Assembly: GCA_021199655.1 (NCBI GenBank)
Contig: JAJQHQ010000075.1
Location: 1 to 46,585, forward strand
Reading direction: 5' to 3'
From: Lachnospiraceae bacterium
GTDB taxonomy: Bacteria > Bacillota > Clostridia > Lachnospirales > Lachnospiraceae
Length of the DNA: 46,585 bases
In this document: piece after piece, positions 1-46,585 of the stretch
How positions within the stretch are numbered: the stretch's first letter is position 1
Layout: every line of letters starts with the position of its first letter
Position numbers and translations under genes: made by a program
The notes under the pieces: generated by a model
Told to the model about the DNA's origin: nothing
The model's input: only the letters and a program-made list of their open reading frames with translations
Databases searched by the model: none

Positions 1-55
1 CATTATAAGCGGGGAGTATCAGAACTACTATGAGAAGATGTACGCTAACCGGTAA
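1..55 (+). CDS. rmlB: dTDP-glucose 4,6-dehydratase, C-terminal end only
   Basis: The window opens inside a gene. The frame whose first full codon is at base 2 gives about 17 residues ending EKMYANR and stops with TAA at 53-55. This tail (SGEYQNYYEKMY) is what I recall for the C-terminus of RmlB/RfbB in Clostridia. RmlB converts dTDP-glucose to dTDP-4-keto-6-deoxyglucose, the step before RmlC and RmlD. The next gene, rmlD, begins 19 bases later, so the genes are very likely one operon. The call rests on a short tail plus the neighbours; the rest of the gene lies outside the window. Confidence 0.7.
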   Translation, partial: IISGEYQNYYEKMYANR

Positions 56-74
56 AGCAGGTAAGGAGAAAGTG

Positions 75-989
75 ATGAAAGTATTTGTAACAGGTGTCGG
101 AGGTCAGCTCGGACATGATGTGATGAATGAATTATATAAACGTGGCCATGAGGGTATTGGTTCCGATGTCGCAGAAAACTATTTCGGTGTTGCTGACGGT
201 TCTGCTGTGACCACGGCTCCTTATGTGTCTTTGGATATTACAGATGTCTCAGTTGTTGATAAGACAATCACTGAAGTCAATCCGGATGTGGTGATCCACT
301 GCGCTGCGTGGACAGCTGTGGACATGGCTGAAGATGATGACAAAGTTGAGAGGGTACGAGCAGTCAATGCTAACGGCACGAAGAATATCGCAGAGATCTG
401 CAAGAAGCTTGACTGCAAGATGGTTTATATCAGTACCGACTATGTGTTCGATGGGCAGGGAACAGAGCCATGGCAACCAGACTGCAAGGACTACAAACCG
501 CTCAATGTCTATGGTCAAACGAAACTTGAGGGCGAGCTTGCAGTTTCGTCAACACTGGATAAGTACTTCATTGTCCGCATTGCCTGGGTGTTTGGTCTTA
601 ACGGTAAGAACTTCATCAAGACGATGCTGAACGTCGGAAAGACGCACGACACAGTTCGAGTGGTCAATGATCAGATCGGGACACCGACCTATACATATGA
701 TTTGGCTAGATTGTTGGTCGATATGGTAGAGACTGAAAAGTATGGCTGTTATCACGCCACAAATGAGGGCGGGTACATCAGCTGGTATGACTTCACAAAA
801 GAAATTTATAGACAAGCTGGTTATACGACGGAAGTTATTCCTGTGACCACAGAGGAGTATGGGTTAAGCAAGGCCGCACGTCCATTCAACAGCCGATTAG
901 ATAAGAGCAAGCTGGTGGAAGCAGGATTTGAGCCTTTGCCCACTTGGCAGGATGCGGTGAGCAGGTATTTGAAAGAGATTGAGTATTGA
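75..989 (+). CDS. rmlD: dTDP-4-dehydrorhamnose reductase
   Basis: A 304-residue short-chain dehydrogenase-like protein that performs the last step of dTDP-L-rhamnose synthesis in the cytoplasm, reducing the 4-keto group of dTDP-4-keto-L-rhamnose. The N-terminus has the nucleotide-binding motif VTGVGGQLG. Further on are the family-typical STDYVFDG stretch and the YGQTKLEGE segment, which holds the catalytic Tyr-x-x-x-Lys. Length is normal for RmlD. The start at 75 is chosen because AAGGAG lies just upstream; an in-frame start at 30 has no such site and adds residues unlike the family. It lies between the rmlB end and rmlC, as in many rhamnose operons. Confidence 0.93.
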   Translation: MKVFVTGVGGQLGHDVMNELYKRGHEGIGSDVAENYFGVADGSAVTTAPYVSLDITDVSVVDKTITEVNPDVVIHCAAWTAVDMAEDDDKVERVRAVNANGTKNIAEICKKLDCKMVYISTDYVFDGQGTEPWQPDCKDYKPLNVYGQTKLEGELAVSSTLDKYFIVRIAWVFGLNGKNFIKTMLNVGKTHDTVRVVNDQIGTPTYTYDLARLLVDMVETEKYGCYHATNEGGYISWYDFTKEIYRQAGYTTEVIPVTTEEYGLSKAARPFNSRLDKSKLVEAGFEPLPTWQDAVSRYLKEIEY

Positions 990-1020
990 GAAAATTGCAA
1001 TAGATGAGGTGTGGAGAGTA

Positions 1021-1623
1021 ATGGGACAGATTAAAGTAACGAAGGCACCAATAGAGGGTTTGTATGTGATAGAGCCAACTGTTCACGGTGACAGCAGAGG
1101 CTATTTCGTGGAGACATATAACCAGAATGATATGCATGAAGCAGGACTGGATATGGTATTTGTCCAAGACAACCAGTCCATGTCAACCAAAGGTGTTCTG
1201 AGAGGATTGCACTTCCAGAAGCAGTACCCACAGGGCAAGCTGGTGCGTGTTATCAAGGGCAGCGTCTTTGATGTGGCTGTGGATTTGAGAAGCAACAGCA
1301 AGACATATGGTCAGTGGTATGGAGTAGAACTGAATGCTGAGAACATGAAGCAGTTCTATATATCAGAGGGATTTGCACACGGCTTTCTGGTTCTCTCTGA
1401 TGTTGCAGAGTTTTGCTACAAGTGTACAGATTTCTATCATCCCGGAGACGAAGGTGGCATGGCTTGGAATGACCCGGAGATAGGTATTGAATGGCCGGGT
1501 GTAGTTGGAAAGTATCAGGGAACAGCAAGTGCTGAAGGATATAGGTTAGAGAGTGGCGAGTGCCTGAATCTTAGCGATAAGGATCAGAAGTGGCTTGGAC
1601 TGAAGGATACATTTAAGTTTTAA
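1021..1623 (+). CDS. rmlC: dTDP-4-dehydrorhamnose 3,5-epimerase
   Basis: A 200-residue cupin epimerase that acts between RmlB and RmlD, turning dTDP-4-keto-6-deoxyglucose into dTDP-4-keto-L-rhamnose. Recognisable family segments are DSRGYFVETYN, GVLRGLHFQ (with the active-site His), VFDVAVDLR and SEGFAHGFLVLS. Start at 1021 is supported by GGAG seven bases upstream; an in-frame start at 979 overlaps the end of rmlD and adds atypical residues. The C-terminus is slightly longer than in minimal RmlC proteins (about 180-190 residues). A second, more distant cupin epimerase sits at 16793 in the CDP-sugar part of the cluster. Confidence 0.93.
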   Translation: MGQIKVTKAPIEGLYVIEPTVHGDSRGYFVETYNQNDMHEAGLDMVFVQDNQSMSTKGVLRGLHFQKQYPQGKLVRVIKGSVFDVAVDLRSNSKTYGQWYGVELNAENMKQFYISEGFAHGFLVLSDVAEFCYKCTDFYHPGDEGGMAWNDPEIGIEWPGVVGKYQGTASAEGYRLESGECLNLSDKDQKWLGLKDTFKF

Positions 1624-1640
1624 CAAGAATGGGGATAAAT

Positions 1641-2879
1641 ATGGCACAGGATGTTCAGCACGTCTTTTTGGTGGGCGCAAAGAGTCTTGGTGCTTATGGT
1701 GGATATGAGACATTCATTAATAAGCTAACCGAATATCACCAGAATAATGAGAAAATTAAATATCATGTGGCATGCAAAGCAAATGGGGACGGCAGCATGG
1801 ATCCAAGCAAGACAGATGGGGCTGCTATAGTTTCTGACCATGAATTTGTTTATCATAACGCAAACTGCATTCAGATACATATTCCCGAAATTTTGGGTCC
1901 GGCACAGGCGATTTACTATGACGTTGCGGCGTTGAGGGCATGTTGCGATTACATCAAGAAGAATAATATTCCACATCCTATAGTGTATATAATGGCATGC
2001 AGGATTGGTCCATTTATAGGTCACTATTACAAGAAAATTCATAAGCTAGGTGGACAGATTTTTCTAAATCCGGATGGACATGAATGGATGAGAGCAAAAT
2101 GGAGCAAGCCAGTTCGTAGGTATTGGAAATTGTCTGAACATAGAATGGTTAAGTACAGTGATCTTGCAGTTTGTGATTCCATAACGATTGAGAAATATAT
2201 ACATGAGAGTTATGACGGAAAGGGAATTAAAGGGCGAAATCCGAAAACGACGTTTATAGCTTACGGAGCTGAAACCAGAAAGAGCAAATTGTCCGATGAC
2301 GACCAAAAACTATTGGATTGGTATAAAGAAAAAGGATTATCGGCGAAAGGGTATTATCTTGTTGTCGGTAGGTTTGTTCCCGAAAATAATTATGAGACTA
2401 TGATACGCGAGTTCATGAAAAGCTCTTCAAAAAGAGATTTCGCTATTATAACTACACATAATGATGTGTTGCTAGAAAAGATTGAAGATGAATTTCATTT
2501 TAAATCAGATAAGCGGATAAAATTTGTAGGAACCGTATATGACGAAGAATTATTGATGAAGATCCGAGAAAATGCTTATGGGTATTTGCATGGACATGAG
2601 GTTGGAGGAACAAATCCAAGTCTGCTGGAAGCACTAGGAAGTACAGAATTAAATCTATTACTTGATGTTGGTTTTAATTCTGAGGTTGCTGACGATGGTG
2701 CTTTATATTGGAACAAGGAAGAGGGAAATCTAGCTTCATTGATTAATAAAGTTGATTCAATGCGTGAGAGCGAAATAGCGGTACTTGGACAGAAGGCACA
2801 TCAGAGGATTAGGCAGTTGTATAATTGGGAATACATATGTAATGAATATGAAGAGATATGGTTAGATGATAGTCAATGA
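1641..2879 (+). CDS. DUF1972-type glycosyltransferase, probably a rhamnosyltransferase
   Basis: A 412-residue GT4-like enzyme of the family carrying the N-terminal DUF1972 domain, which includes Cps2T/WchF beta-1,4-rhamnosyltransferases. The signature is near the N-terminus: VGAKSLGAYGGYETFINKL. A GT4 C-terminal domain follows, with VGRFVPENNYETMIREF and the donor-binding stretch HGHEVGGTNPSLLEALG. The position directly after rmlD and rmlC fits transfer of rhamnose onto the lipid-linked repeat unit at the inner membrane face. Start at 1641 has GGGGA upstream at a good distance; an in-frame ATG at 1629 is weaker. From this gene on the DNA becomes markedly AT-rich, the usual sign of a swapped serotype region. 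Confidence 0.82.
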   Translation: MAQDVQHVFLVGAKSLGAYGGYETFINKLTEYHQNNEKIKYHVACKANGDGSMDPSKTDGAAIVSDHEFVYHNANCIQIHIPEILGPAQAIYYDVAALRACCDYIKKNNIPHPIVYIMACRIGPFIGHYYKKIHKLGGQIFLNPDGHEWMRAKWSKPVRRYWKLSEHRMVKYSDLAVCDSITIEKYIHESYDGKGIKGRNPKTTFIAYGAETRKSKLSDDDQKLLDWYKEKGLSAKGYYLVVGRFVPENNYETMIREFMKSSSKRDFAIITTHNDVLLEKIEDEFHFKSDKRIKFVGTVYDEELLMKIRENAYGYLHGHEVGGTNPSLLEALGSTELNLLLDVGFNSEVADDGALYWNKEEGNLASLINKVDSMRESEIAVLGQKAHQRIRQLYNWEYICNEYEEIWLDDSQ

Positions 2880-2929
2880 GGAAGAGTAAGAATAACAATA
2901 ACAATAGCTGCGACATGAGGTGCTGATAC

Positions 2930-3600
2930 ATGAATATTATAAATTTGGCTAGGAGTACAGTAAAAACAATTTATATAAATTTAAGAATATTTCCTTTTTT
3001 TAAAGCTGTCCGCTTCCCTATAGTTGCTTCATATGATGTAATTTTTGAGGGCTGTAGAAAGAATTGTATTGAATTACTTGATGATACAGTCAAGTTTGCA
3101 TCTATTAAGGTGGGATTTTACGATGGAACAGGGCATATGGCAAAAGATAAGAACACAGTTATAAGTATTGATAGAAACTGTACCCTCAAAGTTGGCCATG
3201 ACGTTACAATTGCTAAAGGAAGTATTATCCGTATATCTTCGGGGGGGGTATTAGTATAGGGAATGGGTTTAAAGGCGGCCCTAATTTGCATATCTTTGCC
3301 CAAAAGAAAATAACAATTGAATCTGGATGCTTGGTTGGATGGAATGTAACTTTGATGGATAGAGATGGGCATAATATATATGATTTAAATGGTACTCATA
3401 TTAACCCCAATAATGATGTTTATATCGGGTCAAATGTGTGGCTTTGTTCATATTGTTCTATTTTAAAGGGAAGCAAGGTTGGAGAGAATTCAATCGTAGG
3501 ATATGGTGCTATAGTGTCCAATGATTTTAAAGAGGGGAATATAATTGTTGCTGGGATTCCAGCAAAATGTGTTAGAAGTAAAGTGAATTGGACTATATAA
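2930..3600 (+). CDS. Left-handed beta-helix (hexapeptide) acyltransferase, frameshifted at a run of eight G
   Basis: As written the frame from 2930 stops at 3259, just after a G8 run. The remainder, starting LHIFAQKKITIESGCLVG, continues in another frame to 3600. One more G (or two fewer) joins both into a single protein of about 223 residues. The joined protein has hexapeptide-type repeats and the typical acetyltransferase end GYGAIVSNDF...VAGIPAKCVRSK. Such enzymes usually add O-acetyl groups to sugars with acetyl-CoA in the cytoplasm. Most of the active region lies after the break, so the gene reads as OFF in this sequence. It could be a phase-variable gene, a true pseudogene or a sequencing error; the first is favoured by two similar breaks downstream. 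Confidence 0.75.
3241..3248 (+). repeat. Poly-G tract (G8) inside acyltransferase gene
   Basis: Eight consecutive G in a gene of about 33 percent GC. The downstream part of the gene is one base out of frame at exactly this point: G9 or G6 would restore it. Slippage at such runs is the classic basis of phase variation. Confidence 0.8.
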
Positions 3601-3771
3601 TAGCAAATTTCTTGATCCGCAATGAAAGGAGAACCAAATATAGGTGTCTACATCAAAAAGCAATAGACTATTATTCTAAAAAAATGAAACATTCCACATG
3701 ATAATACCACATATCAAAAGAGCTAATTTGCTGTAGATACTTTTTGATAATTATGTGTTAATGGAGGGAAT

Positions 3772-5043
3772 ATGGGTATATATATATCGGAAAAAACCAT
3801 ATATAAAGCGGTGATTTGGAGTTTCTTTTTAATGGAAACTATTACGTTGCAATTGTTTGGCGGAAGCTTTCGTATTTACTTTATTTTTTCACTTCTAACG
3901 ATATTTATATTGCTTCCAAATGTTAAATATCTTAATGGAAATATTATAATCGCAAGCGTAGCATACATCATGGCATTATTTATATCAACAATTTTTTCGG
4001 ATTCAGTAAGTGGCGCATTTACGAATACTTGTTCAAATATTTTATATATTTGTACAGCATATGCGATATGCTTAATGATGGTAGCAGGAATTTTTGAAGC
4101 TAATGAAATTCAAGAAACTCTGTGCAATATATTATTATTTATCATTATATTCGGATTGATACAATATATCATTTATTATACAACAGGGATTAGTCTATTG
4201 AAAGGAATATCAGAAGGACAAATATCAGGGGTAAGTAATGAGCCAAATGGACATGGAAAGATTGTGGGAATGGCTTTAGCTTTTTCATTTCCAGCATTAG
4301 TAAGGATGGAACCAGGAAGATGTAAGCAGAAATACAAGTTACTGTTTACCTTGTCGGCACTCACAATGATTATTTCGATTGCTCGAAATGTATTATATTC
4401 AATAATTGTGACAGCTATTATTATGTTTTGTTATTACATGCCCAAAAGAAATGTGAGAAACCAACTAATAAAGATATTATTCGTATGCGGAGTACTAGTA
4501 GGTGTTGCTGTATTTTTGATTAATTCCGGGGTTTTAAGGCTTGGTGAATGGAGTACTGAAAAGCTACAAAATCTGTTTATAACTAATATAGATGATGTGT
4601 TAGATGATGGTTCGGGTAGTTTCAGACTTCCAGCTCTTATGGCAAGCATAGATTCTTGGCTAGAATCAGTAAAGACCTTTTTAGTAGGACATGGGCCTGG
4701 ACAGGCATATGCATTAATTAATGGCTATTATTATACAAGGGTTGCAGGAAACGGCATTTTGGCCGGACTTCCTGGTACCGGTATAATTGGAGAAATACCT
4801 TATGTTGCAATGCTAATACTCCCCATAATTTATGCAAAAAAACTATCCAACATTTTAAATTTTATAGAATCAGATGCAAGTGATGTATCTTTCTCTGAAC
4901 AAGTAATGGCAATTGGAATTTATGTATTTGTGCTGGACTTTATTTCTAGTGCGTTTTATTTTGCAGTAATGTGGACTGTTGTTGCACTTGGTTTTTATTG
5001 TGAAACCGAATACAGGAGGATACTAAATTCCGAGATGGATTGA
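3772..5043 (+). CDS. O-antigen polymerase-like membrane protein (Wzy candidate)
   Basis: A 423-residue, very hydrophobic protein with about ten to twelve predicted membrane segments spread along its length. A larger loop around residues 270-320 includes DDVLDDGSGSFRLPALM and LVGHGPGQAY, the type of loop and GxGxG-like stretch seen in Wzy/O-antigen ligase (Wzy_C) proteins. It would polymerise the repeat unit on the outer face of the membrane. Sequence identity among Wzy proteins is low, so the call rests on topology, loop placement and context. GGAGGG precedes the ATG at 3772. It shares the cluster with one flippase (13484), giving one Wzx and one Wzy. Confidence 0.78.
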   Translation: MGIYISEKTIYKAVIWSFFLMETITLQLFGGSFRIYFIFSLLTIFILLPNVKYLNGNIIIASVAYIMALFISTIFSDSVSGAFTNTCSNILYICTAYAICLMMVAGIFEANEIQETLCNILLFIIIFGLIQYIIYYTTGISLLKGISEGQISGVSNEPNGHGKIVGMALAFSFPALVRMEPGRCKQKYKLLFTLSALTMIISIARNVLYSIIVTAIIMFCYYMPKRNVRNQLIKILFVCGVLVGVAVFLINSGVLRLGEWSTEKLQNLFITNIDDVLDDGSGSFRLPALMASIDSWLESVKTFLVGHGPGQAYALINGYYYTRVAGNGILAGLPGTGIIGEIPYVAMLILPIIYAKKLSNILNFIESDASDVSFSEQVMAIGIYVFVLDFISSAFYFAVMWTVVALGFYCETEYRRILNSEMD

Positions 5044-5055
5044 AAGGGTATGTTT

Positions 5056-5874
5056 ATGAAATTGGTAACAGTTTGTATATGCGTTTATAATGGCGAAAAA
5101 TATATAATTGAAACACTAGAAAGCATAACGAAACAAACATATAAAGATTTTGATTTGCTCATTGTGGATGATGCGTCAACGGATAATGGAATTAAAATTG
5201 CAGAAAAGTTTCTTGCTGAAAGAGCAGAATTCTCTTGGTCAATATATCATTTAAAAGAAAATGGGGGATTAGCACGGGCAAGAAGATTTGCGGAGGAACA
5301 TATCAATACAAAATATATTATGTTTTTTGACGCAGATGATATCATGCTTCCTAATATGTTAGAGAGACTTGTTTTTGAAATCAATGGCGATGACGATTTA
5401 ATTGCCGTAGGGTGTTACTTGGATTACATAGATGCAGAAGGAAAAAAATTAGTTGGGGGCCTTTATATTGGAGCCAAAACGAAAGAAGAGTTCTTTGAAA
5501 AAGCTAAAGCTGAAAAATTGATATTTATGCATCCAAGTACTATTTTTGATAGAGAAGCAGCACTTAGTGTCGGAGGGCGAAACGTATCAGGGTTTCCAGA
5601 AGGAAAGCCATACTATCAGGATATGTGTGAAGACTGCGATTTATGGACACGCATGTCTGATCTTTATATTAATGGAAAAGCTATGATAGTTATTCCAGAA
5701 GTCCTTGCATATTATAGAAAAATGGATAATACCATGTCGACAAACACAAGAGCGATGAAGTTAAGGATGTTGCATATAAAAAGAAATCTGAAACTACGAC
5801 GTCAAGGAAAGCCGGAGATCGCATTTATAAATTTTGAAAATACACTGTCAAAAAAAGGAAAACAGGAGGCTTAA
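5056..5874 (+). CDS. Glycosyltransferase family 2
   Basis: A GT-A fold glycosyltransferase. The N-terminus reads MKLVTVCICVYNGEKYI, then LLIVDDASTD (nucleotide binding), and the metal-binding FFDADD follows near residue 95. MCEDCDLWTRM near residue 190 matches the usual ED-containing acceptor region. ATG at 5056 is preferred over 5050 because AAAGGG ends only one base before 5050. The frame ends at 5874 right after a run of seven A. The next frame continues with sequence that resembles the normal C-terminal tail of such enzymes up to 6049, so this protein is probably 58 residues too short. The catalytic domain is complete, so activity may survive. Confidence 0.85.
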   Translation: MKLVTVCICVYNGEKYIIETLESITKQTYKDFDLLIVDDASTDNGIKIAEKFLAERAEFSWSIYHLKENGGLARARRFAEEHINTKYIMFFDADDIMLPNMLERLVFEINGDDDLIAVGCYLDYIDAEGKKLVGGLYIGAKTKEEFFEKAKAEKLIFMHPSTIFDREAALSVGGRNVSGFPEGKPYYQDMCEDCDLWTRMSDLYINGKAMIVIPEVLAYYRKMDNTMSTNTRAMKLRMLHIKRNLKLRRQGKPEIAFINFENTLSKKGKQEA

Positions 5875-6049
5875 CCACGAATGTAAAGCAACAGATGCGT
5901 TTCGTAAATTTGGTTTTTCTATGGTTAGAAAGGAATATTTACGCGGCGTGTTTTGGCTGACTACTGCTTTTGTATCATCTCCAAAGTATGTTACAGACAA
6001 AATAAAACCTTTATGTTCTAAGCTGTTCCAAATGGGGGGGACAAAATGA
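5857..6049 (+). pseudogene. Displaced C-terminal tail of the GT2 enzyme, after a shift at A7
   Basis: In the frame one base later, right after the A run at 5850-5856, a tail of about 60 residues reads FRKFGFSMVRKEYLRGVFW and SSPKYVTDKIKP. This is typical of the basic, hydrophobic C-termini of GT2 polysaccharide enzymes. With six A instead of seven, it would be continuous with the gene at 5056. There is no good start site of its own. Its TGA overlaps the ATG of the next gene (ATGA at 6046-6049), which also suggests it is the true end of the upstream gene. Confidence 0.6.
6034..6040 (+). repeat. Poly-G tract (G7) at the junction of GT2 tail and next gene
   Basis: Seven G end five bases before the ATG at 6046, so the run also occupies the Shine-Dalgarno position for that gene. 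One extra G would open the GT2 tail frame directly into the downstream gene and give a fusion. Tract length could therefore tune both termination upstream and initiation downstream. Confidence 0.65.
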
Positions 6050-7326
6050 GCTTTTTAAAAGATGTATTTTCAATGTTAAACTCTAATTATAATTACGCTG
6101 TACTCCGTAATTGGGAGGGGTTACCAGATCGTTGTAGCAGCAGGGATATAGATATTATATTAGATAGAAAGAGTTACAAATGTGTCGAAAAAGATATTAT
6201 CGAGATCGCTAAGAAGAATACCATGATGTTGATTCAGAGGTTTAAAAGCGAAAGATTTAACACGTTGATATTTGCGAATGCAAAAAGACATGAAATTATA
6301 CAATTAGACTTTTTCTTTCATTGTTCTTTCCATGGAATTATACTAATGGACACTCAAACAATGCTTCAGGAGAGAATTATTGAAGATGAAATTTATCATG
6401 TTGACAAAGCTGTGGAATTTCTTGACAAATTTTTATTTAATATCTCTTGCGGTGAGCAATACCCTGAAAAGTATTGCAAGGTTAAAGAAGAAGCCAAAAC
6501 AAACGAACGAGTTAAAAAAATTCTATTTGAAGTATTCGGCTGTGATAATATTGAAACAATTGAAAGCGAAAAAACTTATAGTTTACGAAAAAAAGCCAAT
6601 GCGCATAGTGTACATGTAAGTTTAATCAATCATGTTGGAAATAAAATTAGATTTTTCGGTACAAATCTGAAAAACTGGATATTTCCACAGGGTATATCAG
6701 TAGGCTTTACTGGCGCAGATGGTGTTGGTAAAACAACAATTCTAAACTTACTTGTTGATGAGTTAGAGACAACATTTTCATCTGTAGATGTATTTCATTT
6801 CAGACCTTCTGTTTTTGCAAATTTGGGGGATGCACTTCATGATGTGGGTTTAAAAAAAGAGGTAGATCATGACTATAATAGACCTCATCGTGGAGGAAAG
6901 ACAAATGTGATCAGTTCTTTATTTAGACTATTATATTATATTGCAGACTATATAATAGGATATTTCAGAAAAATAAGACATCTTATATATAGAAGACATG
7001 TAGTTATTTTTGATCGTTATTACACGGATATAATTACTGATAGTGAACGCAGTAAAATTTTTTTGCCCATAAAGTTTTTAAAAGCTATGCGTATTTTTGT
7101 ACCAAAGCTTCGGTATAACTTCCTGATTACTGCAGATGAAAATAGAATTATTATGAGAAAACAGGAACTTGAAATTGAAGAAATAGATAAAATACAGGCA
7201 AATATTTCGAAGGTAGGAGAATTAAACGGCTATTATCTGATAAATAATAACGGGAGTGCAGAAGAAGCACTCGAAGAGGTACTTGGTATAATATACTCTG
7301 GACAAAACAGTAGGTATTTGAGGTGA
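6046..7326 (+). CDS. Two-domain protein: nucleotidyltransferase-like plus thymidylate-kinase-like P-loop
   Basis: A 426-residue protein. Residues 1-200 look like a nucleotidyltransferase-fold domain: YAVLRNWEGLPDR, then SRDIDIILD, an acidic pair in a position that often binds metal. Residues 215-420 are thymidylate-kinase-like: GFTGADGVGKTT (Walker A, around residues 220-231), then DRYYTDIITD near residue 323, similar to the DRY motif of TMP kinases. Proteins with a TMP-kinase-like domain are known from capsule and exopolysaccharide loci. Here a role in phosphorylating or activating a sugar or polyol is inferred, not shown. It starts at a TGA/ATG overlap preceded by the G7 run. Confidence 0.65.
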   Translation: MSFLKDVFSMLNSNYNYAVLRNWEGLPDRCSSRDIDIILDRKSYKCVEKDIIEIAKKNTMMLIQRFKSERFNTLIFANAKRHEIIQLDFFFHCSFHGIILMDTQTMLQERIIEDEIYHVDKAVEFLDKFLFNISCGEQYPEKYCKVKEEAKTNERVKKILFEVFGCDNIETIESEKTYSLRKKANAHSVHVSLINHVGNKIRFFGTNLKNWIFPQGISVGFTGADGVGKTTILNLLVDELETTFSSVDVFHFRPSVFANLGDALHDVGLKKEVDHDYNRPHRGGKTNVISSLFRLLYYIADYIIGYFRKIRHLIYRRHVVIFDRYYTDIITDSERSKIFLPIKFLKAMRIFVPKLRYNFLITADENRIIMRKQELEIEEIDKIQANISKVGELNGYYLINNNGSAEEALEEVLGIIYSGQNSRYLR

Positions 7327-7336
7327 TTAGTAGGGT

Positions 7337-8581
7337 ATGGAAAAATTAAAAATATTTGTATCTGCATATGCATGTGAACCAGGGAAAGGTTCTGAAATAG
7401 GTGTAGGCTGGCATTGGGTACTCGAGATGAGCAAGTATTTTGAACTTTGGGTATTAACCCGTGCAAACAATCAGATTCCTATTGATAATTATTTCGAAGA
7501 TTATCCCAGTAACAAGGACAATATACATTGGATATATTTCGATTGCCCTGATTATATTAGACGATTTAAGCATCAGATGAAAGGCGTGAGATTTTACTAC
7601 ACGCTATGGGAGCTTATGTCGGATAATATTGTAAAAAAAACTATGGCCGGAAACAATATAGAGATTTTTCATTTGCTAACATATGGAAATTCAATTTGGT
7701 ACGTGAGTAAGCATGGGCAAAGAAAATTTTTTATTTGGGGACCAACTGGAGGTGTAGACACAATCCCGCGAGATTTCTCTAAGCACTACGGATTTAAACA
7801 GAGATGTATAGAGGAAATTCGAAGAGTAATTGTAAGTTCGTTACGGCTCGCTCCGGGATTCTATAACAAATGTAAAAATGCTAATCTAATCTTTTGTAAA
7901 TCACAGTCGATGAAGGATATAATACCAAAACGGCACCAATATAAAGCAGAGATATTCACAGATGTTGCAGTTGATCTGTCACCGGTTGAGACTCAAAATC
8001 ATAAAAGCTATAGCAAAAAAATCATGTTCATCACAGTTGGACGACTAGATGGCTGGCGGGGGTTTGACTTGATTATTGAGTCATTTTCCCAATTGGCTAT
8101 TAACAATCCAAAGATAGAACTGAAGATTATTGGCGATGGAGCGGAACGCAAACATTTAAAAAGACTTATTTCTGATGCGGGAATGGATAGGCAAATTATA
8201 ATGACTGGCCAAGTATCAATGGATGAGTATAATAACGCCATGAAAGAGTGTGATGTCGTTGTCAATGCATGTCTTAAAGAGGGAGGGGTAACAAACGCCT
8301 TTGATTGTATGGCATGGGGAAAACCATTAATCTGTATTGATACAGGTGGATATACAAGAAATTTCGACTCGGAGTGCGCAATCATCATAGAAAAGAGTTC
8401 GAGAATAGAGACAATCAAAAAACTTCGAGACTCAATGCAGAAAGTTCTTGATTATGATTTAAGAAACAAAATGAGTGAAGCTATGCATAAACGTGCCAAT
8501 GAGATAACTTGGGAGAAAAAAGGAAAGTTGATTCGTGACAGGATTGAAGATGCTTGGACGAACAGGAGCGAAGATAAGTAA
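7337..8581 (+). CDS. Glycosyltransferase family 4 (GT-B fold)
   Basis: A 414-residue retaining glycosyltransferase. The N-terminus has SAYACEPGKGSEIGVGWHW, a glycine-rich acceptor-side loop seen in this group of GT4 enzymes. The C-terminal domain starts at IMFITVGRLDGWRGFDLI and has KIIGDGAERKHLKRL and the donor-binding region VNACLKEGGVTNAFDCMAWG, with a Glu-containing E(x7)E-like arrangement. It acts on the cytoplasmic membrane face on the lipid-linked repeat. It starts ten bases after the preceding gene and ends two bases before the next, so it is translationally embedded in the operon. Donor sugar and linkage cannot be read from sequence. Confidence 0.85.
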   Translation: MEKLKIFVSAYACEPGKGSEIGVGWHWVLEMSKYFELWVLTRANNQIPIDNYFEDYPSNKDNIHWIYFDCPDYIRRFKHQMKGVRFYYTLWELMSDNIVKKTMAGNNIEIFHLLTYGNSIWYVSKHGQRKFFIWGPTGGVDTIPRDFSKHYGFKQRCIEEIRRVIVSSLRLAPGFYNKCKNANLIFCKSQSMKDIIPKRHQYKAEIFTDVAVDLSPVETQNHKSYSKKIMFITVGRLDGWRGFDLIIESFSQLAINNPKIELKIIGDGAERKHLKRLISDAGMDRQIIMTGQVSMDEYNNAMKECDVVVNACLKEGGVTNAFDCMAWGKPLICIDTGGYTRNFDSECAIIIEKSSRIETIKKLRDSMQKVLDYDLRNKMSEAMHKRANEITWEKKGKLIRDRIEDAWTNRSEDK

Positions 8582-8583
8582 AT

Positions 8584-9678
8584 ATGAATAGCATTGTAAA
8601 GAAATCATGCTCAAGGTCAAAGACTTGTTATGTTACATTTAGTAATCATGATGGAAAACAGTGGAGCATTCCACAAGCAGACTCTGGTATTGCGTTGGAG
8701 ATATATGAGCCGTCTGGCATAAAAGGGAAAATTTTGAAAAGTTTTTTTCCTGTAATGAGTAAAAGCAAAAGCTTAATTGCATTTATAAATGGCCAGTATA
8801 CATCTATTAACGTATCTTCAGAGATGAGCGCAATATTGGAATCATTTTATGGAAGAGAGTTTTGCGTTTCGATTTTCTGGGGGACTCCTTGTGTAGATCA
8901 GAAGATAACTGTGCAAATCTATAAAGCGGAAACAATTCTTGGCTATTGCAAAATTGGTTTCACGGAAAATGTATTCAATTTATTCAAAAATGAAAAGACA
9001 ATATTAGATTATTTGAATAAGAAGATGGTGAAGAATGTACCTCAGTGCCTCGCTTTGAATGAACTACAAGATGGAGCACGCATGTTTGTCCAAACAACAC
9101 AGAAGAAGAGTGGAGCGAAAGTTGATCATAGGTTCGGAACACGGCAAAAGTGTTTTTTGAAAATGCTGTTTGCATGTACAAAACAAAAGCTACACTACGA
9201 AGAAAGCGATTTTTCAAGGTCACTTATATTCTTGAAAAATAACATATATCTATTGCAGCCAAAGTACAGGAATATAATTTTAGACATGATAGATAGTATC
9301 AATGGAAGGCTTGCAAATACCATTGTAGAATGGGGAGTTTGCCATAGAGATTTTACTCCGTGGAACACATGCAATATAAACTCGGAGCTGTTTGTATTTG
9401 ATTTTGAGTATGCGTATAAAACAGGACCATATGGAATTGACCGATGGCATTTTTACGTTCAAAGCTTATATTTTGAAAAGAAATATAGTATTAGACAGAT
9501 TGCAAACCATTTCATGAGACATTTTTCAGATGAACAAAATGACAATGAATTTAAACAATATTTATTAGACATAATTTCGTTGTATATCCAACGAGGAACG
9601 GCAGAAGATATAAACTTTGCAAATGAAAGGGCAGAGTTGCTGTTTCTTACTTTTATAGATGGGAGTACAAATAAATGA
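8584..9678 (+). CDS. Aminoglycoside-phosphotransferase/choline-kinase-like protein
   Basis: A 364-residue protein with a protein-kinase-like fold at the C-terminus. VCHRDFTPWNTC (about residues 252-263) matches the catalytic loop HxDxxxxN, and VFDFEYA (about 273) matches the metal-binding D(F/W)E motif of APH/choline kinase enzymes. The N-terminal 150 residues are less recognisable. In a polysaccharide locus this could phosphorylate a sugar, a polyol or a choline-like group; this is inference. It overlaps the next gene by four bases (ATGA at 9675-9678), which suggests coupled translation. It is one of three kinase or nucleotidyltransferase-like proteins in the cluster (also 6046 and 19722). 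Confidence 0.72.
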   Translation: MNSIVKKSCSRSKTCYVTFSNHDGKQWSIPQADSGIALEIYEPSGIKGKILKSFFPVMSKSKSLIAFINGQYTSINVSSEMSAILESFYGREFCVSIFWGTPCVDQKITVQIYKAETILGYCKIGFTENVFNLFKNEKTILDYLNKKMVKNVPQCLALNELQDGARMFVQTTQKKSGAKVDHRFGTRQKCFLKMLFACTKQKLHYEESDFSRSLIFLKNNIYLLQPKYRNIILDMIDSINGRLANTIVEWGVCHRDFTPWNTCNINSELFVFDFEYAYKTGPYGIDRWHFYVQSLYFEKKYSIRQIANHFMRHFSDEQNDNEFKQYLLDIISLYIQRGTAEDINFANERAELLFLTFIDGSTNK

Positions 9679-10823
9679 AGGTTTTGGCGTTCTATTTACC
9701 ACAGTATCATGAAATTCCAGAGAATAATCAATGGTGGGGGAAAGGGTTTACTGAATGGACAAATGTGAAAAAAGCAAAACCTATGGCTTTAAATCACTAC
9801 CAGCCAAGAGTTCCTTTAAATAATAATTACTATTGTTTGCTTGACAAAGGAAATACAACATTTCATTGGCAGGTGGATTTGGCAAGAAAATATGGTGTAT
9901 ATGGTTTTTGTATGTATCACTATTGGTTTAATGGACATCTTTTACTTGAAAAGCCAATGGAGAAATGGCTAAAAGATAAAACGATACATTTCCCATTTTG
10001 CGTATGCTGGGCAAATGAAAAGTGGACAAATGGATGGGTCTCGAGTGAAAACCGCGTGTTGATAGACCATGATTTTTCAGATTATGATGACTGGGTGAAC
10101 CATTTTAATTATCTTTTACCATTCTTCATGGATGAAAGATACATTCGAGTAGATGAGAAACCACTTGTGGGTCTTTATGTTCCGGATCTGATGGGTAAAT
10201 ATTTGGAGCCTTTTATCAAATGCTGGAGGGAATTGGCATTAGAGAATGGATTACCAGGGCTTACATTTTTCTACCAAAGTGTAAAATCATACATGACTCC
10301 AGGATTTCAAAAACAGTTATTTGATTATGGGGTAGAGTTTCAACCGGGCTTTACAAGATATGGTCCTGCTGCTGGCGAAAAAAAAGCTGGAGATGTTATA
10401 AATGACAGTCTTGTCAAGGTATCACATTTCCTGCAAAAGCATTTACATATTTATTTGCACTGTAAGAGGAAGCAGGCAGAAACATTGTCGTATGATGACA
10501 TGTGGAACAAAGTATTACAGGATGGACCATACGAAAGCAATATGTTCCCAGGGGCTTTTGTTGACTGGGACAATACCTGTCGAAAACATGAATCAGGTAG
10601 CTATTTTACAGAAGCTACACCTGAAAAATTCGAAAAATACATGACAAAACAGATTCAGAGGGCTAGGGATATCTATAAAAAGGAATATCTTTTCTTATTT
10701 GCTTGGAATGAGTGGGGTGAGTGTGGGTATATGGAGCCGGATTCGAAGTTTGCCTATGGGTACCTTGAGGCATTAAAAAAGGCGCTTGAGGCGAACAACG
10801 AATTCCCAGAATGGGAGGTCTAG
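9675..10823 (+). CDS. WbsX-like glycosyltransferase (GH99-like fold)
   Basis: A 382-residue protein of the WbsX family, found in O-antigen and capsule clusters. The N-terminus is diagnostic: [19 protein letters not shown] followed by [13 protein letters not shown]. Family-typical [21 protein letters not shown] and the late [17 protein letters not shown] are all present, and length is normal. The family is related to endo-alpha-mannosidase GH99 enzymes, and its exact reaction is poorly known; it may cleave or transfer sugars. Translation is coupled to the upstream kinase-like gene. The downstream acyltransferase begins two bases after its stop. Confidence 0.88.
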
Positions 10824-10824
10824 A

Positions 10825-11458
10825 ATGGGCTTACGATATGACATTACAATTAGAATAAAACAAGAGATTCTTAATAATAAATGGAGAAAGAGAAACCAAC
10901 ATAATTTCACAACAATAAAAACCATATTTCCAATAGATAAAGTAACTGTTGGAAAAGGAACGTATGGTTCTTTGGATATAGAGTTATATGAAGAGAAATC
11001 CAATACATATGTTGAAATTGGAAATTTTTGTTCTATAGCCAGAAATGTTAGATTTATAGCGGATGGAGGCCACAATATTAGCAATGCAAGCAGTTATCCA
11101 TTTAAAGTAAGATATCTTTCTGAAAAGTCTGAAGCTATTGCAAAAGGACCTATTATCGTTGGTGATGATGTATGGATTGGAGAGAGTTCCATAATACTTT
11201 CAGGTGTTACTATCGGACAAGGAGCTGTCATTGCGGCCGGGAGTGTTGTTACAAAAGATGTCCCCCCCATATGCTGTTTATGGCGGTGGTCGTATTCTAA
11301 AATATCGGTTTAATCAAAATATAATCGAGAAGATGGTTATGTTTAATTATTCTGCCCTAACAGATACAGATATTGCGACATCTGCGAAAGTGTTTTATAT
11401 GCCACCTGAGGATTTTATAAAAACAGACTTTTATAATGAACATTTAAGAGGAGAATGA
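10825..11458 (+). CDS. CatB-like hexapeptide acetyltransferase, frameshifted at a run of seven C
   Basis: The frame from 10825 (GGGAGG upstream) encodes a CatB/xenobiotic acetyltransferase-like beta-helix: [20 protein letters not shown], then [20 protein letters not shown] and VVTKDVPP. The C7 run at 11262-11268 then throws it out of frame to a stop at 11313. In the frame restored by one fewer C, the normal end follows: [14 protein letters not shown] up to 11458. In CatB enzymes this final part (GxPAK/YGGNPAK-like and the C-terminal helix) closes the trimer, so the version read here is probably inactive. It is the second of three acyltransferases broken at a G/C run. Confidence 0.82.
11262..11268 (+). 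repeat. Poly-C tract (C7) inside acetyltransferase gene
   Basis: Seven C in an AT-rich gene. C6 (or C9) would join the two halves of the acetyltransferase exactly at the conserved proline pair before YAVYGG. Confidence 0.8.
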
Positions 11459-11461
11459 CAG

Positions 11462-12465
11462 ATGGATACCAAAAACTATGATGCTGTAGATATTTCAAAA
11501 TTAATACTTAGCCTTATGGTTGTTGCTTTGCATACTTCTTTTCTTGAAGGCTTTGCTAATCCTATACTAAGATTAGCTGTACCGATTTTTTTCATTTATT
11601 CAGGTTTCTTTTTCTTTTATAAAGATAGCCAAGTTAATGAAGAGAACAAGCCCTTAAAAAAACTGGTTGTACGAAATGTAAAATTATATGCAGCTTGGTT
11701 TCTTGTCTTGCTTTTGCCAACGAATTACCTCAAGAGTTATTTTGACTCTGTGGGGGGGTGAAAGTAACTCTATTACTTAAGGATTTTTTTCTGGGTTCGA
11801 CATGGCCTACTTCATGGTATATTATGGCGACAGTCATAGGGATTATTGCTATCAGATTTCTAAATAAGTATCTGAATGATGCCATTATTTTTGCCGTTGC
11901 ATTACTATTTTATTTGATTTGCCTGTTTTCAACAAATTATAGTTTTATGGTTGAAGAAGGGGGTGCTGTAAAAAAGCTGATTGATCTTTTGGGGGCACCG
12001 CAGAATAATTTTTGCGTAAGTTTGATTTGGCTTATGTGCGGGAAAACGGTAGCAAAATATAGACTACATGAAAAGTGGAAAACTAGAAGCATACTAATTG
12101 GTTTGACAGTTGCATTGTCATTATTACTTATAGAACACTTTGAGCTAAAAATATTTGGAGTTTGGTCCGATACGCTAAATGACTGTTATATTTTCTCTGT
12201 TCCTGTGGCATTTTTAATTGCTATATCTATTCTGTCACGAAATGATGTGATCAAGAATGGAATGCTTTTGAGAAGGATGAGTACCGTTATTTATTGCTCG
12301 CATTTCTTTATTGCAATTTTTGTGAAAAAATTAGTACTTATTCTCCAAGTACCAAATCTCCTAAACTGTACGGTGTATTTTATAACTGTAATAATTTGTG
12401 TTGTGTTAGCTTATACCGTTGTATATGTTGGAAAATATATTAAGGTTTTACGGCTTTTATACTGA
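11462..12465 (+). CDS. Acyltransferase family 3 membrane protein, frameshifted at a run of seven G
   Basis: From 11462 (AGGAG upstream) the protein begins YDAVDISKLILSLMVVALH, matching the N-terminus of integral membrane acyltransferases (Acyltransferase_3, OafA/WecH type), including the membrane-embedded His. After TM segments such as LRLAVPIFFIYSGFFFF, the frame hits a TGA at 11759-11761 directly after G7. With G8 (or G5) it continues with KVTLLLKDFFLGSTWPTSWY and about eight more membrane segments to 12465, giving about 334 residues, a normal family length. These proteins move acyl groups, often acetyl, across the membrane onto polysaccharide. As read, the protein is cut to about 99 residues and should be inactive. 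Confidence 0.82.
11752..11758 (+). repeat. Poly-G tract (G7) inside membrane acyltransferase gene
   Basis: Seven G followed at once by TGA. G8 or G5 restores one long membrane protein. It is the third acyltransferase in the cluster interrupted at a G/C run of seven or eight. Confidence 0.8.
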
Positions 12466-12509
12466 AGATTTGATGGTTTAATGTTTATAACTTGTAGAGG
12501 TGATTAATT

Positions 12510-13484
12510 ATGTCGGAGATAATCCTATCGATTACGATACCTACATTTAATAGATGCAATGAACTAAAGAAAAACTTGGCTGCAATTTATCCGCAGATTC
12601 AAAATAGGAATGTCGAGCTTATTGTTTCAGATAATGCATCTACTGACGGAACAGAAGAATATATGAAAGATTTTACAAGAGAACACCCTGAGGTTAGATA
12701 CTATAGAAACAACAATAATCTTGGATTTGATGGAAATTTCATGAAATGCTTTCAATATGCAAGTGGAAAATATATTTATATTTTAGGAGATGATGATTAT
12801 TTACAACCAGGGGCTGTTGAAAGCATCATCGAGGGTTTAAGGCTTGATCCTATTGTTCTTTTTATAAATCGCGATAAGATTGGCAAGAAGGCAGAGAAGA
12901 AAAGCATTCGGTCTGAAATGTTACCTGATTGCAATTATATTATCAAAGATAAAAATATCGCACTAAAAGAAGTAGGGGTTAATATCACATTTATTTCCAC
13001 ATTAATTATCAGAAATGAGTTCATTGAGGATTACACAAACTTAGAGAACTACTTTGGCTCATATTTTATTTTTGCTTACGGAGTATTTCAAACCATGAAC
13101 AGAGAAGGGATATATGTTATTAACACTTTTGACTGTATTCACCCTTCTGCCAATGATAAAGTATCATATGATTTGTATTATGTTTGGTTTGAAAGCTATC
13201 GCAAATTGCTTTTTGAAGGTGGTAAGTTAGGCGGAATTAATGAATCAACTATTGTTGAAGTATATCGTACTTCTCTAAAAAAATCCTTATTTTGGTTTGT
13301 ATGTCATTTTCGAAATTCATGCGATAATGCTTATACGTGGAATGAAAGTTATTTGCGTAAAAATGTAAAACAATTCAAAGATATATATTGGGTGTATTTT
13401 CTTTTATTAAAATGTCCGAAACCGTTCCTTAAGGTCTACTACCAACTTGGGAGGGTCTATTTCCGGTTTTTATGTAGAAAGTGA
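12510..13484 (+). CDS. Glycosyltransferase family 2
   Basis: A 324-residue GT-A enzyme. Visible motifs are LSITIPTFNRCNELKKNL at the start, LIVSDNASTDGTEEYM (nucleotide binding) and YILGDDDYLQPGAVE, the DxD-type metal site near residue 93. The last 100 residues are basic and aromatic, as expected for membrane-attached GT2 enzymes of surface polysaccharide loci. AGAGGTGA precedes the ATG at 12510. Its TGA overlaps the flippase start (TGATG at 13482-13486). The sugar transferred cannot be told. Confidence 0.87.
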   Translation: MSEIILSITIPTFNRCNELKKNLAAIYPQIQNRNVELIVSDNASTDGTEEYMKDFTREHPEVRYYRNNNNLGFDGNFMKCFQYASGKYIYILGDDDYLQPGAVESIIEGLRLDPIVLFINRDKIGKKAEKKSIRSEMLPDCNYIIKDKNIALKEVGVNITFISTLIIRNEFIEDYTNLENYFGSYFIFAYGVFQTMNREGIYVINTFDCIHPSANDKVSYDLYYVWFESYRKLLFEGGKLGGINESTIVEVYRTSLKKSLFWFVCHFRNSCDNAYTWNESYLRKNVKQFKDIYWVYFLLLKCPKPFLKVYYQLGRVYFRFLCRK

Positions 13485-14941
13485 TGATGACAATGCGTGC
13501 AGGTATAAAAAAGAACACTATATACAATATGATTAAAACGTTTTCTCAAGTAATTTTCCCGCTGATTACGTTCCCATATATTACAAGAACGTTGCTTGCA
13601 GAAAATGTTGGTAAAATTAATTTTGGATCTTCGATAGTAAGCTATTTTTCACTTATGGCGAGTCTGGGTATTTCAACTTACGCAATTAGAGAGTGCTCGA
13701 AAAGGAGAGAAAACAAGGAAGAACTATCTAATATTGCTAGCCAGCTATTTAGCATCAATATGATCATGACTTTTTGCTCATATACTTTGCTTGGAATTAC
13801 GCTTCTTTTTGCAAAACCCCTACAAGATTATCGGTTACTGATTAGCATCCAAAGTTTATCTATCGTATGTACAACACTTGGAGCAGATTGGTTAAATTCT
13901 GCTATGGAGGATTTTAAATATATATCTATAAGAACAATGATTTTTCAAATATTTTCGTTAGCTTTAATGTTTCTTTTTGTCCGTGAAACTGGCGACTATT
14001 ATAAATATGCGGGAATTGTTGTCCTTTCCTCTGGTGGAGCAAGCTTAGTTAATATTTTTTATAGGAGAAAATTCTGCAAAATTAGATTTACAACGCATGT
14101 CCATTTTATGGCGCATGTGAAATCTATTGTTACAATGTTTGTCTTGCTTTTGTCCCAAAATATTTTCCTCAGTTCTGATCAAACTATTTTAGGTTTATTT
14201 TGTGGAGATGTAGAAGTCGGATTATATAGTACTGCTGTTAAAATTTATAATATAGTTAACACGGTTATTGCTTCCATTGCTTACGTTGTTATGCCCAAGA
14301 TGTCTAATCTTTTCGCAAAAAAAGAATACGAAGAAATTAATAAACTTTATCTATATTCTGGACAATTTATTATCATTTTGGGTTTACCATGTATTTTTGG
14401 CTTAAACCTTTTAAGCTATGAAATTATATACATTATTGGAGGGGTAGAATTTCTTGGAGCTGTTCCAGTGCTTAGAATACTCTCTGTATCTTTGATATTA
14501 ATGTTTATTACTGGACTGATCGGTAACATTATTTTGCTTCCTTCAGGAAATGAAAAGTATTTTTTGTATGGTTGCGTAGTTGCAGCAGTTATCAACATTA
14601 TTACAAATATTATTTTTATCCCTCGTTTTGGAAGTATTGCGGCTGCTTGTACTACATTGGTTTCACATTTTGTTGTTATGGCTATTTCTGCATTTTTTGC
14701 TGATAAAAATGCCAAAATATTCTCATTTGCGAGATTTTTGCCTGACGCTTTAAGTGGCTGTGTAATTATGAGCATTGCAGTTCTATTAATTAGTTGTATT
14801 ATTGACAATATATATATACGTACATTTGTAGCTGTTTTTATTGGCGCTGTTATTTATTTTATAGTTTTGTTTTTTAGAAAGAATAGCCTTGTTTGCGATG
14901 CATTTTATTCTGTTTATAATAAAATTAAAGGGAGAAAGTAG
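13484..14941 (+). CDS. wzx: Oligosaccharide flippase (Wzx)
   Basis: A membrane protein of about 485 residues with around twelve to fourteen hydrophobic segments, of the polysaccharide_synt/MATE-like flippase family. The N-terminus is typical: KKNTIYNMIKTFSQVIFPLI followed by TFPYITRTLLAENVGKINFG, very common in RfbX/Wzx of Firmicutes. SSDQTILGLFCGDVEVGLYS is also characteristic. It would turn the finished lipid-linked repeat unit across the membrane for the polymerase at 3772. Several start codons lie close together (GTG 13481, ATG 13484, 13487, 13493); I chose the ATG overlapping the upstream stop. The gene ends one base before rfbF. Confidence 0.9.
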   Translation: MMTMRAGIKKNTIYNMIKTFSQVIFPLITFPYITRTLLAENVGKINFGSSIVSYFSLMASLGISTYAIRECSKRRENKEELSNIASQLFSINMIMTFCSYTLLGITLLFAKPLQDYRLLISIQSLSIVCTTLGADWLNSAMEDFKYISIRTMIFQIFSLALMFLFVRETGDYYKYAGIVVLSSGGASLVNIFYRRKFCKIRFTTHVHFMAHVKSIVTMFVLLLSQNIFLSSDQTILGLFCGDVEVGLYSTAVKIYNIVNTVIASIAYVVMPKMSNLFAKKEYEEINKLYLYSGQFIIILGLPCIFGLNLLSYEIIYIIGGVEFLGAVPVLRILSVSLILMFITGLIGNIILLPSGNEKYFLYGCVVAAVINIITNIIFIPRFGSIAAACTTLVSHFVVMAISAFFADKNAKIFSFARFLPDALSGCVIMSIAVLLISCIIDNIYIRTFVAVFIGAVIYFIVLFFRKNSLVCDAFYSVYNKIKGRK

Positions 14942-15724
14942 ATGAAAGTCGTAATTTTAGCTGGTGGCTTTGGAACGAGGATTTCTGAGGAGTCGCATTT
15001 AAAGCCCAAGCCAATGATAGAAATCGGTGGCAAACCAATCATGTGGCATATTATGAAGGAATACTCCTACTATGGATTCAATGAATTTATCATTTGTGCT
15101 GGGTATAAACAGGAAGTTATCAAGGAGTGGTTCTCTGATTATTTCCTACACAACAGCGATATAACTTTCGATTTCACCAGCGGTAAGAATGACATGATTG
15201 TCCATAATCAGCACTGTGAGTCCTGGAAAGTATCAGTTGTGGACACAGGACTTAATACCATGACTGGTGGTCGAATCAAAAGAATACAGCCGTATGTGAA
15301 TAACGAGACCTTCATGATGACATATGGTGATGGAGTGTCGGATGTAGATATTGACAAGTTGCTCGAATTTCATAGAAAAAAAGGAAAAATTGCAACAATC
15401 ACATCGGTTATGTTTGAGCAAACAAAGGGGTACCTGGATTTGTCCGATGAAGACGATGTTCGGGCATTCCGTGAAAAAAGCCGGTCGGATGGAGCAAGAA
15501 TAAATGGTGGATATATGGTATTGGAGCCAGCCATCTTTGAATATATAGATGGAGATTCAACTGTGTTTGAAAAAGAACCGTTGGAGACTCTTGCTGCCCA
15601 AGGGGAACTGTGCGCATACAGACATGATGGATACTGGCAGTTTATGGATACTAAGAGAGAGATGGAAAAGTTAGAATCACTCTTGGCTTCGAATAAGGCT
15701 CCTTGGAAAAAATGGGAGGATTGA
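14942..15724 (+). CDS. rfbF: Glucose-1-phosphate cytidylyltransferase
   Basis: A 260-residue nucleotidyltransferase that makes CDP-glucose from CTP and glucose-1-phosphate. The N-terminus has the pyrophosphorylase motif VILAGGFGTRISEES followed by KPKPMIEIGGKPIMWHIM. TYGDGVSDVDIDKL carries the metal-binding Asp, and NGGYMVLEPAIFEYI and GYWQFMDTKREMEKL are highly typical of RfbF/DdhA. Length is normal. It begins right after the flippase stop and is followed by rfbG, so the pair supplies CDP-4-keto-6-deoxyglucose. GC content is higher here than in the preceding 13 kb, a sign of mosaic origin. Confidence 0.95.
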   Translation: MKVVILAGGFGTRISEESHLKPKPMIEIGGKPIMWHIMKEYSYYGFNEFIICAGYKQEVIKEWFSDYFLHNSDITFDFTSGKNDMIVHNQHCESWKVSVVDTGLNTMTGGRIKRIQPYVNNETFMMTYGDGVSDVDIDKLLEFHRKKGKIATITSVMFEQTKGYLDLSDEDDVRAFREKSRSDGARINGGYMVLEPAIFEYIDGDSTVFEKEPLETLAAQGELCAYRHDGYWQFMDTKREMEKLESLLASNKAPWKKWED

Positions 15725-15727
15725 TTT

Positions 15728-16780
15728 ATGCTTGATTTATCATTTTATAAAGAGAAGAAAGTTTTTGTAACTGGCCACACTGGCTTCAAAGGCTCATGGC
15801 TCTGCAAAATGCTCGTGAATGCCGGGGCAGGAGTTGTTGGATATTCTCTTTATCCGCCGACAGAACCATCGCTGTTTGATATTGCTGACATTGCATCGGA
15901 TATTCATTCTGTCATCGGAGATATTAGAGACTATAAGGCATTAAAGTCGGCTTTTGATGAAGCACAGCCGGAAATTGTTCTGCATTTGGCGGCACAGCCG
16001 ATTGTACGTGATAGTTACAGAAATCCTGCTTATACATATGAAACCAATGTGATGGGAACTGTCAACATTCTTGAATGTGTCCGCAACAGTAGCTGTGTCA
16101 AGTCATTTCTGAACGTAACTACTGACAAGGTGTATCTTAATAAAGAGTGGAACTGGGGCTATCGGGAGAATGAAGAGTTGGATGGCTATGATCCGTATTC
16201 CAACTCAAAGTCCTGCTCGGAGCTTGTGACGCATTCGTATAAGAACAGCTTCTTTGCGGATGGTTGCGTTGCAATTTCCACAGCCAGAGCCGGTAATGTT
16301 ATCGGTGGTGGTGACTTCGCTCACGACAGGATTATTCCGGACTGCATCCGTGCAGCGCAAAAAAAAGAGGACATTATCGTTCGGAATCCATACTCAACAA
16401 GACCATATCAACACGTTCTTGAGCCGCTCTATGCTTATCTGATGATTGCTGCAGAGCAATATGAGAACAGCGAGGTTTCTGGCTGGTACAACGTCGGACC
16501 AGATGATGTGGATTGTTTCCAGACAGGAGCCCTGGTCGATTTATTTGTCAGCAAGTGGGGTGATGGCCTAAAGTGGATTAATCGCTATGACGGTGGCCCT
16601 CATGAGGCAAATTTCCTGAAATTGGACTGCTCTAAACTGAAAGCTATATTCGGTTGGAAACCGCACTGGAATCTTGATATAGCGATTGAGAAAGTTGTGG
16701 AGTGGAATAAGTGCTGGATGTCTGGCGGCGATGTAAGAGCGTGTATGGATAAGCAGATTGAAGAATTCCTCGCAAAGTAG
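15728..16780 (+). CDS. rfbG: CDP-glucose 4,6-dehydratase
   Basis: A 350-residue SDR-family dehydratase acting on the product of rfbF to give CDP-4-keto-6-deoxyglucose. The NAD-binding motif VTGHTGFKGSWLCKML is diagnostic for RfbG. Further motifs are LHLAAQPIVRDSYRNP, VTTDKVY and DPYSNSKSCSEL, which holds the catalytic Tyr-x-x-x-Lys, and GNVIGGGDFAHDRIIPD. It starts three bases after rfbF. The usual follow-on enzyme RfbH (a 3-dehydrase for dideoxy sugars) is absent in this window; an epimerase and a reductase follow instead. The product is thus probably a 6-deoxyhexose rather than a 3,6-dideoxyhexose. Confidence 0.95.
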   Translation: MLDLSFYKEKKVFVTGHTGFKGSWLCKMLVNAGAGVVGYSLYPPTEPSLFDIADIASDIHSVIGDIRDYKALKSAFDEAQPEIVLHLAAQPIVRDSYRNPAYTYETNVMGTVNILECVRNSSCVKSFLNVTTDKVYLNKEWNWGYRENEELDGYDPYSNSKSCSELVTHSYKNSFFADGCVAISTARAGNVIGGGDFAHDRIIPDCIRAAQKKEDIIVRNPYSTRPYQHVLEPLYAYLMIAAEQYENSEVSGWYNVGPDDVDCFQTGALVDLFVSKWGDGLKWINRYDGGPHEANFLKLDCSKLKAIFGWKPHWNLDIAIEKVVEWNKCWMSGGDVRACMDKQIEEFLAK

Positions 16781-16792
16781 GAGGTGAATGCT

Positions 16793-17377
16793 GTGGCATT
16801 CGAGTTTAAAGAGACTGAGATAAAAGGTTTGATGATTATAAAACCCCATATGTATCCTGATGACAGGGGTCTATACAAGAAGGGGTATGAAAAGAATATA
16901 TTTGCTGAAAACGGCATCACTTGTGAATTTACAGAGAGTAGTGATCTCTATTCAAAAAAAGGTGCGCTCCGTGGATTGCATTATCAGACAGAAGAATCAC
17001 AGGCAAAACTTATACATGTTATTTCCGGCATTCTTTATGATGTTGCGGTTGATTTGAGAGAAGGCTCTGAGACTTTCGGAAAGTATCATGCGGAGTTGCT
17101 TAAAGCAGAAGAAAATGCCATGGAGTTTATTCCAGAAGGTTTCGCACATGGATTTATTTCTCTTACAGATGATACAGTATTCTCTTATATGTGTTCGGGA
17201 AGATATATCCCAGAAGCCTGTGGCGGTATCCGCTGGAATGATCCGGGATTAGCAATTTCTTGGCCGCTTGAAGAGTACGGAGTCACAAAAGTAATAGCAA
17301 CAGATAAGGATATGAATTGGCCAACGCTTGAGGAGTATATCAAAAAACCGAAAATAAAGCGGTGCGCGTTGCCTTAA
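16793..17377 (+). CDS. RmlC-like nucleotide-sugar epimerase, probably CDP-linked
   Basis: A cupin epimerase of about 194 residues, related to RmlC but distant from the rmlC at 1021. Motifs are YPDDRGLYKKGYEKN, GALRGLHYQTEESQAKL with the active-site His, LYDVAVDLREGS and IPEGFAHGFISLTD. GTG at 16793 is preferred as the start, because GGAGG lies eight to nine bases upstream, whereas the in-frame GTG at 16784 lies inside that site. Placed between rfbG and a reductase, it probably inverts C3 and/or C5 of CDP-4-keto-6-deoxyglucose. A role with dTDP substrate cannot be excluded from sequence alone. Confidence 0.82.
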   Translation: MAFEFKETEIKGLMIIKPHMYPDDRGLYKKGYEKNIFAENGITCEFTESSDLYSKKGALRGLHYQTEESQAKLIHVISGILYDVAVDLREGSETFGKYHAELLKAEENAMEFIPEGFAHGFISLTDDTVFSYMCSGRYIPEACGGIRWNDPGLAISWPLEEYGVTKVIATDKDMNWPTLEEYIKKPKIKRCALP

Positions 17378-17392
17378 AGAGGTGGGGAGAGT

Positions 17393-18328
17393 ATGAAGAA
17401 AGCAATAGTAACTGGTGCGACAGGATTTATTGGAAATTATGTTGTTCATGAATTAATAGAACAAGGGGTTCAAGTATATGCTTTAGTACGCCCAAATAGC
17501 CGGAATATTTGCAAAGTTGCAGACTTACCAGTCAAGGTCGTCGAGTGTAATCTTAAAGATTTATCCACGCTGCCAGAATTGATTAGCGATAGAGACATAG
17601 ATGCGGTGTTTCACATTGCATGGCAGGGTGCTTCTGATGCAGATGCAAGAAATCAGGTAGTCCAATTGCAGAATTTGCAGTCAACTCTCGATTTGATTGA
17701 TGCCATGCATGAAATGGGCATTGGAACGTTTGTCGGCGCAGGAAGTCTGCATGAGGCAGAAGCCTTGGTAGAAACAGCGCAGGATAAGGTAATCACGAAT
17801 CTCGGTTTTATGTACAAGGCATCTAAGACTGCAGCTCATTGGATTGGCAAAGCAAAAGCGGGCAATTATGGCATTCGGTTCTTCTGGCCGTTGATAAACA
17901 CATATGGCGAGGGAGAAAGATCCGCACGACTGGTAAATACAATCATTAGGAAAGTGTTTGCCGGAGAATCACCGGATTTGTCGGCTGGAGAGCAGTTCTA
18001 TGATTTTGTCCACGTGTCGGACGTTGCACACGCCTTGTACCTTATAGCTGAAAGGGGGGTGGATGGAACACACTATACTATTGGATCTGGCGAGGCAAGG
18101 AAGCTGAAGGAATTCTTAGTAGAAGTTGGTGCAGTTGCCAATGAACTTAGCGGACATAATGTAGCGCTTGGATTTGGAAAAATACCAAGCCAAAACGTTA
18201 TTTATCTTCCGTTAGAGACCTTCGATGTTACTAGGCTGAGAAATGACACCGGGTTTGAACCCAAAGTAAGTTTTACTGAGGGAATTAGAAGAACTGCTCA
18301 GTGGATCAGAAAAGAGAGTTTGGAATAA
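17393..18328 (+). CDS. NAD-dependent epimerase/dehydratase family reductase
   Basis: A 311-residue extended SDR protein. VTGATGFIGNYVVHELIEQG is the dinucleotide-binding loop, and MYKASKTAAHW contains the catalytic Tyr-x-x-x-Lys. FVHVSDVAHALYLIAERG is typical of nucleotide-sugar epimerases and reductases. It begins fifteen bases after the epimerase with GGTGGGGAG upstream. By analogy with rmlBCD, it probably reduces the 4-keto group of the epimerised CDP sugar to finish a CDP-6-deoxyhexose. The configuration of that sugar is not readable. A run of six G at 18054-18059 is in frame here. Confidence 0.8.
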   Translation: MKKAIVTGATGFIGNYVVHELIEQGVQVYALVRPNSRNICKVADLPVKVVECNLKDLSTLPELISDRDIDAVFHIAWQGASDADARNQVVQLQNLQSTLDLIDAMHEMGIGTFVGAGSLHEAEALVETAQDKVITNLGFMYKASKTAAHWIGKAKAGNYGIRFFWPLINTYGEGERSARLVNTIIRKVFAGESPDLSAGEQFYDFVHVSDVAHALYLIAERGVDGTHYTIGSGEARKLKEFLVEVGAVANELSGHNVALGFGKIPSQNVIYLPLETFDVTRLRNDTGFEPKVSFTEGIRRTAQWIRKESLE

Positions 18329-18367
18329 TAAACAAATATTAATAAAAATAGACAGGTGACAAAATAT

Positions 18368-19714
18368 ATGAAAATATTGCATTACTCGCTTGGTTTTCCC
18401 CCATATCGAACTGGAGGGCTAACTAAATTCTGCATGGATTTAATGAATGAGCAAGTTAGCAAAGGCCATAAAGTGGCCCTTTTATGGCCGGGCCAGTTTA
18501 AGGTCATCGATAGAAAGGTCAAAATCATAGAGAGGAAGAGCGTTGGGGAGATTCAAAGTTTTGAGATTATCAATCCTCTTCCTGTATCTTATGATGAAGG
18601 AATTAAAAATGTAAATGCTTACATGCAACCGTGTGAAGATTCAGCGTTTATGAAGTTTTTATTCAAATATAATGCAGATGTAATTCATATACATACATTT
18701 ATGGGGTTGCATCAGGAATTTTTACGTGCAGCGAAGAAGTTAGGAGTCCGCATTGTTTTTTCTGTACATGATTACTTTACGATATGCCCCAAAGTCACTC
18801 TATATAAAAATGGCGATGTGTGTAGAACATCGGAGAAGTGTGAAGAATGCGTGATATGTAATAAAACAGCATTATCCATTAAGAAAATTTATCTTTTGCA
18901 ATCAAGTTTATATCGTATTATTAAGGATAGTTCTGCTGTTAAAAGGATTAGAAAAAATCACCGAAATGATTTCTTTAATGACCAAAATAAAACGAAGGGT
19001 ACTTTATTAGAACATGATATACAATCTGGAATGTCTTATATTAGACTTCGCCAATATTATGCTAAATGTCTAGATAAAATTGATTTTGTTCATTATAATA
19101 GCAAAAACACAAAAATGATATTTGAGCACTTCTTTAATGTACATGATAGTAAAGCAATAACAATATCTCACTCTGGCATAAAAGATCAAAAACGCATTAA
19201 GAAATTCTCACCATATTTTCGATTCACATATTTGGGTCCCCAAGGCGGCGCAAAAGGTTTCTTTTTATTACAGTCAGCATTAGACAAAATGTGGAATGAT
19301 ACTCATGGATTTGAATTGAATATTTATTTTCAACCAGACTGCCCATCACCGTACATGAAAATACATGATAGATACGATTATTCTGAATTATCAAATGTAA
19401 TGGACAGAACAGATTTGCTGATTGTTCCAAGTATATGGTATGAAACATTTGGATACACTGTTTTGGAAGCTTTAAGCTACGGAGTTCCTGTTTTAATTAC
19501 AAATCGCGTTGGTGCAAAAGACATTTTACCACCCGGAGCAGGAATTATACTAGATGACATATCACCAACTGGCTTATATAATTGTTTACTAAATATAAGC
19601 ATGGAAGAGCTTATAAAGATGAATAAGATAATAGTAGATGAGGTACAAATTAAAACGATGGAAAAGATGGCAGATGAGATTTTTAATGAATGCTATTTTG
19701 GTAGACAACAGTAG
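18368..19714 (+). CDS. Glycosyltransferase family 4 (GT-B fold)
   Basis: A protein of about 448 residues starting MKILHYSLGFPPYRTGGLTK, the normal GT4 opening. HIHTFMGLHQEFLRAAKKLG and FSVHDYFTICPKVTLY are the usual N-domain segments. A small cysteine group follows (VCRTSEKCEECVIC), seen in related enzymes. The C-domain contains IVPSIWYETFGYTVLEALSY, the E(x7)E donor-binding site. ATG at 18368 has AGGTGA eight bases upstream; a GTG at 18356 sits inside that site. It is the last clear sugar transferase before the variable region ends. Confidence 0.87.
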   Translation: MKILHYSLGFPPYRTGGLTKFCMDLMNEQVSKGHKVALLWPGQFKVIDRKVKIIERKSVGEIQSFEIINPLPVSYDEGIKNVNAYMQPCEDSAFMKFLFKYNADVIHIHTFMGLHQEFLRAAKKLGVRIVFSVHDYFTICPKVTLYKNGDVCRTSEKCEECVICNKTALSIKKIYLLQSSLYRIIKDSSAVKRIRKNHRNDFFNDQNKTKGTLLEHDIQSGMSYIRLRQYYAKCLDKIDFVHYNSKNTKMIFEHFFNVHDSKAITISHSGIKDQKRIKKFSPYFRFTYLGPQGGAKGFFLLQSALDKMWNDTHGFELNIYFQPDCPSPYMKIHDRYDYSELSNVMDRTDLLIVPSIWYETFGYTVLEALSYGVPVLITNRVGAKDILPPGAGIILDDISPTGLYNCLLNISMEELIKMNKIIVDEVQIKTMEKMADEIFNECYFGRQQ

Positions 19715-19721
19715 AGAAAAA

Positions 19722-20906
19722 ATGAAAGGAACGAGACAAACTGTGGTATTTGATAGTAATACGGAAGATATACTATATCTGGCATCTTGCATCATTAATG
19801 ATATTCCAGTATCACAGGCTCGTATGAGTTCATTTTCAATTAAAAACATTTATTTAGAGAGCCATGTTCAAAAGATTTCAGCACTAATTTATACTGCATT
19901 TGAGTGCGGATTGAACGGTAACTCGCAAGACTTCATTTCGGAGAGAGATAAAGCTTTACTGAAAAAATGGGAAATAGAACAGATTGGGTCATTATACAGA
20001 GAGGAGAGTTTCAATAGAGCACGGGAATCTATTCAGCAGTTTTGTGAAGAATCGGGAATCTGGTATATGCCTTTGAAAGGTATCGTTCTGAAAGAATATT
20101 ACCCATATCTTGGAATGCGTGAAATGTCGGACAACGATATTCTTTTTGATGAGAAATATGCTGTACAAGTGCATGACTGGTTTGTAGGGCATGGATACAC
20201 CGTCCGTACTTATCAACATGGAAATCATGATGTATATTGCAAGAACGAGATCTGCTTTGAAATGCACAAGAGACTTTTCGGAACGCAGGACGGCGATGCA
20301 TTCTGGAAATATTATTATGACGTAAAGGATCGGTTGCTTCCGGCACAGGACAGCAAATGGCGTTTTTGCTTCCGCGATGAGGATCTGTATGTTTACATGA
20401 TGGCCCATGCGTATAAGCATGGCTGCGGGGAAGGCGTGGATCTGAGGATGTTGCTAGATTTATATCTGTTTGTCAGGGCACAGAAGGATGAGCTGGACTG
20501 GGAGTATATTGAGCGGCAGCTTACGGCCCTAAAACTCGCGGATTTTGGCTGTAGAATGAAGCGGTTGACGGAATGCATTTTCCTGCCCGGATTTTCACCA
20601 GAAAGCATGGATGACGAAAGCAGGGACTTCCTGGAGGAGATTATCGTAAGCGGTACGGGAGGAATTGTCGAAAACCGAGTAGAGAACAGGCTCCAGGCTT
20701 TAAAATGGGAACAGGCTGCCGACGGCGTAAAGGCGGCGTATGTGCTGAAACGTTTATTTCCGAGCGTGCGGTTTATGAGAGAATTCTATCCCTTTTGCCG
20801 TTTCCCGCTGCTTTTGCCGGTCGCGTATGTGTACCGATTAGCGCGGCAAAGTATTTTGAATACTACGAATTTGATTGCCGAGTTCAAAACACTAATTAAA
20901 AAGTGA
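19722..20906 (+). CDS. Nucleotidyltransferase-fold family protein (NTP_transf_5 type)
   Basis: A protein of about 394 residues of the uncharacterised nucleotidyltransferase family that includes many polysaccharide-locus members. The core is MPLKGIVLKEYYP followed by REMSDNDILFDEKY, where GxxL and DxD-like residues match the nucleotidyltransferase site. Then FEMHKRLF and AHAYKHGCGEGVDLRMLLDL follow, both typical of this family. ATG at 19722 is chosen; frames opening earlier overlap the preceding gene. Base composition changes inside the gene: the first third is AT-rich like the cluster, the rest is clearly more GC-rich. This could mark a recombination boundary. Function in the pathway is unknown. 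Confidence 0.72.
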   Translation: MKGTRQTVVFDSNTEDILYLASCIINDIPVSQARMSSFSIKNIYLESHVQKISALIYTAFECGLNGNSQDFISERDKALLKKWEIEQIGSLYREESFNRARESIQQFCEESGIWYMPLKGIVLKEYYPYLGMREMSDNDILFDEKYAVQVHDWFVGHGYTVRTYQHGNHDVYCKNEICFEMHKRLFGTQDGDAFWKYYYDVKDRLLPAQDSKWRFCFRDEDLYVYMMAHAYKHGCGEGVDLRMLLDLYLFVRAQKDELDWEYIERQLTALKLADFGCRMKRLTECIFLPGFSPESMDDESRDFLEEIIVSGTGGIVENRVENRLQALKWEQAADGVKAAYVLKRLFPSVRFMREFYPFCRFPLLLPVAYVYRLARQSILNTTNLIAEFKTLIKK

Positions 20907-21357
20907 TGTTTTTGAGCAGCGTTCGATGTTATTAACTTCGATACGGTAGTGCGGCTTATTGTGCGAGGACATACGTAAAAGCTGCTTAACAGCATAATGA
21001 AGTGCTCCTATAAGATTATATGAAAGCAGTTTCAGTAAAACCATTTCCAACATGCTCCGCATAGGTACATTTGGTAACTCAGCCACTGCTGATCAAGTGG
21101 TGGCTTTTATTCACGTCAGATGCTGTTCAAGGAACCACATTAAGTAATCGGAACAGACTAAATTCCGTAGTTTGATTCAGAGACTATTTCCATTATGGCA
21201 GAGTTGAACAGCGTGCTATCCCTTTCATAAGGATAAGATATACATGCTTCTTGTAGGAATGACGAAGAAATGGGGGTGGCATCTTTGAGGACAGGCTGAT
21301 ATGGGCGGCATGAAGGAAATCAGCGAGAACTAACTAGGGAAGAACGAAGAAATTAAT
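20907..21357. other. Intergenic stretch without a convincing gene
   Basis: About 450 bases at the end of the polysaccharide cluster. A hairpin with T-run near 21081-21108 is listed separately. A 64-codon minus-strand frame (21086 to 20892) is open but has no good ribosome binding site and I do not recognise it. Nothing else stands out. Confidence 0.5.
21081..21108 (+). terminator. Probable Rho-independent terminator of the polysaccharide operon
   Basis: AGCCAC at 21081-21086 pairs with GTGGCT at 21100-21105, followed by TTTT. It lies about 175 bases after the last cluster gene. Confidence 0.55.
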
Positions 21358-22125
21358 ATGAATGCATCTTATGAAAATTGTTACGTTGCTTTTCTTGATA
21401 TACTCGGCTTCAAAGAAATGGTAAAGAGAAAAGACAAAAATATTCTTTCAGTTTTTGAAAAGCTTAGTGATAAGGAGCAACTATTTACAGCTCTTGAAAA
21501 GTCGAATTGTAATGCATGCACAGAATATAGTACAACGTTGATTCATGTTTGCTTTCACGTTATGTCTGATAGTGTTGTTATAAGTGTTCCAAGCAATAAA
21601 CCCTATGCACTTGAGATAATAATTCGCGCTTGCTTGTATTTGCAGTGTCAGCTTTATGCTGTTGGTAAGGTGAATGCTATTACTAAGGATCATAAGCACG
21701 ACATTGAAGGGGAACCGGTTTTATTACGAGGTGCTATAGCTTGCGGAGAGTTTTATCAAAAAGATAGTATTGCTTTTGGTCCGGCTTTGGTTGATGCTTA
21801 TGTTTGTCAGGAGAATTATGCTAAATATCCAAGAATAATCGTGAGTAAAGAATTGGTAGAATCCGTTGGTGATAGAATTTCTTTATACGAGCTGCTATAT
21901 TTTGATGAATCTGACAGGTACTTTTATATCGATTGCATGAAAGAGTATTTTGAAAAAAGTGATCCATATATACCTGAAATCAAAAGATTCGCTAAATTCA
22001 TTAATAGACATCTGGATTTCTATGAACCTCTATCAATTAGGGAAAAATATATATGGTTGTCGAATGATTTCAGGCGGATAAACGGAAATACCATTTTTAC
22101 CGGCAATGAAACAATTGAACTATAA
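21358..22125 (+). CDS. Nucleotide-cyclase-fold (class III-like) protein of unknown function
   Basis: A soluble 255-residue protein. YVAFLDILGFKEMV has the beta-strand and Asp (D14) of the first metal site in class III nucleotide cyclases. HVMSDSVVISVP places a second Asp (D71) where those enzymes have the other metal ligand. LLRGAIACGEFY and IAFGPALVDAYVCQEN resemble the following cyclase strands. The Asn and Arg of the usual N(x3)R catalytic motif are not visible, so it may be a degenerate cyclase or a nucleotide-binding protein. Cyclases of this superfamily are used in antiphage signalling (Pycsar), but the next gene is not a recognisable cNMP-activated effector. A weak ribosome binding site precedes the ATG. 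Confidence 0.5.
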   Translation: MNASYENCYVAFLDILGFKEMVKRKDKNILSVFEKLSDKEQLFTALEKSNCNACTEYSTTLIHVCFHVMSDSVVISVPSNKPYALEIIIRACLYLQCQLYAVGKVNAITKDHKHDIEGEPVLLRGAIACGEFYQKDSIAFGPALVDAYVCQENYAKYPRIIVSKELVESVGDRISLYELLYFDESDRYFYIDCMKEYFEKSDPYIPEIKRFAKFINRHLDFYEPLSIREKYIWLSNDFRRINGNTIFTGNETIEL

Positions 22126-22185
22126 GGTTACTTTAAATTTACTGCTTATGCGAAGTTCGCATTGACGAATGAGGGGAGGAAAGCT

Positions 22186-22692
22186 ATGGCTACACATTAC
22201 GCAAGAGAGGGCTTTTATCAGAAGCTGTTACATACAGCCCCACCGGATGAATACACACCGGAGGCAATAAAAAAACCGCCGGAGGAAATAAAAAATCTCA
22301 TCGGTGATTCATTGGAGATTGCCGAGGCATCTGGACTTTACGAATTATGCCAGAAGTATTCTGATATATCTTTGAATTCTAAGAAATTTCGTGTAGAGGG
22401 GACATGTGATGTTGGCGCATATTTTCGGCCTGCAGATATAGAAGCCGCGAAGATTGCGACGAAGGTATATGTTAAAAGAAACGGCATTACAGATATTCAA
22501 GGCTTAATGGCTGTGATCAAGGAGATGCATCGACATGCTGTAGACGATGATAAAACCGGGACAACGGCATTTGTTGCACCAGAGAATAACGGTGGAACCA
22601 TTTTTGGAATGTATTATAGCTTTCGTGGGCTGCCAGAAGATTTCTGGGGAAAACTTGAGAAAGAAGTCATTACTTATATAGAAGAAACATGA
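22186..22692 (+). CDS. Hypothetical protein, 168 residues
   Basis: I do not recognise this protein. It is soluble, with no signal peptide or membrane segment. ATG at 22186 follows GGGAGGAAAGC at a good distance, better than the in-frame TTG at 22162. A perfect 7-bp inverted repeat (ATGCGAA/TTCGCAT with one base between, 22148-22162) lies just upstream and could be an operator. It follows the cyclase-like gene by 60 bases on the same strand and may be co-transcribed. The C-terminal half, with GLPEDFWGKLEKEVITYIEE, looks like a compact alpha/beta domain. Confidence 0.6.
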   Translation: MATHYAREGFYQKLLHTAPPDEYTPEAIKKPPEEIKNLIGDSLEIAEASGLYELCQKYSDISLNSKKFRVEGTCDVGAYFRPADIEAAKIATKVYVKRNGITDIQGLMAVIKEMHRHAVDDDKTGTTAFVAPENNGGTIFGMYYSFRGLPEDFWGKLEKEVITYIEET

Positions 22693-23110
22693 CATGGAAA
22701 AGGAGTGTGTACATCCACAGGAGAGGTGTAAATAGCTAATTAAACAAAAACAAATAACCTCTTCACGAATGATTGTGTTTCTGTCATGGTGCATTCAAGC
22801 CGTCATTTTTAACCACCAAATAAACTTCTGCGGAGATCATAATAAGCATTATTTTTTTGCCTATGGCTTTGTATGTTCAATATGTTTTCAGAATTTTTAC
22901 TGTGGAAGTTAAATAAAACTAAAGTGTTAGAAATCTCACATGAAATAATTATGATTATAATTCAATTCGGTGGCCTAATTTGTCAATTAGAAATCCCCAG
23001 GACACAAATTACCTTAGCCGAATATTTAAAAAAGTCGAAGGATGTTCGCCTTCGGAGTTTCGCCGGAATTAGACAGGGTATAAACAGCAGATAAAGAGAG
23101 GAATAAGTCA
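22693..23110. other. AT-rich intergenic stretch upstream of the LoaP-like gene
   Basis: About 420 bases. A 73-codon + strand frame at 22873-23094 has a hydrophobic start and a basic end (KKSKDVRLRSFAGIRQ) but no good start site; it could be a gene remnant. A small hairpin CGAAGG/CCTTCG lies near 23037-23055. I see no clear promoter. Confidence 0.4.
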
Positions 23111-23836
23111 GTGTATGCATTATATTGTCCAAAGCATGTAGATGATGAGGTGGTTGTGGGGAAACTGCTCGACCTCGAAAATAATATATCCTGCTATATA
23201 TATGATAGGAGAAGTGTGGGAGAGAAGACATCGCTGAATTCAAATATATCACTGCGCTCGTCTCGTTCACATAGAACAGCTAAATCTCCTCGTCTTAAAA
23301 CATACATTATAACCCGTCCGTGTGATCGAGCTGCCGCAGCGTTCACCCCGTATGAATGGAATTGCTATTCGCATATCCCGAATGTTTTTCAGATAAGAGT
23401 GGAGAAGGTACGGAAGATATATGAGGCTGAGGATTTTGATAGTAGCATAGATAATAGTAAAGTCCGGGGAACGTGGAGAGTGCTGACTGACAAGGTATTC
23501 TCGGATTTTGTGTTTTTTGAGAAGGACGACAGAACGGACGGGGAGAAACTCCCAATCGTGTTGCTTTCGGAAGAAGCGTCTGGAATTTTAACATCCTTTT
23601 GCGATCCAAACCACATTATCCGTATGTCGCGTGGTATCATTAAAAACGGTAGAGCCCATGTAACAGAAGGACCTTTGGGCGGTTACGATGATCGGATTGT
23701 GAAGGTAGACAGACATAAAAGATTGGCTTGGGTCAGGCTGGGGGAGAATATAGGGAGAATTGGCATGGGGAATGTAAGTAATAAGAAGAATATGAACGTG
23801 CTGACCTGCGGGTTGGAGATATATGAGAAGAGTTAA
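23111..23836 (+). CDS. NusG/LoaP-like transcription antiterminator
   Basis: A protein of about 241 residues from a GTG start with AGAGAGGAA seven bases upstream. The N-terminus YALYCPKHVDDEVVVGKLL resembles the NGN domain opening of NusG-family proteins. The C-terminus has a KOW-like domain: AHVTEGPLGGYDDRIVKVDR followed by HKRLAWVRLGEN, close to the GPLxGxExxIxKIDRxKR pattern of NusG/RfaH/LoaP. LoaP proteins in Firmicutes let RNA polymerase read through terminators in long polysaccharide or antibiotic operons, and are usually encoded at the operon start. Here the downstream DNA is the mobile element, so its target operon may have been displaced. The middle part is divergent. Confidence 0.68.
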   Translation: MYALYCPKHVDDEVVVGKLLDLENNISCYIYDRRSVGEKTSLNSNISLRSSRSHRTAKSPRLKTYIITRPCDRAAAAFTPYEWNCYSHIPNVFQIRVEKVRKIYEAEDFDSSIDNSKVRGTWRVLTDKVFSDFVFFEKDDRTDGEKLPIVLLSEEASGILTSFCDPNHIIRMSRGIIKNGRAHVTEGPLGGYDDRIVKVDRHKRLAWVRLGENIGRIGMGNVSNKKNMNVLTCGLEIYEKS

Positions 23837-23962
23837 TAACAGTAAAACAGCCCAAATATGAACATCATCTTTGTGCAGTTTATGGTGCTGATAAACCGCA
23901 TAATTGACTGGATATAATTTTTGAGTGACGGTAATATGAAGCCATCAAAAAAACAAGGGAAA

Positions 23963-23977
23963 TGCTCCAAAGGAGCA
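23963..23977 (+). promoter_or_regulatory. Short perfect hairpin after the LoaP-like gene
   Basis: TGCTCC, AAA, GGAGCA: a 6-bp stem with a 3-base loop, about 125 bases after the antiterminator stop and 24 bases before the ATG at 24002. Known LoaP proteins act through a hairpin in the leader of their target operon, so this is a candidate recognition site. It could also shield the downstream ribosome binding site. Confidence 0.35.
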
Positions 23978-24001
23978 ATAACCCCGGAAAGGATGGCTAA
24001 T

Positions 24002-24397
24002 ATGAGCAATATGAGCACTAAGGAGAGCACGAGGGAAAGGGCAATGAGAATCATTGAAAGTACGGAGGGCGAGCTTGGGTACGCGTATTTGTATCCTGCA
24101 GACGGCGGAAACGTAGAGATTTGTGTATTTCGTCTGACACCGTACAACATTGCTAATTTTCTCGGCGCACACCAGTTTGATGTTAAAAAAATTGTGTTGA
24201 CGACCTTTTTTGATACGCTCGTTCTGGACACGGTCGGCGGCTTTATCATGACCTGCCCTGATCAGAATTTATGCAGGGAGATCATTAAGTTTTTAGCACC
24301 AATACAGATGGGAGAAGAAAAAGCGAAGGAAATCGATATGCTCTCGCAGGATGAGCTTAGCTGCAATTTGGATGAGTTGGATCTTTATTGGGATTAG
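24002..24397 (+). CDS. Hypothetical protein, about 131 residues
   Basis: Not recognised. ATG at 24002 follows GGAAAGGATGG at a good distance; in-frame starts at 23921 and 23936 would run through the hairpin at 23963 and lack a clear site. The centre, with AYLYPADGGNVEICVFRLTP and DTLVLDTVGGFIMTC, looks like a small mixed alpha/beta fold. The C-terminus is acidic (LDELDLYWD). It is the last rightward gene before the mobile element, and a bidirectional terminator follows it. Confidence 0.6.
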   Translation: MSNMSTKESTRERAMRIIESTEGELGYAYLYPADGGNVEICVFRLTPYNIANFLGAHQFDVKKIVLTTFFDTLVLDTVGGFIMTCPDQNLCREIIKFLAPIQMGEEKAKEIDMLSQDELSCNLDELDLYWD

Positions 24398-24438
24398 AGA
24401 GAGCTAATCCGCAGCAAAACGGAAAATCGCATTTTTGT

Positions 24439-24505
24439 AAAAAAGACCTCTACAGGAGATTTCCAGGAAATGAACCGGATTTCTTCCGCAGAGGTTTTCT
24501 TTTTG
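24439..24505. terminator. Bidirectional terminator between convergent genes
   Basis: GACCTCT (24445-24451), preceded by a run of A, pairs with AGAGGT (24490-24495), followed by TTTCTTTTT. The A run on one side and T run on the other suit termination from both directions. It separates the gene ending at 24397 from the leftward peptidase gene ending at 24524. Confidence 0.65.
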
Positions 24506-24523
24506 AGTGGTGGTTAGTCATAT

Positions 24524-25108
24524 CTAACTATCGAAATATTCCGGTAGATCCCATTCGTCCCCACAGTCCAGATTCTTCATACAGTCGCTTCGTGTCTGGA
24601 TTGGGCATTCGCGGCTGACAAGCTCATAGTATTTCAGCATTCTGTACTTATAATCCATGATTGCCGGCGGCACGTGCATGATGCTTGCCGTCTGGAAAAA
24701 GTCGTTCGTCTCCCGGAGAACATAAAGCGTTTCTTTTGTGTCCATATAGTATTCCGCTACAAATTCGTTCGCCTCGATCTCCATCACGGAAGTCTCCCTG
24801 GAAGAGAACAGGTTGTTGCAGGTGCAGGCTCCAAGCTGGTCGGCATGTCCCAGTTCAATATGAGAAACCTCGTGGAAGAGCGCATAATACTGCTTAACCC
24901 GGCTTATGTCCGAGTTTATAATGGCGGCATAGCATCTTGAGTTCTTCACGACACAAGCCTGGATGCTCTCCGGATCATCTCCGAGCGCCATAAAGTCATA
25001 TCTTATTCCAAGCAAATCGCACAGTTTATAGGGGTTGCGCTCATGGTAAGTATTCCATAGTTTCTGCGCGGTTTGAGTAATCAGTTCCTTTTTTATCATC
25101 TTAATCAT
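24524..25108 (-). CDS. ImmA/IrrE-type zinc metallopeptidase
   Basis: A 194-residue protein with FHEVSHIELGH, where HEVSH (residues 79-83) is the HExxH zinc site. EIEANEFVAEYY follows about 27 residues later and supplies the third ligand (E112 likely). This is the ImmA/IrrE family (DUF955), which in ICEBs1 and phages cleaves the neighbouring repressor to induce the element. It is read leftward, 153 bases downstream of the repressor gene, the same order as immR-immA. The gap between them has a small inverted repeat (GCCGA/TCGGC) near 25142. The start has a weak ribosome binding site; an ATG three codons later is possible. Confidence 0.85.
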   Translation of the reverse strand: MIKMIKKELITQTAQKLWNTYHERNPYKLCDLLGIRYDFMALGDDPESIQACVVKNSRCYAAIINSDISRVKQYYALFHEVSHIELGHADQLGACTCNNLFSSRETSVMEIEANEFVAEYYMDTKETLYVLRETNDFFQTASIMHVPPAIMDYKYRMLKYYELVSRECPIQTRSDCMKNLDCGDEWDLPEYFDS

Positions 25109-25261
25109 CTCGCAATCTCATAGTCAGCGACACTTTTATAGCCGACAGTAGATAATCGGCACTTAATAATCGTATAAGGTGAAAGCTGCCCACCCTACTA
25201 TATAATAATAAAATTGATGTCCAATAAAACGGACTTGCGCCAATCGGCGAGAGATTGCTTA

Positions 25262-25777
25262 TTACTTCTTGCTACCGTCCCCGCTGTCATCAGCGTTTTC
25301 AATCGCACTGCTGTCTTCAGCACTGCCTTCTTCCGCATTACTGCGTTTTCCCTTCTTCCGTCCGAATTTCTCACGGGCGTGTTCTTTATTCATAAAGTAT
25401 GCTTTCGATATAGCCTCGAAAAACATATCCTTCTGTGATTCAGATAACGTTCCTCCGGCGAACAGAGCCTGATTCTTCTGTAACAGCTCTGCCATTTCGT
25501 CTGCACCTTTTTTTCCAAAGGCGTCTCTGGCTGCCTGGACGAATGGCTCTTCATCAATCCCGGCATCCGGATCATCGCAGTCATCGTGGGTGAGATAATA
25601 CTGTGTCACGCCGAGAGCTTCAGCGAGCTTGCGCATGGTCCTTTCCCTTGGAATGGCTGCGCCGGTCTCGTAAGCAATAACGCTGCGCCTGGATACCCCC
25701 ACAAGTTCCGCCAGCTGCTCCTGTTTCAGTTCCAGCCGTTCCCTGTTATCCCGTATCTTGTCTGCAAAGCGTGTCAT
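25262..25777 (-). CDS. XRE-family repressor (ImmR/cI-like)
   Basis: A 171-residue DNA-binding protein. Residues 6-60 form a standard helix-turn-helix: LKQEQLAELVGVSRRSVIAY then ETGAAIPRERTMRKLAEALG. The rest is polar with a charged Ser/Glu/Asp tail. The start at 25777 has GAAAGAGGG eight bases upstream on the minus strand; an in-frame start at 25864 would overlap the operator. It is transcribed from the leftward promoter at 25924-25952, which carries the same half-site as the rightward promoter, so it very likely controls its own synthesis. The peptidase gene downstream probably destroys it when the element is induced. Confidence 0.87.
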   Translation of the reverse strand: MTRFADKIRDNRERLELKQEQLAELVGVSRRSVIAYETGAAIPRERTMRKLAEALGVTQYYLTHDDCDDPDAGIDEEPFVQAARDAFGKKGADEMAELLQKNQALFAGGTLSESQKDMFFEAISKAYFMNKEHAREKFGRKKGKRSNAEEGSAEDSSAIENADDSGDGSKK

Positions 25778-25855
25778 AATGGTTACCCTCTTTCTTTCAT
25801 CTTTGTTAGGACAGGCGGTGTCTGGATAAAATGAACCGCAGTCAAAAATTTTTAC

Positions 25856-25881
25856 AAACTTCACTTGACAGCGTGAAGTTT
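25856..25881. promoter_or_regulatory. Repressor operator: 9-bp perfect inverted repeat
   Basis: AAACTTCAC (25856-25864) and GTGAAGTTT (25873-25881), with an 8-base spacer that contains the rightward -35 box. A third half-site AAACTTCAC lies at 25936-25944 inside the leftward promoter. Binding here would block rightward transcription. Confidence 0.75.
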
Positions 25882-25893
25882 ACGCTATATAAT
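25865..25893 (+). promoter_or_regulatory. Rightward promoter of the element switch
   Basis: TTGACA (25865-25870), 17 bases, TATAAT (25888-25893): a perfect sigma-A promoter. The half-site GTGAAGTTT lies in the spacer two bases after the -35 box. Transcription would start near 25900 and run into a short reading frame (a 10-codon frame from ATG 26014 is the best placed), then the 10-bp repeat array. Confidence 0.8.
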
Positions 25894-25923
25894 ACAAACA
25901 TCAGTTCTGTGATGTATGTGAAG

Positions 25924-25952
25924 ATTATAAACTTGAAACTTCACTTTGTCAA
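25924..25952 (-). promoter_or_regulatory. Leftward promoter for the repressor
   Basis: On the minus strand TTGACA (25952-25947), 17 bases, TATAAT (25929-25924). The same GTGAAGTTT half-site sits at the same distance from the -35 box as in the rightward promoter. Start would be near 25917, so the two promoters face each other and their polymerase footprints overlap. Confidence 0.8.
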
Positions 25953-26100
25953 GAGGAAAGACAAAAAAGATAGGAAGTGGGAGAAATGGAGAAGAGAAAA
26001 ACGTAGAGAAGATATGAATAAGTTCAGCGGTGTTCAACGGAAATAAGACGCATATTAAAACGGCTCAAGGCTCTGGTCTGCTCTGAAATGCTTCTTACTG

Positions 26101-26230
26101 CTTCTGATAAGAGGCAGTAAGTACTGATAAAGCTCCAAAAGACGCGATAAGGCGTCATAAGGCTTGAAAAGATGTAGCAAGACTTCAAAAGACTTGATAA
26201 GAGTTCAAAAGCATTCAAAACGCATTGAAC
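26101..26230. repeat. Array of twelve to thirteen 10-bp tandem units (consensus GRCTTSAWAA)
   Basis: From 26101 every tenth base falls in the same pattern: cttctgataa, gtactgataa, gacgcgataa, ggcttgaaaa, gacttcaaaa, gacttgataa, gagttcaaaa, gcattcaaaa and others, each ending in AA. The best units are on the right side, next to the promoter at 26268. The TTSAA core equals the half-sites of the inverted repeats at that promoter. Spacing of one helical turn places all units on one DNA face. Possible roles: cooperative regulator binding, bent DNA, or an origin-type iteron array. No protein is encoded through it. Confidence 0.7.
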
Positions 26231-26244
26231 CAATAGAAATTTAA

Positions 26245-26296
26245 TTGAATGAGCGTTCAAAAAAGTATTGACACATTCGACTGCTTGAACTATAAT
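26245..26296 (+). promoter_or_regulatory. Promoter with inverted repeats for the regulator at 26325
   Basis: TTGACA (26268-26273), 17 bases, TATAAT (26291-26296). TTGAA (26245-26249) and TTCAA (26256-26260) form one inverted repeat. GTTCAA (26255-26260) and TTGAAC (26285-26290) form another that brackets the -35 box. Since the -10 box overlaps the ATG at 26298, translation must begin at 26325. Confidence 0.78.
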
Positions 26297-26324
26297 AATG
26301 AAAAGAATGCTGGAGGTGACTTAT

Positions 26325-27143
26325 ATGGCGGAAGAATTTAACAGACAAAAACTAATGGATAACATCTTTACATTGATACAACAGAAAGGTCTCAAGATCG
26401 GCGAGGTCGAGACAGAAGCCGGTATTTCCACAGGATATCTTTCCAGGCTGAATAAAAAGGAAACTGACACAGCACCGGGGGCGGATATTGTGTGGAGGAT
26501 TGCCAAGGCACTTGGTGTCAGTACGGACATGCTGATTGAGGGCAATTTTTCTAAGGTTACGGACAACTACCAGCTCGTAGAAACCTTCCTGGAAAAATTG
26601 AAGGATATGACCGAGGCGAATTTGATTGAATGGGACAACATAACCAAGGGCGATTTCGAAGAAGATTTGATTGGAAGGGAAAATAAAATTTTTATTGTGA
26701 TCAAATCTGCTGAAGCAGATAAATCGTTTACGGTTCCTTATATTCAGTCAATTGGAGCTAAAGGAAAAAATATAAGTGTGGCTGGAACCAGCTACAAAGT
26801 TCAGTTAGATGATGATACGAGATTTTACATTTTTCACCTATGTACGAATGAAGTCATAGATGATGCAGATAAAGGATTGGCGGAATATAGCTATGATTAT
26901 TACGATCTATACTTTGAGCGTTGGATGGTAGTTCCAGGCTTTGATTTTTCTTACGGCTGTCCGAGTGAGGGTGATTACTCTTGGCAGGTTGAGCCTTTGT
27001 GCAGCACATATGGGAAAGATAATAGGCTTGAGAAACCTGTTAAACGGCTTGTTGAAGTGGTAAAGACACATGAAGATGATTTGAGAATCAGTTCTTCACT
27101 GAAGGAATTTCTGAATAGCTTCGTAATCAAAGATAGAAAATAA
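26325..27143 (+). CDS. XRE-family transcriptional regulator with large C-terminal domain
   Basis: A protein of about 272 residues. The first 70 residues form a helix-turn-helix: LKIGEVETEAGISTGYLSRL, ending IAKALGVSTDMLIEGNF. The remaining 200 residues, rich in aromatic and acidic residues, are not recognised and may sense a ligand or a partner. ATG at 26325 has GGAGG eight bases upstream; the ATG at 26298 overlaps the -10 box and cannot be used from this promoter. The TTGAA/TTCAA operators and the 10-bp array just upstream suggest that it, or the repressor at 25262, regulates this gene. It may act as a second switch protein of the element. Confidence 0.78.
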   Translation: MAEEFNRQKLMDNIFTLIQQKGLKIGEVETEAGISTGYLSRLNKKETDTAPGADIVWRIAKALGVSTDMLIEGNFSKVTDNYQLVETFLEKLKDMTEANLIEWDNITKGDFEEDLIGRENKIFIVIKSAEADKSFTVPYIQSIGAKGKNISVAGTSYKVQLDDDTRFYIFHLCTNEVIDDADKGLAEYSYDYYDLYFERWMVVPGFDFSYGCPSEGDYSWQVEPLCSTYGKDNRLEKPVKRLVEVVKTHEDDLRISSSLKEFLNSFVIKDRK

Positions 27144-27158
27144 CGGGGAGGAAATTAG

Positions 27159-27395
27159 ATGGCGAGAAGTAACGTAAAAAATATAAGTGGGATAAAGGAT
27201 GCCTCAGAACCACTCAGGTCACCAAGGAAGAGCATCCACTATGCGGACAAGAAGATGATCGGGGAAACCCCGATGATGGTCTTGATCCAAGGGAAGAAGA
27301 CGGACTATATGACACCGGAAGAAGTTGTCGGCACCCTTTACGGAAGGGAAGTTGATAAGCTGGACATCAAATTTAAGGACGAGGCTGTCGGATAA
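27159..27395 (+). CDS. Hypothetical small protein, 78 residues
   Basis: Not recognised. It starts sixteen bases after the regulator with GGGGAGGAA upstream, so both are likely one transcript. The N-terminus is basic (ARSNVKN, RSPRKS), the C-terminus acidic (EVDKLDIKFKDE), with no membrane segment. Small proteins in this position of temperate elements are often replication or excision accessory factors, but nothing in the sequence proves it. Confidence 0.6.
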   Translation: MARSNVKNISGIKDASEPLRSPRKSIHYADKKMIGETPMMVLIQGKKTDYMTPEEVVGTLYGREVDKLDIKFKDEAVG

Positions 27396-27418
27396 AGACA
27401 GCTTAGATTCCGAGGATG

Positions 27419-27468
27419 CCTGTGAGTCTAGGCTGCCACCTCAAGCTATGTAGGCAGCCAGTCACAGG
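27419..27468 (+). ncRNA. Two-part hairpin, candidate structured RNA
   Basis: CCTGTGA (27419-27425) pairs with TCACAGG (27462-27468). Inside it GGCTGCC (27431-27437) pairs with GGCAGCC (27453-27459), leaving a 15-base loop. No T-run follows, so it is not a classic terminator. Confidence 0.5.
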
Positions 27469-27523
27469 GTCTACAATATAATATCTGCATCTGAGCGTAG
27501 CCGGATTCAATGTATACGAGCAC

Positions 27524-27652
27524 AGCCGGAGCAGAATGGATTTTATTCAGGGTACAGAACCCAGGGAGCAGGAATGCTTTTTGGGTCGTACCAGACAGAA
27601 TGAAAATATCCATCTGCTCCGGCTTTTTTGTCGTTATAGGGCAAAAAAGCCG
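27524..27652 (+). ncRNA. Long imperfect hairpin with T-run and competing partner
   Basis: AGCCGGAGCAGA at 27524 pairs with TCTGCTCCGGCT ending at 27624, with further pairing inward (GGTAC/GTACC) to give about 25 paired bases. A T-run follows at 27624-27629, as in a terminator. The 11 bases CGGCTTTTTTG (27620-27630) are also perfectly complementary to CAAAAAAGCCG (27642-27652), so a competing hairpin could form. It may be a small RNA, an attenuator, or an antitermination switch. Confidence 0.45.
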
Positions 27653-27711
27653 TTCAAAAAGATAAATCTTGTCCAGCAGAGAGTAAAGAGGGGTGAATTC
27701 CCTGGTTATAG

Positions 27712-27856
27712 GTGAGGGAACACGATAATTTACTACATCTACCGCCAGTTATATAGAGGGAGAGAAAAAGTTCCCGGAACACACAATCGTTATATATAGC
27801 GGAGAAGAGACAAAAAGTTCCCAGAAAGCACAATCGTTATATATAACTGAGGGAAC
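27712..27856. repeat. Tandem repeats of about 47 bp around GTTCCC/GGGAAC
   Basis: A 36-bp unit beginning AAAAAGTTCCC and ending CAATCGTTATATATA occurs at 27765-27800 and 27812-27847 with 32 of 36 bases equal. GAGGGAACAC flanks the pair on both sides (27713 and 27849). The first copy contains GTTCCCGGAAC, an 11-base palindrome. GTTATATA recurs at 27749, 27789 and 27836. This resembles iterons or clustered protein-binding sites. Confidence 0.6.
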
Positions 27857-28156
27857 ACACAAACAGCAGCACAGGAGAGGAGGACAGGCCTATGTGGGAC
27901 AGCAGCTAACCTACATAAAGGCGGCGGGCGAGCCGCCAGAACCGTAACCCATTAACCACAGCAGCCAATGGCTGCACCACTAAAAAATAATACGATTCCG
28001 CCAGGGAAGTACGCGCGTTAACCAGGCGGTGGAGTTTCATCAGAGAATCAAAAGCCCAAAGACAGGCAGTGTTTGATAAAGGGACACAGCCGCGGTTTTT
28101 GAAAAATCTGACACCCACCGTTTTTTCGTCGTGCCCTTCTTTGGCAAGGAAACATG

Positions 28157-28189
28157 AGCCGGTGTGTCAGTCAGATGCGCCGGCTTTTT
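28157..28189 (+). terminator. Terminator-like hairpin upstream of the sigma-like gene
   Basis: AGCCGG (28157-28162) pairs with CCGGCT (28180-28185), followed by TTTTT. It lies 53 bases before the ATG at 28242 and could end a leader RNA or act as an attenuator. Confidence 0.5.
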
Positions 28190-28241
28190 CTGTTGGACTC
28201 CATCGCCCATGCCATCCCAGGCGGGGAACAGGAGTCCAATC

Positions 28242-28997
28242 ATGAAAAAAGAAATCAACAGCATCAACGTAACCACGACAATCAATGTAACTGCGGACAC
28301 AGTAGCCATTACTGCCGACACCTATGCGGGGATGACGGACGAGGAGCGTGTGAGCTTCAACAAGACCGTCTCCTTGAATGAGGAGCTTGCGCTCCGCGAT
28401 GTAAGGAAACTGATCGGTTCTACCAGGGGCAAGAAAATCATGACAGTAAAAGGTCTGAGACGAATCGGTGTACTCGTGGCGGCAAGGAATCTCCACGACT
28501 GCCGGATGGAGGTTTACAGCAACGGGTTCGCCGCTTACCGCAATGGGGATCACGAGGCGGTTCTCCGCATGGAGTATGTCGGGAAGGAAAAATACGACGG
28601 CGATTCCGAGGTCGGTATTAAGGACAAGACCTACAGTCTGGAGGACTACGGTTGGGGCAATGCCGTGATGTTCTGTGGTGAGGAGCGAATCGAGGATGAA
28701 TATGCCGACAAATACAAGAAGAGGCTGGCTCCTACTGCCGGGAATGCTCACTGTGATGAGGATGGGGAAGAAGGCGAGGACATGGAGCTGAATGCCGGTG
28801 TTGATATTGAAGCGGATTATGAGCGGGAAGAAGAAAAGGAAAGGAACCTTAGTAAGCTCACGGACAAGCAGCGTAGGGTTGTAGAAATGTATGTGTTTGA
28901 GCATAAGACTCAGCAGGAGATTGCGGATGAGCTTCACATCTCTCAGAGTACCGTCAAGAACCATATAGAAGCGGCACTGAAAAAACTGGAGAAATAA
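28242..28997 (+). CDS. Protein with sigma-70 region 4-like helix-turn-helix at its C-terminus
   Basis: A 251-residue protein. The last 50 residues read LSKLTDKQRRVVEMYVFEHK then TQQEIADELHISQSTVKNHI, which is the region 4/LuxR-type helix-turn-helix that contacts -35 DNA. The first 150 residues are not recognised, and a stretch around 190-215 is strongly acidic. No region 2 is visible, so it is not a complete sigma factor; it may be a phage-type transcription activator. AGGAG lies eight bases before ATG 28242. One copy of a conserved intergenic element follows directly after its stop, and three copies precede gene blocks of this element, making them candidate targets. Confidence 0.7.
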   Translation: MKKEINSINVTTTINVTADTVAITADTYAGMTDEERVSFNKTVSLNEELALRDVRKLIGSTRGKKIMTVKGLRRIGVLVAARNLHDCRMEVYSNGFAAYRNGDHEAVLRMEYVGKEKYDGDSEVGIKDKTYSLEDYGWGNAVMFCGEERIEDEYADKYKKRLAPTAGNAHCDEDGEEGEDMELNAGVDIEADYEREEEKERNLSKLTDKQRRVVEMYVFEHKTQQEIADELHISQSTVKNHIEAALKKLEK

Positions 28998-28998
28998 A

Positions 28999-29059
28999 TT
29001 TTTTGAAATTTTTTATGGGGATACCACTAAAACCCCACTTCCCAAGCCTATAGGACAGA
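28999..29059 (+). repeat. Conserved intergenic element, copy 1
   Basis: A T-rich part with TTTTTTGAAATTTTTT, then ATACCACTAAAACCCC, then AAGCCTATAGGACAGA. The same order occurs at 35391-35455 and 38141-38205. It lies directly upstream of the gene block starting at 29152, whose leader also has a GGGACCCC/GGGGTTCCC pairing. Confidence 0.75.
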
Positions 29060-29151
29060 GGGGATGAGAGGGACCCCAAAGGGAGCATCCAAATAGGAGC
29101 ATCTCGGCGGGGTTCCCCTCCCACTCAGACTAGGAAAGGAGGCAGAAAGCC

Positions 29152-29376
29152 ATGGAAGCTACGAAGTATAACCTGAACCTTCAGACCAAAGGTCTCGGTA
29201 ACCGTCTGTGCGACATAGAGAGCAGGGGCATCCGCAACAAGGTGCTGAACGCAATCTTCGGCGGGAAGAACCGTCTGCTGATCATCGCACCGGAGGACTG
29301 TGTGAAGAGCATTTCCTTTGAGCCGCTGGATGAAGGTAAAGCACAGAAAGGAGACCACGATGGAGACGAAGGCTAA
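29152..29376 (+). CDS. Hypothetical small protein, 74 residues
   Basis: Not recognised. GAAAGGAGG precedes the ATG, so it is very likely translated. It has TKGLGNRLCDIESRGIRNKV in its first half and LLIIAPEDCVKSISFEPLD in its second, a small mixed fold. It overlaps the next gene by 17 bases. It is the first gene after copy 1 of the intergenic element. Confidence 0.65.
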   Translation: MEATKYNLNLQTKGLGNRLCDIESRGIRNKVLNAIFGGKNRLLIIAPEDCVKSISFEPLDEGKAQKGDHDGDEG

Positions 29377-29839
29377 GGAAAAGCCCAGACGCATTTTTGT
29401 CAGTTCGCCGTATCGTCCGACAGCGGAGGACGAGAGCGAGAGAAAGATGCAGTTGGCATCCAACATCCGCAGGGCAACCATCGCCTGCAAGTTTATCGCC
29501 CTCGCCGGTATGGAGCCGCTTGCTCCGCACCTGTATTTCACACAGTTCCTTGACGACAGTGATGCGGCGGCGCGGGAGCAGGGCATGAAGCTGGGCGAGG
29601 ACTGGCTGGCAATGTCGGACGAAGTGTGGGCGTTCACAGGCTCCCACAACAACATCTCCGAGGGGATGCTGCGCGAGATTAACCAGGCAGAAAAGCTGGG
29701 CATTAAGGTGCGGGTGTTCACAGACCCGGAGGATTTAATCCGCGATTACCTCTGCTACCTCGAAGACGAGAAAGAGGATGTGGAAGAAGAAAACAGTAGC
29801 GCTGCGGACGGCGCAGAAAGAGAGGAAGACCATGAATAA
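29360..29839 (+). CDS. DUF4406/DUF7768-like protein, nucleoside deoxyribosyltransferase fold
   Basis: A 159-residue protein. RRIFVSSPYRPTAED at the start, then SNIRRATIACKFIALAGMEP with LAPHLYFTQFLDD, and ISEGMLREINQAEKLGIKVR follow the pattern of nucleoside 2-deoxyribosyltransferase-like proteins common in phages (DUF4406 and relatives). The order of first strand with SSPY, PHL segment, and SxGM(x)REI is conserved. Such proteins may act on nucleotides or signal molecules; the reaction here is unknown. ATG at 29360 has AAAGGAGA upstream; an earlier in-frame start at 29318 lies inside the preceding gene. The acidic tail is unusual. Confidence 0.75.
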   Translation: METKAKEKPRRIFVSSPYRPTAEDESERKMQLASNIRRATIACKFIALAGMEPLAPHLYFTQFLDDSDAAAREQGMKLGEDWLAMSDEVWAFTGSHNNISEGMLREINQAEKLGIKVRVFTDPEDLIRDYLCYLEDEKEDVEEENSSAADGAEREEDHE

Positions 29840-30434
29840 GGACAATTTTGAAAGCATCATCAGCGGGCTGACGAAGGGAGCGGCCAACATCGAGAGCGTG
29901 AACTTCCACTTCGGTGACTGCAACAGCACCACCTATATGGGCGGCGATGTCGAGGAAGAATATGAGGAATCCTGCACCAGAACCTGCGGCTGTGATGGCT
30001 GTGGCTGCTCTGCGGACATGCCAGTTGTCGACAATGACGTAGTTGCGGACTGGGTGGAGAAGAAGACCGGGATCGACCGCACCACCATTGAGAAGGTGCT
30101 GGCGGCCGAGACGGAGTATCTCGAAGAAATCGGTGTTGCTTTCCCGGTAGATGATGGCGGAGAGGATGACACTGAAACGGAGCGCAAGGCTGATGAGACT
30201 GGGCAACCGGAGCAGAAGGCCAAGGCAGACCAGAAGACCGAGCCGGAGCAGAAGGATGAAGCAGAGCAGGACGGCAGGCCCGACGAGAAAGCACTGGACG
30301 AGCTGCTGGACAAGGTGATGGGCGATGTTATGCCGGGGCTGCTGTGCATGGGTCTGCTGGGAGCGGTTTTCGATGACATCTTCCATTCTGATAAGGCTGA
30401 AAGAAAGGAGCAGAAGCATGGAAAAGACGAGTAA
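29832..30434 (+). CDS. Hypothetical acidic protein with cysteine cluster
   Basis: A 200-residue protein that is not recognised. CTRTCGCDGCGC near residue 50 is a dense cysteine group that could bind zinc or iron. A middle part of about 70 residues is rich in Glu, Asp, Lys and Gln and probably disordered. The end, PGLLCMGLLGAVFDDIFHSD, is hydrophobic. The ATG at 29832 overlaps the stop of the preceding gene by eight bases, with AGAGGAAG upstream, so translation is coupled. The next gene overlaps its end by 17 bases. Confidence 0.65.
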   Translation: MNKDNFESIISGLTKGAANIESVNFHFGDCNSTTYMGGDVEEEYEESCTRTCGCDGCGCSADMPVVDNDVVADWVEKKTGIDRTTIEKVLAAETEYLEEIGVAFPVDDGGEDDTETERKADETGQPEQKAKADQKTEPEQKDEAEQDGRPDEKALDELLDKVMGDVMPGLLCMGLLGAVFDDIFHSDKAERKEQKHGKDE

Positions 30435-31020
30435 GGCAAAGCCTGGTGACCCGACAAAGATTGTGCGCGGCCTGACCACAGTATTCGGTGGCCTGCACGA
30501 GATGTTCGAGGGCATCACGGAGCAGGTGGAAGCCGCCAATGATGTGCTTGAGGCTGTTGCCAGCGGGGTAGAAACCGCCAGGGGGATTGCGGCGAAGGAG
30601 CCGCCTGTGGAGGAGGTCGCTGCCAAGGAGGAGCCGGAAGAAAAGCCGGAGCCGGAGACCAAAGCCCCTGCGAAAAAGGGGACGCGCAAGGCTTCCACCA
30701 GGAAGACCAAGGAGCCGCCTGCGGAAGAACCACCGGCAAAGGAAGCACAGGCAGAGGAGCAGGTCACACCTTCTGAGTTCGAGGCTGTCGATGATGAGGT
30801 AGAAGAAGCACCGGCCGCAGAAGCCGCAAAGCCTGCGAAGAAAGCCCAGACCGCCCTCACGGCAGACGACATTCGCAAGGTTGTCGTGGCGAAGATCAAG
30901 CAGAAGCGCGACAACAGCAAAGCTGTCCAGTCCCTCCTCGAAGCCTACGGCGTGAAGTCCCTGGGTGACATGGAGCCGGAGAAGTACGAGTCCTTCCTCA
31001 GCGACATCTCCCAGCTGTAA
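30418..31020 (+). CDS. Hypothetical Ala/Glu/Pro-rich phage protein
   Basis: A 200-residue protein. Residues 1-60 form a likely helix (LTTVFGGLHEMFEGITEQVE), and residues 60-150 are a low-complexity linker of Ala, Glu, Pro and Lys. Residues 150-200 form a small conserved-looking domain: TADDIRKVVVAKIKQKRDNS with a YGVKSLGDMEPEKYESFLSD ending. Similar proteins next to DUF2800 genes are often labelled rRNA biogenesis protein Rrp5 in databases; I think that label is misleading. AAAGGAGCAG precedes ATG 30418. The position just before DUF2800 and DUF2815 suggests a link to recombination or replication. Confidence 0.68.
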   Translation: MEKTSKAKPGDPTKIVRGLTTVFGGLHEMFEGITEQVEAANDVLEAVASGVETARGIAAKEPPVEEVAAKEEPEEKPEPETKAPAKKGTRKASTRKTKEPPAEEPPAKEAQAEEQVTPSEFEAVDDEVEEAPAAEAAKPAKKAQTALTADDIRKVVVAKIKQKRDNSKAVQSLLEAYGVKSLGDMEPEKYESFLSDISQL

Positions 31021-31032
31021 GGGAGGTGCGCT

Positions 31033-32271
31033 ATGGGAAAACACGCGATACTTTCCGCTTCCAGCTCGAAGCGGTGGCTCAACTGCACTCCCTCCGCAAG
31101 GCTTGAGGAGAATTTCCCGGACACCGGGGGTTCCACCTATGCCGAGGAGGGGACCTGGGCGCACGAATTGTGCGAGTATAAGGTCAAAAAGTATCTGCAT
31201 GAACCCATGCAGCGTCCGAAGTCGGAATACCTGACGGAGGAGATTGAACAGTTGACGGACGTGTATGCCGAATTCGTCATTGGCATCATCGAAGAGATGA
31301 AGCAGAACGGATGCACTCCTCTGGTGCTAGTAGAGGACCGGCTGGACTATAGCCACCTCGCACCGTCCGGTTTCGGCACAGGTGACATGGTCATTATCGG
31401 CAGGGATGCCGAGGGCAACGGCCTCCTTCACATCTGTGACTTCAAGACCGGCGCCGGGGTGTTCGTCAATGCCGACCACAACACCCAGATGTTGCTGTAT
31501 GCCAGCGGCGCCTACCACGCTTACTCTTACCTTTACGACATCCAGAAGGTGTCGATGACCATCATCCAGCCAAGACTTGAGAACATCTCGACTTACACCA
31601 TCACGGCGGAGGAACTGCTGGAATGGGGCGAGAGCATCAAGCCGATCGCAAAGATGGCGTTCGAGGGCAAGGGAAAGCAGAAGCCCGGCGACTGGTGCCG
31701 GTTCTGCAAGGCAAGGGCTGTGTGCAAGGCGTGCGCCGATGAAGCCCTGGCGCTGGCAAAAGAGGAATTCCTCGACCTGGATGCCAACGAGCCGGTTCTG
31801 GATGATACGGAGGAGACGGATGCGACGGCGGCTTATAACCGAGACGATACCGCGCCCACATTCAAACAGCCGGGGCTGCTCTCACAGCAGGACATCGAGG
31901 ATATCCTGCCGACCTTAAACCGAATCTCCTCATGGATCGATGCTGTGTTCGCCTACGTGAGCAGCGAGGCAATCAATCACGGTGTCACTTGGGAGGGTTG
32001 GAAGGTGGTCGAGGGCAGGAGCCGCAGGGTATTCTCGGACCCGAAAGCCGTCGTGGACGCGGCGGCAGTGGAAGGCTACACCAACCTGTACAAACAGGAG
32101 ATGATGTCGCTGACCGAAATAGAGAAGCTGATGGGAAAGAAGAAGTTCCAAGAGGTTCTTGGAAAGCTGGTCATAAAGCCGCCCGGCAAATTAACCCTGG
32201 TGCCGGAATCCGACCCAAGACCCGCTGTGGACTTATCCACTGCTCAGGACGATTTTGAAGCCCTGGACTGA
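31033..32271 (+). CDS. DUF2800 protein, RecB/Cas4-like nuclease
   Basis: A 412-residue phage protein. It opens with HAILSASSSKRWLNCTPSAR, typical of DUF2800. The PD-(D/E)xK nuclease core is visible as LHICDFKTGAGVFV (Asp and Lys of DxK) and NTQMLLYASGAY (the Gln-Tyr motif IV helix). WCRFCKARAVCKAC has four cysteines, as in Cas4/AddB-type iron-sulfur nucleases. These proteins sit beside DUF2815 and a family A polymerase in many Firmicute phages and probably process DNA ends for recombination. GGGAGGTG precedes ATG 31033. It ends with TGA, which shows that TGA works as a stop in this element. Confidence 0.88.
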   Translation: MGKHAILSASSSKRWLNCTPSARLEENFPDTGGSTYAEEGTWAHELCEYKVKKYLHEPMQRPKSEYLTEEIEQLTDVYAEFVIGIIEEMKQNGCTPLVLVEDRLDYSHLAPSGFGTGDMVIIGRDAEGNGLLHICDFKTGAGVFVNADHNTQMLLYASGAYHAYSYLYDIQKVSMTIIQPRLENISTYTITAEELLEWGESIKPIAKMAFEGKGKQKPGDWCRFCKARAVCKACADEALALAKEEFLDLDANEPVLDDTEETDATAAYNRDDTAPTFKQPGLLSQQDIEDILPTLNRISSWIDAVFAYVSSEAINHGVTWEGWKVVEGRSRRVFSDPKAVVDAAAVEGYTNLYKQEMMSLTEIEKLMGKKKFQEVLGKLVIKPPGKLTLVPESDPRPAVDLSTAQDDFEALD

Positions 32272-32367
32272 CAGCATACAGAAGTGCCGGGAGGTACAGA
32301 TGCTGACAGCCATAAACGAGAACCGATAAGCCATTCAAAAAATCATAATCTATGGAGGTAAAAAACT

Positions 32368-32967
32368 ATGGCTACTACTACGAAGAAGAAGTTACCCGCA
32401 ACGAAGGTTGTTGTCCCCTGCCGCATCAGTTTTGCGAATATCTGGTCCCCGAAAGCGACACTGAGCGGTGAAGAGAAGTATTCCGTCTCCTGCATCATCC
32501 CGAAGTCGGATAAGAAGACGCTGATGGCAATCCACAAGGCCATCGAAGCCGCAAAGGAAGACGGCAAGTCCAAGAAGTGGGGCGGCAAGATTCCGCCGAA
32601 CCTGAAACTTCCGCTCAGAGACGGTGACATTGACAGACCTGATGATGAGAGCTATGCGGACGCCATGTTCTTCAATGCATCCAGCAAGGACGCACCGCAG
32701 ATCGTGGACCGCCGTGTGCAGCCGATCACTGACCCGATGACCGTTTACTCCGGCTGTTATTGCAATGTTTCCGTGAACGCCTACGCATTTTCTGTCTCCG
32801 GGAACCGCGGTGTAGCGATGGGCCTTGGCAATATTCAGTTTCTGAAGGATGGCGAGCGCCTCTCCGGAAAGGCATCTGCTGATGCGGACTTCGAAGCGGT
32901 CGAGGAGGAAGAGGAAGATGTCCTGGGCGGCATGGATGACGAGGATCTGCCGGATTATCTGAAGTAA
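32368..32967 (+). CDS. DUF2815 protein, likely single-stranded DNA-binding protein
   Basis: A 199-residue protein with SFANIWSPKATLSGEEKYSV at the start and LSGEEKYSVSCIIPKSDKKT, then DRPDDESYADAMFFNASSKD and VYSGCYCNVSVNAYAFSVSG. These fit DUF2815, a family with an OB fold related to phage T7 gp2.5-like single-stranded DNA-binding proteins. The last 35 residues are strongly acidic, as in many SSBs where the tail recruits partners. It follows DUF2800 by 97 bases and has TGGAGGT upstream. It probably coats the single strands made during replication by the polymerase downstream. Confidence 0.87.
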   Translation: MATTTKKKLPATKVVVPCRISFANIWSPKATLSGEEKYSVSCIIPKSDKKTLMAIHKAIEAAKEDGKSKKWGGKIPPNLKLPLRDGDIDRPDDESYADAMFFNASSKDAPQIVDRRVQPITDPMTVYSGCYCNVSVNAYAFSVSGNRGVAMGLGNIQFLKDGERLSGKASADADFEAVEEEEEDVLGGMDDEDLPDYLK

Positions 32968-33037
32968 GAGTACACAGCTTAACGGACGCCGGGGAGGGAT
33001 TCCTTCCCCGGTTTTCCCGATGGAAAGGAGACGCGAT

Positions 33038-35011
33038 ATGGCTGAAAAGAAAGCAGGAACACAGACCGTTTTGTCCATAGACCTGGAAACGTATAGTTCC
33101 GTGGACCTTGGTAAGTGCGGCGTGTACAAATACTGCGAATCGGACGATTTTGAGATCCTCCTGTTCGCTTACGCCTTTGACGATGACGAGGTGCTGATTA
33201 TCGACATGGCTTGTGGGGAGGAACTGCCGCAGGAAATCATCGACGCCATTGAGTCGCCGGACATCATTAAGGCAGCGTGGAACGCACAGTTCGAGCGGAC
33301 ATGCTTAAGCCGTTACCTTGGGCATCAGCTTTCCCCAGATTCCTGGCGCTGCTCGATGGTTCATGCGGCTTCCCTGTCGCTCCCACTCTCCCTGAAAGAG
33401 GCGGCAAAGGCGCTGAAGACCGGGGAGCAGAAGGACCGTGCAGGTGAGGCGCTGATCCGCAAATTCTCGGTGCCGAAGGTCAATAAGAGCACGGAAACAG
33501 TGAAGCGGACATACCCGAAGGATGATCCGGCGGGCTGGCAGATGTTTAAGGACTACTGTCTGCAGGACGTAAGAACCGAGCAGGACATCCGCAAGAAGAT
33601 CGAGCGGTTCCCCATGCCGGATATCGAGTGGGACTTTTACCACATGGACCAGAGGATCAATGACCGGGGAGTCCTTATTGACATGGAACTGGTGGAGCAG
33701 GCTATCACCTGTGACCTGACGCTGTCGGATGAGATGGCAAAGCGGGCATATGATTTGACAGGGCTTGAAAATCCGAATTCCGTGTCCCAGCTGAAGATGT
33801 GGCTGGAAGAACGGGGTATTGACGCACCGAGCCTTGGGAAGAAGGATGTTGCCGCGCTGATTGCGGAACTGGACAAAAACAGTGTTGACCAGGAAGCCCT
33901 GGACATGCTGAAACTCCGATTGCAGATGGCGAAGTCCTCCGTGAAGAAATACCAGGCGGCGGAACGGGCAGCCTGTAAAGACGGAAGGGCGCGTGGTTTG
34001 TTTCAGTTTAACGGTGCCAACAGGACAGGGCGGTGGAGTGGCCGCTTAATCCAGTTACAAAATTTGCCACAAAACCACATCGACACACTGGATGAGGCGC
34101 GGGATCTGGTGAAGATGGGATGCTTTGAACTTTTGTCCATGTTTTACGGGAACACACCCGATATCCTGTCCCAGCTGATCCGCACAATGCTGATCCCGAA
34201 ATCCGGATGCGAATTCCGCATCGCAGATTATTCGGCGGTCGAGGCGAGGGTGCTTGCCTGGGAAGCCGGGGAGCAGTGGCGGCTGGATGCTTTCCGGGAT
34301 GGGAAGGACATCTACTGCGAGTCGGCAAGCCAGATGTTTCATGTGCCTGTTGTGAAGCACGGCATCAACGGCGACCTGCGGCAAAAAGGTAAGGTAGCGG
34401 AGCTGGCCTGTGGTTATCAGGGCGGGGCGGGCGCACTCATCAGCATGGGCGCTTTGGATATGGGTCTGAAGGAATCGGAACTGCAGGGGCTGATTGATGA
34501 TTGGCGGGAGGCCAATCCTGCCATCGTAAAGTATTGGTGGGATGTGGAGAAGGCCGCAACCGAGACCGTAAGGACGCACGAAGAAACCGAGGTCGGGAAG
34601 ATTCATTTTGAATTCTATGGGAATGCGCTCTGGATGGTTCTTCCTTCCGGCAGGAGGCTGGCCTACTTAAGCCCCAAGCTGCAGCCGAACCGTTTCGGAC
34701 GGATGTCGCTCACCTTCATGGGTGTTGGCACGAACAACAAGTGGTGCCGGCAGGAGACATATGGGGGCAAGCTGGTGGAGAATGCGACACAGGCCATTGC
34801 GCGAGACCTTCTGGCGGAAGCCATGCTGCGGATCGAGAAAGCAGGATACGACATTGTCGGATCGGTCCACGATGAAGTGATTGTTGAGGCTCCGATTGGT
34901 GTTGGCAGTGTGGAGGAGCTTTGCGGCCTGATGTCGGAAAGCCCTAAGTGGTGTCCTGACCTGCTGTTAAATGCCGCAGGCTATTCCGGGCAGTATTACT
35001 TCAAGGATTAG
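33038..35011 (+). CDS. Phage family A DNA polymerase
   Basis: A 657-residue polymerase. The N-terminal 3'-5' exonuclease starts with LSIDLETYSSVDLGKCGVYK (DxE of ExoI). A CxLQDVRTEQDIRKK stretch lies near residue 180. Polymerase motif A is ADYSAVEARVLAWEAGE, motif B is RQKGKVAELACGYQGG, and motif C is GSVHDEVIVEAP. All catalytic aspartates are present, so it appears active. The size fits the phage type that lacks the 5'-3' exonuclease domain of Pol I. ATG 33038 has AAAGGAGACG upstream; an in-frame start at 33020 sits before it. It is the main replicative enzyme of the element. Confidence 0.93.
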   Translation: MAEKKAGTQTVLSIDLETYSSVDLGKCGVYKYCESDDFEILLFAYAFDDDEVLIIDMACGEELPQEIIDAIESPDIIKAAWNAQFERTCLSRYLGHQLSPDSWRCSMVHAASLSLPLSLKEAAKALKTGEQKDRAGEALIRKFSVPKVNKSTETVKRTYPKDDPAGWQMFKDYCLQDVRTEQDIRKKIERFPMPDIEWDFYHMDQRINDRGVLIDMELVEQAITCDLTLSDEMAKRAYDLTGLENPNSVSQLKMWLEERGIDAPSLGKKDVAALIAELDKNSVDQEALDMLKLRLQMAKSSVKKYQAAERAACKDGRARGLFQFNGANRTGRWSGRLIQLQNLPQNHIDTLDEARDLVKMGCFELLSMFYGNTPDILSQLIRTMLIPKSGCEFRIADYSAVEARVLAWEAGEQWRLDAFRDGKDIYCESASQMFHVPVVKHGINGDLRQKGKVAELACGYQGGAGALISMGALDMGLKESELQGLIDDWREANPAIVKYWWDVEKAATETVRTHEETEVGKIHFEFYGNALWMVLPSGRRLAYLSPKLQPNRFGRMSLTFMGVGTNNKWCRQETYGGKLVENATQAIARDLLAEAMLRIEKAGYDIVGSVHDEVIVEAPIGVGSVEELCGLMSESPKWCPDLLLNAAGYSGQYYFKD

Positions 35012-35020
35012 GAGGGTACG

Positions 35021-35416
35021 ATGGGACAGGTTTTAAAGCTGAAGGATGGCAGGATTACAACGGTGTTTAGTCTCCGTGATGGCATGGAACTGATAGAGGA
35101 ATATGGCGGACATGAACTCCGCTGCTTTCTCGAAGAAGAGATGTCCGGACTGCAGGAGGAACTGGATGGTTATAAGGAAGATGCGGATTCCTACGAGAAG
35201 GAACTGGATCAGGCTAGGGATCGCCAGCACTCCCTCCTGTGCGATATCCGTGAAGAGGCAGAAACAGTCAGTGATTTGCTGGATGCAGACCGGCTTGACC
35301 GACGGAAGTTAAGGAAGGCCGTGGACGGCACTGGCGCAAGGCGAATGATGAACTGTAAAAGGTCGGCGGGAGGCAGAAAACTTCCCGCTGATTTTTTTGA
35401 AATTTTTTCTCCGTAA
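35021..35416 (+). CDS. Small phage protein with C-terminus altered by a one-base shift
   Basis: A frame of 131 residues starting nine bases after the polymerase. Residues 1-100 look normal for a small coiled-coil phage protein: LKDGRITTVFSLRDGMELIE, YGGHELRCFLEEEM and LLDADRLDRRKLRKAVDG. After about 35333 the frame drifts into the terminator and the intergenic repeat, ending FFEIFSP. In the next frame, the sequence reads WRKANDEL and stops at TAA 35356-35358, just before the terminator hairpin. One missing base near 35333 would explain this. Relatives I recall end in a similar N(D/R)EL tail. It may be decay or a sequencing error. Confidence 0.65.
   Translation: MGQVLKLKDGRITTVFSLRDGMELIEEYGGHELRCFLEEEMSGLQEELDGYKEDADSYEKELDQARDRQHSLLCDIREEAETVSDLLDADRLDRRKLRKAVDGTGARRMMNCKRSAGGRKLPADFFEIFSP
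35365..35398 (+). terminator. Rho-independent terminator after the polymerase block
   Basis: GGCGGGAGG (35365-35373) pairs along nine positions, two of them G-U, with CTTCCCGCT (35381-35389) around a 7-base loop. TTTTTTT follows at 35392-35398. It lies directly before copy 2 of the intergenic element. Confidence 0.75.
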
Positions 35417-35455
35417 TACCACTAAAACCCCGATTCCCAAGCCTATAGGACAGAG
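35391..35455 (+). repeat. Conserved intergenic element, copy 2
   Basis: T-rich part with GAAATTTTTT, then ATACCACTAAAACCCC from 35416, then AAGCCTATAGGACAGA. The element begins in the T-run of the terminator and ends seven bases before the ribosome binding site of the gene at 35479. Confidence 0.78.
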
Positions 35456-35478
35456 GCACCGAAAGGAGGTCAATTGAT

Positions 35479-35937
35479 TTGAAGCGCAGAGGTACAAACA
35501 AAGCAGTGCCGACCCGCAGCACAGCCTCACAAGCAGCCACTGTTCAGGAAAAAACCATAGGGAACGCAGAGCCGTGCGGGGAAGGCTTACCCGGCACAGC
35601 GGAGCAGACACTTGCGGACTGCCCATCCTGCAAAGGAAACTGCCATGCATACCGCGCAGGAAAGTGCATCGCACTTGAGAAGCCGGATTTTGGAGGCGGG
35701 CCCTGCCCATTTTACAGGGACGGCGGGGAGGCGAGGGAACAGAGAGTTGCTTCTATGGAGGCGCTCATAGCGGTCGGGAAACTGGATCTGGTCACGCGCT
35801 ACTACGGCAGCTGTGAGCGGTTCCTGCAGATTTTAGCGGCAGAGAAGGCGGGGATGGATTCCCACGCTTTTGATGTGATACCGGAAGAAGCTCCGGTGTC
35901 AGGACAAATTCAGGAAAACGGAGGTATTGAAACATGA
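35479..35937 (+). CDS. Hypothetical cysteine-rich phage protein
   Basis: A 152-residue protein from a TTG start with a near-perfect AAAGGAGGT eight bases upstream. Cysteines are grouped: LADCPSCKGNCHAYRAGKCI and GGGPCPFYRDG, probably a zinc-binding unit. The rest is helical (SMEALIAVGKLDLVTRYYGS). It overlaps the DUF932 gene by four bases (ATGA at 35934-35937). It is the first gene after copy 2 of the intergenic element. The function is not known to me. Confidence 0.68.
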   Translation: MKRRGTNKAVPTRSTASQAATVQEKTIGNAEPCGEGLPGTAEQTLADCPSCKGNCHAYRAGKCIALEKPDFGGGPCPFYRDGGEAREQRVASMEALIAVGKLDLVTRYYGSCERFLQILAAEKAGMDSHAFDVIPEEAPVSGQIQENGGIET

Positions 35938-37004
35938 AGTCAGGAAGAAATTTGAACGAGCTGATGGTGGAACTGGACCGCCAGAGCAAGGCAAAGCGGG
36001 ACTATATCGGTCCGGGAGCGGGGATGCGTCTGTGGGATGACGGACACACCTTTGAAATCAATCATCCGGGGACAGGCGGGCAGGAGGTGTTCGGCACTTC
36101 CCAGCTGTTCCACAGGCAGGTAGCGTCGGCGCTGGGAATCCCCAGCAAGTACTACGATGTGATGCAGGAGCGGAAGCCGGACCTGCTGGCGGAAAACGTG
36201 AACAGCTGGTTTGCCGATAAGGAGAACAGCTATATGGTGCGCTCCATGCAGTACGGGGACACGAGACTGGCGAGGGCGCTGCTCTCGGAGCGTTACCGCA
36301 GGATCGACAACATGGAGATTGCGGCGGCAGTCCTCCCGCTGTTTGCCGGAACGGAGCAGTACGAGGTGGTCTCCTGCGAGGTGACGGAGAACCGGCTGTA
36401 TTTGAAAATCGTAAACCACAAGCTGGAGACCGCAGTGGTGCCGGGGGATTACGTACAGGCAGGCGTCATGATCTCCAATTCCGAGGTCGGGCTTGGCGCA
36501 GTATCCGTGCAGCCGCTTCTTTACCGTCTGGTCTGCACCAACGGCATGACTGTGAACGATTTCGGTGAGCGCAGGCACCATGTGGGCAGACAGGCGAAAG
36601 CCATGGATGACAGCTTCGAGTTGTATTCGGACGAAACGATGGAAGCGGAGGACAAAGCGTTTCTCCTGAAACTGCGGGACACGACGATGGCGGCGATTGA
36701 TGAGAGCCGTTTCCACAAGGTGGTCGGCAGGCTGCAGGAGAGCGTGGGTGTTCCGATTACCGGCTCGGTGCAGAACGTGGTGGAGCTGACCAGCAGGACG
36801 TTCGGCATCAACCAGGCGGAGCAGGAAGGGATACTCAAATATCTGATTGAGGGCGGCGACCTTTCTATGTACGGCTTATCCAATGCAGTGACAAGGGCAA
36901 GCCAGGACGTGGAGAGCTATGACCGTGCAACGGCACTTGAAGGCATCGGATGGCAGGTGGCGACCATGGAGCCGGCACTTTGGAGGGAGGTAAACAACGC
37001 ATGA
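35934..37004 (+). CDS. DUF932 family protein
   Basis: A 356-residue protein of the DUF932 family, found on phages and plasmids. Typical segments are FHRQVASALGIPSKYYDVMQ, YMVRSMQYGDTRLARALLSE and RYRRIDNMEIAAAVLPLFAG, and LLYRLVCTNGMTVNDFGERR. It is soluble. The biochemical role of the family is not established; in plasmids it often accompanies replication or anti-restriction genes. Its start overlaps the preceding gene and its TGA overlaps the next (ATGA at 37001-37004), so translation of this block is coupled. Confidence 0.85.
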   Translation: MKSGRNLNELMVELDRQSKAKRDYIGPGAGMRLWDDGHTFEINHPGTGGQEVFGTSQLFHRQVASALGIPSKYYDVMQERKPDLLAENVNSWFADKENSYMVRSMQYGDTRLARALLSERYRRIDNMEIAAAVLPLFAGTEQYEVVSCEVTENRLYLKIVNHKLETAVVPGDYVQAGVMISNSEVGLGAVSVQPLLYRLVCTNGMTVNDFGERRHHVGRQAKAMDDSFELYSDETMEAEDKAFLLKLRDTTMAAIDESRFHKVVGRLQESVGVPITGSVQNVVELTSRTFGINQAEQEGILKYLIEGGDLSMYGLSNAVTRASQDVESYDRATALEGIGWQVATMEPALWREVNNA

Positions 37005-37840
37005 GGAATTTGAGAAGGAAAAGAAGATGGATTGCTTATTGCTGCACAGCAGTGGTGGTGCTGCTGATTGTGCTTCTTGTGAGAAGCTGTGGCAGAAATA
37101 AGGAGCAGGAAACAGAGCAGATGGCTGAGACGGCAGCAGAGGCTATTGCAGAGGGTGAAACCGAGACCAAAGGCAGGGCAGAAACTGAGGAAGCAACCGA
37201 ATCAGAGATTGCAGCAGAAGAAACGGAGACCGAAGAAGAAACCGAGACTGTCACAAAAACACCTGTCACCCACGACATCCCGGACATCTCAGACCTGGAA
37301 TTCCCATTCACGACAATGTCGCTCGATTGGGGTGAGGACACACTGGAAGGTTGGTGGCATTATGACATCCCGGAGGAATACGAGCAGACGGGCGGATATT
37401 TGCCGGATGCCGTGCAGGTTTACACTTATGCGCTCTGTACACAGAACAATATAGATTATGCGATGGTCCTTGCCATCATCGAGGCGGAGAGCGGGTACAA
37501 ATGGGATGCGGTCAGCAAGACCGGGGCACTCGGATATATGCAGGTTGTTCCATCCTATCACTCTGAGCGGCTGTCAATCCCGCAGTCGGACGAGGCGTTT
37601 ATCAATCCTTATTTGAACATTGGTGCCGGCATCAGCTTCCTGGTGGAGCTGTCCGAGCGGTTCGATTCGCAGGAGATGGTGTTGACTGCCTACCACTACG
37701 GAGTGACGGGATCATACAGGGACTACTGGAACAAGGGAGCGACAGACTCTCCGTATTCGGACGAGGTGCTGGAAATCGCCCAGCGAATCCAAAGCCAGCT
37801 TGATGAACGCGCAGAGGAGGCGCAGGCACATGGCGAGTGA
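37001..37840 (+). CDS. Membrane-anchored lytic transglycosylase (SLT domain)
   Basis: A 279-residue protein. A basic N-terminus (RNLRRKRRW) precedes one membrane segment (residues 11-27), then a Glu/Thr-rich linker to about residue 95. The SLT domain lies in residues 138-270: VLAIIEAESGYKWDAVSKTG with catalytic Glu likely E163, then LGYMQVVP and YLNIGAGISFLVELSERF, and TAYHYG. It would cut peptidoglycan outside the membrane. Such enzymes are common in conjugative elements and phage tails; among early replication genes it is less expected. ATG 37001 has GGAGGGAGG upstream. Confidence 0.87.
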   Translation: MRNLRRKRRWIAYCCTAVVVLLIVLLVRSCGRNKEQETEQMAETAAEAIAEGETETKGRAETEEATESEIAAEETETEEETETVTKTPVTHDIPDISDLEFPFTTMSLDWGEDTLEGWWHYDIPEEYEQTGGYLPDAVQVYTYALCTQNNIDYAMVLAIIEAESGYKWDAVSKTGALGYMQVVPSYHSERLSIPQSDEAFINPYLNIGAGISFLVELSERFDSQEMVLTAYHYGVTGSYRDYWNKGATDSPYSDEVLEIAQRIQSQLDERAEEAQAHGE

Positions 37841-38090
37841 TTTTAAATTCCGCTGGGCTGAACCGGGAGAAACGGTACAGCCATATACGGAACCGGTGCG
37901 CAGCAGGGGTCATGCAGACCCCACTGCGGATGCCGCCATCGGGCACATCATTGCAGAAGAAAAACGGGAACGGCGCAGGAAGGAAAGACAGCGCCAGGAG
38001 AAGCATCGGCCAAAGAATGGATACCAACGGAAGGATACCGGCAAACCGAGGACTTCCGTATGGAGAAACACCGATAGAAAGAAAAATTGA
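37830..38090 (+). CDS. Hypothetical small basic protein, 86 residues
   Basis: Not recognised. ATG 37830 has AGAGGAGG about ten bases upstream and overlaps the end of the transglycosylase gene by eleven bases. The first part, DFKFRWAEPGETVQPYTEPV, is followed by a very basic, arginine-rich half (EKRERRRKERQRQEKHRPKN), probably disordered and perhaps DNA- or RNA-binding. A terminator follows 30 bases after its stop. Confidence 0.6.
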   Translation: MASDFKFRWAEPGETVQPYTEPVRSRGHADPTADAAIGHIIAEEKRERRRKERQRQEKHRPKNGYQRKDTGKPRTSVWRNTDRKKN

Positions 38091-38119
38091 ACCTGAATTG
38101 AAACTCTGACAAAAACGCA

Positions 38120-38147
38120 CCCCTGCCACGCTGGCAGGGGATTTTTT
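38120..38147 (+). terminator. Rho-independent terminator
   Basis: CCCCTGCCA (38120-38128) pairs perfectly with TGGCAGGGG (38132-38140) around a 3-base loop, followed by TTTTTT. It is directly followed by copy 3 of the intergenic element. Confidence 0.88.
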
Positions 38148-38205
38148 GAAATTATTTTTCTCTTGATACCACTAAAACCCCATTTCTCAAGCCTATAGGA
38201 CAGAA
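38141..38205 (+). repeat. Conserved intergenic element, copy 3
   Basis: ATTTTTTGAAATTATTTTT, then ATACCACTAAAACCCC from 38166, then AAGCCTATAGGACAGA. It ends eight bases before the GGAGG of the VRR-NUC gene at 38228. Confidence 0.78.
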
Positions 38206-38227
38206 GGCAGTGAAGGAGGTAAGTCAG

Positions 38228-38617
38228 ATGCGTGAAAGCATGATTGAAAAAGCCTTTGTAGATGCCGTCCACGCTGAGGGCGGGATGGCAATGAAGTTCA
38301 CATCCCAGACGATGAACGGTGTACCTGACCGGCTGATCCTGTTCAAGATAGGGAAGTGCGCGTTCGTGGAACTGAAAGCACCGGGAAAGCAGATGCGGCC
38401 GCTGCAGCGTAAACGGCGCAAGGAACTGGAAGAGCTGGGCTTCCCGGTGTTCTGTGTAGACCGCATGGAGCAGATACAGCCGGTGATTGAAGCACTGAAA
38501 CGATGGAACCCCGGAGACCCGATCCCCACGGGCGTCGGCGCACAGATTCCTGAAATCAAAATGAGGGAGTTGCCGGGAGAGACATTCGGCGAGAAAGAGG
38601 AGGTGATGCTGCTATGA
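38228..38617 (+). CDS. VRR-NUC domain nuclease
   Basis: A 129-residue protein of the virus-type replication-repair nuclease family. RESMIEKAFVDAVHAEGG begins the fold. GVPDRLILFKIG gives the conserved Asp, and AFVELKAPGKQMRPLQRKRR gives the E-x-K and Q of the PD-(D/E)xK centre. It is small and complete. ATG 38228 follows GAAGGAGGTAAG at a good distance. In related phages, the gene lies next to the SNF2-type helicase, as here, and the two overlap (ATGA at 38614-38617). They probably act together on branched DNA. Confidence 0.9.
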   Translation: MRESMIEKAFVDAVHAEGGMAMKFTSQTMNGVPDRLILFKIGKCAFVELKAPGKQMRPLQRKRRKELEELGFPVFCVDRMEQIQPVIEALKRWNPGDPIPTGVGAQIPEIKMRELPGETFGEKEEVMLL

Positions 38618-39996
38618 AGTTCATACCACACGAGTACCAGACTTTCTGTATTGATTACATCAAGCAGCATAAGGTTTCGGCGCTTTTCCTTGATATGGGC
38701 TTGGGCTGAGGAAAGACAGTCATAACGCTTACGGCAATCAAAGACCTGATGCTTGACACGTTCGAGGTTTCAAAAGTGCTGGTCATCGGCCCTTTAAGAG
38801 TCTGCAGGGATACCTGACCGGCAGAGGTTGAGAAGTGGGATCACCTGAAAGACCTGGATGTGTCTGTGATGGTCGGCTCCCAGAAGGAGCGGATCGCCGC
38901 TCTGAACCACCCGGCGATGGTCTACATCATCAACAGGGAAAACGTGAAATGGTTTGTGGAGTATTACGAGAAGAACGGGCTGCGGTTCGATTTCGACTGC
39001 ATCGTTATCGATGAGCTGTCGTCCTTCAAGAATTACAAGTCAGAGCGGTTCCGCTGGCTGCGCAAAGTCCGTCCGTTTGTGAAGCGGTGGGTTGGGCTGA
39101 CCGGTACGCCGGCATCCAACGGCCTCATGGATTTATGGAGTGAGGTAGGAATCCTGGACGGCGGGGAGCGGCTCGGACGGTTCATCGGCAGATACAGGGA
39201 GGCATATTTCCGTCCGGGCAGCATGAACCCACAGACCGGGGTTGTGTTTCAGTACATCCCCAAGCCGGGTGCCGAGGAGCAGATATACCAGAGGATTTCC
39301 GACATCACGGTTTCTATGAAAACTCTGGATTACCTCGACATGCCGGAGTGCATCAGCACACAGCACTATGTAGAGATGGACGCGCAGGAGAAAAACCTGT
39401 ACGACACGTTAAAGCGTGACCTGCTGATTCCGCTGAAAGACGGCGACATCGATGCGGCGAATGCGGCGGCACTGACGGGCAAGCTCCTGCAGATGGCGAA
39501 CGGCGCCGTATATGACGAGAACGGAATGCCGAGACGGATACACGACAGGAAGCTCGAAATGCTCGAAGACTTGCTTGAGGCAGCGAACGGTCAGCCGGTC
39601 CTCATCGCATACTGGTTCAAGCACGACAGGATGCGGATCACGGAGCATCTGGACAGGCTCAGGATCAGGGTGCGCGACCTGAAATCCTCGGAGGACATCC
39701 GGGACTGGAATCGGGGGAACGTCCCTGTGGCGCTGATCCATAGCGCGTCAGCAGGACACGGGCTGAATCTTCAGAGCGACGGCCACATCCTCATCTGGTT
39801 CGGGCTGACCTGGTCATTGGAACTGTATCAGCAGACGAACGCCCGCCTCTGGCGGCAGGGACAGACACAGACTGTCACCATTCACCACATCATCACGAAG
39901 GATACCGTGGACGAGGATGTGATGGCGGCATTGGAACAGAAAGACATTACACAGGAGAAGCTGATCGACGCCGTGAAAGCACGGTTGTACGGATAA
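38614..39996 (+). pseudogene. SNF2/DEAD-like phage helicase interrupted by two in-frame TGA codons
   Basis: The frame from 38614 to 39996 has 460 codons and reads like one SNF2-family helicase, except for TGA at 38707-38709 (codon 32) and 38815-38817 (codon 68). The first is in the Walker A region: LFLDMGLG, stop, GKTVITLTAI. The second is in PLRVCRDT, stop, PAEVEKWDHL, where relatives as I recall have Trp. After it come VIDELSSFKN (motif II-like), GLTGTPASNGLMDLWSEVGI and the late RLWRQGQTQTVTIHHI, all conserved. An internal start at 38860 could only give a protein lacking Walker A. The gene is therefore inactive unless TGA is read through. The rest shows no decay, so the stops are recent. 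Confidence 0.85.
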
Positions 39997-40012
39997 GGAA
40001 AAGGAGGACGAC

Positions 40013-40606
40013 ATGACAAAATTCAGAACACCAAAACAGCCACAGGAAACTTTTTATAACGGCAGCCGTTACCACAGCCGGCTTGAAGCAAGATGGGCGG
40101 CATTCTTTGATGCCATGAACATCCGCTTCGAATATATGCCACAGGAGTTCGTGCTCCAGGACGGCAGTAGATTCATTCCGAACTTCAAGCTGTATGGCTT
40201 CACAGGGCGTGGCTCAGAAAGCTCGGATGTCCTCTGGACAGCGGTGACGGAAGCGTTCGACTGGAACGAGGAGAAGGACCACGGGGAGTTTTACAAGAAT
40301 ATGTGGCAATTCTGCCAGGGCAGCTCCCACGGCTATATCGTAAACCCCGCCATCGTCCTCCCTCCCTTCCCGGACGAGCTGAATGACTGGTTCAGCAACA
40401 TGGTCACTTCGTTTGCTTACGTGGATGGCGACACCTGCGCCTGCGTCATTGCAAAGCGGGAGGAAGAACCGGACTGTGAGGAGTTCATGCTGTGCGGGGA
40501 CGACTGCTGCTACATTGAGGACTGGCAGTTTGAGGTTACTGAGGAGGCACTGGAAAAAGCGAGAGGGGCGCGGCTGATCCCCTGGGAGGAGATGTTGAAA
40601 TGGTGA
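40013..40606 (+). CDS. Phage protein with possible PD-(D/E)xK nuclease fold
   Basis: A 197-residue protein. RYHSRLEARWAAFFDAMNIR followed by FEYMPQEFVLQDGSRFIPNF resembles the start of small endonuclease-like phage proteins (E in the first helix, D/N-F in the second strand). The expected following ExK is not visible, so activity is uncertain. Seven cysteines occur in the second half, including LCGDDCCY. AAGGAGG precedes ATG 40013. It sits between the helicase and the coiled-coil protein at 40600, and overlaps the latter by seven bases. Confidence 0.62.
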   Translation: MTKFRTPKQPQETFYNGSRYHSRLEARWAAFFDAMNIRFEYMPQEFVLQDGSRFIPNFKLYGFTGRGSESSDVLWTAVTEAFDWNEEKDHGEFYKNMWQFCQGSSHGYIVNPAIVLPPFPDELNDWFSNMVTSFAYVDGDTCACVIAKREEEPDCEEFMLCGDDCCYIEDWQFEVTEEALEKARGARLIPWEEMLKW

Positions 40607-41211
40607 CGGCAAATAATATGGCGGCAGGAAGAACTACACAGAAAAAAGATGGCAGGGCAAGAATGAAGCCGTCTGCCAAGGGCAAGAAGCTGGGCGAGCT
40701 GAAGGATGTCGGCATTGAGCCGTATGAGAACCTTGCAAACGCCATCGTAAAGCAGGCGGTTGTGGATTACAAGGAGCAGCTCCATAAACTGCTGAAAAAT
40801 CCGGAGAGTACCAGTGCCATGCATGAGGCGCAGAGGCTTGAGCGTTTTTTCCGTTCAAATTGGTACACAACCCTCACATCCCTGGATGGGGAGCGGCTGA
40901 TCAACGGGGTGCGCATCCTCGTCCGGAAAGAGGCTGCGGAAAAAGAATGGAAGGTAATTCTTTTGGAGTCAAAGAAGTGCAGGAAACAGGCGGAGGCACT
41001 CCGAAACGGCGGCACGGTGCCGGAAGTGACCGGAGATGGGGAATATTCCGGAGAAGAAATCAAGAATTTTGTGAAGAAGCTGGAACAGAAGGCAGATTCG
41101 CTCAAAGCCGAGGCAGCAGGGAAGAAAGCAGAGGCCGATGAGCTGGAACGGCAGGCAATTAAGGCAGTTGGTTTCCTGATAAAGGAGCCGAAGCAGAAAG
41201 GCGGTTCATGA
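40600..41211 (+). CDS. Hypothetical coiled-coil phage protein
   Basis: A 203-residue protein with a basic N-terminus (KKDGRARMKPSAKGKKLGEL), a central part (MHEAQRLERFFRSNWYTTLT) and a C-terminal coiled coil (residues 145-190, rich in Ala, Glu and Lys: KKLEQKADSLKAEAAGKKAE). I do not assign a function. GGGAGGAG lies eight bases before ATG 40600. Its TGA overlaps the next ATG (41208-41211). It is the last complete gene of the mobile element in this window; where a terminase or other late genes would be expected, the sequence changes character. Confidence 0.65.
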   Translation: MVTANNMAAGRTTQKKDGRARMKPSAKGKKLGELKDVGIEPYENLANAIVKQAVVDYKEQLHKLLKNPESTSAMHEAQRLERFFRSNWYTTLTSLDGERLINGVRILVRKEAAEKEWKVILLESKKCRKQAEALRNGGTVPEVTGDGEYSGEEIKNFVKKLEQKADSLKAEAAGKKAEADELERQAIKAVGFLIKEPKQKGGS

Positions 41212-41586
41212 TGAAGAAGAGAGGGGTCAGCACCAAAACGCTGACTATCGGAAATTACACAATGAACAGAAATGAAGCAGTCTGTCCGGAGCATCAATGA
41301 GAAGGAAATTTATCCACTGGAAAGTGGTAATGAAAAGGTCTTGGCTTTTCGGAAACAGTATGGGCTGGAAGACAAGTTCGTGTTCATGTACTCCGGGAAC
41401 ATTGGTCTTTATAATAGGTGGAATTCCATGCTGTCTTTTGATGAGTGCATCAAAATTCATAACAGAACGTTTGAGGAATTTCGTTATATGCATGAGGAAG
41501 GCAAAAAATCTGTTGAACCGCAGTCTCTTTATAATCTGACTGTAGCACTGAGAAATATATGCATTAAAATATCACGTACGGATTAA
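41211..41586 (+). pseudogene. Recombination scar: phage gene start joined to a glycosyltransferase fragment and another remnant
   Basis: From ATG 41211 a frame of 29 codons (KKRGVSTKTLTIGNYTMN) stops at 41300, the shape of a cut gene. The overlapping frame from 41272 reads INEKEIYPLESGNEKVLAFR, then YGLEDKFVFMYSGNIGLY. This is the mid-part of WcaI-like GT4 glycosyltransferases, which should continue with a YDLENLI-type stretch. Instead, after about 41413, the sequence switches to SMLSFDECIKIHNRTFEEFR and KSVEPQSLYNLTVALRN to a stop at 41586, an unrelated C-terminus. At least two joints therefore lie within 200 bases. None of the three pieces looks functional. Confidence 0.65.
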
Positions 41587-41608
41587 TTATGCAATCGATA
41601 GAAATAAA

Positions 41609-41636
41609 GGTGAATTCTCAAAGTAAAATCCACAGT
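41609..41636 (+). repeat. IS30 left terminal inverted repeat
   Basis: 28 bases beginning GGTGAATTC and ending CCACAGT. Perfectly complementary to 43107-43134. Confidence 0.9.
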
Positions 41637-41831
41637 AGGAAGGCAACAGAATTTAGTAAGAAAAACAGCAAAAATAAGTTTGAGAAAAAGCAAGAAGAAA
41701 GAGGAAAAACAGAAAAGACGGCAATAATATGCCGATGAGAGAAGAAAAAAGAGTATGCCGAAAAAGCCTGAGGGAAAAAATTCTCAGACTAAATTCCATG
41801 GTAGATGAATTTACTGTGAGAAAGAATTAAC

Positions 41832-43022
41832 TCACTTTTTTAGAAGCAAGGGCGATTGAATGACCCTATCGGCAGGTACAAACGATATGCCTAAAGCATT
41901 GGCGAGCGCATCGGAGTATGCAAAAGTAAACATATCATATGCGCTTTTGCCGTTAAACTGTTTACGGTTGACAGCATTCACATGAGAAAAAATCATATTG
42001 ACATCTTCTTGTGTGAAGTCATTAAAGGACGTTCCGCTCGGAGCAATATCACGAAAAAGAATATGATTGTTCTCAACGTGAGGTTTTTGATAAGGTGCAT
42101 TTGGATTGCAGAAGAAAATATGAGATTCAAGGCTTCCGCTCAAATCATTCTCAAAGGCGGCAACATTACTGAATTCACCGCCGTTGTCGGTAAGCAGCAC
42201 AGGAAATATATCTCCGAAAAAAAATCCTGCAACAGCCAATCTTTTCTTCAGCTCTGTGATTCGATAAGCAGCTTCGGCGGCGGTTTTGTTGTCAAGAAGC
42301 AAACCAAACATGAAATCAAGCTCGGCAAAGATAAAAGTCATAATCACCTTACCGCTGGGAGTTCCGATAACGGTATCCATTTCGGCATATCTGCTTGTTT
42401 TCGATTGAGACATATATTCGAGAAAATCAGAATATGACCTTCCCGCTTTGTTTCCCATCGGAACGTACTCCGGATGAGCTGACTTTCTCGGCTTAAATTT
42501 AACGGCTCTCGGAAGATCAATCTTGGATATTCGATAATATCCCTTGGCGATATGTCTGTACACCGTAGCCGTTGAAACGGGAAGGTTGTTCGCGACAATC
42601 GCATGATAAATATGCTGTCCGTTTTTCACGGCGCTTGTAATTATCTCTTCTGTTTTGTAAAACGATTCCTTGTTCAAAGGAATGCCCTCTCTTGCTTCTG
42701 ACAACACCCGTTCATATTCCGATTGCGCTTGTCTTGCTGAATATTTCCTTCTTGGATATATGCAGCCTGCGTTGTGGCACTTACTGCAGCCGTTGCATAC
42801 AAACGGGGCTTTCATTAACCTTGGACATTTCTCGTCGGTCTTGGTAAAGCCTTTTGAATATGTATTCCCGTGTAATTTCACCTCCTTCGATACGGTCGTG
42901 GGATCTTTTATAATCCTCTTTGCTATGGACTTAAAAGTCATCCCCTTTGACAGACATTCTTGAATCTCTATTCGATTCTCAAGCGTCATATGCTTGTTCT
43001 TCTTGTTCGTGGTTTCTCTCAT
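41832..43022 (-). CDS. IS30-family transposase
   Basis: A protein of about 396 residues that cuts and joins IS ends with a DDE catalytic centre. The N-terminus has the IS30 helix-turn-helix: MTLENRIEIQECLSKGMTFK then SIAKRIIKDPTTVSKEVKLH. A cysteine group (CNGCSKCHNAGC) follows. The catalytic core shows YAEMDTVIG, LLTDNGGEFSN and HVENNHILFRDIAPSGTSF (D, D, E). The start at 43022 has AAGGGAGACT upstream; the longer open frame reaching 43298 runs through the IS end and cannot be the real start. The gene is complete. Confidence 0.9.
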   Translation of the reverse strand: MRETTNKKNKHMTLENRIEIQECLSKGMTFKSIAKRIIKDPTTVSKEVKLHGNTYSKGFTKTDEKCPRLMKAPFVCNGCSKCHNAGCIYPRRKYSARQAQSEYERVLSEAREGIPLNKESFYKTEEIITSAVKNGQHIYHAIVANNLPVSTATVYRHIAKGYYRISKIDLPRAVKFKPRKSAHPEYVPMGNKAGRSYSDFLEYMSQSKTSRYAEMDTVIGTPSGKVIMTFIFAELDFMFGLLLDNKTAAEAAYRITELKKRLAVAGFFFGDIFPVLLTDNGGEFSNVAAFENDLSGSLESHIFFCNPNAPYQKPHVENNHILFRDIAPSGTSFNDFTQEDVNMIFSHVNAVNRKQFNGKSAYDMFTFAYSDALANALGISFVPADRVIQSPLLLKK

Positions 43023-43106
43023 CGTCTGAGTCTCCCTTCTGTTTCTTTTCTCACACTTATTTCTACCACACTTTTTCTTCTCACACTTACTTCCACCACA
43101 ATTTCC

Positions 43107-43134
43107 ACTGTGGATTTTACTTTGAGAATTCACC
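43107..43134 (-). repeat. IS30 right terminal inverted repeat
   Basis: 28 bases beginning ACTGTGG and ending GAATTCACC. Perfect inverted copy of 41609-41636. Confidence 0.9.
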
Positions 43135-43171
43135 CGACAGAAATAAATATTTGAAAAATGCAAAAAAAGCA

Positions 43172-43201
43172 TTGACAAGACCCCTCTTAATAAGGTATAA
43201 T
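43172..43201 (+). promoter_or_regulatory. Sigma-A-type promoter just right of the IS
   Basis: TTGACA (43172-43177), 18 bases, TATAAT (43196-43201). AATGC/GCATT around a run of seven A overlaps the -35 box. No clear gene with a ribosome binding site follows; a short frame ending STFEQLISEEPTSF (stop near 43306) may be a leftover. Confidence 0.55.
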
Positions 43202-43301
43202 GAGGCAAGGAAATTAGGTGCTTTAAGAAGTATACATATTTACCTACATGATTATAAATCAAGTACCTTTGAACAGCTGATTTCAGAAGAACCAACATCC
43301 T

Positions 43302-43926
43302 TTTGAAGCGTCGTTCGGTGGCTGAAGCATTATAACATCCTATGGTTCAGTGGATCATTAGCTTGTGAATAATATTTTTATCTTTGTATCATTCACAATC
43401 CTGCAATTTTGGGCATACACAGATACAAGATGTTTAAGGAAGACACAGTACGGTCATTTCTGAGATTCTGCACTGGAAATCACAGTAGCGTTTTTTTCTC
43501 GATAGAAGCTCTATAGGCAATACTTCATTAGGTACGCTTCAAATTTCATTTTTCCACTACAATGTTATCGGTCGTGCGATCGATGGCTTGATTTATTGGC
43601 GTGCACAGAATTCATCATAATGGAAAACAAGAAAAATAATTACATACGATTAACTTGGAAAGAATGATCAATCAGTATTCACTCAATTAGACTTTTCAAG
43701 TACACGAGATATGATGGCGAGTGTTCAAGCTGAAATCGATGAGAATGATAGCGAAATGATGAAATGATGGTAGAGTGGTAAGAGAAAAACAATGTGTTAT
43801 TTTTATCAGAAGTCACTATTGTAGTTGAATGTGTATTTTATTCGGCTTTCAGGGATACAGAACAGGAGAAAGTGGCCATATTTATGTGCCAAACCCCGGC
43901 TTTTGAACAGTTAGAAAGGAATATCC
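43302..43926. other. Decayed stretch without an intact gene
   Basis: About 620 bases with many stops in all frames. Short pieces look as if they were once coding, for example RAIDGLIYWRAQN near 43576 and SVFTQLDFSSTRDMMASVQA near 43675. I could not assign them to a family. Nothing else is seen here. Confidence 0.4.
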
Positions 43927-45480
43927 ATGAACATTACATATATCATCAGGTATGTTTTTCTTATTATATGCATGTATATCAGTGAGTTTCTGATTTTTGG
44001 ATTATGGTACAGGCAGTACTGCAAAAGCAGTGTAAGCTATCTTACCTTTTTCAAAAAGATGCTTCAATACTATCGTTACCGTATAAAGCACCTGTTTGGA
44101 AATACTCCTGCGGGAGAACCGGAATCTTCATCCTTGCTGCTTTTGATTGCTATAGTTATGCCAGTCGTATTTCCAATTTTTATTCCGCTTACCGATAATT
44201 TGATAATCAGATGCGTGACATTTTTTGTCGGAATTGGCATTGTGGAGGGATTTATGTTCCGTGAAGAGAAAACCCTGACGGAAATACAAATCAGTCGGTG
44301 GATACGCTTCCTATATTCATCGGAGTGTCGGTCAGTGTTTAAGGACGAAAAAAATGGAGCCACACGAAAGCGGCAGCAAAAAGAAGAAAATGATTACTTT
44401 TCGAATCAGAACAGAAAAGAGGAATGTTTCCAGAACGGAGAAACCCCATTATCGAAGGAAGAACTCAGAAAAGCCAGACTGAAACTCATCCCTCTCGGCG
44501 TAGTGATTCTGGCATGGGGAATTTCTCTGTTTGCCGGAATTATCGCTGATGTCAAAAACGGAATGTTTGGAAAGCGGAGTTCCCCACTTATGTTCTTTGC
44601 CTCGGAAACGCACAATACTGTTTTTTATATTTTCACAGCAGTTTTGCTTGTTACGATGTTCATTTACCTGTTCAGCGATAAAGATTTTCGGAAGGAAGAA
44701 AAGGAGCGGGCTGTTGAATATATTGATGGGAAAAAGCGGAAGGCTCGCAATATCCTTGGTTTTGGAAAAGGTATTTATATGGATTCAGCCTTGGCAGAGT
44801 GGGAAGATGCTGTTACCCGTATGTGTAATGTGCTGGATATCCGGCTTGTGGCCGTCGTTTCAGAGGCGTTTGTGACAGACGGGTTTTCTGGCAGGATTGC
44901 AATGACTGGGGTTGATCCGGATGGCGTGCCGATTGTAGTGCTTTCTACGAGAGTGATTGGAAAACTCCGGACAAAATATTCTCCGCAGATGGTATACGAC
45001 ATAGTCCGGTTTTTAATCGGGCATGAGCTGACGCACGTTCGGTATAAGGATTATAGCAAAAAGAGAAGCTATGCAAAAGCCTTGGTGGTGCTTACGATGG
45101 TTTTTGTGGCAATTGCAGCATGTGTTGTCGCAATCTCACACCTGCCGGACTCGATGACATTTCCCGGAGCCTGCCTGTTACTGCTTTTACTGTTGATTGC
45201 GTGGCTGTTCCAGAAAAATGCCATGAATGACTGCTATAGAAATTATGTGAGTGAGTACCGTGCGGACAGAAGATCAGCAGAAATCAGCGGTGCGTCAAGG
45301 GCAGCGATTGAAGCTGCACTGCTGCTTGATACTGACCGGGACGACAAAGTTAGAACGGATAGAGTTGGAAAAAAGAGTAAGACGCACCCGGATGCAGAAT
45401 ATCGTATAAAAGAACTTCAGAGAGGGAAGAAGTGGGGAATGTCGGAGTATTTCCGGTATGCAATACGCATCGAGTGGTAG
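43927..45480 (+). CDS. Membrane zinc metallopeptidase, M48-like
   Basis: A 517-residue protein. Membrane segments lie near residues 5-25, 55-100, 185-205, 225-245, 385-405 and 415-430. A polar, charged stretch separates the first two groups. The protease part begins near residue 280. IGHELTHVRYKDYSKK carries the HExxH zinc site (H366, E367, H370), and EYRADRRSAEIS gives the third ligand (E443), in the M48/HtpX arrangement. Such proteases clip membrane proteins or control cell-wall stress. AAAGGA precedes ATG 43927. A gene 47 bases downstream is probably co-transcribed. The substrate is unknown. Confidence 0.82.
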   Translation: MNITYIIRYVFLIICMYISEFLIFGLWYRQYCKSSVSYLTFFKKMLQYYRYRIKHLFGNTPAGEPESSSLLLLIAIVMPVVFPIFIPLTDNLIIRCVTFFVGIGIVEGFMFREEKTLTEIQISRWIRFLYSSECRSVFKDEKNGATRKRQQKEENDYFSNQNRKEECFQNGETPLSKEELRKARLKLIPLGVVILAWGISLFAGIIADVKNGMFGKRSSPLMFFASETHNTVFYIFTAVLLVTMFIYLFSDKDFRKEEKERAVEYIDGKKRKARNILGFGKGIYMDSALAEWEDAVTRMCNVLDIRLVAVVSEAFVTDGFSGRIAMTGVDPDGVPIVVLSTRVIGKLRTKYSPQMVYDIVRFLIGHELTHVRYKDYSKKRSYAKALVVLTMVFVAIAACVVAISHLPDSMTFPGACLLLLLLLIAWLFQKNAMNDCYRNYVSEYRADRRSAEISGASRAAIEAALLLDTDRDDKVRTDRVGKKSKTHPDAEYRIKELQRGKKWGMSEYFRYAIRIEW

Positions 45481-45527
45481 GACCATGGCAGAAATATAGA
45501 AGTTAGTATACGAGAGAGGAAACTGGG

Positions 45528-46148
45528 ATGAACGAGAATGAATTCTTTGAGGTAAAGAAAGGTACTAAAGACGAAATCATTGATCGGATGTCGGAAGAAT
45601 TGCATTTGACATGGAAAACTGCGGAAGGGTGTCTGTCGTTTCTCCTGGAAAATAGCGAAATGCTTTCGGATGATGAGGCGATATTCAGATATTCTGATAT
45701 TGAAAATGAAGAAGCCGTTTCTGGATTTATAACGGACAGTATGACGTACTATGTCTGTCTGAAAACAGTGGGAATATACATCCTGACCTTCCTGTTGAGT
45801 TTGCAGGACGGTTCAGTTTCGGGAGCTTTGCGTGATGTTGGCTGTGCCATGTTGCAGGGAGAACAATTCATTATTCATTTGAAAGATCATCCTGAGGTTA
45901 AATGTGTGCTTTTGGAATTTGCAAAAAATAAGACTCGAGGAATTACTTTGAATGGCATTTTGGACATTTATGGAGTAAACAACAAAAATAAAACAGAGTG
46001 CTTTAACAACCATTATCTGCACTGCAGGAGAGGGGACGGATGCTGCTGTCTGACAGAAGTAGAAATTAAAAATATTGTGACCTTTTTAGAAGATAAAGGT
46101 GCAATTAAAAAGAAACATCTTACAGGACGGTATTATTACCAGATTTAG
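45528..46148 (+). CDS. Hypothetical protein, 206 residues
   Basis: Not recognised. The N-terminal half is helical, with one moderately hydrophobic stretch (YYVCLKTVGIYILTFLLSLQ) too short and polar to be a sure membrane segment. The C-terminus, CLTEVEIKNIVTFLEDKGAI then KKKHLTGRYYYQI, looks like a winged-helix end. Cysteines are grouped before it (CRRGDGCCC). GAGAGGA precedes ATG 45528. It follows the metallopeptidase by 47 bases, so it may be its partner or substrate. Confidence 0.6.
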   Translation: MNENEFFEVKKGTKDEIIDRMSEELHLTWKTAEGCLSFLLENSEMLSDDEAIFRYSDIENEEAVSGFITDSMTYYVCLKTVGIYILTFLLSLQDGSVSGALRDVGCAMLQGEQFIIHLKDHPEVKCVLLEFAKNKTRGITLNGILDIYGVNNKNKTECFNNHYLHCRRGDGCCCLTEVEIKNIVTFLEDKGAIKKKHLTGRYYYQI

Positions 46149-46585
46149 CTTGGAGACAATATACATATAATTGTCCTTGTATGGCAGATGTACGGAAGCA
46201 ACCTCTCAAAGCAGAGCGGAAATAACCGATTTCAGTTAATCAGAAAAAGTCAGTATACTAACGGCTTCCTCGTATGATTTTGAGAAGTATAGTTTTTTCA
46301 TTAGATGCAATGGATTGAGTAAATAAATGGTCAAGCAACTTATACAAAAAATTCCAAAGCATTTGCAATATTAATTACGTAAAAAAGCTTATTTTGAAAA
46401 AAAGCAATAACTTTTATCCGTCCGTGGCGATTCGCTTAATCCGAATACGCTTTTGGATATTTTATCTCTCTAAAAAAAGCAAATGCAGGTTATACGTGGA
46501 GAACGCAAATTTTGCGCAATTTAAACACATCATTTTTCATCAAAATTCGATTTTTCCCTTGCGAAATCGATAAAAATATGGTATA
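46149..46585. other. AT-rich end of window without a gene
   Basis: About 440 bases. A weak hairpin GACAAT/ATTGTC lies at 46155-46175. No reading frame with a good start, no recognised RNA. Confidence 0.4.

Follow-up and report, generated by a model that had tools for sequence, protein, structure and literature searches.

In Neisseria, the expression of porA and fetA is switched by homopolymers in the promoter spacer, and in Gram-positive bacteria a comparable control has been described for the Pil1 pilus of Streptococcus gallolyticus, where leader repeats control expression. Tracts of seven bases are short for phase switches. The discussion of phase variation in gut commensals has mostly concerned DNA inversions. 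The pilin glycosylation of Neisseria meningitidis is reported to vary at homopolymeric tracts with a length of at least 7, and the O-acetyltransferase gene pglI appears with a phase variation of 41% in a table of variable genes from paired carriage isolates (PMC5445459). For Campylobacter jejuni, Cj1295 is given as a flagellin-glycan modification gene with a homopolymeric tract (PMC3068675), and both 8 and 9 G have been seen in cgtB (PMC6437147). The locus described here resembles pglI in that it has homopolymeric tracts in genes for (putative) surface-glycan acyltransferases, and resembles Cj1295 and cgtB in that the tract lies in a glycan-modifying gene that one-base slippage would turn ON or OFF. 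It differs from pglI, which has a Gram-negative host and whose variation was observed between isolates, whereas here we infer it; and it differs from the C. jejuni genes, which encode other enzymes in another phylum and for which the cited work demonstrated variation within a culture. The mechanism is known, and the lineage is new to it as far as the open-access literature was searched: by title or abstract start no paper on homopolymer phase variation in Lachnospiraceae was found, in agreement with the first-pass annotation, which knew of no such case.

The window, i.e. the whole stretch of 46,585 nucleotides that was analyzed, derives from an uncultured gut bacterium of the Lachnospiraceae. 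It contains an A+T-rich surface-polysaccharide biosynthesis cluster with split genes (30..20906; like all features below on the plus strand). Pfam annotation of a subset of the genes yielded RmlD, a DUF1972 glycosyltransferase, GT2, GT1, WbsX, a Polysacc_synt flippase, an NTP transferase, a dTDP-sugar isomerase, epimerases and others; Rfam gave no matches on the window at gathering score. Four G/C runs of at least seven bases had been noted as the only ones in the window and as lying in its AT-rich part. A recount agrees: apart from G8 (3241-3248), G7 (6034-6040), C7 (11262-11268) and G7 (11752-11758) there are no others, and the 2-kb bins that hold them have 33-36% G+C versus a window mean of 43%.

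Three of these runs had been claimed to break one acyltransferase each, which the alignments to single intact homologues bear out. The hexapeptide (left-handed beta-helix) acyltransferase gene (2930..3600; Pfam Hexapep and homologue alignment) consists of a piece at 2930-3259 and a second frame that ends at 3600, and changes frame at the G8 run. Its pieces align in order to residues 13-104 and 104-218 of a protein of 220 aa (L203), the sole match of the 5' piece; among 200 genomes searched, 10 other than its own hold matches to the 3' piece, with identities of 35-44%. The CatB-like (hexapeptide) acyltransferase gene (10825..11458; Pfam Hexapep and homologues), made up of 10825-11313 and of a second frame that runs to 11458, changes frame at the C7 run, and its pieces align in order to residues 1-147 and 138-205 of P0008 (209 aa). 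Both genes were classified on basis of PF00132 repeats and homologues of matching length. The membrane Acyltransferase_3 gene (11462..12465; Pfam and homologues), with pieces 11462-11761 and 11758-12465, changes frame at the G7 run 11752..11758. In this case the pieces align in order to P0002, P0003 and P0004 (residues about 1-98 and 102-337), and the Acyl_transf_3 profile (PF01757) matches both pieces, over profile positions 2-89 and 112-325, each time above the curated cut-off. In the other two genes Hexapep was matched by one piece each. Since the pieces of a gene hit the same homologue in order, each gene is a single frame that changes phase at its run. At 3241, 11262 and 11752 alike, a mononucleotide run lies within the gene and the full frame resumes in another phase, as in a contingency locus. 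The family assignments uphold the earlier description as three acyltransferases, and for the proposed O-acylation of polysaccharide it is family and neighbourhood that point to acetyl transfer. A putative surface role is supported by family and by the position in the polysaccharide cluster, and the three genes probably decorate the sugar coat of the bacterium.

The initial set of breaks was incomplete, as it overlooked a family 2 glycosyltransferase gene (5050..5874; Pfam and homologues). Its product has 274 aa versus 322-328 aa for the best homologues, and the tail frame (5831-6046) aligns with the C-terminal end of homologues that include P0128-P0132 (322-328 aa), which confirms the split; the homologues place the frame change at or beside an A7 run (5850..5856). 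The G7 run at 6034..6040 is not within a split gene. It occupies the last codons of the tail frame, just upstream of the start codon of the following gene, which is unsplit and has a weak Thymidylate_kin match in Pfam (6046..7326). Four split genes (the three acyltransferases and the glycosyltransferase) are thereby found inside 9.5 kb of a cluster of low G+C, and this is what would be expected if a recently acquired glycan cluster were decaying, with the acyltransferases permanently off. The scarcity of relatives of the Acyltransferase_3 piece fits the same picture: there are no matches in the 35 other genus genomes searched and three, at 23-25% identity (best E 4.7e-9), in 24 genomes of the order. 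Plain pseudogenes are nevertheless improbable, because all four breaks coincide with a homopolymer run of at least seven while the frames are otherwise open over the length of the homologues, and because intact genes are interspersed among the split ones.

A comparison of the same runs between relatives, as proposed in the first-pass annotation, found neither a close orthologue of the window genes nor a second length for any of their three tracts, and the distant homologues examined lack G runs. A search of 5.8 billion proteins with the Acyltransferase_3 piece gave 6 matches, the best being its own fragment, and no intact near-identical copy; in the four Acyltransferase_3 proteins examined, neither a comparable glycine nor a G run is present near the 11752 site. 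Likewise, five distant homologues of the gene at 2930 have no comparable glycine or G run near the (roughly placed) site. The CatB-like piece gave 3328 matches in a proteome-scale search, and the best 120 of the 3328 include no intact copy above 74% identity; at E 1e-40 it matched its own genome and no other among 200, and viral contigs scanned with a CatB-like homologue contained no relative. The truncated 162-aa product of this gene is listed with two contigs, neither of which is the contig of the window as the largest measures 16,959 bases, although they may stem from the same sample. Moreover, the C7 run lies on a Pro-Pro pair that is conserved in 19 of the 22 homologues examined, so that its C-richness is in part a coding constraint; as a contingency tract we hold it less surely than G8 and G7.

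Chance had been called a poor explanation for the runs, and this is true of their clustering. The four fit inside 8.5 kb, and among 1000 dinucleotide shuffles of 2930-12465 (mean 0.33, maximum 3) none reached four. The 3.98 Mb assembly has at least 35 distinct G/C runs of seven or more (from 100 of 102 matches, so that one or two may be absent), of which one is a G52 that ends at a contig end, leaving at least 34 internal runs. Spread evenly over the assembly, such runs would be expected 0.08 times in 2930-12465, an interval picked post hoc. The claim holds less well for length and for C7 with its coding constraint: genome-wide, the seven-base runs are near expectation (20 among the matches listed versus about 18 by rough extrapolation). 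Runs of eight or more are in excess (14 among the matches listed versus about 3.4), where the extrapolation used a ratio of 0.157 and a second, unequal ratio was 0.088. A background of 400 kb had no G/C run of seven or more, but was picked with the run positions known and is not an independent count.

The association of runs with broken frames extends beyond the window. With 60 aa required on each side, frame splits were seen at 6 of the 30 runs outside the window, as compared with a rate of 4.9% among 20000 random positions (P about 0.003). L079, which is among the six, was flagged on the wrong strand: its true split is on the other one, where a 37-codon overlap of the frames kept the rule from detecting it. 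With 100 aa per side the figures are 5/34 versus 1.5%, and G8 is the only one of the four window runs that passes. Among the genes split at G/C runs elsewhere in the assembly are those for a pilin-like protein, an LtaS-like sulfatase and a protein kinase. Errors of sequencing or assembly in homopolymers could produce such breaks, as the assembly is a draft of 110 contigs and the G52, exactly at a contig end, resembles a base-calling artefact. However, each of the window's four A8 runs is inside a long open frame, the truncated 162-aa protein recurs on other contigs (if possibly from the same sample), and the cross-species tract-length series described below cannot arise from one faulty assembly, which makes error very unlikely.

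Frameshifts are not confined to G/C, and this counts against reading the runs as switches. At 60 aa per side 14/145 A/T runs of seven, 3/23 of eight and 1/4 of nine were flagged (random 4.9%). In a second set of 177 A/T runs 18 were flagged; among five pairs of these tested by Pfam, one was real (a LacI-type regulator outside the window, split at T8) and four had no family at all. Confirmed splits amount to at least 2/177 for A/T runs versus at least 5/34, with homologue or split-domain support, for G/C runs, the A/T figure covering 5 of the 18 flagged cases by Pfam and one more by homologues.

Across the genus, the candidate tracts form a wider repertoire. G runs of nine or more occur in 41 of 47 genus genomes, the source genome included. 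In a family of large secreted proteins, 14 of 20 loci, spread over 10 genomes, share a signal-peptide site with a run of G5 to G9; among these 14 the start codon is in frame eight times and out of frame six times. An 'adhesin' label for these proteins was dropped, as L088, the one scanned, had no Pfam or NCBIfam match. The protein kinase gene has C8 in the source genome, and two sisters with open frames have shorter runs at that position, C7 and C6, so that differing run lengths at a conserved site are seen in this gene as well as in the secreted-protein family. As in Pil1, expression is predicted to be set by a repeat close to the beginning of a surface-protein locus; Pil1 uses a short multi-base repeat, the genus a poly-G within the signal peptide. 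Promoter spacers are affected too: 5 of 51 distinct tracts of G9 or longer lie between -35- and -10-like hexamers, one of them preceding a Wzz gene, versus a mean of 0.7 in flank shuffles, 0/1000 of which reach five (excluding L275, duplicates and any tract within 60 bases of the end of its locus). The arrangement is that of porA and fetA, with the difference that in the genus it is a sequence pattern alone. In addition, intact Acyltransferase_3 genes of two sister species carry an in-frame G9. The G10 of the LtaS-like gene was rejected as a conserved switch: at 11 of 37 loci a motif located the site, and G runs there are at most 2-5 long, which marks the tract as young, and 1 of 15 orthologous loci has a G9, at a different site. 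Within a hand-picked, non-random set of 30 proteins annotated from tract loci, genus tracts of G9 or longer also lie in or at genes without an evident surface role (a GerE regulator, GH32, a DEAD helicase, YjeF and a HAD hydrolase). Taken at the level of the genus, the tract series, promoter spacers and G9 acyltransferases support slipped-strand phase variation at poly-G/C as the probable mechanism; the earlier claim of slippage is supported to that extent, and for the three window genes, read from one assembly, slippage is putative.

The most serious rival is non-adaptive hypermutation, in which the loss of MutS1 and MutL leaves homopolymer slippage uncorrected, and the breaks in the acyltransferases are by-products of mutation that were not selected as switches. 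In the source assembly, 98.6% complete, the MutL model has no match and nothing reaches the cut-off for MutS1. The MutL model was found in 14/14 control genomes (11 above cut-off), in 194/200 family genomes and in 43/47 genus genomes, or 24/25 when only genus genomes with a completeness of 90% or more and a contamination of 5% or less are counted. The absence may be a true deletion or an assembly gap; in a sister genome mutS adjoins mutL, so that a single gap could hide both. Together with the A7 break and the Pro-Pro constraint on C7, it strengthens the case for hypermutation or decay, as does the T8 break. Against hypermutation, MutL is matched in all nine other genomes with the signal-peptide tract, the G/C runs cluster in the A+T-rich glycan locus, and among the cases checked G/C runs have more confirmed splits per run than A/T runs do. 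On balance we consider it fairly unlikely, though to be taken seriously.

Slipped-strand phase variation of surface-glycan acylation, as part of a genus poly-G repertoire, is in our view somewhat the likelier explanation of the locus. Through replication slippage of one base, each gene would encode either the full-length acyltransferase or a truncated product, and the cells of one population would thereby carry differently acylated surface polysaccharide; both the reversibility of the three window tracts and the target of acyl transfer are putative. The wider repertoire would also act on signal peptides, promoter spacers, start-codon regions and other surface enzymes, and the presumed benefit is escape from recognition by phage, antibody or lectin. 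More tentatively, and with a chance somewhat short of even, the genus may possess a Gram-positive form of the poly-G phasome of Campylobacter, in which acyltransferase and pilin frames, signal peptides, promoter spacers (one before Wzz) and start-codon flanks diversify the surface, and in which lineages without MutS and MutL, perhaps including this one, switch faster. If this is true, slippage would also diversify the secreted proteins and surface glycans of common gut Firmicutes, which would bear on phage resistance, on immune recognition and on the way in which 'broken' surface genes in metagenome assemblies are handled.

The assembly that contains the window comprises 3.98 Mb on 110 contigs and is 98.6% complete. 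The four G/C runs listed for the window in the first-pass annotation (G8 at 3241-3248, G7 at 6034-6040, C7 at 11262-11268 and G7 at 11752-11758) were confirmed at their positions and are enclosed by a polysaccharide cluster that extends from ~30 to ~20,900. Separate alignment of the pieces against intact homologues upheld the proposal that each of the three broken acyltransferases is one gene: the piece pairs align consecutively, the frames are open on either side and the phase changes at the run. More specifically, the pieces of the hexapeptide acyltransferase gene around 3241 (2930..3600) correspond to residues 13-104 and 104-218 of L203, a homologous sequence that was the sole match of the 5' piece (28% identity). 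The 162-aa and 86-aa pieces of the CatB-like gene around 11262 (10825..11458) cover residues 1-147 and 138-205 of the homologous protein P0008. For the Acyltransferase_3 gene around 11752 (11462..12465), the pieces cover residues about 1-98 and 102-337 in three proteins of that family. The glycosyltransferase at 5050 (5050..5874) is also split, at A7 5850-5856. It measures 274 aa versus 322-328 aa in its five best homologues, and its tail, in the other frame, matches the C-terminal end of the homologous protein P0128 with 60% identity across 55 residues. Close to this low-G+C glycan cluster lies a G+C-rich stretch (28001-40000; 53-58% in 2-kb bins) with genes for DUF2800, a family A DNA polymerase, DUF932 and an SNF2-helicase, which resembles an inserted phage or some other mobile element.

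The earlier contention that chance is a poor explanation was checked locally and genome-wide. Between 2930 and 12465 four runs were observed, against a mean of 0.33 and a maximum of 3 in 1000 dinucleotide-preserving shuffles. Genome-wide there were 34 internal G/C runs of at least 7 among the matches listed (20 sevens, 10 eights, 2 nines, 2 tens), where extrapolating roughly from the shorter runs predicts about 18, 2.9, 0.4 and 0.07, respectively. The number of sevens is thus ordinary, that of eights and longer is not, and the oddity of the two gene-splitting sevens is their location. In fact, 4 of the 34 listed runs fall within 0.24% of the genome, with a nominal P of 2e-6 that is too small since the interval was chosen post hoc.

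At 11 of these 34 runs, the window's four included, frames are split (with at least 50 aa on each side). Domains or homologues back two further splits. One affects an LtaS-like sulfatase (L079:3067), which is broken by a G10 and whose second piece has a Pfam match beginning at profile position 79; the other affects a protein kinase bearing leucine-rich repeats, split at a C8, where the match begins at profile position 70. The kinase site reads C7 and C6 in two sister genomes, with the frames open there. In L228/L044 (genome G012) and L229/L267 (G013) the kinase gene also has a second tract, G9 and G10, just before its start. The LtaS-like sulfatase of a second species (L271:2001 / L125:3228) carries a G9, in frame, at a site different from that of the G10; no G run of at least 7 was found in 14 of the 15 orthologous loci examined. 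Suggestive cases are possible splits of a pilin-like protein, where FctA is matched ahead of the run and SpaA beyond it, and of a SpaA protein that has its LPATG-containing end in another frame. In-frame runs include those of L074 (PGA_cap domain) and L091, and at L084 a run lies just upstream of a start codon. A T8 run at L110:9863 splits a LacI-type regulator.

The main rival explanation, compatible with switching, is that loss of MutS1-MutL, if real, makes homopolymers slip faster in general. The A7 and T8 breaks are consistent with this, and MutL had no match in the window's 98.6% complete assembly (G000; loci L287, L288), the only negative among 25 genomes of the genus with completeness of at least 90% and contamination of no more than 5% (24 of 25 positive); 194 of 200 genomes of a family sample have a match. 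MutS1 was not found in G000 either, where MutS2 and another MutS-like protein are present instead. In the sister locus L292, however, mutS, mutL and miaA are adjacent, so that one deletion or one assembly gap could remove mutS and mutL together; the absence of miaA and mutS1 from the examined portion of the genome, at most 16%, carries little weight. Moreover, mismatch-repair loss leaves the clustering of G/C runs in the glycan locus unexplained.

Judged from the anatomy of the cluster, switching would most likely start when replication gains or loses one base in a run, shifting the reading phase. The resulting lineage would produce the complete acyltransferase or only a stub, leaving the polysaccharide acylated or unacylated; with three independent tracts, a single cluster could yield as many as eight surface states. 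The G7 at 6034 sits immediately ahead of the next gene's start codon and may modulate translation of that gene; the run also overlaps the final codons of the glycosyltransferase tail frame. Homopolymer slippage is documented in the glycan-modifying genes pglI, an O-acetyltransferase of meningococci (PMC5445459), and Cj1295 (PMC3068675) and cgtB (PMC6437147) of Campylobacter. The phenomenon is classical, and a mechanism of this kind is therefore already known. For Lachnospiraceae, none of the open-access papers listed in the literature searches treats homopolymer switching, as judged by title or start of abstract.

Several observations weaken the case for the window tracts. The C7 lies on Pro-Pro codons, a pair kept in 19 of the 22 homologues examined, so the C7 break could have come from a single slippage event. 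At the G7 site a glycine pair is missing from the four Acyltransferase_3 homologues examined, and five distant homologues of the gene at 2930 lack a G run in the vicinity of the G8 site, which suggests that these tracts arose in this lineage. Protein searches with the Acyltransferase_3 and CatB-like pieces (the latter among the matches listed) found no near-identical intact copies that would show the second state directly.

The best evidence for the role of the runs across the genus is a signal-peptide tract in a family of large secreted proteins; its member L088 has no Pfam or NCBIfam match, and the signal peptide was recognized by reading the sequence. A 431-base query around the site returned 20 loci from 13 genomes. 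In 14 of them (L207-L223 range, 10 genomes) a run of G5-G9, at L220 seven G followed by T, immediately precedes the hydrophobic core at one conserved site; no run was found there in the other six, and L219 did not resolve. The start codon, 30-36 bases upstream of the tract, is in frame in 8 of the 14 and out of frame in 6, and genome G062 has one copy of each type. Since the phase varies although the site and its flanks are conserved, single-assembly error and simple decay both fail as explanations. Nor does mismatch-repair loss fit well here: MutL is present in all nine other genomes that carry the tract.

Runs of at least nine G occur somewhere in 41 of the 47 genomes of the genus, the window's own counted, some listed runs being contig-end artefacts (G000 C105, G061 C172). 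At G000:C105:11479-11530 a G52 stops exactly at the contig end and is probably a base-calling artefact. Among 51 distinct G9+ tracts, 5 lie between promoter-like hexamers, versus 0.7 from flank shuffles, and one of the five stands upstream of a Wzz gene (L041). A G9 separates -35 and -10-like hexamers at L076:3058, L258, L041, L050 and L059. The G9 in the promoter-like spacer upstream of a DUF6591 gene is identical in one sister. Among the genes that contain a G9+ tract or lie close to one are those for a pyruvyl transferase, UDP-glucose dehydrogenase, LPXTG pilins, a polysaccharide deacetylase and a phosphatidylglycerol lysyltransferase; others, for a GerE regulator, GH32, a DEAD helicase, YjeF and a HAD hydrolase, have no evident surface role. 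Acyltransferase_3 accounts for 2 of 30 tract-locus proteins in a hand-picked, non-random set (L051 in G032, L264 in G060), both with the tract in frame and a full-length domain. It is this genus-wide poly-G repertoire that is the part worth following.
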